Assembly (NCBI RefSeq): GCF_003030345.1 | Contig: NZ_CP028158.1 | Location: 3,410,001-3,474,000, forward strand | Length of the DNA: 64,000 nt | Origin: Plantactinospora sp. BC1 | GTDB lineage: Bacteria > Actinomycetota > Actinomycetes > Mycobacteriales > Micromonosporaceae | Direction: 5' to 3' | Part shown: piece after piece, positions 1-64,000 of the stretch | How positions within the stretch are numbered: the first letter of the stretch is position 1 | How the letters are laid out: each line of letters starts with the position of its first letter | Position numbers and translations under genes: made by a program | Notes under the pieces: model-generated | What the model saw: the letters and a program-made list of their open reading frames with translations, nothing else | Told to the model about the DNA's origin: nothing | Database searches by the model: none

Positions 1-968
1 AGTGGATCTACAAGACGCTGGACGTCTGGAAGAAGCTCTGCGACCCGGTGGCCGGGCGGATGGTCGCCGCGATGGGCGACCTGGTGCCGCCGGAGGCCCG
101 GGCGCAGCTCGGCCCGATGCAGTCCATGCTGACCACGCTGGGCGGGGCGCTCTTCGGCGGCCAGCTCGGCCAGGCCCTCGGCTCGCTCGCCGCCGAGGTG
201 CTCTCGGCCGGCGACATCGGCCTGCCGCTCGGCCCGGCCGGCACGGCCGCGCTGCTGCCGGCGAACATCCGGGCGTACGGCGAGGGCCTCGAACTCCCCG
301 AGGACGAGGTACGCCTCTACGTCGCCCTGCGCGAGGCCGCGCACCAGCGACTCTTCCAGCACGTACCGTGGCTGCGCGGGCACGTCCTGACCACCGTCGA
401 GATGTACGCCACCGGCATCACCGTGAACCGGGAGGCGATCGAGGAGGCGATGGGCCGGCTCGACCCGATGAATCCGGAGTCGGTGCAGGCGCTCTCGGTC
501 GAGGGCATCTTCACCCCGGAGGACACCCCGGCGCAGAAGGCCTCGCTGGCCCGGTTGGAGACCGCGCTGGCCCTGGTCGAGGGCTGGGTGTGCCACGTCG
601 TCGACACCGCCGCCGCCGAACGGCTGCCGAACGTGAACCGGCTCTCCGAGGCGTTCCGGCGGCGCCGGGCCGCCGGTGGTCCGGCCGAGCAGACCTTCGC
701 GGCGCTGGTCGGGCTGGAGCTGCGCCCCCGGCGGCTGCGCGAGGCCGCCGCGCTCTGGGCGGCGCTCACCGAGCACCGGGGCATCGCCGGTCGGGACGCG
801 CTCTGGGGACACCCGGACCTGCTCCCGGCCGAGGAGGACTTCGCCGACCCGGACGCCTTCGCCCGGTCCCAACTCGACCTCGGCGACCTGGAGGACTTCG
901 ACTTCGGCAAGCCCGCGGCCGAGGACGACTCCGGCGAGCCGGGCTCGGAGCGACGCGACCCGGAGTGA
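1..968 (+). CDS. DUF2342 / zinc-dependent metalloprotease-like protein, 5' end missing
   Basis: The reading frame is open from the first bases of the window, so the N-terminus lies outside; about 320 residues are visible. The sequence resembles the actinobacterial DUF2342 family, annotated as zinc-dependent metalloprotease or F420-biosynthesis-associated protein. Family signs are a Gly/Leu-rich helical stretch (GGALFGGQLGQALGSLAAEV) and a REAAHQRLF segment followed by PWLRGHV. A canonical HExxH is not present in the visible part, so catalytic activity is unproven. The tail is acidic (EDFADPDAF, LGDLEDFDFG). In M. tuberculosis the homologue, as I recall it, is Rv3195 next to a ThiF-like gene, matching the order here. 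Function is unknown. Confidence 0.75.
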   Translation, partial: WIYKTLDVWKKLCDPVAGRMVAAMGDLVPPEARAQLGPMQSMLTTLGGALFGGQLGQALGSLAAEVLSAGDIGLPLGPAGTAALLPANIRAYGEGLELPEDEVRLYVALREAAHQRLFQHVPWLRGHVLTTVEMYATGITVNREAIEEAMGRLDPMNPESVQALSVEGIFTPEDTPAQKASLARLETALALVEGWVCHVVDTAAAERLPNVNRLSEAFRRRRAAGGPAEQTFAALVGLELRPRRLREAAALWAALTEHRGIAGRDALWGHPDLLPAEEDFADPDAFARSQLDLGDLEDFDFGKPAAEDDSGEPGSERRDPE

Positions 969-996
969 CCCGGCACCCCGGGGCTCGACAGCGGCG

Positions 997-1062
997 TGTC
1001 CCGGAGCCCCGGGCAGGCATGGACGGTGCTGTCCCGGCCCCCCGGGCAGGCGTGGACGGTGC
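997..1062. repeat. Two tandem copies of a 33-bp unit
   Basis: Copies at 997-1029 and 1030-1062 differ at only three positions (units begin TGTCCCGG and end GGACGGTGC). They fill most of the gap between two convergent genes. No ORF or terminator fold with a T-tract explains them. Confidence 0.8.
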
Positions 1063-1111
1063 GGGTGACGGTCCGTCGGGGCCCGGGTGGTGGGCGGCGG
1101 GCGTCCCGGCG

Positions 1112-1711
1112 TCAGCCGCCGAGCAGTACCCGGGTGGTGTCCCAGCCCTCGACTGCCGGATCGAGCGTCGCGAGGTCGGCGGGGCCGCGGAGCCGCCGCC
1201 AGCCCGGCGTCACCGCGACCTCGGCCGGTCGCGGTGCGGCACCGCGCACCAGCTCCGCCCCGGCGGTGTCGAGGTCGAGGTCCGGCAGCCAGTCCGGTGC
1301 GGGTAGCCGGGTCGCCAGCCCGAGCAGTCCGGCGCCGGGGTTCGTCGCGGGGGCGACCGCGACGGGGCGGCTGGTCAGCGGGCGGAGCAGCTTGCCGAGG
1401 ATCAGGCCGGGCACGTCGGGTGCGTCGGCGACGAGCACGGCGGCCTGGTCGTAGCCGTCCCGGGTCGCGGCGTCGAGCGCGGCACCGACCCGGTGGGTCG
1501 GCAGGTCGTAGACCGGCATGCCGGGCCAGGCGACCGCGTCGGCCAGCGCGCGGTCGGCGGCGGTGGCGGCGATCGCCGGCTCCACCTGGGCCAGCGTGGC
1601 GACCAGGTCGACGGCGTCTTCGGCGAGTGCCGAGCGCCAGCGGGCCGGGTCGGTCCCGGGCGGCGCCCAGGCGACGGGTCCGAGCATCACCACGATCACA
1701 CGGCGGGTCAC
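1112..1711 (-). CDS. CofC / nucleotidyltransferase-like protein
   Basis: 199 residues, GTG start. The N-terminus is a hydrophobic strand (RRVIVVMLGPVAW). The core contains VADAPDVPGLILGKLLRPL followed by VAVAPATNPGAGLLGLA. This resembles the acidic metal-binding region of CofC/DUF2064 NTP-transferase folds, in which a D-x-P-D segment precedes an SAxxxGGT-like loop. No full guanylyltransferase signature is clear, so substrate and activity are unknown. It is convergent with the DUF2342 gene and lies downstream of the YgjP-like gene on the same strand, with 85 bp between them. Confidence 0.6.
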   Translation of the reverse strand: MTRRVIVVMLGPVAWAPPGTDPARWRSALAEDAVDLVATLAQVEPAIAATAADRALADAVAWPGMPVYDLPTHRVGAALDAATRDGYDQAAVLVADAPDVPGLILGKLLRPLTSRPVAVAPATNPGAGLLGLATRLPAPDWLPDLDLDTAGAELVRGAAPRPAEVAVTPGWRRLRGPADLATLDPAVEGWDTTRVLLGG

Positions 1712-1796
1712 CCGCCGACCTTACCGAGCTTCCGGGCCGGCCACCCGGCCCGGCCGTACCGCCCGTCCGGGGCCGACCGGGCGCACCGGTACGGGC

Positions 1797-2327
1797 TCAG
1801 TCCGGCAGGACGATCCCGGTGGTCGCGGCGACGCCCTCCAGATAGCCCCGGGCCCGTTCCGTCTTCGGATAGCGCCCGACCAGTTCCCAGAACCGTGCGT
1901 TGTGACTGGGCACGACGAGGTGGGCCAACTCGTGCAGCAGCACGTAGTCGATCACCCACTCCGGCATCTCCTGGATCCGGTGCGAGATCCGGATGGTCCG
2001 GTCGGCCGGGGTGCAGGAGCCCCACCGCCCGTTCTGGTTCGTCACCCACCGTACGCTGGCCGGCACCGCCGCCCTGCCGTGCTCACTCAGATAGCGGTCG
2101 ATCAACCGGCGGGACCGGAGCAGCAGCTCCTCGTCGGAGCGCCCGAGCCGCTCCTCCCGGGCGGCGAGCCGGGCGAGCATCCGATCCACCCACTCGGTCT
2201 CCTCGGCGCGGGAGAACTGGTCGGGGATGAGGACGACGACGCGCTCGCCGTCCCGGTAGGCGGACACCGTCCGACGCCGACGCTGACTGCGCCGTACCTC
2301 GACGACCGGCTTCCGCAACCCCGCCAT
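1797..2327 (-). CDS. YgjP-like (DUF45/WLM) metal-dependent hydrolase
   Basis: 176 residues with an ATG start. The catalytic motif is HELAHL (HExxH), about residue 133, followed by VPSHNARFWELVGRYP. The downstream His of SHNARFW is the usual third ligand of the YgjP/SprT-like fold. The central VTNQNGRWGSCTPADRTIRIS segment (WGSC) is also characteristic of the family. Predicted cytosolic zinc hydrolase; the physiological substrate of the family is not established. A divergent promoter region separates it from the DUF5679 gene. Confidence 0.85.
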   Translation of the reverse strand: MAGLRKPVVEVRRSQRRRRTVSAYRDGERVVVLIPDQFSRAEETEWVDRMLARLAAREERLGRSDEELLLRSRRLIDRYLSEHGRAAVPASVRWVTNQNGRWGSCTPADRTIRISHRIQEMPEWVIDYVLLHELAHLVVPSHNARFWELVGRYPKTERARGYLEGVAATTGIVLPD

Positions 2328-2366
2328 TAGCGGCCCGCGCAGCCCCGGGTTTCGTTCACGATGGAA

Positions 2367-2396
2367 AACTAATGCTTACTGACCAGGTCACCGCAA
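2367..2396 (-). promoter_or_regulatory. Putative promoter of the YgjP-like gene
   Basis: On the minus strand a -35-like TTGCGG (2391-2396) and a -10-like TTAGTT (2367-2372) are separated by 18 bp, about 40 bp upstream of the ATG at 2327. The area is clearly AT-richer than its surroundings. Confidence 0.4.
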
Positions 2397-2689
2397 GAGT
2401 CAACCCATAGATAGCCGCCGGAAAAATACCGGTTAGCGGCGAGCCGTCCGGAAAAAATTCATTGCGGTGATCGCCCGCACGTCCATGATCGGCCCCGCTC
2501 GCTCCTCGCGGCGGCGTACGGGGCGAGCGTCGGAGGCAACGGTAAACGATCATCCGCCGACCTCGCCAGGCCCCCCTGATCAGCGATCTGACGTGGTTCA
2601 TCCGGCGTGTCCCTGCGAAACTGACTTATCCGACCTATTCCGGCATGCACACTCTGGTCGTCGGCTTCCTCACAGTGTCGACAGATTGC

Positions 2690-2720
2690 TGACATGGAAC
2701 TGCCCAGACCTGGGTAGGGT
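2690..2720 (+). promoter_or_regulatory. Putative promoter of the DUF5679 gene
   Basis: TGACAT (2690-2695) and TAGGGT (2715-2720) are separated by 19 bp. TAGGGT is a common actinomycete -10 element. The spacing is long, so the -35 assignment is weak. Confidence 0.35.
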
Positions 2721-2730
2721 CCGCGGACCG

Positions 2731-2750
2731 GCGGTCACAGCGGTGACCGC
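2731..2750. promoter_or_regulatory. Palindrome just downstream of the putative start site
   Basis: An 8-bp perfect inverted repeat (GCGGTCAC, 4-nt gap, GTGACCGC) lies 10 bp after the -10 element. It could be an operator or a 5'-UTR hairpin. Confidence 0.4.
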
Positions 2751-2842
2751 GGAGAAACCCCAGCGCTGGCGCCTACGTGGCCGCCCGCCGCCGGGCGCAC
2801 GTCAGGCTCGCGAGAGCCGGCGGATGAGACGAGGAGGGCACC

Positions 2843-3010
2843 GTGGCCGAGAAGGCCCAGACCTACAACGGGTACTGCGTGAAGTGCAAGGAAAAGCGTG
2901 ACTTCGAGGGCAACGTCGAGGTTTCCAAGACGGGCATGAACATGGCCAAGGGCAAGTGCCCGGTCTGCGGCACGACCGTCAACCGGATCCTCGGCAAGGC
3001 CAAGGTCTGA
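2843..3010 (+). CDS. Small zinc-ribbon protein, DUF5679
   Basis: 55 residues with a GTG start preceded by GAGGAGGG at good spacing. It has two CxxC knuckles, YCVKCK near residue 12 and KCPVCG near residue 40, consistent with one bound zinc. The family is small, basic and widespread in actinobacteria; its function is unknown. The protein is Lys-rich (about 20%), unlike the surrounding Arg-rich proteome, which suggests strong, conserved expression. A strong terminator follows 23 bp after the stop. Confidence 0.85.
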   Translation: MAEKAQTYNGYCVKCKEKRDFEGNVEVSKTGMNMAKGKCPVCGTTVNRILGKAKV

Positions 3011-3032
3011 TCATCGAGAACCACGCGGAACT

Positions 3033-3067
3033 GCGGGAAGGGGTGGCCGAGCGCCACCCCTTCCCGC
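3033..3067 (+). terminator. Rho-independent terminator after DUF5679 gene
   Basis: A perfect 15-bp stem (3033-3047 with 3053-3067) around the loop CGAGC, followed by TTT. Confidence 0.85.
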
Positions 3068-3130
3068 TTTCACTGTCGCGCTACGGACACCCGGCGTGAT
3101 GTCCGCGCGACGACAAAAGTTACCGATCGG

Positions 3131-3193
3131 TTGTGGATAACACCCCAGATCCTGTGGATAGAGCAGTGCACAGCCCCCAACCGCTGTGGACAA
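3131..3193 (+). promoter_or_regulatory. Cluster of three DnaA-box-like 9-mers
   Basis: TGTGGATAA (3132-3140), TGTGGATAG (3153-3161) and TGTGGACAA (3185-3193) all lie in the same orientation within 62 bp. The first is the reverse complement of the classic TTATCCACA box and the third of the actinomycete form TTGTCCACA. The second has one mismatch. They sit immediately upstream of the cyclodehydratase-like gene. Confidence 0.6.
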
Positions 3194-3235
3194 CCGCTGC
3201 CCGCCCGCACCCGCGCGGTGACAGCGTGTCGCTCC

Positions 3236-4405
3236 ATGACCCGAAGCGTGCTGCCCCGCCCGACCCTGCTGCCCGGACTCGCCCGACTCTGGCGTGACCG
3301 ACACACCCTGCAACTCGGCCTGGACCCCCGGCGCGCCGTCCTGGTCGAGGTCGCCGACCCGTCCGCCGCCCGGCTGCTCGACCTGCTCGACGGCAGCCGC
3401 AGCGAGCGGGCCGTCCTCGACCACGCGGAAACGATCAACGTGTCCCGCGACGACGCCCGTACCCTGATCGACACCCTGCGCGCCGCCGGCCTGGTGGTCG
3501 CCGCGCAGACCCTGCTCCCCACCGACCTGCCCGAGCCGGCCCGGCAGCGGCTCTCCGCCGAGGCGGCGGCGCTCGCGCTGCACGGCCGGGACTCGCCGGG
3601 CACCCCGGCCCAACTCCTCCGGCGCCGGGCGGCGGCCCGGGTCGTGGTGACCGGTCAGGGTCGGCTCGCCGCCCCGGTGGCGGTGACCCTGGCCCAGGCC
3701 GGCGTCGGCCAGGTGCACCCGGACCTGCGCGGCCGGGTCCGGCCGGCGGACACCGTCGGGACCGGACTACTGGCCACCGACGTACGCCGGCCCAGCGCCG
3801 CCGCCGTCGTGGACGCGATCGCCCGGTCCGTGCCCGGCACCATCACCCGAGCCGTCCGACGCGGTACCGCCGACCTGGTGGTCCAGGTCGGGGCCGACCG
3901 CCCCGCCGGACTCCTCGCCGCCGGCTACGCCCAGCACCGGCAGGCACACCTGCTGCTGACCATGCGCGACGGCGTCCCGGTGGTCGGCCCACTGGTCCGG
4001 GCCGCCGGGTCGCCCTGCCTGAACTGCGTCGACCTGCACCGCCGGGACCGCGATCCGGGCTGGCCCGGCCTCGCCGCCCAGCTGGCCGCCGGTGACGGCC
4101 AGGAACCCTGCCTGACCGCGACCCTGGTCACGGCGGTCGGGTACGCGGTCGGCGAGGTCCTCACCTTCCTCGACGGCGGTACCCCGGAGACGGTGGGCGG
4201 GGCGGTCGAGGTGACCGGTACCGGACGACTGCGCCGCCGTACCTGGCCGCCGCATCCGGCATGTGGCTGCACCCGACGGCGGCGCGGTACGCCGTCTCGC
4301 CCGGCGCCGCGCCTACCGGAAGCCCCGCACCCACCCGAAGCGCCGCGTCCACCCGAGGCGCCGCACCCACCGGAAGGGCCGGCCGGGTGCCCGGGCCCCG
4401 GCTGA
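3236..4405 (+). CDS. ThiF/TOMM cyclodehydratase-like (leader-binding E1-fold) protein, orphan
   Basis: 389 residues from the ATG at 3236; the frame is open further upstream but that stretch contains the DnaA-box cluster. The body resembles actinobacterial ThiF/bacteriocin cyclodehydratase-type proteins: a small N-terminal winged-helix-like region, then VVVTGQGRLAAPVAVTLAQAG, where E1 enzymes bind nucleotide. A conserved PCLNCVDLHRRDRDPGWP segment follows, then a C-terminal CGC near the end of the homologous part, giving likely zinc-binding CxxC plus CxC cysteines. No YcaO, precursor peptide or dehydrogenase is nearby, so it is not part of a visible RiPP cluster. The last 30 residues are a Pro-rich repeat of the type PEAPHPPEAP, absent from my memory of homologues. 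No convincing ribosome-binding site was seen. Confidence 0.7.
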   Translation: MTRSVLPRPTLLPGLARLWRDRHTLQLGLDPRRAVLVEVADPSAARLLDLLDGSRSERAVLDHAETINVSRDDARTLIDTLRAAGLVVAAQTLLPTDLPEPARQRLSAEAAALALHGRDSPGTPAQLLRRRAAARVVVTGQGRLAAPVAVTLAQAGVGQVHPDLRGRVRPADTVGTGLLATDVRRPSAAAVVDAIARSVPGTITRAVRRGTADLVVQVGADRPAGLLAAGYAQHRQAHLLLTMRDGVPVVGPLVRAAGSPCLNCVDLHRRDRDPGWPGLAAQLAAGDGQEPCLTATLVTAVGYAVGEVLTFLDGGTPETVGGAVEVTGTGRLRRRTWPPHPACGCTRRRRGTPSRPAPRLPEAPHPPEAPRPPEAPHPPEGPAGCPGPG

Positions 4406-4677
4406 GAGCGTGCGGCGGACGTGCCCGGCGCCCTCCACGTCGGCCCCGGTCCGGGGCCGGCGCCGGAACCGGCGGAACCGGCCGAGCGGGACAGAAGTGG
4501 ACCGTCTCCCACGGAGCGGACCAGCGCGACGGGCCCGCCCAGTCGGGCACGGCGCGGGACGCGAGGGCGGATTCCGGCGCCCGGATCAGGGCCCGGCCAG
4601 TCGACGGCGGCGAGGACGTGGCCTGAGCCACCCGCCGACGGCGGACCGGATCTCGTCGAGTCGGTAACAATGATCTG

Positions 4678-6069
4678 GTGACCGACATCCCGCGCCGCGC
4701 CGTCTCCCGGACCGCCAAGCTCGCCGCACTGCCACTCGGCTTCGCTGGCCGGACCGTCCTCGGCGTCGGCAAGCGGGTCACCGGCCTCGCCTCCGAGGTG
4801 ATCTCCAACGAGATCCAGCAGCGCACCGCCGAGCAGCTCTTCAGCGTGCTGGGCCAGCTCAAGGGCGGGGCGATGAAGTTCGGGCAGGCGCTGTCGGTCT
4901 TCGAGGCGGCGCTGCCCGAGGAGGTCGCGGCGCCGTACCGGCAGGCGCTGACCAAGCTCCAGGAGTCGGCTCCGCCGCTGCCGGCGGCCAGCGTGCACAA
5001 GGTGCTCGCCGAGCAGCTCGGGCCGGACTGGCGGTCGCTGTTCGTCGAGTTCGACGACAAGCCGGCCGCCGCGGCCAGCATCGGCCAGGTGCACCGGGCG
5101 ATCTGGAAGGTCGAGAGCGGCAGCACCCCGGCCGTCCGGCGACGCGGTGCGAAGGCGGCGGCCAAGACGGGTACCCCGACCCCGGCGGGTCGGCCGGTCG
5201 CGGTCAAGGTGCAGTACCCGGGCGCCGGACCGGCGCTCCTCTCCGACCTGAAGCAACTCTCCCGGCTCGGTGGCATGTTCCGGGCGATCCAGCCGGGCCT
5301 GGACATCAAGCCGCTGCTCAACGAGTTGCGGGAACGGATCAGCGAGGAGCTGGACTACGAACTCGAGGCGGAGTCGCAGCGGGTCTTCGCCGCCGCGTAC
5401 GCCGACGATCCGGAGATCTTCGTACCGGGCGTGGTCGCCGCCTCGCCCCGGGTACTGGTCACCGACTGGGTCGAGGGCACCCCGATGTCGGCGATCATCG
5501 ACTCGGGCTCCGAGAGCGAGCGGGACCAGGCCGGCCGGCTGATGGCCACCCTGCACTTCTCCGCCCCGATGCGCGCCGGACTGCTGCACGCCGACCCGCA
5601 CCCCGGCAACTTCCGGCTGCTGCCGGACGGGCGACTCGGCGTGATCGACTTCGGTGCGGTGGCCCGGCTCCCCGGCGGGCACCCGGAACCGATCGGTCGG
5701 CTGGTCCGGCTCGCCCTGGCCGGCGACGCCGAGGCGGTGGTGGCCGGCCTGCGCGAGGAGGGGTTCATCCGCCCCGACACCCCGATCGACGCCCAGGCGG
5801 TACTCGACTTCCTGATGCCGATCCTGCAACCGCTCTCGGTCGAGGAGTTCCGGTTCACCCGGGCGTGGCTGCGGGTCGAGGCGGCCCGGCTGGCCAACCC
5901 GCGCTCCCCGGCGTACCAGCTCTCGCGGCAGCTCAACCTGCCGCCGTCGTACCTGCTGATCCACCGGGTGACCCTCGGCTCGATCGGGGTGCTCTGCCAG
6001 TTGGAGGCGAAGGCGCCGTACCGGGGCATCGTGGAGCGCTGGCTGCCCGGATTCGCCCCGGTGGCCTGA
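4678..6069 (+). CDS. ABC1/UbiB (AarF) family atypical kinase
   Basis: 463 residues. Hallmarks in order: KxGQ motif (MKFGQ, residues 66-70), Ala-rich loop replacing the glycine loop (AAAASIGQVHRA, about 130-141), VAVKVQYPG with the ATP Lys near 177, the catalytic loop HADPHPGN (304-311) and the metal-binding VIDFG (322-326). A Lys/Arg/Ala-rich insert at about 145-170 separates the loop from VAVK. UbiB-family members are ATPases or kinases linked to isoprenoid-lipid metabolism; the actinobacterial substrate is unknown. The GTG start lacks a clear ribosome site but lies 7 nt after a -10-like TAACAA (4665-4670), so a leaderless transcript is possible. Its neighbour downstream, convergent, is the whiB7 unit, as in mycobacteria. 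Confidence 0.9.
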   Translation: MTDIPRRAVSRTAKLAALPLGFAGRTVLGVGKRVTGLASEVISNEIQQRTAEQLFSVLGQLKGGAMKFGQALSVFEAALPEEVAAPYRQALTKLQESAPPLPAASVHKVLAEQLGPDWRSLFVEFDDKPAAAASIGQVHRAIWKVESGSTPAVRRRGAKAAAKTGTPTPAGRPVAVKVQYPGAGPALLSDLKQLSRLGGMFRAIQPGLDIKPLLNELRERISEELDYELEAESQRVFAAAYADDPEIFVPGVVAASPRVLVTDWVEGTPMSAIIDSGSESERDQAGRLMATLHFSAPMRAGLLHADPHPGNFRLLPDGRLGVIDFGAVARLPGGHPEPIGRLVRLALAGDAEAVVAGLREEGFIRPDTPIDAQAVLDFLMPILQPLSVEEFRFTRAWLRVEAARLANPRSPAYQLSRQLNLPPSYLLIHRVTLGSIGVLCQLEAKAPYRGIVERWLPGFAPVA

Positions 6070-6092
6070 ACCGACCCGGGTACGTCACGGCG

Positions 6093-6136
6093 CCGGGCCG
6101 GCCACGACGGGATTCCTCCCGCCGCGACCGGCCCGG
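6093..6136. terminator. Possible hairpin between convergent genes
   Basis: A 9-bp perfect inverted repeat (CCGGGCCGG with CCGGCCCGG) with a 26-nt loop between the ABC1 kinase and the gene at 6185. It has no T-tract. Confidence 0.4.
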
Positions 6137-6184
6137 CTGTTAGGTGTCAGGTTCGGACACGTACCGACGGCGTGGGCCGACGGT

Positions 6185-6442
6185 TCAGAAGCTGCCCAGC
6201 TCGCGGGCGGCCCGGCGACGGGCCTCCAGCGCGATCGTGCGGGCGGATCGGGTTGCCTCAGTGCTCGTGGTGCTGCGACCGGCCTGAGGCAGGCGCATTC
6301 GAGCCCGTGACAACGCTTCGTGGATGAGATGCATCTTGGTGGCTCCGTCTCGGATGGGCATGGCAGTGATGGTTTTCGACACCGCGGCCATCGCGGTGTT
6401 CGGCGCCGATACCAGACCGGCGTTCGTACGGATCGGGTTCAT
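6185..6442 (-). CDS. Small basic protein co-transcribed with whiB7
   Basis: 85 residues. Its ATG follows the whiB7 stop by a single base (TGACATG), so the two are almost certainly translationally coupled. The sequence is Ala/Arg-rich with a Thr/Met-rich start (SKTITAMPIRDGATKMHLIH) and ends in a basic helix (ARTIALEARRRAARELG). I recognise no domain and no membrane segment. Coupling to whiB7 suggests it is induced with the antibiotic-stress response; that is inference only. Confidence 0.65.
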   Translation of the reverse strand: MNPIRTNAGLVSAPNTAMAAVSKTITAMPIRDGATKMHLIHEALSRARMRLPQAGRSTTSTEATRSARTIALEARRRAARELGSF

Positions 6443-6443
6443 G

Positions 6444-6809
6444 TCAGGCCGCCAACCGGACCGCGCTGCGCGACTCGGCAAGGCCACTGGCCGCCAGCCG
6501 CGCCTGGGCCTCGACCCGCAGCGCCGCGTCCCGGGCGACGTCCTCCTTGCGCGGGCGACCACGGGGCCGCTTGCGCGGAACGACCGCGCCACGCTCGAAG
6601 ATCTCGCCGCCCCAGACGCCCCACGGCTCCTCCCGCTCCACCGCACCGGCGAGGCACTCGACGCGCAGCGGGCAGTCCCCGCAGAGCGACTTGGCCAGCT
6701 CCAGCTCGGCAGGCGAGTCGGCGAACCACAGGTCGGGGTCGAACTTCCGGCAGGGCAGGTTCGCCTCCAGCTCGACGTTCGCGTCGAGGGGGGCCAACGC
6801 CAGACTCAT
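6444..6809 (-). CDS. whiB7: WhiB7 (WblC) redox-sensitive transcription factor
   Basis: 121 residues. The four Fe-S ligands are C20, C43, C46 and C52 (C-x22-C-x2-C-x5-C), followed by the WhiB turn GVWGGE (64-69). An AT-hook RGRPRK (83-88), diagnostic of WhiB7 among WhiB proteins, comes after it. WhiB7 acts with the principal sigma factor at promoters with an AT-rich element upstream of -35 and drives intrinsic antibiotic resistance. It is encoded next to uvrD2, as in mycobacteria. The ATG is preceded by GAGAGGTGA. A long leader (6810 to about 7310) contains two small ORFs and a terminator, so expression is probably controlled by translation-dependent attenuation. The C-terminal 30 residues form an Ala-rich helix. 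Confidence 0.95.
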   Translation of the reverse strand: MSLALAPLDANVELEANLPCRKFDPDLWFADSPAELELAKSLCGDCPLRVECLAGAVEREEPWGVWGGEIFERGAVVPRKRPRGRPRKEDVARDAALRVEAQARLAASGLAESRSAVRLAA

Positions 6810-6885
6810 CGCCCGGTCACCTCTCTCTCGTTTCGATCTCGTAGATCGCTGTTCCGACTTACTTCGGCAGTGCGGAAATGACTAA

Positions 6886-6918
6886 GGCCGCGGATCCCGG
6901 TGTACGGGGTCCGCGGCC
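6886..6918 (-). terminator. whiB7 leader attenuator hairpin
   Basis: On the minus strand a 13-nt arm (6918-6906) pairs with 6898-6886, giving 12 pairs, one mismatch and a 7-nt loop, followed by a U-containing stretch (TTAGTCATTTCC). It lies between the stop of the 85-codon leader ORF and the whiB7 start. Transcription must read through it to reach whiB7. Confidence 0.75.
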
Positions 6919-6963
6919 TCGAGGTGAGCCGGCTGGTCTGTGTTAGACCGGTCTCCCTCGAGG
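6917..6963 (-). promoter_or_regulatory. Candidate antiterminator pairing in whiB7 leader
   Basis: Two self-complementary octamers CCTCGAGG (6917-6924 and 6956-6963) flank an inner inverted repeat (GGTCT / AGACC around the leader-ORF stop). Their pairing would take bases from the foot of the terminator stem. The upstream octamer lies inside the last codons of the 85-codon leader ORF, so a stalled or terminating ribosome could decide which fold forms. Confidence 0.5.
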
Positions 6964-7200
6964 TGGAACCCCGCTGACATCCATCCGCTTGACGCCGACA
7001 CGGATGCCATTGCCCGTGAATCCATTGGTCCCCTGGTGCTCAGCGGACGCGGGTGCCTGAACCAGCTCGGCCTGGGTCAGGACCTGGTGCGCCTGCGAGC
7101 GCTGGAGGAGTTCAGTGATCAGCATGCAGCCGACCTCTGACACCTGAGCGGGGGCAGCAGGCAGCGCCCACGGTCGCTGGGTGACATAGGTCGTCCCCAT
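6943..7200 (-). CDS. Leader ORF 2 upstream of whiB7 (85 codons)
   Basis: The ATG is preceded by AGGAGG with 8-nt spacing, the best ribosome site in this area. The 85-residue product starts with MGTTYVTQRPWALPAAPAQV and has a Gln/Leu-rich middle (ELLQRSQAHQVLTQAEL). No domain, signal peptide or known RiPP leader is recognised. The stop lies 24 nt before the attenuator stem. Its position in a whiB7 leader, where regulatory upstream ORFs are known in mycobacteria and Streptomyces, suggests that translation of the ORF, not its product, is the function. Confidence 0.65.
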   Translation of the reverse strand: MGTTYVTQRPWALPAAPAQVSEVGCMLITELLQRSQAHQVLTQAELVQAPASAEHQGTNGFTGNGIRVGVKRMDVSGVPPRGRPV

Positions 7201-7219
7201 TGGGGCCACCTCCTGACTC

Positions 7220-7291
7220 TCACTCGTCGCCAACATCGGACTCGTCCCCCTCTTGAACAGCCTGAAAGCCGCCGCTCGCGAGGTGTGCCAT
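7220..7291 (-). CDS. Leader ORF 1 upstream of whiB7 (23 codons)
   Basis: The ATG is preceded by GGAGGAGG with 9-nt spacing. The 23-residue peptide begins MAHLASGGFQAVQ and ends in an acidic stretch. Its stop is 19 nt before the start of leader ORF 2, so the two may be coupled. If the whiB7 transcript starts downstream of 7291 this ORF is not translated. Confidence 0.45.
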   Translation of the reverse strand: MAHLASGGFQAVQEGDESDVGDE

Positions 7292-7292
7292 G

Positions 7293-7330
7293 AGGCTATT
7301 CCTCCTCCCGGCGCGAGGGCAAACGAATTA
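7293..7330 (-). promoter_or_regulatory. Candidate whiB7 promoter (two alternatives)
   Basis: Alternative 1: -10 TAATTC (7325-7330), which would include both leader ORFs. Alternative 2: -35 TTGCCC (7317-7322) preceded by the AT-rich AATT (7326-7329) and -10 TAGCCT (7293-7298), spacing 18. The latter fits the WhiB7 autoregulation pattern but would exclude leader ORF 1. Confidence 0.3.
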
Positions 7331-7379
7331 CGGCGAGAGTTCGGAACTTTCTTCCGCCACCCGTCGACGCCCCCTCGGC

Positions 7380-9551
7380 TCAGCCCGGCGCCGGCTCGGT
7401 CGGCTCCTCCGTCAAGAGCACGTCCTGCACGCCGACACCGCTGATCAGGGCGAGCACCGCGTCGCCGTAGAGGGCGACCTTGCGCGGGCCGATCCCGGCG
7501 ATGGCCAGCAGCTCCGCCGGCCGGCCGGGACGGCGTTCGGCGAGCGCGAGCAGGGTGGCGTCGGTGAAGACGACGTACGCGGGGACCTTCTGCGCCCCGG
7601 CGACCCGGGCCCGCCAGTCGCGCAGCCGGTCGAGCAACTCCTCGTCCAGGTCGGACGGGCAGGTGGCGCAGCGGCCGAGTTTCCGGTCCGCGCCGGCCAG
7701 CAGGGTCGCCCCGCAGACCCGGCAGGAGACGACCTGGGTACGCCGACGGTCGGGTTTCCGACTCCCGCCGGACGCCTCGACGGTGCGACCACCACCGCCG
7801 GAACGCTCGAACTGCGGCAGGAACCGGCACGGCCGCCTGGCCCGACCACCGGGCGAACGCGCCGAGGCGTACGACAGCCAGAGCCAGTGGCGGGCCCGGG
7901 TCACCCCGACGTAGAGCAGCCGGCGCTCCTCCTCCAGCTGTTCGGCCGTCTTCGCGTAGCTGGTCGGCAGCGTGCCGTCGGAGAGCCCGACCAGGAACAC
8001 CGCGTCCCACTCCAGCCCCTTCGCCGAGTGCAGGGACGCCAGCGTCACGCCCTCGACCGTCGGCACGTGCTGTGCGGCGGCCCGCCGGCCCAGCTCGGCA
8101 CAGAAGTCCGCCAGCGACACCGGCCGCTCGACCGAGGCAGCCTCGCCGAGCGGCAGTACCACCGGGGTCGCCGCGTACTCCTCGGCGAGCTGGACCAGGG
8201 CGGCCAGCGCCTCCCAGCTCTCCCGGGCGGTGCCACCGGGCGGGGGCCGGTCGGGCGCCCAACCGACCGCCGACAGTGCCTCCACCACGGCCGGGACCAG
8301 CGGCGTCCCCCCCGGCGTCGAGCGGGTCGCGGAGCGGAGCGCGACCAGCGCCTGCCGGACCTCGGGCCGCTCGAAGAAGCGCTCGGCGCCCTGGACCTGG
8401 TACGGCACCTCCGCCTCGGCGAGCGCCTTCTCGTACGCCTCGGACTGCGCGTTGGTCCGGAACAGCACGGCGATCTCCCGGGCCGGCGTGCCGGCGGCGA
8501 TCAGGTCGCGACAGCGCACCGCCACGGCGGCGGCCTCGGCCGGCTCGTCCGGGAAGATCCGCAGATCAGGCTCGGGGCCCGGCGGCCGCTGCCCGTGAAG
8601 TTCCAGCCGCAGCCGTGCCTCGGCACCCCGAGCCTGCCGGATCACCGCGTTGGCGAGCCCGACCACCTGCGGCGTCGAGCGGTAGTCCCGGACCAGCCGG
8701 ACCACCACCGCGTCCCGGTGCTGGCGGGGAAAGTCGATCAGGTACGCCGAGGTGGCACCGGTGAACGAATAGATCGTCTGGCTGGCGTCGCCGACCACGG
8801 TCAGGTCGTCCCGGCCGCCCAGCCAGGCGTCCAGCAGCCGCTGCTGGAGCGGGTTGACGTCCTGGTACTCGTCGACCACGAAGTGTCGGTACTGTGCCCG
8901 GATCTGCTCGGCGACGTCCGGGTGCTCCTCGATCCCCCACACCGCGGCCCGGAGCATGTCCTCGAAGTCGATCACGCCGTTGGCCCGCTTGACCTTCTCG
9001 TAGCCGGCGTAGACCTCGGCCACCCTGGCCGGGTCGTGCGGCGTCTCGCGCAGCGCCTTGGCCGCCGCGACGACGTACTCCCCCGGCTCGATCAGGGACG
9101 ACTTGGCCCACTCGATCTCGCCGGCCAGGTCCCGCGCGGCGGCCCGGTCGGTGCGCAGCCCGGCCCGGGCGGCGGCCAGGGTGACCAGCCGGACCTTGCT
9201 GTCCAGCAGCTCGGGCATCTCCCGGCCGGCGAGCAGTCGGGAGGCGAAGTAGCGGACCTGGCGCAGCGCGGCACCGTGGAAGGTCCGGGCCTGCACCCCC
9301 GGTACGCCGAGCGCGCCGAGCCGGGCCCGCAGCTCGGCGGCGGCCCGGGCGGTGAAGGTGACCGCGAGCACGTGCCGGGCGGCGACCTCGCCGGCCGTCA
9401 CCCGGTACGCGATCCGGTGCGTGATCGCCCGGGTCTTCCCGGTGCCGGCGCCGGCCAGGATGCAGACCGGCCCGGCCGGAGCGGTCACGGCGGTGCGCTG
9501 CTCCGGGTCGAGTCCGGCCAGGATCCGTTCCACGCGCGAGTCAGCCACCAC
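7380..9551 (-). CDS. uvrD2: UvrD2-type superfamily 1 DNA helicase
   Basis: 723 residues. Walker A GAGTGKT is at 34-40; motif Ia TFTARAA, motif II VVDEYQDVN, motif III GDASQTIYSFTGA, motif IV RDYRST, motif V LASLHSAKGLEWD and motif VI LLYVGVTRAR follow in order. The C-terminus carries a tetracysteine cluster (C610, C613, C628, C631) and an HRDC domain (about 634-705, including AIAGIGPRKVALYGD). That is the architecture of mycobacterial UvrD2, an essential DNA-dependent ATPase and helicase. It lies upstream of whiB7 on the same strand and divergent from the mycoredoxin gene. Confidence 0.95.
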   Translation of the reverse strand: MVADSRVERILAGLDPEQRTAVTAPAGPVCILAGAGTGKTRAITHRIAYRVTAGEVAARHVLAVTFTARAAAELRARLGALGVPGVQARTFHGAALRQVRYFASRLLAGREMPELLDSKVRLVTLAAARAGLRTDRAAARDLAGEIEWAKSSLIEPGEYVVAAAKALRETPHDPARVAEVYAGYEKVKRANGVIDFEDMLRAAVWGIEEHPDVAEQIRAQYRHFVVDEYQDVNPLQQRLLDAWLGGRDDLTVVGDASQTIYSFTGATSAYLIDFPRQHRDAVVVRLVRDYRSTPQVVGLANAVIRQARGAEARLRLELHGQRPPGPEPDLRIFPDEPAEAAAVAVRCRDLIAAGTPAREIAVLFRTNAQSEAYEKALAEAEVPYQVQGAERFFERPEVRQALVALRSATRSTPGGTPLVPAVVEALSAVGWAPDRPPPGGTARESWEALAALVQLAEEYAATPVVLPLGEAASVERPVSLADFCAELGRRAAAQHVPTVEGVTLASLHSAKGLEWDAVFLVGLSDGTLPTSYAKTAEQLEEERRLLYVGVTRARHWLWLSYASARSPGGRARRPCRFLPQFERSGGGGRTVEASGGSRKPDRRRTQVVSCRVCGATLLAGADRKLGRCATCPSDLDEELLDRLRDWRARVAGAQKVPAYVVFTDATLLALAERRPGRPAELLAIAGIGPRKVALYGDAVLALISGVGVQDVLLTEEPTEPAPG

Positions 9552-9689
9552 AGGTAGGAATCATGGCAGCCCCTCCCGACGTTGCACCTTTAGCCTGTGC
9601 GATCGGCAACCCGTCCGATCCGACGCCCGACCGGGCCGAACCGGTCTGGCCAGGCCGGGAAACGACTGAGCACCGCGGAGGTCTCGACG

Positions 9690-9935
9690 ATGTTGACGAT
9701 GTATTCCACGTCCTGGTGCGGCTACTGCCACCGGCTCAGGTCACAGCTTGACCGGGAGGGCATCGGCTACACGGTGGTGGACATCGAGCAGGATCTGGCC
9801 GCCGCGGAGTACGTGATGAGCGTCAACGGCGGCAACCAGACGGTGCCGACGGTGCGGTTCGACGACGGCTCGGCCCTGACCAACCCGTCGATCGTCGACG
9901 TCAAGAAGCACCTGGCCGCGCTCGCCGGAAGCTGA
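9690..9935 (+). CDS. Mycoredoxin (glutaredoxin-like)
   Basis: 81 residues from the ATG at 9690, which has GGAGG upstream; the frame is open further upstream but homology starts here. Active site WCGYC (C10, C13), cis-proline motif TVP (51-53) and a downstream GSALTNPS segment define the mycoredoxin/NrdH-like fold. Mycoredoxins reduce mycothiol-mixed disulfides in the cytosol of actinobacteria. It is divergent from uvrD2, as in mycobacteria (Rv3198A, from memory). A hairpin terminator follows. Confidence 0.92.
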   Translation: MLTMYSTSWCGYCHRLRSQLDREGIGYTVVDIEQDLAAAEYVMSVNGGNQTVPTVRFDDGSALTNPSIVDVKKHLAALAGS

Positions 9936-9941
9936 CCGGGT

Positions 9942-9972
9942 CGGCGGTGGGCCCGGCGCGGGCCCACCGCCG
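9942..9972. terminator. Bidirectional hairpin between mycoredoxin and MFS genes
   Basis: A perfect 13-bp stem (9942-9954 with 9960-9972) around a 5-nt loop, located between two convergent genes. There is no T-run on either side. Confidence 0.65.
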
Positions 9973-9994
9973 CACGGTCCGTTCGACGGGGCGC

Positions 9995-11323
9995 TCAGCG
10001 CGGCCGGGATCCCGAGGTCGGCGACGCCTCCGCCGAGGGCGACGCCTCCGCCGAGCCGGCGACCGGCGGTACGTCGGGCAGGATCACGTCCGGCGCCGGT
10101 ACGTTCGGCGCGACGTCGGAGCGGGTCGCCGTACCCGGGGCGGGTGGTGCGGAGAGGGCCCGCCCGGCCCAGAGGTACCCGGCCGCCATCGTCATCACCA
10201 CCGCGATCACCACGAAGAGCAGTCGGTAGTCGACGAAGCCGACCAGCAGCGCGCCGGTGCCGATCGAGATCGCCTGCGGGCCGCTGATCAGCGCCTCGGA
10301 GGCGGCGGCGACCCGGCCGAGCAGCGGGCCCGGGGTGCGGCGCTGGATCAGCGTGTTCAGCCCGACGAAGGCGATCGGCAGGCCGAAGCCGAGCAGCACC
10401 AGGGCGACGAAGGCCAGCCAGATCGTCGGGTACGCCAGCAGCAGCGCACCGGGCGCGAAGAGCGCCACCCCGACGGCCAGCGCGGCCAGCTCGCCGAACC
10501 GGCGTACCACGGCCGGCGAGGAGAGCCCGCCGAGCACCCCGCCGATGCCCTGCACCGTGACCAGCACTCCCACGAAGCCCGGCTCCCGGCCCAGCCCCCG
10601 GTCCACGTACGCGAAGATCAGCGACTCGCTGAACCCCATCACCAGGACGGCCAGCGCGGCGCCGACGACCGCCCGGCGCAGCGCCGGCTCGCCGACCATG
10701 TGCCGCAGCCCCGCCCCGACCTCGGTCACCCAGCGGAGCTGGGCCGGGCCGGGCGTCCGCTCGGCGATCCGCAGCGCGGAGACCGCACAGGCGGCGGCGA
10801 CGAACCCGATCATGCCGACCGTCGGCAGCGTCCAGCCGCCCGCCCCGGTGTAGAGGGCCGCCCCGGCCAGTGGTCCGACCAGCCGGAGGCCCTGCTTGAC
10901 GGTCTGCAACGCGCCGTTCGCCTGGGCCATCAGCTCCTCGGGGACGATCTGTTTGATCAGCCCGTTCAGGGTCGCGCCGAGGGCGACGTAGGAGAGCCCG
11001 TACAGGGCACCGACGACGTAGATGATCCAGACGTCGGTACGGTCCCGGACCAGGAACAGCGGGGTGAGCATCACCGCCGTGACCAGGTTGGCGGCGAGGA
11101 AGAAGGGGCGGCGGCGGAACCGGTCGACCGCCCAGCCCACGATCGGGGCCAGCCCCATCGGCGCGACCATGGCGAAGATGGTGGCGCCGGCCATGCCGTC
11201 CGAGCCGGTCAGGTCCTTCACCCAGACGGCGAGCGCCAACAGCATGATCGACTCTGCCGTCATGCTGAACACCAGTCCGGCGAAGAGCAGCCGGAAGTCG
11301 GGGCGACGCAGGATGGTTCGCAT
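9995..11323 (-). CDS. MFS drug/siderophore exporter
   Basis: 442 residues from the internal ATG at 11323 (MRTILRRPDFRLLFAG, a typical MFS N-terminus); an upstream start at 11374 would add 17 residues without homology. Roughly 10-12 hydrophobic segments are visible, with the MFS loop VDRFRRRPFF between helices 2 and 3 and a GVLGGLSSPAVVRRFG segment at the start of the second half. The family resembles macrolide/enterobactin exporters (MFS_3). The last 45 residues are a Pro/Asp/Ser-rich cytosolic or periplasmic tail. The substrate is unknown; WhiB7 control is conceivable given proximity but no site was identified. Confidence 0.85.
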   Translation of the reverse strand: MRTILRRPDFRLLFAGLVFSMTAESIMLLALAVWVKDLTGSDGMAGATIFAMVAPMGLAPIVGWAVDRFRRRPFFLAANLVTAVMLTPLFLVRDRTDVWIIYVVGALYGLSYVALGATLNGLIKQIVPEELMAQANGALQTVKQGLRLVGPLAGAALYTGAGGWTLPTVGMIGFVAAACAVSALRIAERTPGPAQLRWVTEVGAGLRHMVGEPALRRAVVGAALAVLVMGFSESLIFAYVDRGLGREPGFVGVLVTVQGIGGVLGGLSSPAVVRRFGELAALAVGVALFAPGALLLAYPTIWLAFVALVLLGFGLPIAFVGLNTLIQRRTPGPLLGRVAAASEALISGPQAISIGTGALLVGFVDYRLLFVVIAVVMTMAAGYLWAGRALSAPPAPGTATRSDVAPNVPAPDVILPDVPPVAGSAEASPSAEASPTSGSRPR

Positions 11324-11730
11324 GCGAGGGGTCCCTTTCGAGGTGGCGGCGAGCCGCTCGGGGACCGCGGACACCCGGGTTCGACGTGCTCACCGCCGAC
11401 GGATGGGGTCGCCGGCGCCGGGTCGCCCGCGGCGGCTGTTCGCCGTACTGGTTGGGGCGCGTTCTCTGCTGGCGTACGGCGGGGGGTCGTGGTTGTGAGA
11501 ATTCGTCGCAGTCGATGGTGGCGGGGCGGCTGGTAGCGCTCGGAACTCGATCGGCTATCCGACGACAGGGGGGTGGAAGCGTCCCGGAAAGCCCCCTCCA
11601 TTTAGACACGCCGTTACCATTCGACGGCACGCCGTGAAGTACGAGCGGCATACTGGACCGCCGGGAGCGCGACCTGGACGGTCCGCACCTGCCCGGCGAC
11701 GGGCTCGACGGAAACGAGAGCGAGGATCCA
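11324..11730. other. Divergent region between MFS and XRE genes
   Basis: 407 bp without a credible gene. A -10-like CATACT at 11649-11654 points toward the XRE gene; its -35 is unclear. An AT-rich patch (CATTTAGACAC) lies near 11600. Nothing else is recognisable. Confidence 0.5.
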
Positions 11731-12705
11731 GTGCCTCCTGCTCAACCCAGCCCGATCCTGCGGCGGCGCAGGCTCGGCACGGAACTGCGCAAGCTGCGGG
11801 AGTCCGCCAAGCTCACCGGCGACCAGGTCATCGAGGCGGTGGGCTGGGCGTCGGCCTCCAAACTGTCCCGGCTGGAGAACGGCCGCAGCCGGCCCGACCT
11901 GCGCGACGTCCTCGACCTGCTGGACCTCTACAAGGTCACCGGGGCGCTGCGCGACGAACTGACCGCGATCACCAACGAGGCCGGCGACATCCGGGGCTGG
12001 CTGCGCTCGTACGCGACGATGACGCCCCGGCAGCGCGGTTACGCCGAGCTGGAGGCGGGCTGTGCGGAGATCCGCGAGTACAGCCCGGTGATCGTGCCCG
12101 GCCTGTTGCAGAGCAAGGGCTACGTCAACCTGCGCATCCTCTCCTCCCGGCAGCTCGTGGACGACCCCGACAGCGACGACACCGAGGATGCCGAGACCGA
12201 GGTGGCGGCCCGGATGGCCCGGCAGTCGCTGCTCACCCGCGAGGTCGAGCCGCCCCGCTACCACGCGGTGATCGAGGAGGCGGCGCTCGGCGGCCGGGCC
12301 GGGCCGCGCGAGGTGCTGCGGGCCCAGCTGATCCAGCTGCGCAAGCTCGCCGGACTGCCCAACGTGACGCTCCAGGTCCTCCCCACCGAGCAGACCATCG
12401 CGGACTGGTACCTGCCGCACACCGGGTTCTCGCTCTACCGCTTCGCCGAGCCGCAGGACCCGGAGACGCTCGCGATCGAGGGGCTGGCCACCAACCTGAT
12501 GGTGACCGATCCCAAGGAGATCGCCACCTACTCGATGGTCTTCGAGTGGCTCCAGGACGCGGCGCTGAGTCCGGAGGAGACGATCACCTGGTTCGCCGAG
12601 ACGGCGGCACAGCGCTCGTCGGCTCCCCGGAAGCCGGCCAGCCGCGACCCGGGAATGCCGCCCACCCAGCGCAGTCGCCGCTCCGGACGGCTGACCGAGC
12701 AGTAG
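11731..12705 (+). CDS. XRE-family regulator with DUF5753 domain
   Basis: 324 residues with a GTG start after a GAGGA-type site. The N-terminal HTH (ELRKLRESAKLTGDQVIEAV, then ASASKLSRLENGRSRPDL, residues 18-58) is followed by DUF5753 (about 95-285), including PGLLQSKGYVNLRI and LPNVTLQVLPTEQ. These regulators are abundant in actinomycetes, usually paired with a small DUF397 protein; no DUF397 gene is adjacent. Targets are unknown. A strong terminator follows at 12816. Confidence 0.9.
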   Translation: MPPAQPSPILRRRRLGTELRKLRESAKLTGDQVIEAVGWASASKLSRLENGRSRPDLRDVLDLLDLYKVTGALRDELTAITNEAGDIRGWLRSYATMTPRQRGYAELEAGCAEIREYSPVIVPGLLQSKGYVNLRILSSRQLVDDPDSDDTEDAETEVAARMARQSLLTREVEPPRYHAVIEEAALGGRAGPREVLRAQLIQLRKLAGLPNVTLQVLPTEQTIADWYLPHTGFSLYRFAEPQDPETLAIEGLATNLMVTDPKEIATYSMVFEWLQDAALSPEETITWFAETAAQRSSAPRKPASRDPGMPPTQRSRRSGRLTEQ

Positions 12706-12815
12706 TTCGCCCCCCGATCCGACCCCGGGGCGCCGCCGTGTTCGACGGCGACTCCGGGTTCGGTGTCACGGCCGATCCTGGCGCTTCCGCCGGTGCCGTA
12801 CGGATCCGGGTTCCG

Positions 12816-12848
12816 AGCCGCCGGCTCCCGACGTGGGAGCCGGCGGCT
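12816..12848 (+). terminator. Terminator after XRE gene
   Basis: A perfect 14-bp stem (12816-12829 with 12835-12848) around the loop GACGT; the following sequence is TCGTCGT, so the T-tract is weak. Confidence 0.7.
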
Positions 12849-13017
12849 TCGTCGTACGTCGCGGCGGAGCTGACCCTGCGTGTCGGCCGGCGGCGCCCTG
12901 ACCTCCCGGCCGCCCAAGGGATGTTGACCCTGTGTCACCTGATCGGACGAGCAACTACTCCAATCGGCGCGTTTCACTTGCCCACCGGCCAGGAATGGGT
13001 GAACATAACCCGAGGGG

Positions 13018-13050
13018 ACGTGGAAGTTCCACGTAATGACTTCGTTAGGT
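13018..13050 (+). promoter_or_regulatory. Promoter with overlapping palindromic operator
   Basis: ACGTGGAAGTTCCACGT (13018-13034) is a palindrome with 8-bp arms around one central base. A -35-like TGGAAG (13021-13026) lies inside it, and TTAGGT (13045-13050) 18 bp further on is a plausible -10. The start codon of the next gene is 43 bp downstream. The binding protein is unknown; the upstream XRE protein is one candidate. Confidence 0.5.
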
Positions 13051-13092
13051 AATCGCAGGATCATCGTCCGTCACCGGCCTTCGGAGACACCC

Positions 13093-13476
13093 ATGCGGTT
13101 TCTAATCGTTCGCACGGATATCCGTGCCGCCGCTGATGACGAGTTGGCCGCTGCCTGGGCGCAGGGGGAGCGCCTCCGCGACGAACAGACCTCTCCGGAA
13201 CAGCGCCGTCAGATCGTCCGCGCCGAGGACCGGGACGCCGCCCTGCTGCTCGCCCGGGCACTGTCCAGTGTGGGCGCGGTGCGGTCCGGGCGCCAGCGGG
13301 TCAAGGTGGTGCCGGTGGGTGAGCCCGACCGGCGGCACCGCAACCAGCCGTTCCGGGACCGGACCGCCGACCGGGTCCTGCCCGTGGACGCACCCGGACC
13401 GGGCCCGGTCGAGTTCGGCCCGCCGACAGTCGACCCGCAACCCAGGAACCTCGGCCCACAGTCGAGGTTCGGCTAG
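13093..13476 (+). CDS. Hypothetical protein with Lys/Arg-rich body and Pro-rich tail
   Basis: 127 residues from the ATG at 13093 (CGGAGA upstream). The first 75 residues are compact and charged, with RAEDRDAALLLARALSSVGAV; the remainder is Pro-rich and probably disordered. No membrane segment, cysteine pair or known domain was recognised. It has its own promoter with a strong palindrome, so it is likely regulated. Confidence 0.6.
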   Translation: MRFLIVRTDIRAAADDELAAAWAQGERLRDEQTSPEQRRQIVRAEDRDAALLLARALSSVGAVRSGRQRVKVVPVGEPDRRHRNQPFRDRTADRVLPVDAPGPGPVEFGPPTVDPQPRNLGPQSRFG

Positions 13477-13545
13477 ACGACCGTCGTCGACCGGGGTGGC
13501 GTCCCCCGCCACGCACCATGCCTGACCCGGCAACGACGGCCTATG

Positions 13546-13591
13546 ATCTTGGCCCGTGATCGTCGCGGCAACGACGCTCGCGGGCCAAGAT
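13546..13591. terminator. Bidirectional terminator-like hairpin
   Basis: An outer 11-bp stem (ATCTTGGCCCG with CGGGCCAAGAT) plus an inner CGTCG/CGACG pair, followed by TTTG on the plus strand. It lies between two convergent genes. Confidence 0.7.
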
Positions 13592-13611
13592 TTGTGCGGA
13601 ACGCTCCCGGG

Positions 13612-14583
13612 CTACCGGGCATCCTCCAGCCAGCTCCGGATCAGGAACAACGCGATCGACGACGGCGGTGGCAGCGCCAACCGCAGCCCGTCACCGACCT
13701 CGACCGCCTCCCCGGCCAGCACCGTGGCGATCTCCCGCCGGCTGAACCAACCCGCGTGCGCGATCTCCGCCGGGTCCAGCCGGATCGGCCGGTCCGGGTC
13801 GGCGAGAGCGAAGAAACCCAGCATCAGCGAGGCCGGAAACGGCCAGGACTGGCTGGCGACGTACCCGATGTGATGCGGGACGAGGCCGACCTCCTCGGTG
13901 ACCTCCCGGACCACCGCGTCCTCGGCCGACTCCCCCGGCTCGACGTAGCCGGCCAGGCAGGAATACCGGCGCAGCCCCCGCTCCGAGCGCCAGGCCGCGT
14001 TGTTGCCGAGCAGGCACCGCCCGCCGGGACCGGAGACCCCGTCGTGCACCAGCACGATCATCGCCGGATCGGTACGCGGCCAGAGCTGGTTGCCCGCCTC
14101 GTCCCGCCGGGACCAGCCGGCGTCCCCGACCACGGTGGACAGACCCGTCAGTGACGAGTACAGGTGCCGGGCGTGCCAGTTGGCCAGCGCCACCGCCGTG
14201 GTGAAGAGGCCGGCGTCCCGGTCGCTGAGCAGGTGCCCGACCTCGCGCAGGTTCGCCGGCCGGGTGCCGGCCAGCTCCGGCAGCGGCGCGTCGACCGCGA
14301 AGACCGGTACCCCGTCCGGCTCGACGCCGAGGAAGAGCCGGGCGGCCGGCGCGCTCTCCGCGGCCGCGTCCGGACCGAGCAGAACCAGCTCCGGCCTGCC
14401 ACCGGCCGAACCGACCAGGCTCCGGCCGCCGTTCGCCACGTCCACCACCAACACCCGGGCCCGCTGCCACGCCTCGGCCAACCAGCCCGGGTCGGTACGC
14501 CGGTGCGCGGCCCGGTCGAGCGTGGACCGGGCCAGCGGCGGATGACCCGCCGGCAGGTCCGTCGGCGGTGGACCGGAGGTCAC
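13612..14583 (-). CDS. nudC: NudC-type NAD(+) pyrophosphatase, zinc ribbon lost
   Basis: 323 residues. The Nudix box starts GYVEPGESAEDAVVREVTEE at 212-231 and ends VGL. It is followed by SQSWPFPASLM (244-254), the motif that distinguishes NudC (NADH pyrophosphatase / NAD-cap decapping) from other Nudix enzymes. The region between the N-terminal domain and the Nudix fold, where E. coli NudC has a four-Cys zinc ribbon, here reads WHARHLYSS then WSRRDEAGNQLWPRT (136-170) and has no cysteine. The gene overlaps the upstream M16 gene by 4 nt, so it is the last gene of a three-gene unit with the peptidase pair. Cytosolic. Confidence 0.92.
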   Translation of the reverse strand: MTSGPPPTDLPAGHPPLARSTLDRAAHRRTDPGWLAEAWQRARVLVVDVANGGRSLVGSAGGRPELVLLGPDAAAESAPAARLFLGVEPDGVPVFAVDAPLPELAGTRPANLREVGHLLSDRDAGLFTTAVALANWHARHLYSSLTGLSTVVGDAGWSRRDEAGNQLWPRTDPAMIVLVHDGVSGPGGRCLLGNNAAWRSERGLRRYSCLAGYVEPGESAEDAVVREVTEEVGLVPHHIGYVASQSWPFPASLMLGFFALADPDRPIRLDPAEIAHAGWFSRREIATVLAGEAVEVGDGLRLALPPPSSIALFLIRSWLEDAR

Positions 14584-15905
14584 GATCCCGCGGCCTCGGT
14601 CCGGACCGGTCCCAGCACACCCAGCGGACCCTCCACCTGGCCGGCGTCGCCGAGCACCACCGTGGCCGCCCGGGCCGGAGCCAGATATTTCGCCGCCGCC
14701 GTCGCCACGTCGTCCCGGGTCACCTTCGCCAACCGGGCCGCGTGCTCGGCCAGGAACTCCAGGCGCAGTCCGGAACCGGCGTACGAGCTGGCCACCGCCG
14801 CCAGCCCGGCCTGGGTCGAGATGCCGAGTTGGAGGGTACCGAGCGCGTACTGCCGGGCCTGCTCCAGCTCGTCCTCCTTCGGCGGCAGCGAGGCCAGCCG
14901 GCCCAGCTCGTAGACCGTCTCCAGCAGTGCCGGCCCGGTCACCTCGGTCGCCACCTCGGCGGAGACCATCAGCGTGGAACCGGCGACGGCGTGCTCGATC
15001 GACGAGTGCGGCCCGTACGTGTAGCCCTTGTCCTCCCGGATGTTCTCCACCCAGCGGGACGAGAAGTAGCCGCCGAAGACCAGGTTGGCCAGTTGCAGCG
15101 CGGCATGGTCGGGATGGGTGCGCGGCACCGCCGGCAGCGCCAGCCGGACCGACGACTGCACCGAACCGGGCCGGTCCACCAGCAGCAGCGGCCCCGGCTC
15201 CAGCGCCGGGATCGGCGGCAGCTCACCCGGCGCGCCGTCCCCGGTCCAGCCGCCGAGGGCCCGCTCCGCCGCGTCCAGCACCTTTGCCGGCTGTACGTCG
15301 CCGACCAGCAGCAGGATCGCCCCGGTCGGGCGTACCCGGGCGGCGTGCAGGCTGCGCAGCGCCGCCGGCCGGACCGCCTCGATCTGCTCCGGTTCCGGAG
15401 TCTGCACCGAGTACGGGTGCTTGCCGTAGATCCGCTTCAGCAGCGCCCTCCGGACCAGGTACGCCGGCAGGCTCTGCGCCATCCGGATCCCGTTGACCAT
15501 CCGGGCCCGCTCGGTGGCGACCTCGTCGCCCGGGTAGGTGGCGCCGGTCAGCACCTCGGCGAGCAGCTCCAACAGCCGGTCCAGGCCGGTGACCAGGCCG
15601 GTGCCCGAGACCAGCAACCGGTCGGAGTCGAGCGCGGTGGAGAGCCCGCCGCCCACCTTCTGCAACTCGGCGGCGATCTCCACGGAGGACATCGTGGCGG
15701 TGCCGGAGAGCAGGGTCTGCGACATCATCAGGCCCCGGGCCAGGTGCGCCCGGCCGAACGGCAGCCAGAGCCGCACCTCGACCAGCGGTACGGCCGGCCG
15801 GCGCAGGGCGATCACGGTCAGCCCGTTGGGCAGGGTGCGCTCCACCTCGCGGGGCAGCTTGAGCTTGCGGGTCGGCCCGAGCGCGGGCAGCGTACGGACA
15901 CTCAT
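14580..15905 (-). CDS. M16-family peptidase, non-catalytic subunit
   Basis: 441 residues. It has the M16 fold (RTLPNGLTVIALRRPAVPLVEVRLWLP) but lacks the HxxEH zinc motif. It keeps the substrate-binding R/Y element in the C-terminal half (NIREDKGYTYGPHS, about 311-324). Bacterial M16B enzymes work as heterodimers of one zinc subunit and one R/Y subunit, and the adjacent gene supplies the former. Start and stop overlap neighbours by 4 nt on both sides (ATGA), indicating coupled translation. Confidence 0.92.
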   Translation of the reverse strand: MSVRTLPALGPTRKLKLPREVERTLPNGLTVIALRRPAVPLVEVRLWLPFGRAHLARGLMMSQTLLSGTATMSSVEIAAELQKVGGGLSTALDSDRLLVSGTGLVTGLDRLLELLAEVLTGATYPGDEVATERARMVNGIRMAQSLPAYLVRRALLKRIYGKHPYSVQTPEPEQIEAVRPAALRSLHAARVRPTGAILLLVGDVQPAKVLDAAERALGGWTGDGAPGELPPIPALEPGPLLLVDRPGSVQSSVRLALPAVPRTHPDHAALQLANLVFGGYFSSRWVENIREDKGYTYGPHSSIEHAVAGSTLMVSAEVATEVTGPALLETVYELGRLASLPPKEDELEQARQYALGTLQLGISTQAGLAAVASSYAGSGLRLEFLAEHAARLAKVTRDDVATAAAKYLAPARAATVVLGDAGQVEGPLGVLGPVRTEAAGS

Positions 15906-17215
15906 CGGGCACCTCCACCGGGTACGACCTCGATGGCGGCCCGACGCTCCGGACGCAGCGTGGCGGCGGCCGCCCGTACCTGCTCCTCGGTCACCTCGCC
16001 GACCAGCCGGGGCAGTTCGCCGAGCAGCCCCGGATCACCCCGTTGCTGTTCGAGCACGGCCATCTTCAGCGTCCGGCCGAGCGCCGCGTCGGTCTCCCGG
16101 AGCAGGTGGGTGGCCATCCGGGCCTGGGTCCGGCCCAGCTCGTCCGGTGCCAGCCCGTCGGTGGCCAGCCGGTCGATCTCCTCGTCGATGGTGCGCAGCA
16201 CCTTGTCGACCTCGCTGTCGGCCGGCAGATGGGCCTCGATCAACAGTGCGGTCGGGTCCCGGACGTCGTACGGGTCGCCCATCAGCCCGAGGTAGCCGCC
16301 GACGCTGACCACCGAGCGGTCCCGCAGTACCAGCCGCTCCACCAGCCGGGACGCGTCGCCGTCGGTGAGCACCTCGGCCAGCACCACGTACGGCAGGTAG
16401 CCGGCGAAGTCGCCGATCGGGTCCGGCACCCGCCAGGCCGCCGCCACCGCCGGCAGCGGCGCCAGCCGGTCGGTGTAGGACTCCCGCCGCTCCCCGGTCA
16501 GGTCCGGCTCGGCGAAGTCGGGGCGGGTCGGCGCCGGCCGGGCAGGTACGTCGCCGAAGTGCCGCTCGATCAGCGCCGTCACCTCCGCCACGTCCAGGTC
16601 CCCGCCGACGGCCAGTACGGCGTTGCCACAGGCGTAGTACCGGTCGAAGAAGTCGGTCGCGTCGGCGATGCTGGCGCTGGCCAGGTCGTCGAAGGAGCCG
16701 TACCCGTCGTGCGCGTTGGCGAACGTGTCGAACATGACCGGCGGCAGCCGCAGCCAGGGGAACCCGCCGTACGGCCGGTTCAGCACGTTGACCCGGATCT
16801 CCTCCTTCACCACGTCGACCTGGTTGCGGAGGTTCTCCTCGGTCAGCCTCGGCCCGCGCATCCGGTCCGCCTCCAGGAAGAGGGCCCGCTCCAGCGCGTT
16901 GCTCGGCAACGTCTCCCAGTAGTCGGTGTAGTCCAGGTGGGTGGAGCCGTTGAAGGTCCCGCCGGCACCCTGGATGTGCCGGAAGTGCGCCAGCTTCTCC
17001 AGGTTCTCCGAGCCCTGGAACATCAGGTGCTCGAAGAGGTGCGCGAAACCCGTCCGGCCCTCCGGCTCCGACCGGATGCCGACGTCGTAGACGACCGCCA
17101 CGCCGACCACCGGAGCGCTGCGGTCCGGGGCCAGCACCACCCGGAGGCCGTTGTCGAGGGTGAACCGCTCGACCGAATGCTTCGTCGTTGGAATTCTCGA
17201 TCTTCCCGCCGCCAC
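15902..17215 (-). CDS. M16-family zinc peptidase, catalytic subunit
   Basis: 437 residues with a GTG start. The inverted zinc motif HLFEH is at 59-63, with the distal glutamate in VVKEEI (E139), matching HxxEH-x75-E. It is predicted to be cytosolic because no signal peptide is seen. It forms a heterodimeric peptidase with the next gene. The GTG is 6 nt after TAGGGT (17222-17227 on the complement), a good actinomycete -10, so the transcript may be leaderless; no Shine-Dalgarno was seen. Confidence 0.93.
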   Translation of the reverse strand: MAAGRSRIPTTKHSVERFTLDNGLRVVLAPDRSAPVVGVAVVYDVGIRSEPEGRTGFAHLFEHLMFQGSENLEKLAHFRHIQGAGGTFNGSTHLDYTDYWETLPSNALERALFLEADRMRGPRLTEENLRNQVDVVKEEIRVNVLNRPYGGFPWLRLPPVMFDTFANAHDGYGSFDDLASASIADATDFFDRYYACGNAVLAVGGDLDVAEVTALIERHFGDVPARPAPTRPDFAEPDLTGERRESYTDRLAPLPAVAAAWRVPDPIGDFAGYLPYVVLAEVLTDGDASRLVERLVLRDRSVVSVGGYLGLMGDPYDVRDPTALLIEAHLPADSEVDKVLRTIDEEIDRLATDGLAPDELGRTQARMATHLLRETDAALGRTLKMAVLEQQRGDPGLLGELPRLVGEVTEEQVRAAAATLRPERRAAIEVVPGGGAR

Positions 17216-17296
17216 GCACCGACCCTAGCGCGTCCCGCCACCACCGGTGGTCGGCCTCGGCGTACCTGACCACACCTCCGGCGTGCCGGGCTCGCC

Positions 17297-18244
17297 TCAG
17301 ACGGGGCGGACCGAGGCGAGAGCGTGCTCGACCACCCAGTCGAACTCCCGGTGGGTCCCGGGTATCGAGACGTAGAGGACGGCGACGGTCGACCGGCCCA
17401 CGTCGATGCAGGCGACGGCGGCCAACTCGTCGGTGGCCCGCAGCCGTGGCCGGGTGAAGTGCAGCCGGAACACCGAGACCCAGGCCGGCCGCCCGCCCAG
17501 CGAGGTCCGCCCGTCCCGGATCGACTCCATCCGGTTCGGCTGCGGGTAGTACTCCGCCCGGACGTCGCCCGCCACCTGCCGGCCGACGCACTCCAGGTCG
17601 AAGGTGAGGGCGTCGTTCTCCGCCGCCGGCACCGCCGCCGACAGGATCGAGGCGTGGTAGTCGCTGAACCCGTCGTACTCCCGCTCGGTGACGAAGTGCT
17701 GCCCGACCTTGTACGGCACCTCCAGCGTCCCGGCACTCCACACCGTCCGCCACGGCTGCCACGGCGGGCCGTAGGTGGCGTAGGAGATTCCGGCCTCCGG
17801 GTCGACGGTCCGCTCCCCGCCGCGCGGCTGCCCCGGCCCGGCCGGCGGGACGACCGGGTCCGGCTCCGGGGCGGTCGGCCCCGGCGACCCGGGTACGTTC
17901 GGCGACGGCGCACCGGGCGCGTCCGGCGCCGACGAGCCGGGGAGCGGACACTTCCGGGCCAGCGGCGGCCGTACGTCCGTCGGCGCCGCCGGCCGGCTCC
18001 AGAGCGGGTCGACGCCGCCGGACATGGTCAGCCCCAGCACGACGACCAGGCCGATCACGAGTACGCCGCCGGCCGTACCGGCGAACCACCACAGCCGACG
18101 GTCCGGACCCGCCGGGCCGGGGGCCGGTTCGGGTGGTTCCGGCGGCGGTGCGGGCAGGCCGATCCGGGTTACGGCACCGGCGGCCCAGGCGGCGCCGGGT
18201 CGGCCCTCGGCGCCGTCGGTCCCCCTCGGGACGTTGTCCGGCAT
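17297..18244 (-). CDS. Single-pass membrane protein with Pro-rich linker
   Basis: 315 residues from the ATG at 18244; AGGGAG abuts the start, so a nearby GTG a few codons upstream is an alternative. Layout: Pro-rich cytosolic N-terminus, one membrane helix (WWFAGTAGGVLVIGLVVVLG, about 51-75), a Pro/Ala/Gly linker, then an extracytoplasmic globular domain beginning ISYATYGPPWQPW. Two cysteines in that domain (ECVGRQ and AVACIDV) may form a disulfide. No family was recognised. Confidence 0.65.
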   Translation of the reverse strand: MPDNVPRGTDGAEGRPGAAWAAGAVTRIGLPAPPPEPPEPAPGPAGPDRRLWWFAGTAGGVLVIGLVVVLGLTMSGGVDPLWSRPAAPTDVRPPLARKCPLPGSSAPDAPGAPSPNVPGSPGPTAPEPDPVVPPAGPGQPRGGERTVDPEAGISYATYGPPWQPWRTVWSAGTLEVPYKVGQHFVTEREYDGFSDYHASILSAAVPAAENDALTFDLECVGRQVAGDVRAEYYPQPNRMESIRDGRTSLGGRPAWVSVFRLHFTRPRLRATDELAAVACIDVGRSTVAVLYVSIPGTHREFDWVVEHALASVRPV

Positions 18245-18431
18245 CTCCCTAGTGAACACCACCGACCGCCGGGCGAGCCGACCCGCCGACCGCTCGACAA
18301 CCGGCGGGCAGCCGTACGCCCGACAACCGCCAGGCCACGGCACCCGGCGACCGGCAGGGTCGGTGGACGCCCCGACGACCGGGTAGGGCCGTCGGCGCTC
18401 GACAGCCCGGTAGGGCTGGCGACGGAGGCGG

Positions 18432-18638
18432 TCAGCCGTCTCCGGCGACCGTCATCTCGATCCCGTCGCCGGAGGTGGCCGGCGAGTGCATCTCGACCAC
18501 CTCGACCTCGGGCGCCCCGGCGGCCAGGCCGTACCACGGGGTGAACACGACGACGGTGGCGAGGAGCAGACCGCTGACCGCGAGCAGGAGCACCACCAGG
18601 ATCTCCCGCGTCGAGCCCTGACCGACACGCACGGTCAT
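18432..18638 (-). CDS. Small membrane protein
   Basis: 68 residues from the ATG at 18638, chosen because GGGAGG lies 5-6 nt upstream; an ATG at 18653 lacks a site. One hydrophobic helix (LVVLLLAVSGLLLATVVVF) and an acidic C-terminal tail. No domain recognised. It lies about 190 bp upstream of the single-pass membrane protein on the same strand. Confidence 0.6.
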   Translation of the reverse strand: MTVRVGQGSTREILVVLLLAVSGLLLATVVVFTPWYGLAAGAPEVEVVEMHSPATSGDGIEMTVAGDG

Positions 18639-18909
18639 CGCAACCTCCCCCATCGCGACCCACCCCCGTGGCCGCTGGTTCCCCAGGACAGGATGGCCCG
18701 TCGATGGTTACTCCGCAGTCGCCCATCGGACCCGATCAGGTGTATTCGCGGGCATAGTTGTGCTGACCGATCGGAGCATCGACCGTCTCGCCCTTCGGGA
18801 CGGGCGTTCGAGGGTCAGCGCGCACTCACCCCCCGTCACCGAACGCGGGAGCGAGAGCGCGGAAAGGACGGGAGCCAGGAAGGGCGACGCCGGGAGGGCG
18901 GTCGAGCGG

Positions 18910-20223
18910 TCAGGCGACCCGGCGAAGCCGGCGCGAGCGGGATGCCCGGCGACTTCCACCGTTCTCGGACCGCGGCTTCGGCACCGCCGCCGAAACCGTC
19001 GTCGCGGTCGTGGCGATCGTCGGCCGGCCGGCCGGCGCCGACACCGGAACCCCGGACGGGACCCGCGCTCCGGTCAGCTTCATCAGGGCCGGGTCACCGG
19101 GGCGGACCGCCAGCGTCTCGGGCCGGATGCCGGCGTCGCTGAGCAGGCGGGCCACCTCCCGACGCTGCTCGGGCAGGGCCAGGGTGACCACCCGGCCGGA
19201 CTCGCCCGCCCGGGCCGTACGGCCGCCCCGGTGCAGGTAGTCCTTCGAGTCGGTCGGCGGGTCGACGTTCACCACCAGGTCGAGCCCGTCCACGTGGATG
19301 CCCCGGGCCGCCACGTCGGTCGCCACCAGGGCGGTCACCTGACCGGACTTGAACTGCTCCAGGGTACGGGTCCGCTGCGGCTGCGACTTGCCGCCGTGCA
19401 GGGCGGCCGCCCGTACGCCCCTGGTCATCAGCTGTTTGGCCAGCCGGTCGGCGCGGTGCTTGGTACCGACGAAGAGCATCACCCGGCCCTCCCGGGCCGC
19501 GATCTGCGCCGTCGCCGTCGTCTTGTCCACCGCCTCCACCTGGAGGACGTGATGGGTCATCGCGGTGACGGTGGCGGTCGTCGGGTCGACGGAGTGCGAG
19601 ACCGGGTCGGTGAGGAAGCGGCGGACCAGCCGGTCGACGCCGCGGTCCAGAGTGGCCGAGAAGAGCATCCGCTGCCCGCCCGGCGCCACCTGGCGCAGCA
19701 GGTCGGTCACCTGGGGGAGGAAACCCATGTCGGCCATCTGGTCGGCCTCGTCGAGCACCGTGACGGTGACCTCGTCGAGCCGGCAGTCTCCCCGGTCGAT
19801 CAGGTCGGCCAGCCGTCCCGGTGTGGCGATCACCACCTCCGCGCCGGCCCGCAGCGCCGTGGCCTGCCGGCTCAGCGAGAGTCCGCCGACCACGGTGGCG
19901 CAGCGCAGCCCGAGCGTGCGGGCGTACGGGGCGAGGGCGGTGGTCACCTGCTGGGCGAGTTCGCGGGTCGGGACCAGGACCAGCCCGAGCGGGCGGCCCG
20001 GCCGGGCCCGACGGCCGGCGGTGCGGGAGAGCAGGGGCAGGCCGAACGCGAGGGTCTTGCCGGAGCCGGTACGGCCCCGGCCGAGCACGTCCCGACCGGC
20101 GAGCGAGTCGGGCAGCGTGGCGGCCTGGATCGGGAACGGCGTGAGGATGCCGTTCTCGGTCAACGCGGCGTGCAGGCCGGCGGCCAGCGGCGCGTCGGCG
20201 AAAGTCTGGATGGTGCGGGTCAT
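18910..20223 (-). CDS. DEAD-box RNA helicase
   Basis: 437 residues from the ATG at 20223 (GAGGAAGG upstream). Motifs: Q-motif region TPFPIQAATLP, motif I RTGSGKT, PTRELA, TPGRL, DEAD-motif LDEADQM, SAT, then VATDVAARGIHVDGLD and HRGGRTARAG. The C-terminal tail is basic and low-complexity (SRRASRSRRLRR), probably RNA-binding. It is transcribed away from the cold-shock gene region; both are typical cold or translation-stress genes. Confidence 0.93.
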   Translation of the reverse strand: MTRTIQTFADAPLAAGLHAALTENGILTPFPIQAATLPDSLAGRDVLGRGRTGSGKTLAFGLPLLSRTAGRRARPGRPLGLVLVPTRELAQQVTTALAPYARTLGLRCATVVGGLSLSRQATALRAGAEVVIATPGRLADLIDRGDCRLDEVTVTVLDEADQMADMGFLPQVTDLLRQVAPGGQRMLFSATLDRGVDRLVRRFLTDPVSHSVDPTTATVTAMTHHVLQVEAVDKTTATAQIAAREGRVMLFVGTKHRADRLAKQLMTRGVRAAALHGGKSQPQRTRTLEQFKSGQVTALVATDVAARGIHVDGLDLVVNVDPPTDSKDYLHRGGRTARAGESGRVVTLALPEQRREVARLLSDAGIRPETLAVRPGDPALMKLTGARVPSGVPVSAPAGRPTIATTATTVSAAVPKPRSENGGSRRASRSRRLRRVA

Positions 20224-20448
20224 TACGGGCGGACCTTCCTCGAAGCGGTACGTGTCGAGGAAGGTCACCGGCGCCCGCCGCCGAGGCTCGGCCACCGGCG
20301 GCGGTGCGCCCGGTGACCGCAGCCACGGACCGGGAAATACGCGGGAGCCAGCCCGTGCCGTCGGGCGCGGGCTGGCCGCGTCACCACGCCGGTCTGGGCG
20401 CGGTGGTCGAACCTCTGCGTCGGGCTAGCGCCGCGCAGGAATGCTCGG

Positions 20449-20652
20449 TCAGATCGGGCGGATGTTCTCCGCCTGCGGGCCCTTCTGGCCCTGGGTGACC
20501 TCGAACTCCACCCGCTGGTTCTCGTCCAGGCTCCGGTAGCCGGAGCTCTGGATCGCGGAGAAGTGGGCAAAGACGTCGGCGCCGCCGCCGTCCGGGGTGA
20601 TGAAGCCGAAGCCCTTGTCGGCGTTGAACCACTTCACGGTGCCAATTGCCAT
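20449..20652 (-). CDS. Cold-shock protein (CspA family)
   Basis: 67 residues with RNP motifs KGFGFI and DVFAHF. AGGAG lies 9 nt before the ATG. Single-stranded nucleic-acid chaperone in the cytosol. The upstream leader is long (about 190 nt if the -10-like TAACGT at 20841-20846 on the complement is real) and strongly structured, as is typical of cold-shock mRNAs. Confidence 0.95.
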
Positions 20653-20677
20653 GTGTTTCGTCTCCTGACGGAACGTT

Positions 20678-20700
20678 CGGTCCGCACCTGTTGCGGACCG
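20678..20700 (-). promoter_or_regulatory. Hairpin in cold-shock gene 5' UTR
   Basis: A perfect 9-bp stem (20678-20686 with 20692-20700) and 5-nt loop, about 10 nt upstream of the ribosome-binding site. Further weaker inverted repeats lie at 20710-20724 (CCACCG/CGGTGG) and around 20777-20802 (GCGCCT/AGGCGC). A temperature-responsive leader is possible. Confidence 0.5.
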
Positions 20701-20912
20701 AGTAGTTGCCCACCGAACCGGTGGACGGCTGTCGCTCTGGTCGCCCCGCCCGGAGAACTCCGGACATAACAAAGAGCGCCTACGGTCACAATCCCGCAGG
20801 CGCACACAGAGTCTCTGGGAACCAAAACTGCAACGCCGCAACGTTAGCACACGATCGGCCCGACCGAGCGGATTCTGGCGATCAAATCCGACGAGCCGGC
20901 CCCCGGCGGGGC

Positions 20913-23900
20913 TCAACCGCCCGCCGCCGCCTCCGGCACCTGCGCCACCAGCGCGGCCAGGCCGTCGGCGTCGAGCAGGTCCGCCGGACGTACGGTCACG
21001 TTCTCCCGTACGTAGTGGAAGGCCGCCCGGACCCGGTCGACCGGCACACCCGCCAGTTCCGCCCAGGCCAGCCGGTACGCCGCCAACTGCACCGCGGCGG
21101 CCTCCGCCTCGACCCCGGTCGGCTGCCGCCCCGTCTTCCAGTCGACGACGTCGTACCGGCCGCCGGGGAGGGTGAAGACGGCGTCCATCCGGCCCCGGAC
21201 CAGCAGCCCGCCGATCGACGTGGCGAACGGCACCTCCACCTCCACCGGAGTGCGCTCGGCCCACTCGCTGGCCAGGAAGCGCTCCTGCAACTCGGCCAGC
21301 GCCTCGTCCGGGGCGGCGTCCGAGTCGGCCGCCCCGGGCAGCTCGTCGACGTCGAGCAGCCGGCTGATCCCGTACCGCTGCTCCAGCCAGGAGTGGAACG
21401 CGGTGCCGCGCCGGGCGTACGGCTCGGGGCGCCGGGGCATCGGCCGGCGCAACGCGCGGGCCAGCGCCGCCGGGTCCCGGCGCAGCGTCACGAGCTGCGA
21501 GACCGACAGGTGACGGGGGAGCGCCACCTCGACCGGTCCGGAGCGGTCCGCCAGCATGTCCCGCTCGGCGAGCAGCAGTTCGGCCTCGCGCCGCCAGGCC
21601 GCCGCGACGGCCGCCGCCTCCGGGTCGACCGGCGGCAACTCCCCACCACCGGCGCCGTCCGCCGGGTCCTCACCACCGGCGCCGTCCGCCCGGTCGGTGC
21701 CGTCCGCCCGTGCGGGGTCGCCGGTCGCCTGGGTCGGCTCCGCCTCGGGTGGTTCTTCCGACATCAGGCGGCGGACCAGGGCGGCGGCCTCGGCGAGTAC
21801 CGGCCGACGGGCACCGAGCGGGTCGGCCGGCCACTCGGCCCGGAGCACCACCTCGGTGGTCGGGTTGCTGGCGTCGGCCGCCGGCTCCGGCGCCCAGGCG
21901 TCGACCACGAAGCCGCTCTCGCCGGCCTCGGGCGTGGTCAGGCACCACTCGTACACCTCGGAGAGGAAGGTCGACGGGCCGCGTGGCCGTTTCGTCCCCT
22001 CGCCCCACCAGTAGCCGGAGCAGAGCAGCAGCCGGCGCGGCCGGGTGACCGCGACGTACGCCAGCCGGCGTTCCTCCCGCTCGTCGTGCGCCCGCCAGTC
22101 GTCGGTGAAGGTGGCCAGCGCCCGGGCCACCGCCTTCTGGTCGTCGGCGTCGTGCAGCGCCAGCTCGGGCAGCCCGTCCGCGTCGCCGCGCAGCGGGAAC
22201 GGCAGCACCCCGAGGCCGAGCAGATAGTGGTCGGAGCCCCGGGCCGTACCCGGCCAGACGCCCCGGCTCAGCCCGGCCACCGAGACCACATCCCACTCCA
22301 GGCCCTTGGCGGCGTGCGCGGTGAGGATCTGCACCGCACCCTCCACCACCTCGACCTCGCCCGGGGAGAGTCCCCGCTCCTCGTCCTCGGCGGCGGCGAG
22401 GAAGGCCAGGAAGGCGTGCAGCGGCGCACCGGCCGAGTCACCGGCGAACCGGGCCGCCACGTCGCCGAGCGCGTCCAGGTGCCCCCGGGCCAGTCCGGCG
22501 TCGCCGCCCCGGCCGTCGCTGCCGGCGCGGACCGCCACCTCGACGTCGAGGCCGATGGTCCGTTCGACGTCCGCGAGCAGGTCCGGCAGCGGCTGGTCCA
22601 GGCGGTGCCGGAGCAGGCCGAGTTCCTTGGCGTACGCCCGCAGCCGGGCGTAACCCTCCGCCGAGTACGCCTGCGCCGGCCCGAGGTCGGCCAGCGCCTC
22701 GACCAGGGTCGCCTCGTCGAGGCGGTCGGTGACGATCTCCGGCTCGTCGTCGTCGCCGTCGGAGCGGGGCAGTTCCCGGCGGGCCCCGGCGATCGCGGTG
22801 GCCCGGCGGTGCAGGGCGACCAGGTCACGCGGGCCGATCCGCCAGCGGGCTCCGGTCAGCAGCCGGAGCAGCGCGGCACCGTCGGTCGGGTCGGAGAGCA
22901 CCCGCAGGGTGCAGACCACGTCCCGCACCTCGGGGGTGTCCAGCAGCCCGCCGAGGCCGACCACCTCGACCGGCAGTCCCCGGTCCCGCAGCGCCGCCTC
23001 GATCGCCGGGATCTGGCTGCGCAGCCGGACCAGCACCGCCGTCGTCGGCCGGGCCACCACCGGAATCTGCTCCGGCAGCGCGTCCGGCATCCGGGCCGCG
23101 CCCCGCCAGGCGGCGAGGATGCTGTCGGCGATCCAGTCGGCCTCGTCGGCGTACGTGTCGAGCAGCGCGCAGTGCACCGTGCCGCCGGCGTACCCCCGGC
23201 CGGTGCGGCCGGGGATCTCCTCGTCGACCCGGAACGCGGCGGCCAGCTCGGCGACCTGCGCCCCGGCGGCCCGCAGCGGCGCGGCGAGCCCGTTGGCGAC
23301 GTCCAGGATCTGCGGCCGGTTCCGCCAGCTCGTGGTGAGGGTGCGCACCTGGGCCGGCGTGCCGTCCGGCTGGGCGAACTCGGTCGGGAACCGGTCCAGG
23401 GTGCCGGCGCTGGCACCCCGCCAGCCGTAGATCGACTGGCACGGGTCGCCGACGGCGGTGACCGGGTGCCCGCCGCCGTAGAGCGAACGGAGCAGCACCA
23501 CCTGGGCGTGACTGGTGTCCTGGTATTCGTCGAGCAGCACCACCCGGTAGCGCCCGCGCTCGATCGCGCCCACCTCCGGGTGGTCCCGGGCCACCCGCGC
23601 CGCCCGGGCAAGCTGGTCGCCGAAGTCCATCGCCTCGAAGTCGTCCTTGCGCTGGGCGTACGCCCGGACCAGCGGCAGCAGCCGCAGCCGGAGCTGCTGG
23701 ACGTGCAGCGCCTTGCGTACGTCGGCGTAGACCCGGCCGGGCCGGGACTGCACCTCGGCGAAGAACCGTCCCGTCCAGGCGGCCAGCTCGTCCGGGGTGA
23801 CCAGGTGCTCGGCCAGGTCTGCGGCGAGCGCCAGTACGGCGTCGGTGACGGTGCTCGGCTGCCGCTCCACCTCGGACATGTCGCCGTCGTGGTTGCGGAC

Positions 23901-24404
23901 GATCGAGTCGACGATCTGCCAGCGGGACGCCTCGGTGAGCAGCCGGGTCGACGGCTCGTACCCGCCACGCAGGCCGTGCTCGGTGACGATCCGGGCCGCG
24001 TACGAGTGGTACGTCGCCACCGTCGGCTCGCCGCCGAACGGGTCGTCGTCGCTGTTGCGGCTGTTGCGGCCGAGCCGACGGACGAGTTGACCGAGCCGGG
24101 TCCGGATCCGGGTGCCGAGTTCTCCGGCCGCCTTCCGGGTGAAGGTGAGGCCGAGGACGTGCCCGGGTTCGACGTACCCGTTGGCGACCAGCCAGACCAC
24201 CCGGGCGGCCATCGTCTCGGTCTTGCCGGAACCGGCCCCGGCGACCACCAGCAGCGGCTCGACCGGCGCCGAGATGATCGCGGCCTGCTCCAGGGTGGGT
24301 GCCGGCAGCCGGAGCAGCTTGGCCAGCTCGACCGGGGTGTAGCGCGGCCCGGCGTCGGCGACCCGCTGGGTCGGCGCCGGGCTGAACAGCGAGGGCTGGG
24401 TCAT
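20913..24404 (-). CDS. adnB: AdnB-like helicase-nuclease subunit
   Basis: 1163 residues. SF1A motor: Walker A GAGSGKT (56-62), [11 protein letters not shown], motif [14 protein letters not shown], motif [34 protein letters not shown], motif [14 protein letters not shown]-terminal RecB-type nuclease: GRMDAV (D1074) and VDWKTG (D1088, K1090) followed by QLAAYR. AdnAB is the mycobacterial double-strand-break-resecting motor-nuclease; AdnB carries the leading motor. Its ATG overlaps the adnA stop (ATGA at 24401-24404). An acidic, repetitive Asp/Gly/Ala insert ([20 protein letters not shown]) lies between motor and nuclease. Confidence 0.93.
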
Positions 24405-27400
24405 CGGGCGCCCCCGCCGCCGCGCTGGCCGGGCGGTTTCGGCGGGCTGTCCGGGCGGCGCCGGGTGGGCGGCTCGACGACCTGCCGGCCCTGCCCGGAG
24501 ATCGGGCAGCTGCTGCGTACCGGGCAGACCCGGCACTTCGAGTTGGCAACGGCGGAGAAGGTGGCCGCGGCCATCGTGTCGGCGGTACGCCGGACCATCG
24601 CCCGCGCCCAGCCACCCGCGTCCTCGGCCGCGCCGGCCGGCGGCTGGACCTGCTCCCGGGCGTCCTGGGTCGAGGTGCCGAGCTGCACCAGCGCCGCCCC
24701 GCCGGACTCCGACCCGGCGCCGAGGTCGGCGAACGCGCCCGCCTCCACCGCCGCCTGGTAGGCACCGAGCTGCGGATGCTCGGCCAGCTCCGACGCGGTC
24801 ACCGCCGTCGACTTGCCGGTCTTGAGGTCGATCACCACGAGCCGGCCCTCGGCGTCCACCTCCAGCCGGTCGACCCGGCCGGTCAGCTCGATCGGCCGCT
24901 TCGGGTCGTCGAGGCGTACCGCGAACTCGTGTTCGATGGCGAGCAGCCGGCGCGGGTTGCCGGCCAGCCAGCGCAGCAGCTTGTCGACCATCACCTCGGC
25001 GCGGGCCCGTTCGGTGCCGGCCATCCAGCGGGCGGCGAGTTCGATCACGTCGAACCGCGCCGTCACGTACTCCAGCAGTTTGCCCCGGTCGGCGCTGGCG
25101 TCCTCGGCGAGCATCGCGGCGGCGTGCACCAGGTTGCCGACCCCCTGCGCGGAGCTGGCCGGCGCCTTGCCGCCGTGCCGTTCCAGCAGCCAGCGCAGGC
25201 TGCACCGCAGCGCGCTCTCCATCCCGGACGGGGTGACCCGGACCGGTTCGCCCTCGTCGACCAGGGGCCGGTCGTCGGAGAGCGGCCGCAGCCCCCACCA
25301 GTCGTCGGGATGCGCCCCCGGCACCCCGGCGACGGCCAGCCGGGCCAGCTCCTCCGCCGCCGCGCGCCGCCGGGCCGGCGACGCCTCCGGGTCGGTGACG
25401 GCGGTACGCAGCTCGGCGACCAGCGCCGACAGCGTCAGCGCCCGGGGCGGCCGGGCGACGGGCAGCGTCGGTACGTCGTCGGCCATGCCGTCGGCCTCCT
25501 CGGCCGGCACCCCGTCCGGGTCCGGGGTCGCCCCGCCCCCGCCGCCGGGCCTACCGCCGCTCTCCGGTCCGCCCTGGCCGGTGCGGCCGTCGCCGTCGTC
25601 CGGGCGTTCGACGGTGGGGCCGAGTTCGTAGAGGAAGCGGCTCGGCTGCTCCTCGTGGTCGGCGACACCGACCGCCGCCGAGGCGACCGCGCTGACCAGC
25701 AGCCTGCGCCGGGCCCGGGTGGCGGCGACGTAGAAGAGCCGGCGTTCCTCGTCCAGCATCGCCGAACTCTGCCCGACCAGGGTGGCCGCGACACCGGCGC
25801 CCTCGCCCCGGCCGGCGAGCAGGTCGACCAGCCGCTCCGAGCCGAGCAGGCTGCCGCGCAGCCGCAGGTCCGGCCAAATCCCCTCCTGTACGCCGGCCAG
25901 CGCGACCAGGTCCCACTCCAGCCCCTTGGCCGCGTGCGCGGTGAGCAGGCGTACCGCCTCGCCCCGGTCGGCGCTCGGCGCGAGGGTGTCGGCCGGCAAC
26001 TGCTGCCCGAGCACGTGGTCGAGGAAGACCTCGGTACGCGCCCCTGGCAACCGGTCGACGAACCGGGCCGCCGCGTCGAAGAGTACGACGATCGCGTCCA
26101 GGTCCCGGTCCGCGGCGGCGGCCCGCCAGCGCAGCCCGCTGTCCTGCGCCCCGGCGGCGGTACGGGCCCGGGCCAGTGCGCCGGACCAGCGCTCGGCGAG
26201 CCCGCTGGCCCGCCACACCGCCCAGAGCACGTCCTCGGCGGTGGCGGCGGGCACCGCGGCCGCCTCCCTGGCGGCGGCCAGCAGGTTCGCGACCGCCTGG
26301 GCCGGTGCCGCCCAGCGGCGCTCGATGGTGAGCAGGTCGCGCGGGTCCCGCAACGCCTCCACCAGCAGGTCCCCGGAGGGGCGCCGGTCGCCGCCGGCCA
26401 GCGCCAGCGCGCGCAGCCCCTGCCGCAGCCGCCGCTCGGCCAGCGGGTCGGCGCCGCCCAGCGGCGAGTGCAGCAGCGTCACCGCCGCCTCCTCGTCGAG
26501 CCGGTCCGGTTCGAGCGCGCAGCGCAGCAGCAGCAGGAACGGCGCCACCGCCGGTTGCAGGTGCAGCGGCAGGTCCTCGGCGTGCACCACGGTCGGCACC
26601 CCGACGGTGTGCAGGGCGCGCTGCAACGGCGGCAGTTGCAGCGTGGTGGAGCGGAGCAGCACCGCCATCCGCGACCAGGGCACCCCGTCGAGCAGGTGTG
26701 CCGAGCGCAGCGCGTGCGCCAGATAGGCAGCCTCGCTGGTGCCGGAACGGAAGGTGCGGATCTCCACCGTCCCCGGCTCGGCGTCCGGCACCGGGCGCAG
26801 GTCGCGGTGGGCCACCGGCCCGCGCAGCCGCCGCGCCAGCCGCCGGGTCGCGTCCAGCAGCCCCGGCCCGGCCCGGTACGACGTGTGCAGCACCAGCGTC
26901 CGGGCCACCGCCCCGGAGACGGTACGGAACCGGTGCGCGAAGTGGTGCACGATCTCCGGGTCGGCGCCCCGGAAGGCGTACGTGGACGAGTCCGGGTCGG
27001 CGAACGCGACCAGTGACTTGCCACCGCCGGTCACCAGGTGCAGCAGGTCCACCTGGGCCGGGTCGGTGTCGGCCAGCTCGTCGACGTAGACGTGCGCGAG
27101 CCGGGCCCGCTCGGCGTCGAGCAGGTCGGGGTCGTCGGTGAGCAGCCCGGAGGCGGCCCGGACGAGTTCGGCGGGGTCGTAGGCGACCGAGCCCCGGGTG
27201 GTGACGTCGCGCAGGGCGAGCACGGCGACGTACTGCCGGAGGAAGCGGGCCGCCGCCGGCCAGTCGGCCCGGCCGAGCTTCTCGCCGAGCCGGGCCAGCT
27301 CCACCGGCCCGATCCCGCGCTCGGCGGCCCGCATCAGCAGGTCGCGGAGCTGTTCGGCGAAGGCCCGGGTACGCAGCGCCGGCCGCAACTCCGCCGGCCA

Positions 27401-27886
27401 GCCGACCGGGTCGTCGATCTCGTCCCCGTCACCGGGTTCGGTCTCCTCGACCCCGACCACGCCGAGCAGTTCCCGGATGATCAGATCCTGCTCGGGGCCG
27501 GTGAGCAGTCGGGGGGACGGCTCGCCGCGTTCCGCCGCCGACCTGCGCAGCAGCCCGAAGGCGTACGCCGGGAAGGTGCGGACCAGCGGCTCGTGCAGTA
27601 CCCGGTTGGTGGCCTCGGCGATCCGGGCCTCGATCCGGTGCCGCAGCGCGGTGGCGGAGCGGCGGCTGAACGCGAGCACCAGGATGCGTTCCGGGTCGAC
27701 ACCCTCGGCCACCCGGGCGACCACCGCCTCGACCAGGGTGCTGGTCTTGCCGGTACCCGGTCCACCCAGGACCAGCAGCGGGCCGTCGGTGTGTCCGACC
27801 ACCTCCCGCTGCACGGGGTCGTCGTGTCGCGCCGGTCCGGCCTCGGCCGGCCGACGGACCAGCCGGTACGCCTGCACGCCGCCCAT
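24401..27886 (-). CDS. adnA: AdnA-like helicase-nuclease subunit
   Basis: 1161 residues from the ATG at 27886; an upstream start at 27958 adds 24 unconserved residues. Walker A is GGPGTGKT (41-48). Motif II is degenerate (VYVDELADTDPAQ instead of DEYQDT), while [12 protein letters not shown] and LFYVAATRARR are intact. The C-terminal nuclease has GRVD (D1006) and VIDLKTG (D1020, K1022). It is framed by four cysteines (C895, C1118, C1121, C1127) in the C-xn-C-x2-C-x5-C pattern of iron-sulfur RecB-type nucleases such as AddB and Cas4. First gene of the adnAB pair. Confidence 0.92.
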   Translation of the reverse strand: MGGVQAYRLVRRPAEAGPARHDDPVQREVVGHTDGPLLVLGGPGTGKTSTLVEAVVARVAEGVDPERILVLAFSRRSATALRHRIEARIAEATNRVLHEPLVRTFPAYAFGLLRRSAAERGEPSPRLLTGPEQDLIIRELLGVVGVEETEPGDGDEIDDPVGWPAELRPALRTRAFAEQLRDLLMRAAERGIGPVELARLGEKLGRADWPAAARFLRQYVAVLALRDVTTRGSVAYDPAELVRAASGLLTDDPDLLDAERARLAHVYVDELADTDPAQVDLLHLVTGGGKSLVAFADPDSSTYAFRGADPEIVHHFAHRFRTVSGAVARTLVLHTSYRAGPGLLDATRRLARRLRGPVAHRDLRPVPDAEPGTVEIRTFRSGTSEAAYLAHALRSAHLLDGVPWSRMAVLLRSTTLQLPPLQRALHTVGVPTVVHAEDLPLHLQPAVAPFLLLLRCALEPDRLDEEAAVTLLHSPLGGADPLAERRLRQGLRALALAGGDRRPSGDLLVEALRDPRDLLTIERRWAAPAQAVANLLAAAREAAAVPAATAEDVLWAVWRASGLAERWSGALARARTAAGAQDSGLRWRAAAADRDLDAIVVLFDAAARFVDRLPGARTEVFLDHVLGQQLPADTLAPSADRGEAVRLLTAHAAKGLEWDLVALAGVQEGIWPDLRLRGSLLGSERLVDLLAGRGEGAGVAATLVGQSSAMLDEERRLFYVAATRARRRLLVSAVASAAVGVADHEEQPSRFLYELGPTVERPDDGDGRTGQGGPESGGRPGGGGGATPDPDGVPAEEADGMADDVPTLPVARPPRALTLSALVAELRTAVTDPEASPARRRAAAEELARLAVAGVPGAHPDDWWGLRPLSDDRPLVDEGEPVRVTPSGMESALRCSLRWLLERHGGKAPASSAQGVGNLVHAAAMLAEDASADRGKLLEYVTARFDVIELAARWMAGTERARAEVMVDKLLRWLAGNPRRLLAIEHEFAVRLDDPKRPIELTGRVDRLEVDAEGRLVVIDLKTGKSTAVTASELAEHPQLGAYQAAVEAGAFADLGAGSESGGAALVQLGTSTQDAREQVQPPAGAAEDAGGWARAMVRRTADTMAAATFSAVANSKCRVCPVRSSCPISGQGRQVVEPPTRRRPDSPPKPPGQRGGGGAR

Positions 27887-28006
27887 CACACCACGCCGCC
27901 CCGACGAGGCACCCTCAGGTACGCCCCGCGCCACGCTCCCGTCGCACTCCCGGTGCACCCACCGGCTCCGACGGGTCGCCTGAGAGAGTGTTGGGTAACT
28001 GGATGA

Positions 28007-28132
28007 CTACTTCTGGTTGAGTTCGTTGTCGAGGCGTCGAGCCGCTTCGGTCTCGATCGGGCCCTGCGGCTCGATGTCCTCGCCAGCGAGGCGGGCGGCC
28101 ATCAGCCGGAGCCGGGCGTTACGGTGGGCCAT
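28007..28132 (-). pseudogene. Chimeric remnant ORF starting like an IS481 transposase
   Basis: 41 codons. The first eight residues (MAHRNARL) are those of IS481-type transposases, and a good GGAGG site lies upstream; the rest (RLAGEDIEPQGPIETEAARR and beyond) does not match a transposase. It looks like the transposase start and leader joined to unrelated sequence by deletion or recombination. A short expressed peptide cannot be excluded. Confidence 0.5.
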
Positions 28133-28233
28133 AGAGACCTCCGGTAGGTATGGGCGTCAGCACCTCACACCTCGCCGGAGGTCTCTCCATCGATCAAGCC
28201 GACACGCCGTCAACAACGCTCATGGTCACTACA
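28130..28233 (-). mobile_element. Truncated IS481-like element end
   Basis: Read on the minus strand from 28233 the sequence begins TGTAGTGACCATGAGCGTTG, matching my memory of IS481-family termini, and runs into the transposase start. No matching inverted terminal repeat was found near 27985 and no transposase body is present. Confidence 0.5.
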
Positions 28234-28250
28234 GCTAGCCGTGCACCGGA

Positions 28251-28295
28251 CCGGGGCCGTCGGGCAGCCTGCTGGTTACCGCCCGACGGCCCCGG
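28251..28295 (-). terminator. Terminator after GH9 cellulase gene
   Basis: A perfect 15-bp stem (28251-28265 with 28281-28295) and a 15-nt loop, 23 bp downstream of the cellulase stop. It has no strong T-tract. Confidence 0.7.
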
Positions 28296-28317
28296 CGGGG
28301 ACCGGCCAAGGGACGGA

Positions 28318-31716
<3,399 letters not shown>

Positions 31717-31937
31717 TCAGCCGGCCGAAGATCGGGGCCAACTGGCGGAACCCGCGTCCTGGGATACGAGCGTACGGTTGCCGCCGCCGCGCGGCCCGGG
31801 AGAGGGTACGGCCAGATCAGGGAGACAAAACCCCAGATCAGCGGTGCCATCGACGCCGCCGCACGCTGATCGTTCCGGCCTCTGGCGAGCCTGGACAACG
31901 ACGGGTCAGCCGGCCGACAAACTCCGAGGAGACAGCG

Positions 31938-33515
31938 ATGGCACTACGCCTTGCCGACCGCACCGCCTGGCCGGAGACCCTGGCCCGGGCGGTGCGGGCG
32001 ACCCCCGAAGCGTTCACCCTGCACACCGACCGGTCCGGCGGCGCGGTCACCCTGCGCAACCTGGTCGAAGGCGCCTGGCAGTCCGTCGGTACGCCGAGCC
32101 CGGTGCGTACCCCGGTGGACAACACCGTACTGGTCAACCTCGCCCGGCTGGCCGCGGAGTCGGCCCGGGCCGCCGTCGCGTTCGCCGCCGACGAGCACCG
32201 CGACTGGGCCGCCACCCCGCTGGCCGACCGCAAGGCCCGGGTCGTCGAGGCACTCGACGCGCTGACCGAGCACCGGGACCTGCTGGCCCTGCTGCTCGTC
32301 TGGGAGATCGGCAAGCCGTGGCGACTCGCCTGCGCCGACGTGGACCGGGCCCTGACCGGCGTGCGGTGGTACGTCGGGGAGATCGACCGGATGCTGGCCG
32401 ACGGCCGCGAACCGCTGGCCGGTCCGGTCAGCAACATCGCGAGCTGGAACTACCCGATGAGCGTGCTGGTGCACGCCGAACTCGTGCAGTTGCTCGCCGG
32501 CAACGCGGTGATCGCCAAGACGCCGTCCCAGGGCGGGGCGGTCTGCCTCACCGTGGCGCACGCGCTGATGCGCCGGGCCGGGCTGCCCGCCACCCTGCTC
32601 AGCGGCGGCGGCGAGGAGCTCTCCGAGGTGCTGGTCCGGGCGCCCGAGATCGGCGCGGTGGCCTTCGTCGGCGGCCGCTCCAACGGCGGCAAGGTCGCCG
32701 CCGCGCTGCTCGACACCGACAAGCGGCACATGATCGAACAGGAGGGGCTGAACGCCTGGGGCATCTGGGAGTTCTCCGACTGGGACAACCTCGCCAAGCA
32801 CCTGAAGAAGGGCTTCGAGTACGGCAAGCAGCGCTGCACCGCGTACCCGCGCTTCGTGGTGCAGCGGGAACTGGTCGACCAGTTCCTCGACATGTACCTG
32901 CCGGTGGTCCGCTCGGTCCGGTTCGGACACCCGCTGGCGGTCGACCAGGACTGGGCCGAGGGCGACCCGCTGCCCGAGCTCGACTTCGGCCCGCTGATCA
33001 GCGCCGCCAAGGCCGACGAGCTGCGCCGCAAGGTGGACGAGGCGGTACGGGGCGGAGCCGTGCCGCTGCACCGGGGGCGGCTGGACGGGGCGCCGTTCCT
33101 GGCCGGCCAGGACACCTCGGCGTACGTGGCCCCGTCGGTGCTGCTGGCTCCGCCCGGCCGGTCCCGGCTGATGCACACCGAGCCGTTCGGCCCGGTCGAC
33201 ACCATCGTGGTGGTGGACACCCCCGACGAACTGCTGGCCGCGATGAACGCCAGCAACGGCGCCCTGGTGGCCAGCCTCGCCTGCGACGACGAGGAGACCG
33301 CGGCGAAGCTCGCGGTCGACCTCCAGGCGTTCAAGGTCGGCATCAACCGGCCCCGGTCCCGGGGCGACCGGGACGAGCCGTTCGGCGGCCGGGGCGCCTC
33401 CTGGAAGGGCGCCTTCGTCGGCGGCGACCTGCTGGTGCAGGCCGTCACCGTCAGCTCCTCCGCCCAGCGGCTGTACGGCAACTTCCCGGACTACGCCAGC
33501 TACCCGGCCACCTGA
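31938..33515 (+). CDS. Aldehyde dehydrogenase family protein
   Basis: 525 residues. Substrate-handling residues are visible: N171 in SWNYPMS, Lys in VIAKTPSQ (194), general-base Glu in EQEGLNAW (267-269), catalytic C300 in GKQRCTAY, and a late EPFGPVDTIVV. Motifs are divergent (for example RSRGDRDEPFGG replacing the usual N-rich segment), so it is a sub-branch whose substrate I cannot name. The protein is encoded alone and ends in a strong terminator. Confidence 0.88.
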   Translation: MALRLADRTAWPETLARAVRATPEAFTLHTDRSGGAVTLRNLVEGAWQSVGTPSPVRTPVDNTVLVNLARLAAESARAAVAFAADEHRDWAATPLADRKARVVEALDALTEHRDLLALLLVWEIGKPWRLACADVDRALTGVRWYVGEIDRMLADGREPLAGPVSNIASWNYPMSVLVHAELVQLLAGNAVIAKTPSQGGAVCLTVAHALMRRAGLPATLLSGGGEELSEVLVRAPEIGAVAFVGGRSNGGKVAAALLDTDKRHMIEQEGLNAWGIWEFSDWDNLAKHLKKGFEYGKQRCTAYPRFVVQRELVDQFLDMYLPVVRSVRFGHPLAVDQDWAEGDPLPELDFGPLISAAKADELRRKVDEAVRGGAVPLHRGRLDGAPFLAGQDTSAYVAPSVLLAPPGRSRLMHTEPFGPVDTIVVVDTPDELLAAMNASNGALVASLACDDEETAAKLAVDLQAFKVGINRPRSRGDRDEPFGGRGASWKGAFVGGDLLVQAVTVSSSAQRLYGNFPDYASYPAT

Positions 33516-33539
33516 GCGCCCGGGCCGGGCGGCCGGCCC

Positions 33540-33584
33540 GGAAAGGGGGCCCCTCCGGCCGTCCTACCGGAGGGGCCCCCTTCC
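33540..33584. terminator. Strong terminator hairpin
   Basis: A near-perfect stem of about 18 bp (33540-33558 with 33567-33584) with an 8-nt loop, between two convergent genes. Confidence 0.85.
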
Positions 33585-33658
33585 ATCTCGCCCCAGTCAG
33601 GCGGTTCCGCCGGTCCGGTCCTGCACCAGGACCGGACCGCCGGGTCTGTTCCGTGCCG

Positions 33659-34981
33659 CTACGCCTCGGCGGCGGCCGGAGTCTCGGCGTCGGGCACCGG
33701 CACGGCCGGCTCGCGTGGGAGCGGCACGGCCGGCTCGCGTGGGAGCGGCACGGCCGGCTGGCGGTTCGACGCCCCGGCCGGCCGATCGTGCAGCGCTCCG
33801 GCGGGCTGGTCGCGCCGTGACCCGGCACGCCGGTCGTACAGCGGCCCGGCGGGCTGATCGTGCTGTGGCGCGACGGATCGGTCGTGCGGTGGCCCGGCGG
33901 GCTGATCGTGCAACAGCGCGGCGGGTCGCTCGTGCGGTGGCACTGCGGGTCGGTCGTGCAGTGGCACGGTGACCGTCAGCAGCTCGCCGTCGCGGTCGAC
34001 GGTCTCCGGCCGGTGCAGCCGGTCCAGGAGGCGCAGCATCGGCACGTTCTCGGCCGAGGTGTGCGCGAGCAGCGCGGCGCAGCCGGCCCGGGTGCCGTAC
34101 CCGACCAGGCGGCGCAACAGGGCACCGCCGAGGCCACGGCGCTGCCAGTCGTCCTCGACCAGCAGGGCGAGTTCGGCGAGCATCCCCTCGGCGGCCAGGT
34201 TCGCCATCGCCACCACCCGCTCCGGCCGGCCGTCCCCGCCACCGGCCCAGGCCAGCAGGGTGACCCCGCGCGCCGGGGAGAGCAGCCGGGCCAGCCGCTG
34301 CGCTGGCACCGAGCCGCGCGCCGGATAGCGCTGACCCAGGCTCCGCGCCGAGCAGCGCCTGTGCATCTCCAGCACCGCCGGCAGGTCGTCTCCGACGGCC
34401 GGACGTACGGCCAGCTCGGCGCCGTCCGGCAGCACCAGGGTCACCCGGTCGGCGGCCTGCCGGGCCACCGCGGCGGCCAGGTCCACCAGTGCCTGGGCGC
34501 GGGCGTACTCGGCCGGGGTGAAGCTCGGCGCCGTCCGCAGCACCTCGAAGGAGCCGCCGTACGGGTCGGGCAGCCGCATCGTCTCGGCGCCGTGCCCCGG
34601 ACCCGCCGGACCGGAGAGCACCGGCCGCCAGGTGACCGAGTCGGCGCTGAGCAGGCTGCGCAGCGACTCGCCGAGCGCGTCCGGATCCCGGACCAGCCGG
34701 CTGGCCAGCCCGAGCGCCCGGGTCGGCTGGTCGGCCAACCCCCGCGCCTCGCTGCGGGCCACCCAGCAGTTCCGGCCGCGCCCGCGCTCCACCGCCGCCA
34801 CCAGGTCGTCCGCGGTCAACCCGGGCGGCGCGTCGACCAGGAAGTCGTCGACCGCCCCCGCCTCGGTGGTGTGCACCTGCACGGCGAGGATGTTCACCCC
34901 GCGCAGCGCGAGACTCGCGGTGAGGACGGAGAGGAATCCCGGCCGGTCGACCACGGTCGCCCTGATCCGCCACAGTGTCAT
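33659..34981 (-). CDS. ACT-GNAT fusion protein with repetitive tail
   Basis: 440 residues from the ATG at 34981. An N-terminal ACT-like domain (WRIRATVVDRPGFLSVLTAS, about 4-75) is followed by a linker region and a GNAT acetyltransferase domain (about 190-335) with the acetyl-CoA loop region DDWQRRGLGGALLRRL. The last about 90 residues are a degenerate repeat built on HDRPAGPPHD / HDQPAG and ending in two exact PREPAVPL units. ACT domains bind amino acids and may control the acetyltransferase. A second ACT protein is encoded immediately upstream (35035-35787), suggesting joint function; the substrate is unknown. Confidence 0.8.
   Translation of the reverse strand: MTLWRIRATVVDRPGFLSVLTASLALRGVNILAVQVHTTEAGAVDDFLVDAPPGLTADDLVAAVERGRGRNCWVARSEARGLADQPTRALGLASRLVRDPDALGESLRSLLSADSVTWRPVLSGPAGPGHGAETMRLPDPYGGSFEVLRTAPSFTPAEYARAQALVDLAAAVARQAADRVTLVLPDGAELAVRPAVGDDLPAVLEMHRRCSARSLGQRYPARGSVPAQRLARLLSPARGVTLLAWAGGGDGRPERVVAMANLAAEGMLAELALLVEDDWQRRGLGGALLRRLVGYGTRAGCAALLAHTSAENVPMLRLLDRLHRPETVDRDGELLTVTVPLHDRPAVPPHERPAALLHDQPAGPPHDRSVAPQHDQPAGPLYDRRAGSRRDQPAGALHDRPAGASNRQPAVPLPREPAVPLPREPAVPVPDAETPAAAEA
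33699..33970. repeat. Coding repeat array in the ACT-GNAT gene
   Basis: Two exact tandem copies of a 24-bp unit (containing GGCTCGCGTGGGAGC) near 33700-33747 and a partial third copy, then irregular units of about 30-36 bp built on GGCGGGCTGATCGTG up to about 33970. All stay in frame. Confidence 0.75.
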
Positions 34982-35034
34982 CTGCACTCCCTTCCCGGCT
35001 CCAGCCTGCCCGCCCGCTGTTACCCGCCGGTTGC

Positions 35035-35787
35035 TCAGCCGTGACGGGTCATCACCGCCGGCAGCGGGCCGGGTTCCGCCGGTGGGGCGCTGACCAGGTC
35101 GAGCCGGTCGCCGAGGATCGTCGCGGCGGCCCGCACCAGCTGGGCGATCCGGTCGACCTCGGTGACGTGGAAACCGGCCGCCGTCAGCCCGTCGCCGTCC
35201 ACCCGGGCCAGCATCAGCACCAGCCCCGCCCGGCCGAAGGGGGCGACCGCGTAGTGGGTGCCCGCCGGACCGTTCAGCGAGCGGGCCCGCAGCGGGGTCA
35301 CCTCGGGCAGCTCCAGCGGTGCCGGTGCCCGCCAGCTCGCGTACGCCACCGCGGGCGAGCCGCCGCCCCGGACCGTCCCGGCACCCGCACCGGCGCGTGC
35401 CGCCCAGTCCGCCGGTACCACGGCCGCCGCCGCCCAGTCCGCGGCGAGCAGCCCGGGTACCGCGTCGACGAGGGTGGCCAGCCCGTCGGCCGGGTTCGCG
35501 GCGATCTGGGTGAGCAGTTCGGCGTCCTGCCCGCCGCCGTTCGGCGCGCCGATCGCCCGCCACATGCCGTTGACCCGTACCCCGGGGATGGCGGCGAGCC
35601 CGGCGCAGAGCCGGTCGACCCGGGACGCACCCGGCCAGACCACGGTGAAGTCGTCCACGGCCCGGCCGCCCAGCCGCTCCAAGACCACCACCTGCACGAT
35701 GTCGGCACCGGCGACGCCCAGCGTACGAGCGACCTGACCGAGCGTTCCGGGTCGATCCGGCAGGGTCACCCGAACCCTCAGCAACAT
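35035..35787 (-). CDS. ACT-domain protein
   Basis: 250 residues. The N-terminus (LLRVRVTLPDRPGTLGQVAR) is an ACT domain, with a likely second half of similar fold (FTVVWPGASRVDRLCAGLAA). The remainder contains YAVAPFGRAGLVLMLARVDGDG, GAF-like in feel but not diagnosable. Together with the next gene it probably senses an amino acid. The gap to the ACT-GNAT gene is 53 bp, same strand, so an operon is likely. Confidence 0.75.
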   Translation of the reverse strand: MLLRVRVTLPDRPGTLGQVARTLGVAGADIVQVVVLERLGGRAVDDFTVVWPGASRVDRLCAGLAAIPGVRVNGMWRAIGAPNGGGQDAELLTQIAANPADGLATLVDAVPGLLAADWAAAAVVPADWAARAGAGAGTVRGGGSPAVAYASWRAPAPLELPEVTPLRARSLNGPAGTHYAVAPFGRAGLVLMLARVDGDGLTAAGFHVTEVDRIAQLVRAAATILGDRLDLVSAPPAEPGPLPAVMTRHG

Positions 35788-35970
35788 GTCCGTCCCCTCC
35801 GTCGGCGGACCGGCGCGCGTTCCGCCGGCGAGCTGTCAACCAGGCTGCCCGATGACCATTTCGCCCCTGTTGCCGTGGCATGTCCCGGCAGCAAAACCCC
35901 GAAGCGGCGCCAACCCGGGCCCGCTTCCCGTCGACCGGCCCGACCCCGGGGGCCGAGGGCCGGCCCGGGC

Positions 35971-35999
35971 TTGACTGGACGGCCCAGATGCCATCAACT
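35971..35999 (+). promoter_or_regulatory. Putative leaderless promoter of the APH-type kinase gene
   Basis: TTGACT (35971-35976), 17-bp spacer, TCAACT (35994-35999), then 6 nt to the ATG at 36006. No Shine-Dalgarno precedes that ATG, consistent with a leaderless mRNA. Confidence 0.5.
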
Positions 36000-36005
36000 G
36001 TCTCG

Positions 36006-37115
36006 ATGACCGATCCGCCGGCCAACGCCGTCCGGCCGGAGCCACCCGCCGGGTCGCCGTCCGGGCTCGACCTGGACCGGCTGACCGGGCACCTGGCGGC
36101 GCACCGCCCCGACCTGCTGACCGGCCCGCTCCGGGCGGAACTCGTCCTCGGCGGCCGCTCGAACCTCACCTATCTGGTCCGGGCCGGCGCGCACGAGTTC
36201 GTACTCCGCCGCCCGCCGCTCGGGCACGTGCTGGCCACCGCGCACGACATGGTCCGGGAGTTCCGGGTGATCTCGGCGCTCGCCCCGACCGGGGTACCGG
36301 TGCCGGCCGCCCTGCTGCTCTGCTCCGACGAGGCGGTGCTCGGCGCGCCGTTCTACCTGATGGAGCGGGTGCCGGGGGTGGTCTACCGCAGCCGGGACCA
36401 GACCGACCCGTTGACGCCGGCCCAGCGCCGTGAGCTGGCGTTGGTCATGATGGACGTGCTGGCGACGCTGCACACCGTCGACCCGGCCGCCGTCGGGCTG
36501 GCCGACTTCGGCCGGCCGGAGGGCTTCCTGGCCCGGCAGGTGCGCCGCTGGGGCGGGCAGCTCGACCGGTCCCGCAGCCGGCCGTTGCCCGGCATCGACG
36601 AGCTACGCCGACGGCTGGCCGCGACCGCGCCGGACGGCCTGAACGCCGGGCGGATCGTGCACGGCGACTACCGGCTCGACAACCTGATCGCCGACTGCGG
36701 TCCCGCACCGGGCGAGACCGCGAGGAGTCCGGCGGTGACGATCCGGGCGGTACTCGACTGGGAGATGGCCACCCTCGGCGACCCGCTCGCCGACCTGGGC
36801 CTGCTGCTGACCTACTGGGATGTGCTCGGCGACTCCGACGCCGCCGCCGGAAACCCGGTCGCCGACGGGCTCGGCCCGCGCGCCGGGTTCCCGTCCGGTG
36901 CCGAGCTGATCGACCGGTACGCGGCCCGCAGCGACGTCGACGTCGGCCCGCTGGACTGGCACGTGGCGCTGGGCTGCTTCAAGCTCGCCGTCATCTGCGA
37001 GGGCATCCACTACCGGCACACCCTGGGGCAGACCGTCGGCGAGGGCTTCGACCGGATCGGCGCCCTCGTCGACCCGCTGGTCGGGTACGGCCTGGCCGCC
37101 CTCGGCCGGAACTGA
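36006..37115 (+). CDS. Aminoglycoside-phosphotransferase-fold kinase (ACAD10/11 N-domain type)
   Basis: 369 residues from the ATG at 36006; an in-frame ATG at 35988 is the alternative. Kinase signs: GRSNLTYLV nucleotide loop, EFVLRRPP, catalytic loop HGDYRLDN and metal-binding [16 protein letters not shown]. In actinobacteria this type sits beside an acyl-CoA dehydrogenase, as the two are fused in eukaryotic ACAD10/11, where they process 4-hydroxy acids by phosphorylation then dehydration. The next gene is that dehydrogenase, so an antibiotic-resistance role is unlikely. Confidence 0.88.
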
Positions 37116-37218
37116 CCCGGCGCGCCGCGCCGCAGCGGCGCGTCCACCGCTCCCGGGGCGGCATCACCCGGGCAGGCACCCCGCAAACCCCGCCGAGCGC
37201 TACCGCCGAGGAGTATCG

Positions 37219-38454
37219 ATGGACTTCGGATTCGACGCGCGCACCGCCGAGCTGCACGAGGCGCTGCACGACTTCCTGACCGACCGGATCCTGCCGGCCG
37301 AACCGGTCTACGCCGAGCAGGTCGCCGCCGCCGCCGACCCGGCGACCGGTGCCGGACCGTGGAGCCGGCCGCCGATCATGGCCGAACTCAAGGCCGAGGC
37401 CCGCCGCCGGGGCCTGTGGAACCTCTTCCTGCCACATCCCGAGTACGGTGCCGGGCTCAGCAACCTCCAGTACGCCCCGCTCGCCGAGCTGACCGGCCGC
37501 AGCCCGCAGCTGGCCCCGGAGGCGCTCAACTGTGCCGCCCCGGACACCGGCAACATGGAGCTGCTGGCCGACTTCGGCACCCCGGCGCAGCGGGAGCGCT
37601 GGCTGCGCCCGCTGCTCGACGGCGAGCTGCGCTCGGCGTTCTGCATGACGGAGCCGGAGGTGGCCTCCTCGGACGCGACCAACATCGAGACGGGCATCGT
37701 CCGGGACGGCGACGACTACGTGGTCACCGGGCGGAAGTGGTGGTCGACCGGGGCGATGGACCCGCGCTGCGGGATCTTCGTCGTGCTGGGCAAGACCGAT
37801 CCGGCGGCGCCCCGGCACCGGCAGCACTCCATGGTGCTGGTGCCCCGGGACGCCCCGGGCGTGACGGTGCGGCGCGGCCTGACCGTCTTCGGCTACTCCG
37901 ACGGCGCGCACGGCGGGCACGCCGAGGTGAGCTTCGACGGCGTACGCGTGCCGGCGGACCAGCTGATCGGCGGGCCCGGCGACGGTTTCGCGATCGCGCA
38001 GGCGCGGCTCGGTCCGGGCCGGATCCACCACTGCATGCGCCTGGTCGGGATGGCCGAACGTGCCCTGGAACTCCTCTGCCGGCGGGCCGCCGGGCGGGTC
38101 GCGTTCGGCCGGCCGCTGGCCGAGCAGGGTGTGGTGCAGGAGTGGATCGCGGAGTCCCGGGTCCGGATCGAGCAGGCCCGGCTGCTGGTGCTCAAGACCG
38201 CCTGGCTGATGGACACGGTCGGCAACAAGGGTGCGCACACCGAGATCCAGGCGATCAAGATCGTGACACCGGCGATGGCCGAGTGGGTGATCGACAAGGC
38301 CATCCAGGCGCACGGCGGGGCCGGGGTCAGCCAGGACACCCCGCTGGCCGCGCTCTGGGCCGGTGCCCGTACCCTCCGGCTCGCCGACGGCCCGGACGAG
38401 GTGCACCGGGCCGCGCTGGCCCGCCGCGAGCTGCGGCGCTGGACGGCCGACTGA
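37219..38454 (+). CDS. Acyl-CoA dehydrogenase (ACAD10/11-like)
   Basis: 411 residues, ATG with GAGGAG upstream. Flavin-binding [14 protein letters not shown] and KWWSTGA, the family GRIHHCMRL segment, [13 protein letters not shown] and the C-terminal [16 protein letters not shown] are all present. FAD enzyme of the cytosol. It probably acts with the preceding kinase on hydroxy-acyl-CoA substrates; this pairing is inferred from ACAD10/11. There are 103 bp between the genes. Confidence 0.92.
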
Positions 38455-38485
38455 GGCGTGAGCCGCGGCGCCGGTGTACCCCGGC

Positions 38486-39529
38486 TCAGGCGGACTGGCG
38501 GTGCACCAGGTGGGTGTCGAGCAGCACGTACGGCACCTCGCGCTCCTCCCGGCGGATCCGCGAGACGAGCAGCCGGGCCATCTGCCGCCCCATCTCCTCC
38601 ATCGGCTGGAAGACGGTGGTCAGCGGCGGCTCGGTCTGCCGGGCGATCGGGGCGTCCTCGAAGCCGACCACCGCCACGTCCTCCGGCACCCGCCGGCCGG
38701 ACTCGCGCAGCGCCCGCAGCGCCCCGCAGGCCATCAGGTCGGAGGCGACGAAGACCGCGTCGAGATCGGGGCAGCTGTCCAGCAGCCGGCGCATCGCCGC
38801 CGCGCCGCTGGTCTCGCTGAAGTCGCCGTACGCGATCATGGCGTCGCTGACCAGCCCGCCGCTCTCCCGTACCGCGTCCTGGTAGCCGGCCAGCCGGGCC
38901 ACGCCGACGCCCATGTCCTGCGGGCCGGCGATGGTCGCCACCCGCTTGCGGCCCTGCCCGACCAGGTGTTCGACCGCCTGCCGGGCGCCTCCGGCGTTGT
39001 CCACGTCGACGAAGTACGCCCCGGACGGGTCGCCGAGCATCCGGGCCGGCCGGCCGCCGAGCACGGTCGGCAGCCCGCGCTGCTCCAGCAGGGTCGGCAG
39101 CGGGTCGGCGTCGTGCAGCGAGAGCAGGAGCACCCCGTCCACGTGCTGGTTGGTCAGGTGGTGCTCGACCCGCTCCCGCTCGGCCGGTGACTGGGCCATC
39201 GCCAGCCAGAGCTGCATCGGGGTCTCCAGCAGTGCGGAGCTGATCCCCCGCACGATGCCGGCGAAGAACGGCTCGCCGAAGACCCGCTCCTCCGACTCGG
39301 AGACCACCAGGGCCACCGAGTCGGTCCGCTGGGTGACCAGGGCCCGGGCCGCCCGGTTCGGCACGTAGCCCAACTCGGCGATGGCCCGCTGCACCGCCGC
39401 CCGGGCCTCGGGGCTCACCTGGGGTGATCCGTTGACGACGCGGGACACGGTGCCCCGCCCCACTCCGGCGCGGGCGGCGACCGCGTCCAGGGTGGGCCGC
39501 CCGAGCGAGCGGGTGCGCTGGGTTGTCAT
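38486..39529 (-). CDS. cebR: LacI-family repressor, CebR-like
   Basis: 347 residues from the ATG at 39529. The N-terminal LacI HTH (TLDAVAARAGVGRGTVSRVV, hinge NGSPQVSPEARAAVQRAI) is followed by a periplasmic-binding-protein-like effector domain. Downstream of and co-directional with bglC-cebGFE, it is the likely repressor of that operon. CebR binds TGGGAGCGCTCCCA and is released by cellobiose or cello-oligosaccharides in Streptomyces. Matching boxes lie upstream of cebE and of the GH9 cellulase gene. No such box was found in its own upstream region, which has a different inverted repeat. Confidence 0.88.
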   Translation of the reverse strand: MTTQRTRSLGRPTLDAVAARAGVGRGTVSRVVNGSPQVSPEARAAVQRAIAELGYVPNRAARALVTQRTDSVALVVSESEERVFGEPFFAGIVRGISSALLETPMQLWLAMAQSPAERERVEHHLTNQHVDGVLLLSLHDADPLPTLLEQRGLPTVLGGRPARMLGDPSGAYFVDVDNAGGARQAVEHLVGQGRKRVATIAGPQDMGVGVARLAGYQDAVRESGGLVSDAMIAYGDFSETSGAAAMRRLLDSCPDLDAVFVASDLMACGALRALRESGRRVPEDVAVVGFEDAPIARQTEPPLTTVFQPMEEMGRQMARLLVSRIRREEREVPYVLLDTHLVHRQSA

Positions 39530-39614
39530 CGTCTGTCCCTCCGACGTCGGATGTCCGGCACCGACCCTCCGCGGGTCGGTGCCGGGCACCCCCAATACTG
39601 GCTGACCACGCCTA

Positions 39615-39629
39615 TTGAACCCTGTTCAA
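39615..39629. promoter_or_regulatory. Inverted repeat TTGAAC-N3-GTTCAA upstream of cebR
   Basis: A perfect 6-bp-arm palindrome located in the 17-bp spacer of a candidate cebR promoter (minus strand TGTCCA ... TAGGCG). A related GAAC-N3-GTTC copy lies at 39696-39706. Confidence 0.5.
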
Positions 39630-39695
39630 CCTGGACAGCGCGGTGCCGGCACCCCAACGCTCACCTAGGGGCACGACGGACCGCACGGAGAGGTC

Positions 39696-39706
39696 GAACA
39701 AGGTTC
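39696..39706. promoter_or_regulatory. Second GAAC-N3-GTTC inverted repeat
   Basis: Sequence GAACAAGGTTC, touching the last codon of bglC. It has the same half-sites as the copy at 39615-39629. Confidence 0.35.
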
Positions 39707-41138
39707 ATTGTGCGGCCAAACCGTTACGTCGGATCACCTCGGCGTACCACCTGGCGCTCGACTTCGGTATCCGGCGCTGGCTCTCGTAGTCGACGTAGAC
39801 CATGCCGAAGCGCTTGGTGTAGCCCCACGCCCACTCGTAGTTGTCAAGCAGTGACCAGGCGAAGTAGCCCCGCAGCGGCACCCCGGCGGAGATCGCGGAG
39901 TGGCAGGCCCGCAGGTGCGCGTCGAAGTAGCCGAGCCGGTCGGTGTCGTCGATCCGGCCGTCCACCACCTCGTCGACGAAGGCGGAGCCGTTCTCGGTGA
40001 TGTAGAGCGGCAGTTCCGGGTATTCCCGGTGCACCCGCTCCAGGGTCTCGACCAGCCCCGGGGCGTCGATCTCCCAGTTCATGTCGGTCACCGGCACGCC
40101 CCGGGTGACGAACCGGACCTGTTCGCTGCCGGGCCAGCAGGACTGGGCCCGCCAGTACGGCTCCGGCTCGACGCCCTCGACCGGGGCGGCGACCACGTGC
40201 CGGCTGTAGTAGTTGATGCCGAGGAACGACATCGGGGTGGAGATGGTCTCCAGGTCGCCGTCCTGGACGTGCCCGAAGTCGCTCACCGCCGCCAGGTCGG
40301 CGACCACGTCCGCCGGGTAGCTGCCGCGCAGCACCGGGTCCAGGAAGATCCGGTTGGCCAGCCCGTCGATCCGGCGGGCCGCGTCGGCGTCGTCGTCGGA
40401 GGAGGTCTGCGGGGAGACGGCGTAGAGGTTGAGAGTCACCCCGATCTCGACGTCCGGCCGGGCCGCCCGGATGGCCTGGGTGGCCAGGCCGTGCCCGAGC
40501 ATCAGGTGGTGCGCCGCCCGGACCGCCTCGCCCGGGTTGGTACGCCCCGGCGCGTGCACCCCGGAGCCGTAGCCCAGGAACGCCGAGCACCACGGCTCGT
40601 TCAGGGTGATCCAGTGCCGGACCCGGTCACCGAGGGCCGCGACGGTCAGCTCGGCGTACTCGGCGAACCGGGCGGCGGTGTCCCGGTTCGGCCAGCCGCC
40701 GGCGTCCTCGATCGCCTGCGGCAGGTCCCAGTGGTAGAGGGTGATCCACGGCTCGATGCCGTGTTCGAGCAGCTCGTCGGCGAGCCGCCGGTAGAAGTCC
40801 AGCCCGGCCTGGTTGCCCGGGCCGTGCCCGTCCGGCTGGATCCGGGGCCAGGCCACCGAGAGCCGGTACGCCTTCAGCCCCAGCTCGGCCATCAGCGCCA
40901 CGTCGTCGCGGTACCGGTGGTAGTGGTCGCAGGCGACGTCGCCGGTGTGCCCCTGGAGGACCCGCCCGGGGGTGTGGCTGAAGGTGTCCCAGATCGATGC
41001 GCTTCGACCGCCCTCGTGCACCGCCCCCTCGATCTGGTACGCCGCGGTCGCCGCGCCCCAGACGAAGCCGGGGGGAAAGGTCGCGCCTTGGCCCTCCTCG
41101 AGCAGTTGCGTGGACAGTGGGCTCGTGGAGTTGCTCAC
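39705..41138 (-). CDS. bglC: GH1 beta-glucosidase
   Basis: 477 residues, GTG start overlapping the cebG stop (GTGA). N-terminal [19 protein letters not shown] is the GH1 signature. Acid/base E181 in TLNEPW and nucleophile E382 in YITENG are present, as is the C-terminal [17 protein letters not shown]. There is no signal peptide, so it acts in the cytosol, hydrolysing cellobiose imported by CebEFG to glucose. It is encoded last in the cebEFG-bglC operon. Confidence 0.96.
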
Positions 41139-42043
41139 GACTTGACGGCGCCTTCCATGATGCCGCCGATGATCTGGCGGCCGAAGATGATGAACACGAT
41201 CAGCAGCGGCAGGGTCGCCAGCGCGGTGCCGGCGAACAGAGCTACATAATCCGTCTGGTAGAGGCCGGACGAAAGGATCTTCAACGAGTACTGCACCGTC
41301 GGCGTGTCGGGGGTGAGCACGACGAACGGCCAGAGGAACTCGTTCCAGGTCTGCATGAAGGTCAGCAGGCCGAGTACGGCCGCCGCCGGGCGCAGTGCCG
41401 GCAGCACCACGTTCCAGTAGACCCGCCAGGTGGAGCAGCCGTCGAGCCGGGCGGCCTCGATCAGCTCGTCGCTGACCGCCGACATCGCGTACTGGCGCAT
41501 CATGAAGACCCCGAAGCCCTGGACCAGGAACGGCACGATGACCGCCTGGAGGGTGCCGGTCCAGCCCAGCTCCACCATCATCAGGTAGAGCGGGATGATG
41601 CCGAGCTGGGTCGGGACCATCATGGTCAGGATGATCACCAGCAGCAGCGCGTTGCTGCCCCGGAACTTGAGCTTGGCGAAGGCGAAGCCGGCCAGGGTGG
41701 AGAAGAAGATCACCGAGATGGTCACCACGGAGGAGACCACGGCCGAGTTGACCAGGCCGTAGAGGAACGCGGCGTCCTCGTTGGCCAGCATCCGTTCGAT
41801 GTTGCTGAAGAGCTTGCCGCCCGGGGTCGGCGGCATCTCGTAGACCGCGCTGTTGTCCCGGGAGGTGATGATGAACGACCAGACGATCGGAAAGACCGAG
41901 AGCACCGAGCCGATCACCAGCGCGAGGTAGGTCAGCGGGCTGGCCTGCCAGAGCCGGGCCCCGGGCGCGCCCCGGCCGCGGCGTCGGCGGGACGGCTGCG
42001 GCGTCGGGCTGACGGTACGGGGCAGAGTCTGGATGGTGGTCAC
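41135..42043 (-). CDS. cebG: Sugar ABC transporter permease (CebG-like)
   Basis: 302 residues, GTG start overlapping the cebF stop by GTGA, with GGGGGAG upstream. Six hydrophobic helices and the EAA loop ([20 protein letters not shown]) that contacts the ATPase. Inner-membrane partner of CebF. The ATPase (MsiK-type, shared) is not encoded in this window. Confidence 0.93.
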
Positions 42044-43023
42044 TTCTGCTCCCCCTTGACCGAGCGGCGGACCATCGCAAAGTTGATCAACGCGAAGATG
42101 ACGATCATCAGAAAGAGCAGCCAGGACATCGCGGCGCCGGACCCGTACTCGAAGTTGCCGGTGAAGGTCCGTTCGTAGATGTACATCGCCAGCGTCTGGA
42201 ACTCGTTCGAGGCGCCGCCGCGGATCAGCCCGAAGCCGTACATCAGGGGCTCGGTGAAGATCTGCAGACCGCCGATGGTGGAGATGATGATCGTGAAGAG
42301 GATGGTCGGCCGGATCAGCGGGACGGTGATCTTCCAGAACTGCCGCCAGGTGGAGGCCCCGTCCAGCGACGCCGACTCGTAGAGGTCCTTGGGGATGGCC
42401 TGCATCGCGCCGAGGTAGATCAGCGCGTTGTAGCCGGTCCACCGCCAGTCGACCATGAAGGCGATCGCGAACCAGGAGGCGTAGCGGTTGTCCCGCCAGG
42501 CGATCGGGTCGATTCCGACGGTGCCGAGCAGCCAGTTCACCAGGCCGTACCGGTCGGCGAAGATCAGCGCGAAGATGATGCCGACCGCGGCCACCGAGGT
42601 GATGTTGGGGATCAGGATCCCCATCCGGAACAGGGTGCGGCCGCGCATCTGCCGGTTTAGCAGGTTGGCGATCATCAGCGCCACCACGAGCTGCGGCACG
42701 GTGCTGAGCACGAACATGCCGAAGGTGTTGTAGGCGGCGTTCCAGAACTGCGAGTCGTCCAGCAGGACCCGGTAGTTCTCCAGCCCGACGAACTCCTTGG
42801 TGCCGCTGAGCAGGTCGTACTCGAAGAGCGAGACGTAGACCGTGTAGAGGACCGGGAAGAGGCCGAAGACCCCGAAGAGGAGGAAGAACGGGGCGACGTA
42901 GAGGTACGGCGAGTACTTGATGTCCCAGCGCCCCAGGCGGTACGACCGCCGGCGGTGCGTCGGTTCCGGGGTGGGTGGCGTGGCAGCGTGCCGTGGTGGT
43001 GCCGCGCCGACGACAGAGCTCAT
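42040..43023 (-). CDS. cebF: Sugar ABC transporter permease (CebF-like)
   Basis: 327 residues from the ATG at 43023 (AAGGA 8 nt upstream). Six transmembrane helices and the EAA loop ([19 protein letters not shown]). It forms the heterodimeric cello-oligosaccharide permease with CebG. It follows cebE after a 132-bp gap with two strong hairpins. Confidence 0.93.
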
Positions 43024-43065
43024 TGCGGGGTCCTTCCGGGGAGGTGGACCGGCCGGTGACCTCGC

Positions 43066-43104
43066 GGCGGTGCCCACACCCTCGCGGGGGGTGTGGGCAC
43101 CGCC
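43066..43104 (-). terminator. Strong intra-operon hairpin 1 between cebE and cebF
   Basis: A perfect 16-bp stem (43066-43081 with 43089-43104) and 7-nt loop. Such structures commonly lower read-through or protect the upstream binding-protein mRNA, giving more binding protein than permease. Confidence 0.75.
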
Positions 43105-43108
43105 GCCG

Positions 43109-43135
43109 GCCCACGGGCACTGCTCACCCGTGGGC
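43109..43135 (-). other. Intra-operon hairpin 2 between cebE and cebF
   Basis: A perfect 9-bp stem (43109-43117 with 43127-43135) and 9-nt loop, located between the cebE stop and hairpin 1. Confidence 0.6.
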
Positions 43136-43155
43136 GCGGCAGGTCACCGGTCGAC

Positions 43156-44466
43156 CTAGCTGGTCAGCTTCTTGGCCTCGTCCATCGCCTTCTTCCAGGC
43201 GGCGTCCGAGCTGAGCTGGCCGCGCTCGGCCGCCTGCATCTGCGGCTCGACCACCGTCTCCCAGATCTGCTGGTGCTTGGCGCCGAGGAAGACCGGCTTC
43301 ATGTTCTTGACGCTCTCACCGAAGATCTCGCCGGTCGGGGCGCCGCTGAAGTACTCGCTCTTCTTGTCCTTGAACGCCGGGTCCTCGATGCCGGCGATGT
43401 CGGACGGCATGGCACCGGCCTCCTTGAACGCCGCCAGGTGGCCCTCCTTGCTGGTCAGGTACTTGGCCAGCAGGTACGCCTCCTTCGGGTGCTTGGTCTG
43501 CGCCGGCACCGCGAGGTAGGAGCCGCCCCAGTTACCGCCACCGCCGGGGATCTTGGCGATGTCCCACTTGCCGGCGTTCGCCGGGCCGGACTTCGGCGCG
43601 ATGACGCCCTCGGTCATCCAGGCCGGGCACGGGATGGTGGCGAACGCCGAGTTCTTGAAGGCGGCGTCCCAGTCGGCGCTCCAGCGCTGCGCCTTGGCGG
43701 TCAGTCCGTCGGCTGCCATCTGCAGGCCCATGTCCCAGGTCTGCTTGACGACCGGGTTGGTGTCGCCGATGAACTTGTTGTCCTTGTCGAAGAAGAACGT
43801 CTCGGAGTTCTGCATGACGTGCGGCTGCATCAGGCTGGTCGCGCTGTCCAGCCAGGCGGCCTTGGCCTTGCCGCTGGCCTTGAACTCCTTGCCCAGCGCG
43901 ATGTAGTCCTGCCAGGTGCTGATCCGCTGCGACACCTCTTCGCGGTCGGTCGGCAGGCCGGCCTGCTGGAAGAGGTCCTTGCGGTAGCACATCGCCAGGC
44001 CGCCGACGTCGGTGCCGAGCCCGATCAGCTTCTTGCCGTCCGGGGTCATGGCGTTGTTCCACTTCCACTCGGGGAAGTTGGACTTCAGCTCGTCGGCACC
44101 GAGCTCCAGCAGGTTGGCGAACTTGTCGTGGTTCTGCACGTACCCCAGCAGCACGCCCTCTTCGAGCCCGACCACGTCGCCGGCACCGCTGCCCGCGGCG
44201 AGCCACTGCACCAGCTTCGGCTGGAAGTCGCGCAGCTCGCCCATCTTCTGGTGCTCGACCTTGATGTTGGGGTTGGCGGCCTCGAAGTCCTTGATCGCCT
44301 GGTCGTAACCGAAGTTCTGGAAGGTCTGCAGGACCAGCTTGACCTGTCCCCCTTCGCCGGTGGACCCATCGTTGTCGCTCTTGCTGCACGCCGTGCTGCC
44401 GAGAGCCACGCCCGCGGCGAGCGCGGCGACCGCGACGGTGCGGAGCCGGCGCCTGATGACGCTCAT
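43156..44466 (-). CDS. cebE: Sugar-binding lipoprotein (CebE-like)
   Basis: 436 residues. Lipobox LGSTAC with the acylated Cys at 27; mature protein is a family 1 extracellular solute-binding protein (FGYDQAIKDFEAANPNIKVE, KHPKEAYLLAKYLTSKEG). It captures cellobiose or cello-oligosaccharides outside the cell for CebFG. First gene of the operon; promoter and two CebR-type boxes lie upstream. Confidence 0.92.
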   Translation of the reverse strand: MSVIRRRLRTVAVAALAAGVALGSTACSKSDNDGSTGEGGQVKLVLQTFQNFGYDQAIKDFEAANPNIKVEHQKMGELRDFQPKLVQWLAAGSGAGDVVGLEEGVLLGYVQNHDKFANLLELGADELKSNFPEWKWNNAMTPDGKKLIGLGTDVGGLAMCYRKDLFQQAGLPTDREEVSQRISTWQDYIALGKEFKASGKAKAAWLDSATSLMQPHVMQNSETFFFDKDNKFIGDTNPVVKQTWDMGLQMAADGLTAKAQRWSADWDAAFKNSAFATIPCPAWMTEGVIAPKSGPANAGKWDIAKIPGGGGNWGGSYLAVPAQTKHPKEAYLLAKYLTSKEGHLAAFKEAGAMPSDIAGIEDPAFKDKKSEYFSGAPTGEIFGESVKNMKPVFLGAKHQQIWETVVEPQMQAAERGQLSSDAAWKKAMDEAKKLTS

Positions 44467-44681
44467 CCCTGACCCCTCTCAGGTGGGTAACTCGTGTTGT
44501 GGTGGTGTCGGAGATTCATCTGTGTCGACCGTGCTGCTGATGCCGGTGTCCCGGGTCGTTCGGTGGCGCGAAGGTGCGTGTGTCCGACCGCCGACCGGCG
44601 CCGGGCGGGTCGCCCGGCGCCGTGCCATGGGATTCGGTTTGACGCCACCTCAACGGTTCTGTGGCTTGGGCCACAAACCGC

Positions 44682-44695
44682 CGGGAGCGCTCCCA
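44682..44695. promoter_or_regulatory. CebR-type operator 1 at cebE
   Basis: CGGGAGCGCTCCCA, identical to the box at the GH9 gene, placed at the predicted transcription start. Confidence 0.85.
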
Positions 44696-44697
44696 TG

Positions 44698-44726
44698 AGA
44701 TTGCCGGCGCGTTTCGGGGGTGTCAA
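44698..44726 (-). promoter_or_regulatory. cebE promoter
   Basis: Minus-strand TTGACA (44721-44726), 17-bp spacer, CAATCT (44698-44703). It sits between the two CebR-type boxes. Confidence 0.75.
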
Positions 44727-44734
44727 TGGGCATC

Positions 44735-44748
44735 TGGGAGCGTTCCCA
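44735..44748. promoter_or_regulatory. CebR-type operator 2 at cebE
   Basis: TGGGAGCGTTCCCA, one change from the consensus palindrome, just upstream of the -35 element. Confidence 0.8.
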
Positions 44749-44924
44749 TTTCGTTACCGTCGGCGCCGGGTCACTCACCCGCAAAGCGGGCGTTATCCCC
44801 GAGGTAACGCGTGCGCCGACCTCCGGCCCGACGCCGGTCGATCAGGCGGTGCCGCTCCGCCGGTCAGCGCTGCACAGTGGCCGGTGCCGGCCGCCGCCCG
44901 GCGACCCCTCCCGGCGTACCCGGA

Positions 44925-45470
44925 TCAGCTCAGCCAGCGGGCCAGGGTGCTCGCCCGGCCGGCGTCGAAGGTCGACGGATCAAAGGGTCGCCCCAGCCAG
45001 TCGCGCAGCGACTCGTGCTCCGGATGGTCCGGGTCGGCCATCGCGGCGAGGAACCGGCGGTAGCCGTACGGGCCACCGACGTCCTCCGGCGGGCAGGCCC
45101 CCGCACCGGCGGTGCAGACCGGGTACCGCTCGTCGGGATCGGCGCCGAAGACGTCCTCGACGATCACGTCGTGTTCCCACCAGTCGCCGAAGTCGTAGGT
45201 GTAGAGGAACCGGCCACCCTTGGTCGCCACCGCGTCCAGCCGGGTGTCCAGCTCGTCGCGGAGCGTCAGCTCACCCTCCGGATCCGGTACGCCGTACTGC
45301 ACCCCGTCGATCTCGAACGAGTGCAGGTGGCAGTTCTGCCAGCCCAGTACGGACTGGAACAGCCGGTGCACCCGGTCCAGGGTGTAGCCGCCCGGCACCA
45401 GCACCCGCCGCCAGACCGGCGGTGTGACGTCGGCGAGCGACACCTTGAGCTGGAAGATCTGACGGCGCAT
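44925..45470 (-). CDS. Plasmid pRiA4b ORF-3-like protein
   Basis: 181 residues from the ATG at 45470 (GGGAG upstream). Family signs: IFQLKVSLADVTPPVWRRVL, HRLFQSVLGWQNCHLHSFEI, TYDFGDWWEHDV and a C-terminal CPPEDVGGPYGYRRFL. The family is widespread and uncharacterised. Its start codon is only 33 bp from the start of the divergent Cys-rich ORF. Confidence 0.9.
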   Translation of the reverse strand: MRRQIFQLKVSLADVTPPVWRRVLVPGGYTLDRVHRLFQSVLGWQNCHLHSFEIDGVQYGVPDPEGELTLRDELDTRLDAVATKGGRFLYTYDFGDWWEHDVIVEDVFGADPDERYPVCTAGAGACPPEDVGGPYGYRRFLAAMADPDHPEHESLRDWLGRPFDPSTFDAGRASTLARWLS

Positions 45471-45503
45471 CGTCTCCCACCCTCTCGGCATAGGCTTACC
45501 GGC

Positions 45504-45623
45504 ATGATCTGCCGAGCCTGCCGGGACGACAGGCACGACGACTGCCGGGGCCGCAACTGGTGCGACTGCCAGCACCGTACCCCCGCACCCGTACCTCCGG
45601 TCACCGGTCCGGCCAGCGAATGA
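45504..45623 (+). CDS. Tiny Cys-rich protein coupled to the reductase
   Basis: 39 codons. Six of the first 22 residues are Cys or His arranged CxxC ... C ... CDCQH, suggesting a small zinc site; the tail is Pro-rich. Its stop overlaps the start of the RibD-like reductase gene (ATGA at 45620-45623), so translation is coupled. Proteins of this size and pattern recur before RibD-like reductases in actinomycetes from memory; no function known. Confidence 0.6.
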   Translation: MICRACRDDRHDDCRGRNWCDCQHRTPAPVPPVTGPASE

Positions 45624-46363
45624 CCGGTAATGTCGGAATAACCCGGCTGTGGCCCGACCCCACGCCGGCTGCCCTGGACGAGTCGGCGCTGATCGCGCTC
45701 TATCCCCGCCCCGACCGGCCCCACCTCCGGATGAACTTCGTCGCCAGCGTCGACGGTGCGGTCGAGCTGGACGGCCACTCCGCCGGGCTCTCCTCCGCGC
45801 CGGACAAGCGGGTCTTCGGGCTGCTCCGGATGGTCTGCGACGTGCTGCTGGTCGGCGCGGGCACGCTGCGGCACGAGGCGTACCGGGCGCTCCGGCTCGA
45901 CGAGCGGCGCCGGGCCTGGCGCCGGGAGCACGGGCTGGCCGAGTACCCGACCCTGGTCGTGGTCTCCCGGGCGCTGAACCTCGACCCGGAGTCGGCGGCC
46001 TTCGCGGACGCCCCGGTCCGGCCGGTGGTGCTCACCGCCGAGCGGGCCGAGGCGCCGGCCGGGCTCGACGGCGTCGCCGAGCTGCTGCGCCGCGGCGAGG
46101 AGCGGGTCGACCTGGCCGCCGGCCTCGCCGAGCTGCACCGCCGTGGGCACGGCCAGGTGCTCTGCGAGGGCGGGCCGCACCTCTTCGGCTCGCTGACCGC
46201 CGCCGGCCTGGTCGACGAGGTCTGCCTGACGGTGGCGCCGATGCTGACCGGTCCGGGCGCCGGGCGGATCACCGCCGGGCCGACCACCACGCCGCAGGGG
46301 ATGTCGCTGCGGCACGTCCTCGCCGCCGGGGACGAGCTGCTGCTCCGGTACGTCCGCGGCTGA
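45620..46363 (+). CDS. RibD C-terminal-like pyrimidine reductase
   Basis: 247 residues from the ATG at 45620. RibD_C/dihydrofolate-reductase-like fold: MNFVASVDGAVELDG, VLLVGAGTLRHEAYRALRL, LCEGGPHLFGSLTAAGLVDE, TVAPMLTGPGAGRITAG. Homologues reduce 5-amino-6-ribosylamino-uracil phosphate or related ribosides with NADPH in riboflavin or deazaflavin routes. No deaminase domain and no rib operon are nearby, so the substrate is uncertain. Confidence 0.85.
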   Translation: MTGNVGITRLWPDPTPAALDESALIALYPRPDRPHLRMNFVASVDGAVELDGHSAGLSSAPDKRVFGLLRMVCDVLLVGAGTLRHEAYRALRLDERRRAWRREHGLAEYPTLVVVSRALNLDPESAAFADAPVRPVVLTAERAEAPAGLDGVAELLRRGEERVDLAAGLAELHRRGHGQVLCEGGPHLFGSLTAAGLVDEVCLTVAPMLTGPGAGRITAGPTTTPQGMSLRHVLAAGDELLLRYVRG

Positions 46364-46707
46364 GCCGGCCCGGCGGTGCCCCGGAGGCAGTGGTACGCCG
46401 ACTCCGGCCGGCGCCGCGCCCGACCGGTGCCGGCGTGTTGCCCCGGCCGACGGGTGGATTGAGGGTCATCATGGCGCAGGAGGCTAGTCGGGCACCGGGA
46501 GCGGACCGCCAAGATCTGGTTAATGCGTCGCAAAGCAGCCGTGTACGACCGAGCGCGGGACGAACCCGACGACCACCCGGCCGCACCGCCGCGCCGCGTT
46601 GGCACGGTGTCGTACTAGTGAGGCAGGATGCGACTCGTGTGTCTTGACCAGATTCTCACCCTGACCGACGCGACACCGACCGGGGCGACACCCAGCGGAG
46701 TGGCACG
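46364..46707. other. Region upstream of herA
   Basis: 344 bp. Two short frames (46471-46647 and 46523-46618) have weak or no ribosome sites and no recognisable product. TTGACC at 46644-46649 could be a -35 but no clear -10 follows at proper spacing. The area near 46500-46640 is AT-richer than its surroundings. Confidence 0.5.
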
Positions 46708-48465
46708 GTGACCGACAGCCCACCCGAGGCTCCGGGAGCGGAGGTCGGCCGGGTGCTGGGCACCGCCGACGCCACCCCGTTGCAGTTCTGGACGGCCGTC
46801 ACCCCGGGCAGCTACCTCCAGCTCGACGACGTGGTGGTGACCCGCCGCGAGCTGCCGGACCGGGAGCCGGTCACCATCGCCGGGGTGGTCACCCAGGTCC
46901 GGGCCCGGCACGAGGGGGCGCAGTTCGACTCCGACGTCTTCGCCATCGCCGACGGCACCCTGCCGGCGATGGTGCAGGAGGCGGCCGAGATCACCACCAC
47001 CCGGGTCGACCCGGAGTTCTACGTCCCGCCCTCCCCCGGCGCGGTCGTCTACCGGGCCGAGGGCGAGGCCCGGTCGGCGGCGCTGCACTTCGACCGGATG
47101 GAGCGCCGGGTGCCGATGGGGATCGGCCGGGACGGCGTGCCGGTCTTCCTCAACGCCGACTTCCTGGACGGCAGCCGGGGCGCGCACGTCTCGATCTCCG
47201 GCATCTCCGGGGTGGCCACCAAGACCAGCTTCGCCACCTTCCTGCTCTACTCGGTCTTCCGCTCCGGGGTGCTCGGCGGCGACGCGGTGAACGCCAAGGC
47301 ACTGATCTTCAACGTCAAGGGCGAGGACCTGCTCTTCCTCGACCACCCGAACAGCCGGCTGGACGCGGCCACCACCGAGACGTACGCGAAGCTGGGGCTG
47401 GACGCCGGAGCCTTCCCGGACGTCCGGGTCTACGCCCCGCCCCGGGCCGGCGACTCCTCCGGCACCCCCGACGTGAGCAGCCGGCTCTCCGGGGTCGACA
47501 GCTTCTACTGGACGCTGACCGAGTTCTGCGCCGACCGTCTCCTGCCCTACGTCTTCGCCGACGCCGACGACGAGCGCCAGCAATACACCATGGTGGTGCA
47601 CTCGGTCGCCGCCCACCTGGCCAGGTATGCCCAGCCCGCCGACGGCGGGGTCAGCGTCGACGGGGTACGGATCAACTCCTACCCCGACCTGGTCGACCAC
47701 ATCGTCGAGCAGCTCACCGACGACGAGACCCGCTCGGAGTGGGCCGGCAGCGCGGTCAACATGGGCACCGTCAACGCCTTCGCCCGGCGGCTGATCGGCA
47801 GCAAGAAGGATCTGGCCCGGCTGATCCGGGGCGACCTCGCCACCCGCCGTCCGCACAGCGTGAACACCGCCGAGAGCGCCCAGGTGACCGTGGTCGACCT
47901 GCACAACCTGCCGGACCGGGCGCAGCGGTTCGTGGTCGGGGTGACCCTGAAGACCGAGTTCGAGCGCAAGGAGAAGGCCGGCACCGCCAAGCCGCTGCTC
48001 TTCGTCGTCCTCGACGAGCTGAACAAGTACGCCCCCCGGGAGGGCTCCTCGCCGATCAAGGAGGTGCTGCTCGACATCGCCGAGCGGGGCCGCTCGCTCG
48101 GGGTGATCCTGATCGGGGCGCAGCAGACCGCCAGCGAGGTGGAGCGGCGCATCGTCACCAACTCGGCGATCCGGGTGGTCGGCCGGCTCGACCCGGCCGA
48201 GGCGTCCCGCCCGGAGTACGGCTTCCTCCCCGCCGCGCAGCGGCAGCGGGCGCTGCTGGCCAAGCCGGGCACGATGTTCGTCAACCAGCCGGACATCCCG
48301 GTGCCGCTCTGCCTGGACTTCCCCTTCCCGGCCTGGGCGACCCGGGTCTCCGAGGCCGGTGCCGCGCCGACCGGGACGCTCCGGTCGATCACCCAGGCCG
48401 CCGACCCGTTCGCGGTGGTCGGCTCCCGGGCCGGAACCCTCACCGACGACGACATCCCCTTCTAG
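46708..48465 (+). CDS. herA: HerA-like DNA translocase ATPase
   Basis: 585 residues, GTG start with GGAG 9 nt upstream. N-terminal HAS-barrel-like region (about 15-150), then a HerA/FtsK-type ATPase. The P-loop is unusual: GISGVATKTS (165-174), with Thr replacing the Gly before the catalytic Lys172 and the spacing shifted by one. Walker B is LLFVVLDELNKY (D436, E437), followed by LLDIAERGRSLGVILIGAQQ (polar sensor Q472/Q473) and an Arg-finger candidate ERR (480-481). In archaea HerA is a hexameric pump that works with NurA and Mre11-Rad50 to resect DNA ends. Here sbcD, sbcC and a nurA-like gene follow directly. Confidence 0.9.
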   Translation: MTDSPPEAPGAEVGRVLGTADATPLQFWTAVTPGSYLQLDDVVVTRRELPDREPVTIAGVVTQVRARHEGAQFDSDVFAIADGTLPAMVQEAAEITTTRVDPEFYVPPSPGAVVYRAEGEARSAALHFDRMERRVPMGIGRDGVPVFLNADFLDGSRGAHVSISGISGVATKTSFATFLLYSVFRSGVLGGDAVNAKALIFNVKGEDLLFLDHPNSRLDAATTETYAKLGLDAGAFPDVRVYAPPRAGDSSGTPDVSSRLSGVDSFYWTLTEFCADRLLPYVFADADDERQQYTMVVHSVAAHLARYAQPADGGVSVDGVRINSYPDLVDHIVEQLTDDETRSEWAGSAVNMGTVNAFARRLIGSKKDLARLIRGDLATRRPHSVNTAESAQVTVVDLHNLPDRAQRFVVGVTLKTEFERKEKAGTAKPLLFVVLDELNKYAPREGSSPIKEVLLDIAERGRSLGVILIGAQQTASEVERRIVTNSAIRVVGRLDPAEASRPEYGFLPAAQRQRALLAKPGTMFVNQPDIPVPLCLDFPFPAWATRVSEAGAAPTGTLRSITQAADPFAVVGSRAGTLTDDDIPF

Positions 48466-48481
48466 CAGTGGGTGGGCGACC

Positions 48482-49627
48482 GTGAAGATCCTGCACACCT
48501 CCGACTGGCACGTCGGCAAGGTCCTCAAGGGACAGTCCCGGGTCGGCGAACACCGCGACGCCCTCGCCCAGGTGGTCGAGGTCGCCCAGGCCGAGTCCCC
48601 CGACCTGGTGATCGTCGCCGGTGACCTCTACGACACCGCCGCGCCGACCCCCGAGTCGACCCGGCTGGTCACCCGGGCGCTCTCCGCGTTGCGCCGCACC
48701 GGCGCCCAGGTCGTCGCGATCGGCGGCAACCACGACAACGGCCCGGCCCTGGACGCGCTCCGGCCGTGGGCCGAGGCCGCCGGGGTGGCGCTGCGGGGCA
48801 GCGTCCGGGACAACCCGGCCGAGCACGTCGTCGACGGGACCACCGCCGACGGCGAGGCGTGGCGGCTGGTCGCGCTTCCGTTCCTCTCCCAGCGGTACGC
48901 GGTCCGCGCCGTCGAGATGTACGAGCTGACCGCCGCCGAGGCGGTGCAGACCTATGCCGACCACGTCGGGCGGGTGCTCGGCCGGCTGACCGAGAGCTTC
49001 GACTCCCCCGACCGGGTGCACCTGGTCACCGGGCACCTGACCGTGGTCGGCGCCCGCACCGGCGGCGGCGAGCGGGAGGCGCACACCGTGCTCAACTACG
49101 CCGTACCGGCCTCGGTCTTCCCGAGCAACGCGCACTACGTGGCGCTCGGTCACCTGCACCGGGCACAGCAGGTGCTCGGCCCCTGCCACATCCGCTACAG
49201 CGGCAGCCCGCTGCCGATCGACTTCGGCGAGGAGGAGAACCGCCCCTCGGTCAGCATCGTCGAGGTGAGCACCCGGACCGCCGCCCGGGTCCGGGAGGTG
49301 CCGATCACGGCGGCGGCGCCGCTGCGCACCGTACGCGGCACCCTGGCCGAACTCGCCAAGGTCGACGACGGCACGTCCTGGCTGCGGGTCTACGTCCGGG
49401 AGGCGCCGAGAGCCGGGCTGCGCGAGGAGGTGCAGGAGCTGCTCCCCCGGGCCCTGGAGGTGCGGATCGACCCCGAGATGTTGCCGGCCGCCGGTGCGGG
49501 CCGGGCCGCCCAGCGGGCCGGGCGCTCCCCCCGGGAACTCTTCGCCGACTATCTGACCAGCCGGGGCCAGGCCGACGACGGGGTGCGCGAACTGTTCGAC
49601 GAACTCTACGAGGAGGCGACCAAATAG
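48482..49627 (+). CDS. sbcD: SbcD/Mre11 nuclease subunit
   Basis: 381 residues, GTG start. Metallophosphoesterase motifs in order: SDWH (7-10), GDLYD, GGNHDN, TGHLT and ALGHLHRAQ. Mn-dependent exo/endonuclease acting with SbcC on DNA ends and hairpins. 16 bp after herA; its TAG shares one base with the sbcC GTG. Confidence 0.95.
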   Translation: MKILHTSDWHVGKVLKGQSRVGEHRDALAQVVEVAQAESPDLVIVAGDLYDTAAPTPESTRLVTRALSALRRTGAQVVAIGGNHDNGPALDALRPWAEAAGVALRGSVRDNPAEHVVDGTTADGEAWRLVALPFLSQRYAVRAVEMYELTAAEAVQTYADHVGRVLGRLTESFDSPDRVHLVTGHLTVVGARTGGGEREAHTVLNYAVPASVFPSNAHYVALGHLHRAQQVLGPCHIRYSGSPLPIDFGEEENRPSVSIVEVSTRTAARVREVPITAAAPLRTVRGTLAELAKVDDGTSWLRVYVREAPRAGLREEVQELLPRALEVRIDPEMLPAAGAGRAAQRAGRSPRELFADYLTSRGQADDGVRELFDELYEEATK

Positions 49628-52110
49628 TGCGTCCGCTCCGGCTCGACCTGGCCGGCTTCACCGCCTTCCGGGACGCGACCACCGTCGACTTCACCGACGC
49701 GGACTTCTTCGCCCTGGTCGGGCCGACCGGTTCGGGCAAGTCCAGCGTGCTCGACGCGATCTGCTTCGCCCTCTACGGCACGGTGCCGCGCTGGGGCGGC
49801 GCCCGGGGCATCGCCAACGCGCTGGCCCCGTCGGCGGCCGAGGCCCGGGTCCGGCTGGTCTTCGAGTCCGCCGGCGCACGCTACGTGGCGACCCGGGTGG
49901 TCCGGCGGGACAGCCGGGGCAACGTCAAGACCGGCAACGCCGGGCTGCAACTGATGCCGCCCGGCTTCGACGTGACGAAGCTGGACACCGGGCTCAGCCC
50001 GGAGGACCTCGGCGAGGTGGTCGCCGGTACCCCGGCCGAGATGGACGACGCGGTGCTGGAGGCGGTCGGGCTGCCGTACGAGCAGTTCACCAGTTGCGTA
50101 CTGCTGCCGCAGGGGCAGTTCGCCGACTTCCTGCACGCCAAGCCGGCGACCCGGCAGCAGATCCTGGTCAACCTGCTCGGCCTCGGCGTCTACGAGGAGG
50201 TGCAGAAGCGGGCGACCGCGCGGGCGGCCCGGGCCGACGCCGCGCTGGAGGCCGTCGACCGGATGCTGGACGGGCTCACCGGGATCGACGACGAGACGCT
50301 GGCGGTCGCGGCCGGGCGGGTGGACGCGATGCGGCAACTGGCCGACGGGGTCGACGCGGCCGTACCCGAGCTGCGGGCCGCCCGTACCGCCGCCACCGAG
50401 GCGGAGCGCGGGCTCGCCGCCCTCGACGCCGAACTCGCCGAGCTGGCCCGGGTCCGGCCGCCCCGGGACCTCGCGGTGGTCGCCGACGCGGTCGCGGCCG
50501 CCCGGGAGGCGGCGACCGAGGCGTCGGCGGCGGTGACCGTGGCCGAGGAACGCGAGGAGAAGCTCCGGGGCGAGCTGGCCGGTGCCGGCGACCCGGCGGC
50601 GCTGCGGCTGCTGCAACAGGCGCACACCGAACGCAGGCAGGTGGCCGGCGAGGCGGCGACGCTGGCCGGCGCGCTGGAGGCGGCCGGTGCCGACCACGAC
50701 GCGGCGGTGGCCGCCCTCGACGCGGCCCGGGCCGCCGCCGCGCGGGCCGGCGCGGAGTTGGAGGCGGCCAGGACCGCCTACCAGGAGGCGCAGACCGCCG
50801 ACCGGGCGGCGGCGCTCCGGGCCCACCTGCACGCCGGGGCGCCCTGCCCGGTCTGCACCCAGCCGGTGACGGAGGTGCCGCCGCTGCCGGAGGGCTCGGC
50901 GGTGGCCGCCGCGAAGCAGGCCGGTGAGGCCGCCCGGGCCGCCGCCGACGCCGCCGACCGGCTGGTCGCCGAGCGGGACCGGGCCGCCCGGGAGCTGGAA
51001 CGCACCCTCGACCAGGCCCGGGTCCGGCACGAGCAGCTGACCGCCCGGCTCGCCGACCTCGACGCCCGGCTCGCCGACTCCCCCGGCCCGGCCGCACTGC
51101 GCGAACGGCTCGACCTGCTCGCCGGGCTCCGGCGGGACCTGGAGGCGGCCGGCGGGGCGGTACGGGCGGCCCGGGAGACGGCCCGGCGGACCCGGGCCGG
51201 CGTGCAGGCGGCCGAGGAGCGGCTGCGGGGCGCCTGGCACGCCTTCGACACGGTGCGGGACGGGGTGGCCCGGTTCGGTCCACCGGCCGCCGACCGGGCG
51301 GACGTGACCGCCGCCTGGGCCGGGCTGGCCGACTGGGCGGCCCGGGCCGGCGAGGAGCGGCGGGCGAGCCGGGCCGGCGCCGCCTCGGCGGTGACCGAGG
51401 CGCACGGCACCGTCGACGCGGTCGCGGAACGGATCGCCGCGCTCTTCACCGCCGTCGGGCTCGACCGGCCGGCCGACGACGCCGACCCGGTCCGGCTGGC
51501 GGTGGTCGCCGTCGAGCGGGCCGAGGCCGAGCACCGCCGGCTGGTCGAGCGCCGGGAGCAGGCCCGGGAGCTGACCGAGCGGCGGACCGGGCACGAGCGG
51601 GAGTCCCGGGTCGCCAAGGCCCTCGCTGGGCACCTGCGGGCCAACAACTTCGAGCGCTGGCTGCTGGCCGAGGCGCTCGACATGCTGGTCGACGGCGCCT
51701 CCCGGATCCTGCGCGAACTCACCGACGGGCAGTACGACCTGGCGCACGACAAGGGCGAGTTCTTCGTGGTCGACCACCACGACGCCGGGCTGCGCCGGGC
51801 GGTCCGGACCCTGTCGGGCGGGGAGACCTTCCAGGCCTCGCTGGCGCTGGCGCTGGCCCTCTCCGAGCAGCTCGCCGGCCTCTCCACCACCACCGCCAGC
51901 CTGGAGTCGATCGTGCTCGACGAGGGCTTCGGCACGCTCGACGCGGCGACCCTGGAGACCGTCGCCGCCACCCTGGAGAACCTCGCCGCCCGGGGCGACC
52001 GGATGGTCGGGGTGGTCACCCACGTACCGGCGCTGGCGGAACGGATCCCGGTCCGGTTCGAGGTACGCAAGGACGCCCGCAGCTCCCGGGTGGAACGGAC
52101 CGGCCGGTGA
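49627..52110 (+). CDS. sbcC: SbcC/Rad50 ATPase
   Basis: 827 residues, GTG start overlapping the sbcD stop. Walker A GPTGSGKS (32-39); long Ala/Glu/Arg-rich coiled coils on both sides of a zinc-hook CPVC (C407, C410); ABC signature LSGGE (729-733); Walker B SIVLDEGFGTLD. It is the shorter actinobacterial form (E. coli SbcC is over 1000 residues) with a shorter coil. Works with SbcD on blocked or broken DNA ends. Confidence 0.95.
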   Translation: MRPLRLDLAGFTAFRDATTVDFTDADFFALVGPTGSGKSSVLDAICFALYGTVPRWGGARGIANALAPSAAEARVRLVFESAGARYVATRVVRRDSRGNVKTGNAGLQLMPPGFDVTKLDTGLSPEDLGEVVAGTPAEMDDAVLEAVGLPYEQFTSCVLLPQGQFADFLHAKPATRQQILVNLLGLGVYEEVQKRATARAARADAALEAVDRMLDGLTGIDDETLAVAAGRVDAMRQLADGVDAAVPELRAARTAATEAERGLAALDAELAELARVRPPRDLAVVADAVAAAREAATEASAAVTVAEEREEKLRGELAGAGDPAALRLLQQAHTERRQVAGEAATLAGALEAAGADHDAAVAALDAARAAAARAGAELEAARTAYQEAQTADRAAALRAHLHAGAPCPVCTQPVTEVPPLPEGSAVAAAKQAGEAARAAADAADRLVAERDRAARELERTLDQARVRHEQLTARLADLDARLADSPGPAALRERLDLLAGLRRDLEAAGGAVRAARETARRTRAGVQAAEERLRGAWHAFDTVRDGVARFGPPAADRADVTAAWAGLADWAARAGEERRASRAGAASAVTEAHGTVDAVAERIAALFTAVGLDRPADDADPVRLAVVAVERAEAEHRRLVERREQARELTERRTGHERESRVAKALAGHLRANNFERWLLAEALDMLVDGASRILRELTDGQYDLAHDKGEFFVVDHHDAGLRRAVRTLSGGETFQASLALALALSEQLAGLSTTTASLESIVLDEGFGTLDAATLETVAATLENLAARGDRMVGVVTHVPALAERIPVRFEVRKDARSSRVERTGR

Positions 52111-53078
52111 GCACCCGGCTCTTCGTCGACGCCTGGGACCCGGCCTACGGTGCCTCGTTCGAGGCGGCCGGCGGCCCGGCGGCACCGAGCAGCGCCCAGG
52201 TGCAGACCGACGTCGAGCTGCCCGCCGACGAGTGGCGCCCGCTCGCCGCCCCGGACGGCATCGAGCCGCCGGACGTGGTGCTGCTGGTCGACGGGGTACG
52301 CCGGATCGACGCCAGCGTCTGGACCGAGGAGCCGGACGGCACCTCCTTCCCCGGGCTGGCCGCCTCGTACGCCGCCGGAGTGGTCCGGTGCGACCTGCGC
52401 CGGGGCGCCGCCGAACTGGCCGGTGCCGAGGTGGAGCGGGGACTATTCACCGCCAGCCCGTCGGCGCAGGACGTGGTCGCCGGGCAGATCCGGTACGCCG
52501 TACACCGGCTCAGCGGGACCGGCGAGTTGAGCAAGCTGCCGGCGGCGGTCCAGGGGCCGCTGACCGCGCTGGAGGTGAAGGTCTCCGGCGCGGTCCGGGA
52601 CGACGGCGACCTGCTGGTGGTGGACGGCCCGCTGCGCAGCCGGCGGCAACTGCCGCGCACCCTCGGCTACATCAAGACGCAGCACAGCCAATATCTGGAG
52701 GCCCGGCACACGGCGCTGGTCACCGGGCTGGCCGCCCGGGAACGCTCCCCGGTCTTCCGGCTCGGTACGGCCTGGGGCGGCTACTCCTGGTATCTGCGGC
52801 TGCCCGGCTCCGGGCGCGGCCCGTGGGCCGGGATCGTCCGGGTCGAGTGCTCGGCCGAGCTGGCCGAGCAGCAGGCGATCGAGTTGGCGAACCTCTCCCT
52901 GGTCACGCTGCCGAAGTTCGCCTCCACCCCCTACAAGGACCCCCGGGCCCCGCAGAACCTGATCCCGATCGCCGGGCTGGAACGCCGGCTGCGGGCCCGG
53001 CTCGGCGACGGCCGGCTGCTGCACCGCGCCCTGACCCTGGCCACCACCCGGGCCGCCCCGCCGGCCTACACCGGTTGA
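52107..53078 (+). CDS. nurA: NurA-domain nuclease
   Basis: 323 residues, GTG start overlapping the sbcC stop (GTGA). The NurA pattern is visible: N-terminal acidic strand FVDAWD (D8), DVVLLVDGVRRID (D62), the late LLVVDGPLRSRRQLPRTLGY (D173) and IKTQHSQYL (K190). In NurA these acidic residues bind Mn and the Lys/His region is conserved. NurA is a 5'-3' nuclease that docks on the HerA hexamer. The assignment rests on motifs and operon context; overall similarity to archaeal NurA could not be measured. Confidence 0.75.
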   Translation: MSTRLFVDAWDPAYGASFEAAGGPAAPSSAQVQTDVELPADEWRPLAAPDGIEPPDVVLLVDGVRRIDASVWTEEPDGTSFPGLAASYAAGVVRCDLRRGAAELAGAEVERGLFTASPSAQDVVAGQIRYAVHRLSGTGELSKLPAAVQGPLTALEVKVSGAVRDDGDLLVVDGPLRSRRQLPRTLGYIKTQHSQYLEARHTALVTGLAARERSPVFRLGTAWGGYSWYLRLPGSGRGPWAGIVRVECSAELAEQQAIELANLSLVTLPKFASTPYKDPRAPQNLIPIAGLERRLRARLGDGRLLHRALTLATTRAAPPAYTG

Positions 53079-53151
53079 CGCCAGGTGTAGCAACGGCTCG
53101 TTCCCGCCGGCCGCCGCCCGGGTCGGGAGGCCCGGCGGCGATACTTCACCG

Positions 53152-54009
53152 GTGGGGCGGAAACGGCGGGCCGACGCGCTCGCGGTGAAGGTGGCGAGCG
53201 GTCTGGCGGAGCTGCGCCCGGACCCGGACCGGCCGGGCTCCTACACCCTGCTGGTCGACGGGGCGCCGCAGTCGCACGTCGACCTCACCGACCCGACACA
53301 CCTGGAATTCGAGTACGTCCGCCGGATCGCCATCGTGCTCGACCTCGTCGCGCCGGCCGGTCAGCCGCTCCGGGTGCTGCACCTGGGCGGTGGGGCGATG
53401 ACGCTGCCCCGCTATCTCTCGACCACCCGACCCGGCTCGACGCAGCGGGTCGTCGAGGTCGACGCGGCCCTGGTCGACCTGGTCCGGGAGAAACTGCCCT
53501 GGCCGACCGACCCCCGGCTGCGGGTCCGGGTCGGCGACGCCCGGGAGGTGCTCGGCACGATCCGGGACGGCGACTACGACGTGGTGGTGGCCGACGTCTT
53601 CGCCGGCGCCCGCACCCCGGCACATCTGGCCTCGGTGGAGTTCGCGGCCGAGGCGGCCCGGGTGTTGCGCCCCGGCGGCGTACACGTGGTCAACGTCGCG
53701 GACGGCCCGCCGCTGCGGTACGCCCGCGCCCAGGTCGCCACCCTCCGGGCCGTACTCCCCGAGGTCTGCCTGGTCGCCGATTCGGCGGTGCTGCGCGGCC
53801 GCCGGTACGGCAACCTGGTGCTGGCCGCCAGCCGGGCCGAACTGCCGGTGCCGGAGCTGGTCCGGCGTACCGCCGGAGACTGGTTCCCCGGCCGGGTGCT
53901 GGCCGGTGCCGACCTGGACCGCTTCGCCGACGGTGCCCGGGTGGTCGTCGACAGCGCCGCCCGACCCTCCGCACCGCCCCCGCCGGGGAGCTTCGACATC
54001 GCCCGCTAG
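53152..54009 (+). CDS. Spermidine-synthase-like methyltransferase-fold protein
   Basis: 285 residues, GTG start. SAM/aminopropyl-donor fold: VLHLGGGAMTLPRYL, VVEVDAALVDLVREKL, DYDVVVADVFAGARTP, AARVLRPGGVHVVNVAD. The AdoMet-dependent synthases of this group often lack a true spermidine synthase role. GATACT (53140-53145) lies 6 nt before the GTG, so it may be transcribed leaderless, separately from the nurA operon. Confidence 0.85.
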   Translation: MGRKRRADALAVKVASGLAELRPDPDRPGSYTLLVDGAPQSHVDLTDPTHLEFEYVRRIAIVLDLVAPAGQPLRVLHLGGGAMTLPRYLSTTRPGSTQRVVEVDAALVDLVREKLPWPTDPRLRVRVGDAREVLGTIRDGDYDVVVADVFAGARTPAHLASVEFAAEAARVLRPGGVHVVNVADGPPLRYARAQVATLRAVLPEVCLVADSAVLRGRRYGNLVLAASRAELPVPELVRRTAGDWFPGRVLAGADLDRFADGARVVVDSAARPSAPPPPGSFDIAR

Positions 54010-54306
54010 CCGGACACATCGGACGTCCCGGTTGCCGAGGTGCAGCTCCGGCACAACTTCTCCGAGCCGCGTTGATCCGGCCCGGCCCGGGATCCGTACT
54101 TCTCGGCGGCGGGATCGACCGGACCCCAGGCGGGGGGCCGGCTCACGCGCCTTCGACGCGGAGGTATGGGTGGGATGCAGGCGGTAGCCGGCGGATGGTA
54201 TGGCGACACGGTCATGCCGGGGCGAATGTGCGCTGCCTCGCAACGCCGGTCAATTCGGTACCGGAAAAGTCTCGACGCGCGGCCGGCCGGACGGAATGAT
54301 GGGCCG
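54010..54306. other. Region upstream of the ECF sigma gene
   Basis: 297 bp without recognised gene; no clear promoter motif. An in-frame ATG at 54175 with GGAGGT upstream could extend the sigma protein by 44 residues. Confidence 0.4.
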
Positions 54307-54867
54307 GTGACACCGCGACCGGCTGCCGGCCGCCACAATTCGACCCCCGCCGAGACGAGGCACTCCGACGAGCTCGTTCGCGTGCTCTACGAGGAACATG
54401 CCAAACCTCTGCTGATGTTCGTCCTGCGGCTGACCGGCGGCGACCGCCAGCGCGCCGAGGACGTGGTGCAGGAGACGCTGTTACGCGCCTGGCGCAACGC
54501 ACACCGGCTCGGCACCCACGGCCAGTCGTCGTTGCGTCCCTGGCTCGTCACCGTCGCCCGGCGGATCGTGATCGACGACCACCGCAGCGAGCAGGCCCGA
54601 CCCGCCGAGACGTACGACCGCGATCTGGAGGGCTTCTCCGAGTCCGACGACACGGACCGGGTGCTGCGGATGATGACCATCACCGACGCCCTGCGCACGC
54701 TGAGCCAGCCGCACCGGGAGGTGCTGGTGGCGACGTACTTCCGGGGGCGCACGGTGCCGGAGGCCGCCGAGGAGTTGGGGCTGCCGCTCGGCACCGCGAA
54801 GTCCCGGGTCTACTACGCGCTCCGGGCTCTCCGGGCGGCGCTGGTGGAGCGGGGGGTGACCGAGTGA
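54307..54867 (+). CDS. ECF sigma factor (SigL/SigK-like)
   Basis: 186 residues from GTG 54307, chosen because homology starts shortly after; an ATG at 54175 with a good GGAGGT site would give 230 residues. Region 2 (LLMFVLRLTGGDRQRAEDVV, QETLLRAW) and region 4 (PHREVLVATYFRGRTVPEAA, LGTAKSRVYYALRALR) are intact. Codon 59 (54481-54483) is TTA, a very rare codon in such DNA. Its stop overlaps the start of the anti-sigma gene (GTGA). Confidence 0.92.
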   Translation: MTPRPAAGRHNSTPAETRHSDELVRVLYEEHAKPLLMFVLRLTGGDRQRAEDVVQETLLRAWRNAHRLGTHGQSSLRPWLVTVARRIVIDDHRSEQARPAETYDRDLEGFSESDDTDRVLRMMTITDALRTLSQPHREVLVATYFRGRTVPEAAEELGLPLGTAKSRVYYALRALRAALVERGVTE

Positions 54868-55616
54868 GCGCCGAGATCCACTGGGACGTCGCGTCGTACG
54901 CGCTCGGCGTCCTGGACGAGCGCGACACCCTGCGCTTCGAGGAGCACCTGGCGAGCTGCCCGCAGTGCGGGCTGGAGCTGGAGTCGCTGCTGCCGGTGGT
55001 GGACATGCTGGGCGAGGTCGACGGCCGGGACCTGATGGCGGCCGACCGCGTCGAGTCCGACGGCGCACTCTTCGAGCGGGTCGTTTCGGCGGTCGGCGCG
55101 GACCGGCGGCGGGCCCGCAGCCGGCGGCTCTACAGCCTCGCGGCGGGTGTGGTGCTGGTGGCGATGCTGACCGGCCTGGCGCTCTTCGCCGGGACCCGGA
55201 TCGCCGACCCGGGCACGACGACCGCGCAGCCGCCGGTCGGCACGGTCACCGCCAGCCCGGGGGCCACCGGCCGGCCGGCACCGACCGGCGACCGGTTCAC
55301 CGCCACCGACCCGGAGAGCGGGGTGCGCATGGAGCTGATCCTCGGCTCGACGCCCTGGGGCACCCGGGTCTCCTACGCGCTGAGCGGGTTGTCCGGCCCG
55401 AAGGTGTGCCGGCTGGTGGCGATCCACAAGAACGGCAGGACCGAGGCGCTCTCCAGCTGGAGGGTGCCACCCGGCGGCTACGGCACGAAGACCCAGCCCA
55501 ACCCGCTGATGCTGGAGACCGCCACCTCCAGCGGCCTGGACGACATCGTCGGGTTCCAGGTGCAGGTGATCGACGACGACGGGTCGGTGGACCCGCTGGT
55601 GACCGTGCCGGCCTGA
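54864..55616 (+). CDS. Zinc anti-sigma factor, membrane-bound
   Basis: 250 residues. The N-terminal ZAS motif H28-x3-C32-x2-C35 (HLASCPQC) holds the sigma factor; one transmembrane helix (SLAAGVVLVAMLTGLALFAG, about 91-110) follows; the extracytoplasmic part ends in an RskA/anti-sigma-K-like domain (SRLSGPKVCRLVAIH region). Co-translated with the sigma factor. Signal and release mechanism are not visible. Confidence 0.92.
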   Translation: MSAEIHWDVASYALGVLDERDTLRFEEHLASCPQCGLELESLLPVVDMLGEVDGRDLMAADRVESDGALFERVVSAVGADRRRARSRRLYSLAAGVVLVAMLTGLALFAGTRIADPGTTTAQPPVGTVTASPGATGRPAPTGDRFTATDPESGVRMELILGSTPWGTRVSYALSGLSGPKVCRLVAIHKNGRTEALSSWRVPPGGYGTKTQPNPLMLETATSSGLDDIVGFQVQVIDDDGSVDPLVTVPA

Positions 55617-55925
55617 CGGGCACGGCCCGGGTCGTGCGTCGGGCGCGCGATCCCGGAATTTCGGACCGGGCCGAGCCGGCCCACCCGGATGTGGTCCCGG
55701 CGACGCCACGGCTCGGTTAATTGCGCGCCCGAATCACGCCGTACCGCACCGCGGGGGCTTTGCCGGGCGGCGGGAAGCACGTGGTCACGACGGCTTCTGA
55801 TTTGTACGTACCGCACGCGGCAGCAGTTCAACGTTTTCGCTGTGAAATTGTCCACGACGAATTGCCTCAACCGGGCGGCCGAGGTGGCCGTACTTCCCGG
55901 CAACCTGTCCAGCAGAGGAGGGGAC
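55617..55925. other. Region between anti-sigma and lipoprotein genes
   Basis: 309 bp, AT-richer toward the right. No terminator with T-tract and no convincing promoter were recognised; the ribosome site GAGGAGG lies at its right end. Confidence 0.5.
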
Positions 55926-56558
55926 GTGGCACCGACGAAGCGTACCGGCGTCGTTCTGGCCGGCGCGGCGCTGGCCGCGTTGACGGCCTGCGCACCAGCC
56001 GGAACCACCCCGAACACCAGTGCCGCCGACAACGCGAAGCCGGCGGCGAACGCTGCCGCCGAGCCGACCGCCGAACCCACCGCCGAGCCGACCCCGCAGC
56101 CCGTCGAGGTGGCCGATGTGGACGTCACCGCCGGCCTGGTCGGCAAGCGGGTCCCCCGGATGGGTCAGGTGGTGACCGACGACAAGGGCTGGGTGCTCTA
56201 CCGCTTCGACCGGGACTCGGCGAAGCCGCCGAAGACGACCTGCGTTGGTGAGTGTGCCCGGGTGTGGCCGGCGGCGCTGACCAACAGCACGCCGGATCTC
56301 AAGGGCGTCGCCGCCGACAAGGTCGGCACGGTCCTCCGGCCCGACGGCACCCGGCAGATCACCATCGGCGGCTGGCCGGTGTACCGCTACATCGGTGACA
56401 AGAAGCCCGGACAGTGGAAGGGCCAGGGCGTCGGCGGTACCTGGTTCGTGGTGACCCCGACCGGGACCAAGAACCTGAGCTGCCTGCCGACCGGTACGCC
56501 GAAGCCGGTCGCCCCGCCGCCCGCCGAGGGCGAGGCACAGAGCGGGCCCAGCTACTGA
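55926..56558 (+). CDS. Lipoprotein with COG4315 repeats
   Basis: 210 residues, GTG start with GGAGG upstream. Lipobox LTAC with Cys22. After an Ala/Pro/Glu-rich linker (AEPTAEPTAEPT) come two copies of the secreted-lipoprotein repeat: LYRFDRDSAKPPKTTCVGEC with ARVWPA, and VYRYIGDKKPGQWKGQGVGG with TWFVV. Anchored on the outer face of the membrane. Such genes commonly follow ECF sigma/anti-sigma pairs in actinomycetes, suggesting it is a target or sensor partner. Confidence 0.88.
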   Translation: MAPTKRTGVVLAGAALAALTACAPAGTTPNTSAADNAKPAANAAAEPTAEPTAEPTPQPVEVADVDVTAGLVGKRVPRMGQVVTDDKGWVLYRFDRDSAKPPKTTCVGECARVWPAALTNSTPDLKGVAADKVGTVLRPDGTRQITIGGWPVYRYIGDKKPGQWKGQGVGGTWFVVTPTGTKNLSCLPTGTPKPVAPPPAEGEAQSGPSY

Positions 56559-56941
56559 CCGTCGATCCACGGGTGCTGCCCCACAGACCCGGCGGCCGGC
56601 CGTTGCCAGGGTAGGCGCGGTCGGTCGCCGCCGTGGTCCCGGACGCGACGCGCGGCAACCGTCGCTGTCCGGCTGCGACGCCGGCCCGGTCCGGGGCCGG
56701 CGTCGCGGCCTGTCCGGGCAGGCCCGACCGGCCACTGAGGAGGGTCACGCCGGCCACCGGCGCCCGGTTCCGGCGACCGGTCCGGCGGCGCCGCCGATGG
56801 TTAGCTCTCCGAAACATAATTTCCTTTTAAGTGGACCTCAAGAGATCCCTATCTTCTCTACCACGGTTTGACTCTCAGCCAACGCATTCCGTACGGTTTT
56901 TTTCGCACCGTTACCGGCTGAATATTCGGAAAGGCGGGAAG
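56559..56941. other. AT-rich region upstream of a small ORF
   Basis: 383 bp. Between about 56810 and 56940 the base composition drops well below the window average, with a run of seven T. It contains the promoter at 56868-56897 and no hairpin terminator that I could confirm. Confidence 0.55.
56868..56897 (+). promoter_or_regulatory. Putative promoter
   Basis: TTGACT (56868-56873), 18-bp spacer, TACGGT (56892-56897, fits TANNNT). It precedes the 69-codon ORF and the secreted protein gene. Confidence 0.6.
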
Positions 56942-57151
56942 ATGGAGACGATATACGCGTTGCCACGCGGCGACTACGATCGTCCCTCCGCTTCGCCGAT
57001 CTCCGTGGCCGGCGCCGCGCCCGGTGACCCCCGCCGGGTCGACAGCGCGCCGATCGCCGGCATCCGGGCCCGCCTCGTCGCCGGCCCGCCCAGCATCCCG
57101 CACCCGCCGAGGACCCTCCGGTCGTCGGCACCACCAGCCTGGTCCCGCTGA
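56942..57151 (+). CDS. Small hypothetical ORF (69 codons)
   Basis: ATG with AAAGG at usable spacing and a plausible promoter 45 bp upstream. The product begins METIYALPRGDYDRPSASPI and turns Pro/Arg/Ser-rich. No domain recognised. Could be a leader to the next gene, 45 bp downstream. Confidence 0.35.
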   Translation: METIYALPRGDYDRPSASPISVAGAAPGDPRRVDSAPIAGIRARLVAGPPSIPHPPRTLRSSAPPAWSR

Positions 57152-57196
57152 AATCCGACCTCGCTGACCAATCCTCTAAGGAAGAGGTGGCACCAC

Positions 57197-58192
57197 GTGA
57201 AGAACACCCCCGTCCGCTCCTCACGGCGGCGCTCGAACCGACCACCACGCAACAAGCGCCTGATCGCCGTGCTGGCCACGCTGGGCGTGTTCGGCGCGAT
57301 CGTCACGGTCACCCAGGTCTCGAACGCCGGCACCTGGGGCCGCAACCGGCCCTCCGCGGCCAAGCCCTGCCCGACCGCACCGGCGCCGGCGACCAGCGCG
57401 CCGTCGACCAGCGCGCCGAGCGGCGCCCCGGGCACGGCGAACCCGTCCTCCTCGGCCGCCGCCGAGGGCCCGGGCACGGCGGCGAAGCCGCAGACCCGGT
57501 CGTACCACGACCACGGTGCCGTGCAGCACCCCGGTGACGGGCAGGAGCCGGGCACCCTGGCCCAGCGCGGCCGGCCGGGCGGTGGCGGCGCCAACTGCAC
57601 CCCGAGCCCGGGCACCAGCAGCAGCTCCGCGCCGGGCAACCCGGCCGCGCTGGAGCCGCTCGGCGCGGACTGCTCGGACAGCGATCTCCAGACGCACGAC
57701 GGTTTCCAGAACGGTCCCCGCTGCGTCGGCACCGCGTTCGGTGAGGTCGGCGCCCCGGAGCAGAACCCGTCTCTGCTGATCACCCAGGCGCCGAACTCGG
57801 TCCGGGTCAACCAGCAGTTCACGCTCCAGGTCAGCACCCGCAACCTGGTCCGGGACCGGTTCCTGCCGGCCGGGCAGGGTGGCTACTACAAGGAGAGCTC
57901 CTTCCTCACCGAGGAGGGCCTGGTCCGCGGCCACTTCCACTCCGCCTGCCGGATGCTGGGCAGCAGCCGCTCCGCGCCGGACCCGGCGCCGGTCCCGGCG
58001 TTCTTCGTGGCCACCGAGGACGGCCGGGGCGGTGCCCGGCCGGACACCGTCACGGTGACCGTGCCCGGGCTCACCCAGCGGGGTACCGCGCAGTGCGCCG
58101 TGTGGGCCGGTGACGGCTCGCACCGGATCCCGATGATGACCCGCGCCAACCAGGTGCCGGCCTTCGACGTAGTGCGGATCACCGTCAGGTGA
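57197..58192 (+). CDS. Secreted Cys-containing protein of unknown function
   Basis: 331 residues, GTG start after GAGGTG. A basic n-region (RSSRRRSNRPPRNKR) and hydrophobic LIAVLATLGVFGAIVTVTQV form a signal peptide or anchor. A Pro/Ser/Gly-rich linker (about 50-150) precedes a C-terminal domain with four cysteines and SVRVNQQFTLQVSTRNLVRD, LVRGHFHSACRML and TVTVPGLTQRGTAQCAVW. Similar secreted proteins occur in Streptomyces; function is unknown. Confidence 0.75.
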   Translation: MKNTPVRSSRRRSNRPPRNKRLIAVLATLGVFGAIVTVTQVSNAGTWGRNRPSAAKPCPTAPAPATSAPSTSAPSGAPGTANPSSSAAAEGPGTAAKPQTRSYHDHGAVQHPGDGQEPGTLAQRGRPGGGGANCTPSPGTSSSSAPGNPAALEPLGADCSDSDLQTHDGFQNGPRCVGTAFGEVGAPEQNPSLLITQAPNSVRVNQQFTLQVSTRNLVRDRFLPAGQGGYYKESSFLTEEGLVRGHFHSACRMLGSSRSAPDPAPVPAFFVATEDGRGGARPDTVTVTVPGLTQRGTAQCAVWAGDGSHRIPMMTRANQVPAFDVVRITVR

Positions 58193-58495
58193 TCCCGGCC
58201 GGCTCGGGCCGGCCGGCGGCCGAAGCGGTGAAACGCTCCCGCCACATCCCGCACCACCGGCGGCAACTGGTCCCCAACCCCCGCCGCCAGCAGGGAAGTC
58301 CGACGACGAGAGACCGAGAGGAGGAGGACCGGCTCGGACCCACCTGACACCGCTTGAGGCCGGACGGCACCGGAACGCGCACGGGCGTTCCGGTGCCGTC
58401 CCGTCGTGGGCCCGGTCCGCGCCCACTCCCCGGGCCCGGCACCCCCACCGGCCCGCCGTTGCGGGCTGCCCGGTCCCGCGTGGCAGAGTGTCCGG
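58193..58495. other. Intergenic region with strong terminator
   Basis: 303 bp. Holds a short GC hairpin right after the stop (58195-58212) and the 16-bp hairpin at 58363-58400; otherwise nothing recognisable. Confidence 0.6.
58363..58400 (+). terminator. Terminator-like hairpin
   Basis: A perfect 16-bp stem (58363-58378 with 58385-58400), 6-nt loop, no T-tract, 170 bp after the secreted protein gene. Confidence 0.65.
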
Positions 58496-59416
58496 GTGAC
58501 CGCCACCGGGCCGACCGCGAGCCGGCTGCTGCGCCCGCCGCAGCACTACCACCTGGAAGGCTCGGTCGGGTCGCTGGCGATGGGGGTGCACGACCCCTGC
58601 GCCCGGTTCGTCGACGGCACCTTCTGGTGGGCCAGCCGTACCCCGGACGGGCCGGGGACGCTGGCGCTGCGCCGGGTCGGCGGTGACCTGGTCGCCGACG
58701 GCTACGGGCCGGGCGGTGGCTGGGTGGTGGACCGGGCCGACGCCGTGGCCGGGTTCCGCGACGACCTGACCGGCTTCGACCGGCTCGCCGCCGGGCACCC
58801 GCTGGTGGGGCGGCTCGCCAGCACCCACCGGGGGCTGCGGCTACCGGCCACCGGGCAGATCTTCCCCCGGCTGCTGCGGGCGATCCTGGAGCAGAAGGTC
58901 ACCGGCAAGGAGGCGTTCCGGGCGTACTCGGCGACGGTGCGCCGGTTCGGCGTACCGGCCCCCGGGCCGCTGCCCCGGCTCTGGGTCCCGCCCGAGCCGG
59001 CGGTGATCGCCGGTCAGCCGTACTGGGTGTTCCACCCGTTCGGGGTGGAGCAGCGGCGGGCGGAGACGCTGCGCCGGGCGGCGGCCGAGGCGGACCGGCT
59101 GGAGCGGTGCGCCGACCCGGTCGAGGCGACCCGCCGGCTCACCGCCATCGTCGGGATCGGCCCGTGGACGGCCGCCGAGGTGGTCCGGATCGCCTTCGGG
59201 GACCCGGACGCGGTGAGCGTCGGCGACTACCACATCCCGAACATGGTCGCCTGGGCGCTGGCCGGCGAGGTACGCGGCGACGACGCCCGGATGCTGGCCC
59301 TGCTGGAGCCGTTCCGGGGCCACCGTGGGCGGGTCTGCCGGCTGCTGGAGGCCGGTGGCCACCACGCGCCCCGGTTCGGTCCACGGATGCCGCTCCGCTC
59401 CTTCGCCCGGTTCTGA
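58496..59416 (+). CDS. AlkA-type DNA-3-methyladenine glycosylase
   Basis: 306 residues from a GTG at 58496. HhH-GPD superfamily: LLRAILEQKVTGKEAFRAYS then the helix-hairpin-helix and catalytic Asp region IVGIGPWTAAEVVRIAFGDP with VSVGDYHIPN. It removes alkylated bases. No Shine-Dalgarno; CAGAGT (58483-58488) 7 nt upstream may be a -10 of a leaderless transcript. Confidence 0.85.
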   Translation: MTATGPTASRLLRPPQHYHLEGSVGSLAMGVHDPCARFVDGTFWWASRTPDGPGTLALRRVGGDLVADGYGPGGGWVVDRADAVAGFRDDLTGFDRLAAGHPLVGRLASTHRGLRLPATGQIFPRLLRAILEQKVTGKEAFRAYSATVRRFGVPAPGPLPRLWVPPEPAVIAGQPYWVFHPFGVEQRRAETLRRAAAEADRLERCADPVEATRRLTAIVGIGPWTAAEVVRIAFGDPDAVSVGDYHIPNMVAWALAGEVRGDDARMLALLEPFRGHRGRVCRLLEAGGHHAPRFGPRMPLRSFARF

Positions 59417-59476
59417 CCGCCGCACCGAGAGGTTCACCGGAGCGGACCCCCGCTGGCCCGCCGACCGCCGTTGCGG

Positions 59477-59977
59477 TCAGCGGGCGGCCAGCCGGCGGAG
59501 CACCGAGGCGCAGCGCCAGGCGTACCCGCGCTGGAAGAGCGGCAACAGCGGACCGGCGGCGAGGGCGAGCGGACCGGCCGGCCGGCTGAAGGCGGTGACG
59601 GTGAACCGGACCCCGCCGTCGTCGAGGCGCTCCACCAGGAACGCCTCCTCGCCCCGTACCGGGTGTCCCGGCAGGGTGCCGTAGCCGAAGCCGGCCCGGT
59701 GGTCGTCGCGTACCGCCCAGACCACCTCGCAGGGCGCGGACAGCCGCAGCCGGCCCAGCCCGAGCCCGGCGGTGACCGTGCAGCCCGGCTCGGCCCGGGG
59801 CGCGCTGGCGTCGATCCGCACTCCCATCGCCCGGTGCATCCGCCAGGTGAGCACCGCCTCGCCGGCCGACTCGAACGCGCCCGCCGGCAGGGCGGCGCGG
59901 TAGCGCAGGTGCCGGTACCCGGGCGGCAGCCGGCCGGTGCCGGTGGCGCCGACCTCCGGATAGGTCAGTCCGGGCAT
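59477..59977 (-). CDS. DUF1990 family protein
   Basis: 166 residues from the ATG at 59977 (AGGAGGGCCAGG upstream). DUF1990 signs: LTYPEVGATGTGRLPPGYRH near the N-terminus, FGYGTLPGHPVRGEEAFLVE and TAFSRPAGPLALAAGPLLPL. Cytosolic, function unknown; convergent with the glycosylase gene. Confidence 0.85.
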   Translation of the reverse strand: MPGLTYPEVGATGTGRLPPGYRHLRYRAALPAGAFESAGEAVLTWRMHRAMGVRIDASAPRAEPGCTVTAGLGLGRLRLSAPCEVVWAVRDDHRAGFGYGTLPGHPVRGEEAFLVERLDDGGVRFTVTAFSRPAGPLALAAGPLLPLFQRGYAWRCASVLRRLAAR

Positions 59978-60109
59978 CGCCTGGCCCTCCTCCCCGGGGG
60001 ACCCCGCCGGGCGCCACGGATACGGCGTCGGTCCGTTCGGCAGCCTAACCGGTGGGACGCCCGCCGGCCGGGGTGGTCGGGCCCGGGGCGGAGCTGGTTG
60101 CCTGCGGGG

Positions 60110-60814
60110 ATGTCCTCGCCGCAGCATCCCCTGCCGGAGACCACCGCCACGCCCGGCCCGATCGTCGTGCGACGGGCGACGGTGGCCGACGCCGGCGAGA
60201 TCCTCACCGTGCAGCGGGCCGCCTATCTGAGCGAGGCGCAGCGCTACGCCGATCCGTCGCTGCCGCCGCTCACCGAGACGCTGGCCGAGATCCGGGCCGT
60301 ACTCGCGCGGCCGCCCGGGACCGGCGTGGTGCTGGTCGCCCGGCTCGGTACCCGGCTCGTCGGTGCCGTCCGGGCCCGGTTCCAGGACCGGACCGGGCTG
60401 ATCGGCCGGCTCGCCGTCGCCCCCGACCTCCAGGGCCGGGGAATCGGCGGCCGGTTGCTGCACGCGGTCGAGGCCGCCTGCCCGGACCGGGTACACCGGT
60501 TCGAGCTGTTCACCGGCGCCGACAGCGAGGAGAACCTGCGGCTGTACCGCCGGCACGGGTACCTCGACTACGCGCACCGGCCGCTGGACACCGGCCCCGG
60601 ACTGGTCTATCTGGAGAAGTACCGCCGCCCCGCCGACGGTTCAGCCGGCCACCGAGAGCAGCGCCTCGGCGACGGTGGTACGGCTGTTCAGCACGGTCCG
60701 GCCGGTCCGGTGCGTGGCCACCAGCCCGGCGGCCCGGAGCACGGCGAGGTGCTGCGAGACGCCCCCGGCCGAGAGCCCGGTACGCCGGGCCAGTTCGGTG
60801 GTGGAGACCGGTGA
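60110..60814 (+). CDS. GNAT acetyltransferase
   Basis: 234 residues from the ATG at 60110. Acetyl-CoA motif RLAVAPDLQGRGIGGRLLHA and C-terminal ENLRLYRRHGYLDY are classical. The conserved fold ends near residue 180 (VYLEKYRR); the last about 55 residues are read from the strand opposite the ArsR-type gene and look non-natural (Gly/Pro/Gln/His-rich), since no in-frame stop occurs before 60814. Confidence 0.8.
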   Translation: MSSPQHPLPETTATPGPIVVRRATVADAGEILTVQRAAYLSEAQRYADPSLPPLTETLAEIRAVLARPPGTGVVLVARLGTRLVGAVRARFQDRTGLIGRLAVAPDLQGRGIGGRLLHAVEAACPDRVHRFELFTGADSEENLRLYRRHGYLDYAHRPLDTGPGLVYLEKYRRPADGSAGHREQRLGDGGTAVQHGPAGPVRGHQPGGPEHGEVLRDAPGREPGTPGQFGGGDR

Positions 60815-61657
60815 GCGCATCTCGGCGAGTACCCGGGCCCGGCCCCGGCCGAGTACCGCCACCAGGCTGTCGGGTGCCTGTCGGGGCGTCTCCCAGAGCG
60901 TGGCGATGCCCCGGGCCGGGTACGCGAGCTGCGGCGCCGGGCCGGCCGCGACGCTGGCCACCGAGGGCCAGACGAAGACGGACGGGATCAGCACCAGCCC
61001 GTTGCCGTCCGGCACGTCGGCGGCGGTGCAGTGCTGCTGGGCGATGGCCAGCGTCTCCCCCTCCCAGCGGACCTGCCGGTGCAGGTCGTTGAGGAGTCCG
61101 GCGGCGCCGTCGGCGGCGAGCCGCCGGGCCCGGTGGTGCACCTCGGCGTCGAGCAGCAGGCGGATCCGGGCCCAGTCCGGTGCGAGCGCGATCCGCCAGT
61201 ACCGGACGATCTCGTCGGCGAGCCGGCGCAGCCCGTCGGCCGGGTCGGCGTGCAGGTGGCGTACTGCCGGGGCGTCCCGGCCGGGGTAGCCGTCGAGGTC
61301 CGCCCGGACCACCTCGGCCGGGGTGGCGAGCAGCGTGGCGAGTTCGGTGTCGAGGTCCGGGGTGAGTCCCTCGGGTGCCGGGGTGAGGAAGTCGGGCAGG
61401 TAGTGCGGCCGGGCCGGGATCAACTGCCAGAGCAGCCCACCGGCTGTCCCGGCACCACCCGGCCCGAGCGGCCCGGTCAGGGCAGGGATCAGGCCGGCGT
61501 CGACGAGCCGGGGACGTACCCGGGTCGCCCAGGGCAGGTGCACGGCGTGGTCGCCGGCGTCGCGCAGCACCCGGACGCTTGTCGCGACCTCCCAGAGGCA
61601 GGAGACCGCGAAGCGGATCCGGGCGACGGCACCGCCCGGCAGACCGATGGAGACCAC
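60641..61657 (-). CDS. ArsR-type winged-helix regulator with DUF5937-like N-domain
   Basis: 338 residues, GTG start with GAGAGG upstream. The DNA-binding domain is at the C-terminus (RSPVSTTELARRTGLSAGGV, SQHLAVLRAAGLV), preceded by a long domain of the type seen in actinomycete DUF5937 regulators. Its 3' end overlaps the convergent GNAT gene by 174 bp. Divergent from the ICL-family gene. Confidence 0.85.
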   Translation of the reverse strand: MVSIGLPGGAVARIRFAVSCLWEVATSVRVLRDAGDHAVHLPWATRVRPRLVDAGLIPALTGPLGPGGAGTAGGLLWQLIPARPHYLPDFLTPAPEGLTPDLDTELATLLATPAEVVRADLDGYPGRDAPAVRHLHADPADGLRRLADEIVRYWRIALAPDWARIRLLLDAEVHHRARRLAADGAAGLLNDLHRQVRWEGETLAIAQQHCTAADVPDGNGLVLIPSVFVWPSVASVAAGPAPQLAYPARGIATLWETPRQAPDSLVAVLGRGRARVLAEMRSPVSTTELARRTGLSAGGVSQHLAVLRAAGLVATHRTGRTVLNSRTTVAEALLSVAG

Positions 61658-61669
61658 GTCGACCTCTCG

Positions 61670-61687
61670 TTTTAGGCAGAACTGAAA
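61670..61687. promoter_or_regulatory. Candidate operator in divergent promoter region
   Basis: TTTTAGGCAGAACTGAAA, an imperfect inverted repeat (TTTTAG / CTGAAA), 13 bp upstream of the ArsR-type gene start. The surrounding 30 bp are AT-rich, fitting a shared promoter. Confidence 0.4.
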
Positions 61688-61726
61688 GAATACGGCGACC
61701 GGTGCGGGCGGCGGAGACTACCGACC

Positions 61727-62545
61727 ATGAGTGATCAACGTCTTCGCGCCGAACTGTTCCGTTCCCTGCACGTCCCCGCCGACCCGGTGGTCCTGGTCAA
61801 CGCGTGGGACGCGGCGAGCGCCCGGATCGTGGCGGCGGCCGGTGCGCGGGCCGTCGCGACGACCAGCGCCGGGGTGGCGTGGAGCCTCGGCACCCCGGAC
61901 GGCGACGTCCTCGGCCGGGAGCCGGCGACCGAACTCGTCCGGCGGGTCGCCTCGGCGGTCCCGGTGCCGGTCACCGCCGACATCGAGTCCGGTTTCGGGG
62001 CCACTGCGGAGCAGGTCGCCGAGACCGTCCGTGGGGTGCTGGCCGCCGGCGCGGTCGGGGTGAACCTGGAGGACGCGGCGCCGGGCGGCGGGCCGGGGCT
62101 GCGCGAGGTCGCCGACCAGTCGGCCCGGCTGGCCGCCGCCCGGGCCGTCGCGGACGAGGTCGGGATTCCGCTGTACGTCAACGCCCGGATCGACACCTTC
62201 CTGCGGGGTACCGGCGGGGTGCCGGAGACCCTCGACCGGGCGGCCCACTATCTGCGGGCCGGTGCCGACGGGATCTTCGTGCCCGGGGTGGTCGACCCGG
62301 AGACGGTGGCGGCACTGGTCGCCGGCATTCCGGCACCGCTGAACATCCTCGCCGGTCCCGGCGCGCCGGCCGTACCCGAGCTGGCCCGGCTCGGGGTGGC
62401 CCGGGTCAGCCTCGGCTCGGCGGTGGCCGAGGCGGCGTACGCGGTGGTCCGGCGGGCCGCCGAGGAGGCGTACGGGTCGGGCGGCTACGACGCCCTCGCC
62501 GGTGCCCTGGACTACGGGGCGGTCAACGAGCTGATGCGCCGCTGA
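61727..62545 (+). CDS. Isocitrate lyase / PEP mutase family protein
   Basis: 272 residues. (beta/alpha)8 lyase signs: LVNAWDAASARIVAAAGARA, TTSAGVAWSLG, VTADIESGFG, GVNLEDAA, and ADGIFVPGVVDPETVAAL. The catalytic loop Cys of isocitrate lyase (KKCGH) is absent, placing it with PEP mutase/oxaloacetase-like enzymes; the C-C or P-C substrate is unknown. Possibly controlled by the divergent ArsR-type regulator. Confidence 0.88.
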   Translation: MSDQRLRAELFRSLHVPADPVVLVNAWDAASARIVAAAGARAVATTSAGVAWSLGTPDGDVLGREPATELVRRVASAVPVPVTADIESGFGATAEQVAETVRGVLAAGAVGVNLEDAAPGGGPGLREVADQSARLAAARAVADEVGIPLYVNARIDTFLRGTGGVPETLDRAAHYLRAGADGIFVPGVVDPETVAALVAGIPAPLNILAGPGAPAVPELARLGVARVSLGSAVAEAAYAVVRRAAEEAYGSGGYDALAGALDYGAVNELMRR

Positions 62546-62636
62546 CCCCCGCAGCGATCCCGTGCCGGCGGGGTCGGGCGCGGGTTCGCCGAGGTTCGGC
62601 GGTGGATCCGGGGAGAGTTTGGGGAACGATGGTGGA

Positions 62637-63701
62637 ATGTCGAACACCGCAGAGGGCAGCAGGGCGAGCGGCGGCGGCAACGCCACCGACGGCAGCTACG
62701 TCAACCCGGGTGGGGAGTTCACCCGGGACCAGCGCTACATCGCGACCCGGATCACCGCCGACGGGCGGGACGGCTATCCGGTGGAGCCGGGCCGGTACCG
62801 GCTGGTGGTGAGCCGGGCCTGTCCGTGGGCCAACCGGGTGATCATCGTCCGTCGGCTGCTCGGGCTGGAGGACGTGCTGTCGATGGGGATCGCCGGGCCG
62901 ACCCACGACGCCCGGAGCTGGACGTTCGACCTCAATCCGGGCGGCCGGGACCCGGTGCTCGGCATCGAGCGGCTCCAGGAGGCGTTCTTCGCCCGGTTCC
63001 CCGGTTACGAGCGCGGGATCACGGTGCCGGCGATCGTGGACGTGCCGACCGGGCAGGTGGTGACGAACGACTTCGCCCAGATGACCCTCGACCTGTCGAC
63101 GCAGTGGCGGGCGTACCACCGGTCCGGTGCGCCCGACCTCTATCCGGAGGCGCTGCGCGAGGAGATCGACGAGGTGAACGGCGTCGTCTTCGCCGACGTC
63201 AACAACGGGGTCTACCGGTGTGGTTTCGCCGGCAGCCAGCAGGCGTACGAGAAGGCGTACCGGCGGCTCTTCGACCGGCTGGACTGGCTCTCCGCCCGGC
63301 TGGAGGGGCAGCGCTACCTGGTCGGGGAGACGATCACCGAGGCGGACGTGAGGCTCTTCACCACGCTGGTCCGGTTCGACGCGGTCTACCACGGGCACTT
63401 CAAGTGCAACCGGCAGAAGCTCTCCGAGCAGCCGGTGCTCTGGGCGTACGCCCGGGATCTGTTCAGCACGCCCGGCTTCGGTGACACCATCGACTTCGAC
63501 CACATCAAGCGGCACTACTACGAGGTGCACCGGGACATCAACCCGACCGGGATCGTGCCGGCCGGGCCGGACCTGCGGAACTGGTTGGAGCCGCACGGCC
63601 GGGAGGCGCTCGGTGGCCGCCCGTTCGGGGACGGTACCCCGCCGCCACCGCCGCCGGCCGACGAGACCGTACCGGCCGGGCACACCCCGCTGGCCGGCTG
63701 A
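62637..63701 (+). CDS. Glutathionyl-hydroquinone reductase (YqjG/ECM4) homologue
   Basis: 354 residues from the ATG at 62637. N-terminal thioredoxin fold with active-site SRACPWANRV; then DDFAQMTLDLS-like segment, NNGVYRCGFAGSQQAYEKA and RYLVGETITEADVRLFTTLV, all typical of Xi-class glutathione transferases. Actinobacteria make mycothiol instead of glutathione, so the thiol partner is probably mycothiol; this is inference. The tail is Pro-rich (PPPPPPADE). A strong terminator follows. Confidence 0.92.
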   Translation: MSNTAEGSRASGGGNATDGSYVNPGGEFTRDQRYIATRITADGRDGYPVEPGRYRLVVSRACPWANRVIIVRRLLGLEDVLSMGIAGPTHDARSWTFDLNPGGRDPVLGIERLQEAFFARFPGYERGITVPAIVDVPTGQVVTNDFAQMTLDLSTQWRAYHRSGAPDLYPEALREEIDEVNGVVFADVNNGVYRCGFAGSQQAYEKAYRRLFDRLDWLSARLEGQRYLVGETITEADVRLFTTLVRFDAVYHGHFKCNRQKLSEQPVLWAYARDLFSTPGFGDTIDFDHIKRHYYEVHRDINPTGIVPAGPDLRNWLEPHGREALGGRPFGDGTPPPPPPADETVPAGHTPLAG

Positions 63702-63707
63702 ATCGTC

Positions 63708-63756
63708 AGGAAGGGCCCCCGCCTGTGCCGTAAGCGACAGGCGGGGGCCCTTCCTT
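63708..63756 (+). terminator. Strong terminator after the reductase gene
   Basis: A 19-bp stem (63708-63726 with 63737-63755) around a 10-nt loop; short T content in the second arm's end (TTCCTT). Confidence 0.85.
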
Positions 63757-63855
63757 GCCGGCGAACCGACTCCGGTGGCCTGGGTGAAATGAGAGGATTG
63801 TCGGTGGTTGCCGGTCGAGCGGTCGGTACCGGCCGGAGCGGCGAACGGGGGCGGC

Positions 63856-64000
63856 ATGGCGAGCAAGGAAGCGGTGCTGCGCCTGGTCGGCCTGGGCCGG
63901 AGCTACCAGGAGATCGGCGCCGAGCTGGGCATCCCGGCCGGACAGGCGTACCTGGTCGGCACCGGGCTCCCGGCCGACGGCGGCGGCACGGTGACGAGGG
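63856..64000 (+). CDS. Unidentified gene, 5' end only
   Basis: 48 codons to the window edge, ATG start. The visible part contains a small helix-turn-helix-like segment (VLRLVGLGRSYQEIGAELGI, PAGQAYLVGTG). Its function cannot be assigned from this fragment. Confidence 0.55.
   Translation, partial: MASKEAVLRLVGLGRSYQEIGAELGIPAGQAYLVGTGLPADGGGTVTR

Follow-up and report, generated by a model that had tools for sequence, protein, structure and literature searches.

What kind of machinery is encoded by a gene set that was first described as an archaeal-style end-resection operon in an actinobacterium, and when would the cell use it? The set lies in a 64,000-nucleotide stretch of the Plantactinospora sp. 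BC1 genome (contig NZ_CP028158.1; hereafter the window), where herA, sbcD, sbcC, and nurA run head to tail on the + strand at positions 46708-53078. The herA gene (46708-48465) encodes a 585-residue HerA/FtsK-type translocase ATPase of the Deinococcus type, and sbcD (48482-49627) a bacterial Mre11-type nuclease of 381 residues; these are followed by sbcC (49627-52110), whose 827-residue product is a bacterial Rad50-type ATPase with a CPVC hook, and by nurA (52107-53078), which encodes a 323-residue bacterial-type NurA nuclease. A gap of 16 bases separates herA from sbcD, sbcD and sbcC overlap by 1 base (TAGTG), and sbcC and nurA overlap by 4 bases (GTGA); the original prediction had given this layout correctly except for the second overlap, which it put at 3 bases. 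Its identities for all four genes and the operon-like arrangement hold in profile, sequence, and fold comparisons. We consider it likely that the block is a PafBC-activated bacterial DNA-end-processing operon beside AdnAB, and the four gene products probably act jointly to trim broken DNA ends.

Identification of the last ORF as NurA depended on the means of comparison. The Pfam NurA model (PF09376) scores 12.7 bits against it, under the cut-off of 21, and finds no match at E 0.001 in a search of the organism's own genome; we set this profile aside as the sole identity test and used sequence and fold comparison with solved NurA proteins instead, which do identify the ORF. It matches Deinococcus radiodurans NurA (DrNurA) with an E value of 3e-18 in phmmer, and its AlphaFold model (pLDDT 92.6) has DrNurA (7f6d_G) as the top Foldseek match (E 7e-19, TM 0.70/0.68) and also matches TM1739 (1zup; E 9e-16), giving a predicted RNase H-like NurA fold. 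Residues Asp62, Lys190, and Arg280 align with the catalytic Asp53, Lys201, and Arg309 of DrNurA, and Trp10 corresponds by position to its Trp8; all four are invariant in the 49 aligned homolog rows.

The other three products are also recognizable by direct comparison. HerA scores 501 bits against D. radiodurans HerA (DrHerA; 7f6d_B) in phmmer, with similarity that is near full-length, includes the N-terminal region, and is best over residues 12-309 and 317-550. Its P-loop (GISGVATKTS) and Walker B motif (LDELNKYAPRE) are nearly invariant across relatives. On the phmmer alignment, on which DrHerA chain positions were counted by hand and the HerA positions of the window checked separately, Lys172, Thr173, Asp207, Asp436, and Glu437 correspond to the DrHerA ATPase residues Lys175, Thr176, Asp220, Asp487, and Glu488, and Arg444 and Arg501 to the translocation residues Arg495 and Arg552, with roles as described for DrHerA (PMC9960219). 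We rejected a reading of the P-loop as degenerate and dead, because DrHerA has the identical loop and its Lys175 and Thr176 are described as contacting nucleotide and Mg (PMC9960219). SbcD scores 178.4 bits against TIGR00619 (cut-off 77.65) and matches the solved SbcD 4lty_C with an E value of 6e-37. SbcC exceeds the cut-offs for Pfam AAA_23 and SbcC_Walker_B, and its translation contains Walker A, LSGGE, and Walker B motifs in addition to the hook; against TIGR00618 it scores 250.1 bits, under the cut-off of 478.5.

The gene order in the Sulfolobus islandicus operon is herA, mre11, rad50, nurA. That these four genes form one operon is reported in PMC4351679, and the same four functions are adjacent on one strand in the window, as in Sulfolobus and Pyrococcus. 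The description as archaeal in style is apt for gene content but not for subunit type, since HerA and NurA are of the bacterial, Deinococcus type and SbcC and SbcD are bacterial as well. The archaeal-type HerA model NF040819 scores 15.3 against a cut-off of 970, and the archaeal-type Mre11 model Mre11_Pyroc scores 46.8 against a cut-off of 600. In a midpoint-rooted tree of bacterial HerA proteins only, with no archaeal outgroup, the herA-sbcD-sbcC-nurA order forms one clade among rows with the order nurA-herA-sbcD-sbcC, so the likeness to the archaeal order is probably secondary and arose within bacteria. A close parallel to the window proteins is D. radiodurans NurA-HerA (PDB 7f6d; PMC9960219), which shares the HerA type and P-loop and the NurA fold and catalytic residues but differs at the published ionic HerA interface; this interface (Asp78, Glu80, Asp81) is only partly conserved, its first residue alone being kept here. 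An earlier bacterial case of HerA (HepA) beside SbcD and SbcC is reported for Oceanithermus profundus (Thermales), where nurA-hepA is followed by sbcD-sbcC; the account in PMC5448004, as far as it covers this locus, mentions no promoter or damage-regulon link.

The linkage recurs far beyond this genome, with the four-gene block found across Actinomycetota and also in Chloroflexota-labelled records. Among HerA loci fetched with flanks of no less than 1 kb on the left and 7 kb on the right, from a set chosen for having HerA or NurA, all four genes lie on one strand in 81 of 85, with no inverted gene in any (78 of 82 distinct loci after removal of 3 duplicates); chance does not account for such linkage. 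Complete loci show two gene orders, herA-sbcD-sbcC-nurA and nurA-herA-sbcD-sbcC. Of the four exceptions, two have the three remaining genes ≈10-14 kb beyond, on the same strand and in the same order. In a 149-genome sample of the phylum, each of the 42 genomes whose NurA match has an E value of at most 1e-10 also has HerA, and NurA occurs in all 25 sampled genomes of the organism's own family. In about 9 of the 78 complete loci, herA and sbcD are separated by inserted DNA of some 1 kb or longer, and in one of these (L079) sbcD looks broken. One genome of the organism's own family (L075) has sbcD-sbcC-nurA without herA within 3.2 kb.

A promoter-like element, TGTCGTAC-N8-CAGGAT, lies at 46608-46629 on the + strand, ends 78 nucleotides ahead of the herA GTG start, and is conserved among the aligned upstream regions of its family; we propose that it is of PafBC type (-26 element plus -10). 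Because this proposal came after the alignment had been viewed, we scanned spacings as a control: 54 of 119 upstream regions contain GTCR-N11-TANNNT, whereas no other spacing between 3 and 21 gives more than 4. The motif described for Mycobacterium tuberculosis PafBC is TGTCGG/AG/AC-N10-TA-N3-T (PMC8151990). The spacing in the window is the same as in the mycobacterial PafBC/RecA-NDp regulon, but the -26 and -10 letters differ slightly; the family form is TGTCG(G/T)AC, often with CANGAT at -10, and the window carries this conserved variant, with a -10 (CAGGAT) that starts with C rather than T, so that the strict TANNNT form is absent at 46608-46629. Counting GTCR-N11-TANNNT or TGTCR-N11-CANNAT within 180 bases, we found the element in 21 of 28 PafC-positive block loci (E <1e-20), leaving 7 that lack it, and in none of 10 without PafC, a co-occurrence confounded by kinship in that 8 of these 10 belong to one family. 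It is present in 14 of 22 loci of the organism's own family and absent in 8; in two of the 14 (L074 and L077), it runs into the predicted gene start or comes very close to doing so. The evidence is comparative, as the loose element gives 2 matches across the whole window against 1.86 expected and is no signal alone. No sigma-70 consensus promoter was found at 46200-53400, and LexA control was discarded as a candidate, the sole match in the window to the SOS-like pattern that we used lying at 24922 and not ahead of herA.

The regulator itself is encoded in this genome, where pafB and pafC lie downstream of pafA; PafC matches HTH_PafC at 148.8 bits, and PafB, between pafA and pafC, has WYL and WCX domains. 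The pattern TGTCGKAC-N8-YANNNT has 26 sites in the genome, 8 of which precede DNA-repair genes, including the block, and similar elements stand ahead of recA, lhr, ssb, ung, and other repair genes, at 0-15 bases from the start versus 78 for herA. The mycobacterial form TGTCRGTG-N8-YANNNT has 32 sites versus 4 for a reversed-pattern control, yet 18 of 30 fetched sites fall within likely coding sequence, and none of the 9 following ORFs read by eye is a recognized repair gene. recA is a reported PafBC target (PMC8223512), and ssb and AdnAB are reported to be upregulated by PafBC in M. tuberculosis (PMC8151990). The promoter element suggests a PafBC-type damage-response link for the block that is new here; our literature search returned no report placing HerA-NurA-SbcCD in the PafBC regulon.

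For the Deinococcus relatives, the structure of HerA-NurA is known, as is its resection of 5' ends in vitro. In the reading that we favor, SbcC-SbcD would recognize and open ends that are blocked or broken, a HerA ring loaded on the duplex would pump DNA into a NurA dimer, and the dimer would degrade mainly the 5' strand, leaving RecA a 3' tail. Transcription would start from the PafBC-type promoter, which would make the operon part of a LexA-independent DNA-damage response alongside recA, ssb, and lhr, with AdnAB working in parallel. We infer PafBC control in this organism, a physical coupling of SbcCD to HerA-NurA, and this role in vivo. The authors of a bacterial HerA-NurA structure describe its biological role as uncertain and the proteins as present in only a few bacteria (PMC9960219); our data reveal a four-gene bacterial operon that is widespread and connect it, by its promoter element, to the PafBC response. 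Two reports speak against the favored reading: D. radiodurans tolerated UV and mitomycin better once nurA-herA had been deleted (PMC9960219), and for archaeal HerA-NurA a part in resection is questioned by a 2026 study (PMC12977600).

Alternatively, the element upstream of herA may be the site of another activator or sigma factor with equal spacing, independent of PafBC. The departure of the family form from the mycobacterial motif fits this reading, but we consider it unlikely given the spacing identical to PafBC sites, the like element at recA of the same genome, and the restriction of the element to PafC-positive loci among the 38 compared. A more serious possibility, though one we lean against, is that SbcCD and HerA-NurA are co-regulated yet act separately, the former removing hairpins and protein adducts and the latter degrading ends, with no joint machine. 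Linkage alone is no proof of contact, herA and sbcD are parted in some complete loci by the inserts described above, and nurA-herA is reported to lie apart from the Mre11/Rad50 homologs sbcD-sbcC in Deinococcus (PMC8708640) and Thermus (PMC5448004); on the other hand, Mre11 and HerA of Sulfolobus acidocaldarius are reported to interact (PMC2288612), and Mre11-Rad50 is reported to stimulate NurA/HerA in archaea (PMC8708640). The four-gene set also stays together across many lineages, and it is plausible that the four proteins form one complex.

HerA-Sir2, HerA-DUF4297, and TdpAB are thought to degrade invading DNA, and HerA-NurA with SbcCD might do likewise as a phage-defense module. HerA pairs with nucleases in several defense systems (PMC12977600), and here NurA is weakly similar in fold to the TdpAB complex chain 8wfd_G (Foldseek E 1.5e-5), PADLOC matches mad8 for HerA (35.5 bits) and mad3 for SbcC (93.7 bits), and several PADLOC HerA models match weakly; the complete block is also found on a single Streptomyces plasmid, close to an ImmA/IrrE gene and a restriction endonuclease. 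We nevertheless regard this reading as very unlikely. A Pfam scan of 8 window neighbors, 4 of them without a match, found no defense gene, and the promoter element is common to recA, ssb, and lhr. The original prediction had left repair of blocked ends and phage defense side by side; the PafBC-type element and the presence of NurA in every sampled family genome, unlike a patchy defense system, make repair the likelier of the two.

The window also encodes, outside the operon and on the - strand, an AdnAB-like helicase-nuclease pair (24401-27958 and 20913-24404) with PF12705 nuclease domains and UvrD-type helicase matches. No PafBC-type element was found ahead of this pair. More tentatively, and with our judgment close to evenly divided, many Actinomycetota may possess a second, dedicated end-resection machine, a PafBC-controlled SbcCD-HerA-NurA complex beside AdnAB that handles ends AdnAB cannot process. 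Bacterial HerA-NurA would thereby gain a DNA-damage function. The complementary distribution expected of a block that substitutes for AdnAB was not seen in the 149-genome sample. By a hand tally that ignores kinship and leaves 4 weak HerA matches out of the HerA-positive class, AdnB-like matches of at least 200 bits occur in 24 of 45 HerA-positive genomes versus 22 of the 104 others.

The genes herA (46708-48465), sbcD (48482-49627), sbcC (49627-52110) and nurA (52107-53078) follow one another on the plus strand, in a window covering positions 3410001-3474000 of the 8.33-Mb chromosome. These are the positions given in the original prediction, whose layout needs a single correction: the sbcC/nurA overlap spans 4 bases (52107-52110) rather than 3. 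The identification of the last gene as a NurA finds no support from Pfam, with 12.7 bits against a 21-bit cut-off and no NurA detected by Pfam across the genome at E 0.001, but a sequence search of the PDB matches it to Deinococcus radiodurans NurA (DrNurA; 7f6d_H, E 3e-18). Structure prediction, which had been proposed as a check, agrees: the AlphaFold model (mean pLDDT 92.6, from a 49-row input alignment) retrieves DrNurA first in Foldseek (7f6d_G, E 7e-19, TM 0.70/0.68) and Thermotoga TM1739 second (E 9e-16). Mutation of DrNurA D53, K201 or R309 is reported to abolish nuclease activity (PMC9960219), and D62, K190 and R280 of the window NurA align with these residues. Trp10 corresponds to DrNurA Trp8 by N-terminal position, beyond the printed alignment, and all four residues are invariant in 49/49 aligned rows.

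HerA aligns with the D. radiodurans protein (DrHerA, 7f6d_B) over two stretches, 12-309 and 317-550, for a score of 501 bits, and the two share an identical P-loop, GISGVATKTS, and an identical Walker B, DELNKYAPRE. The P-loop presumably is one residue longer than the canonical Walker A. Nucleotide and Mg are described as contacted by DrHerA K175 and T176, with D487/E488 within Walker B (PMC9960219). The set had been called archaeal in style. The four functions do stand together on one strand, but the HerA of the window gets 15.3 bits from the archaeal-type model, whose cut-off is 970, and SbcD is, by its sequence, of the bacterial type, passing TIGR00619 and matching a solved SbcD at E 6e-37. 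SbcC reaches 250.1 bits on TIGR00618, under the 478.5 cut-off; the expected motifs are nevertheless present.

NurA is present in 25/25 sampled Micromonosporaceae genomes (this one counted in), compared with 2/16 other sampled genomes of the order. Within the 149-genome Actinomycetota sample, HerA matches occur in 49 genomes (45 at E 5e-18 or better, by hand count) and NurA matches in 43 (42 at E 1e-10 or better), and all 42 strong-NurA genomes belong to the 45. Among the three genomes scored as HerA-only, the contig of G109 stops short of the expected nurA place, G180 has its HerA match close to a contig start, and a local profile shows NurA adjoining HerA in G169. Both proteins are absent from 4/4 sampled genomes of another family of the order (f8). 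In a scan of named genomes, at least 581 of at least 595 stretches are relatives; the best 80, ranked against an actinobacterial HerA, have labels that include Acidimicrobiia, Thermoleophilia, Pseudonocardia, Frankia, Kineosporia, Streptosporangium, Micromonospora, Chloroflexi and Gemmatimonadetes, but many of these records are MAGs and may be mislabeled. In the literature searched on this point, one review sentence places NurA/HerA in Actinobacteria among other phyla (PMC8708640). A plasmid of the cyanobacterium Nostoc sp. UHCC 0870 (L215, 8866-11243) carries a nurA-herA pair of the type found here, the two genes side by side, and viral contigs (L166-L168 from IMG/VR; Marinitoga camini virus 1, KP836355.1) carry distant HerA relatives, preceded in L167 by a weak NurA-like ORF.

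A taxonomic survey, also suggested originally, bears out the linkage. In the 85 loci whose sequence extends at least 1 kb leftward and at least 7 kb rightward from HerA, all four genes share one strand in 81, or 78/82 after dropping 3 duplicates. The exceptions are L026 and L028, with sbcD-sbcC-nurA ≈10-14 kb further on and on the same strand, and the Pseudonocardia loci L129 and L158. The 78 comprise 41 nurA-herA-sbcD-sbcC, 36 herA-sbcD-sbcC-nurA and one odd order with a broken-looking sbcD (L079); in about 9, herA and sbcD are separated by roughly 1 kb or more of inserted sequence. One Micromonosporaceae locus, L075, has sbcD-sbcC-nurA with no herA in the 3.2 kb fetched upstream, and L082 ends at a contig edge. 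In a midpoint-rooted HerA tree of 127 rows, with the archaeal outgroup absent, Micromonospora and Longispora nest among other rows of the family, which is the basis for naming it Micromonosporaceae here, and the nurA-last order forms one clade except for L112 and L131, whose labels were misplaced by start-based labeling at contig ends. Because nurA-last is one clade, and because nurA is reported to precede hepA in Thermus and sbcD-sbcC to follow hepA in Oceanithermus (PMC5448004), the likeness to archaeal gene order is probably secondary. A complete herA-sbcD-sbcC-nurA block lies on the Streptomyces sp. BB1-1-1 linear plasmid NZ_CP134205.1 (L214, 2415-10002), with nurA annotated as hypothetical and restriction endonuclease and ImmA/IrrE genes nearby. 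Genome G185 has a second, very divergent nurA-herA-sbcD-sbcC set (L057) beside its ordinary block (L043). The divergent family f30 (L058-L065) keeps nurA-herA, with sbcD in 8/8 loci and then an sbcC match, and lacks both a strong PafC match and the promoter element described below.

The single conserved island in the family's otherwise poorly alignable herA upstream regions is a promoter-like element, TGTCGTACTAGTGAGGCAGGAT (46608-46629, plus strand). With k=11, GTCR-Nk-TANNNT occurs in 54/119 distinct upstream regions, whereas no other k from 3 to 21 gives more than 4, a scan that serves as control since k=11 was picked after viewing the alignment; 300 Markov simulations give a mean of 0.8 and a maximum of 5. 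For the stricter TGTCR form the k=11 count is 35, the corresponding reverse-strand count is 1, and other spacings yield at most 1. Two Kineosporia loci have TTGTCGGTG-N8-TAGTCT before the block, which we take to be the full RecA-NDp form. The spacing equals that of the Mycobacterium tuberculosis PafBC motif, reported as TGTCGG/AG/AC-N10-TA-N3-T (PMC8151990); PafBC is described as a LexA-independent damage activator contacting a -26 element (PMC11804915, PMC8223512).

The element, scored as GTCR-N11-TANNNT or TGTCR-N11-CANNAT within 180 bases, co-occurs with PafC. Of the 38 loci in the phylum sample whose upstream sequence was usable (L057 counted apart), those with PafC at E <1e-20 have it in 21/28 cases and those without in 0/10 (Fisher p 4e-5, uncorrected for kinship, with 8 of the 10 negatives from one family). 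It occurs in 14/22 Micromonosporaceae loci, in two of which (L074, L077) it sits at or beside the predicted start, and in 0/7 Chloroflexota-labeled and 0/2 Gemmatimonadota-labeled loci. The Plantactinospora genome carries pafB and pafC downstream of pafA.

In this genome, TGTCGKAC-N8-YANNNT has 26 sites and the reversed pattern 5. Eight of the 26 precede DNA-repair genes: recA, an Lhr helicase, a PD-(D/E)XK exonuclease, an AlkZ-like glycosylase, a uracil-DNA glycosylase, a DEDD/UvrC-like exonuclease, SSB and the herA-sbcD-sbcC-nurA block. ORFs after 10 sites were profile-scanned; the remaining sites were judged by eye, intragenic or without a clear ORF. A start codon comes 78 bases after the site at herA and within 0-15 bases at the seven others, 4 of which fall within longer open frames according to a crude coding test; in three of these the protein's profile match starts downstream of the site, and the fourth (PD-(D/E)XK) was flagged for an overlapping frame on the opposite strand. 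In M. tuberculosis, PafBC is reported to upregulate ssb and AdnAB, and mitomycin to raise a recB-like exonuclease in a recA mutant (PMC8151990). The recA gene of the Plantactinospora genome (3593668-3595545, minus strand, outside the window; L212, L213, L223) is split by an in-frame, intein-like insert that includes a LAGLIDADG endonuclease domain, its best NCBIfam model being 'intein-containing recombinase RecA'. Near 2525522 of the same genome (L184), an ORF 119 bases after a TGTCGGTG-N8-TACCGT site reads by eye like a different HerA/DUF87-type ATPase.

SbcCD opens blocked ends. DrNurA-HerA is reported to degrade the 5' strand during HerA-driven translocation, leaving a 3' tail (PMC9960219). 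Because the set is conserved and has a putative repair-type promoter, our best reading is that SbcCD and HerA-NurA would form a joint, damage-induced end-processing machine, in which we infer contact between the two pairs. Against this reading, deletion of nurA-herA in D. radiodurans is reported to raise UV and mitomycin tolerance (PMC9960219), and work on Thermococcus kodakarensis is reported to point to an antiviral function (PMC12977600). No paper in the library searched combines HerA, NurA and PafBC. The block looks like an addition to AdnAB, not a substitute, because AdnAB-like genes (20913-27958, minus strand) share its window and AdnB-like matches are commoner with HerA (24/45 HerA-bearing genomes versus 22/104 others in the phylum sample, by hand tally). 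Beyond the block, and likewise on the plus strand (54166-55613), come genes for a sigma-70 family factor and then a putative zinc-finger (anti-sigma-like) protein.
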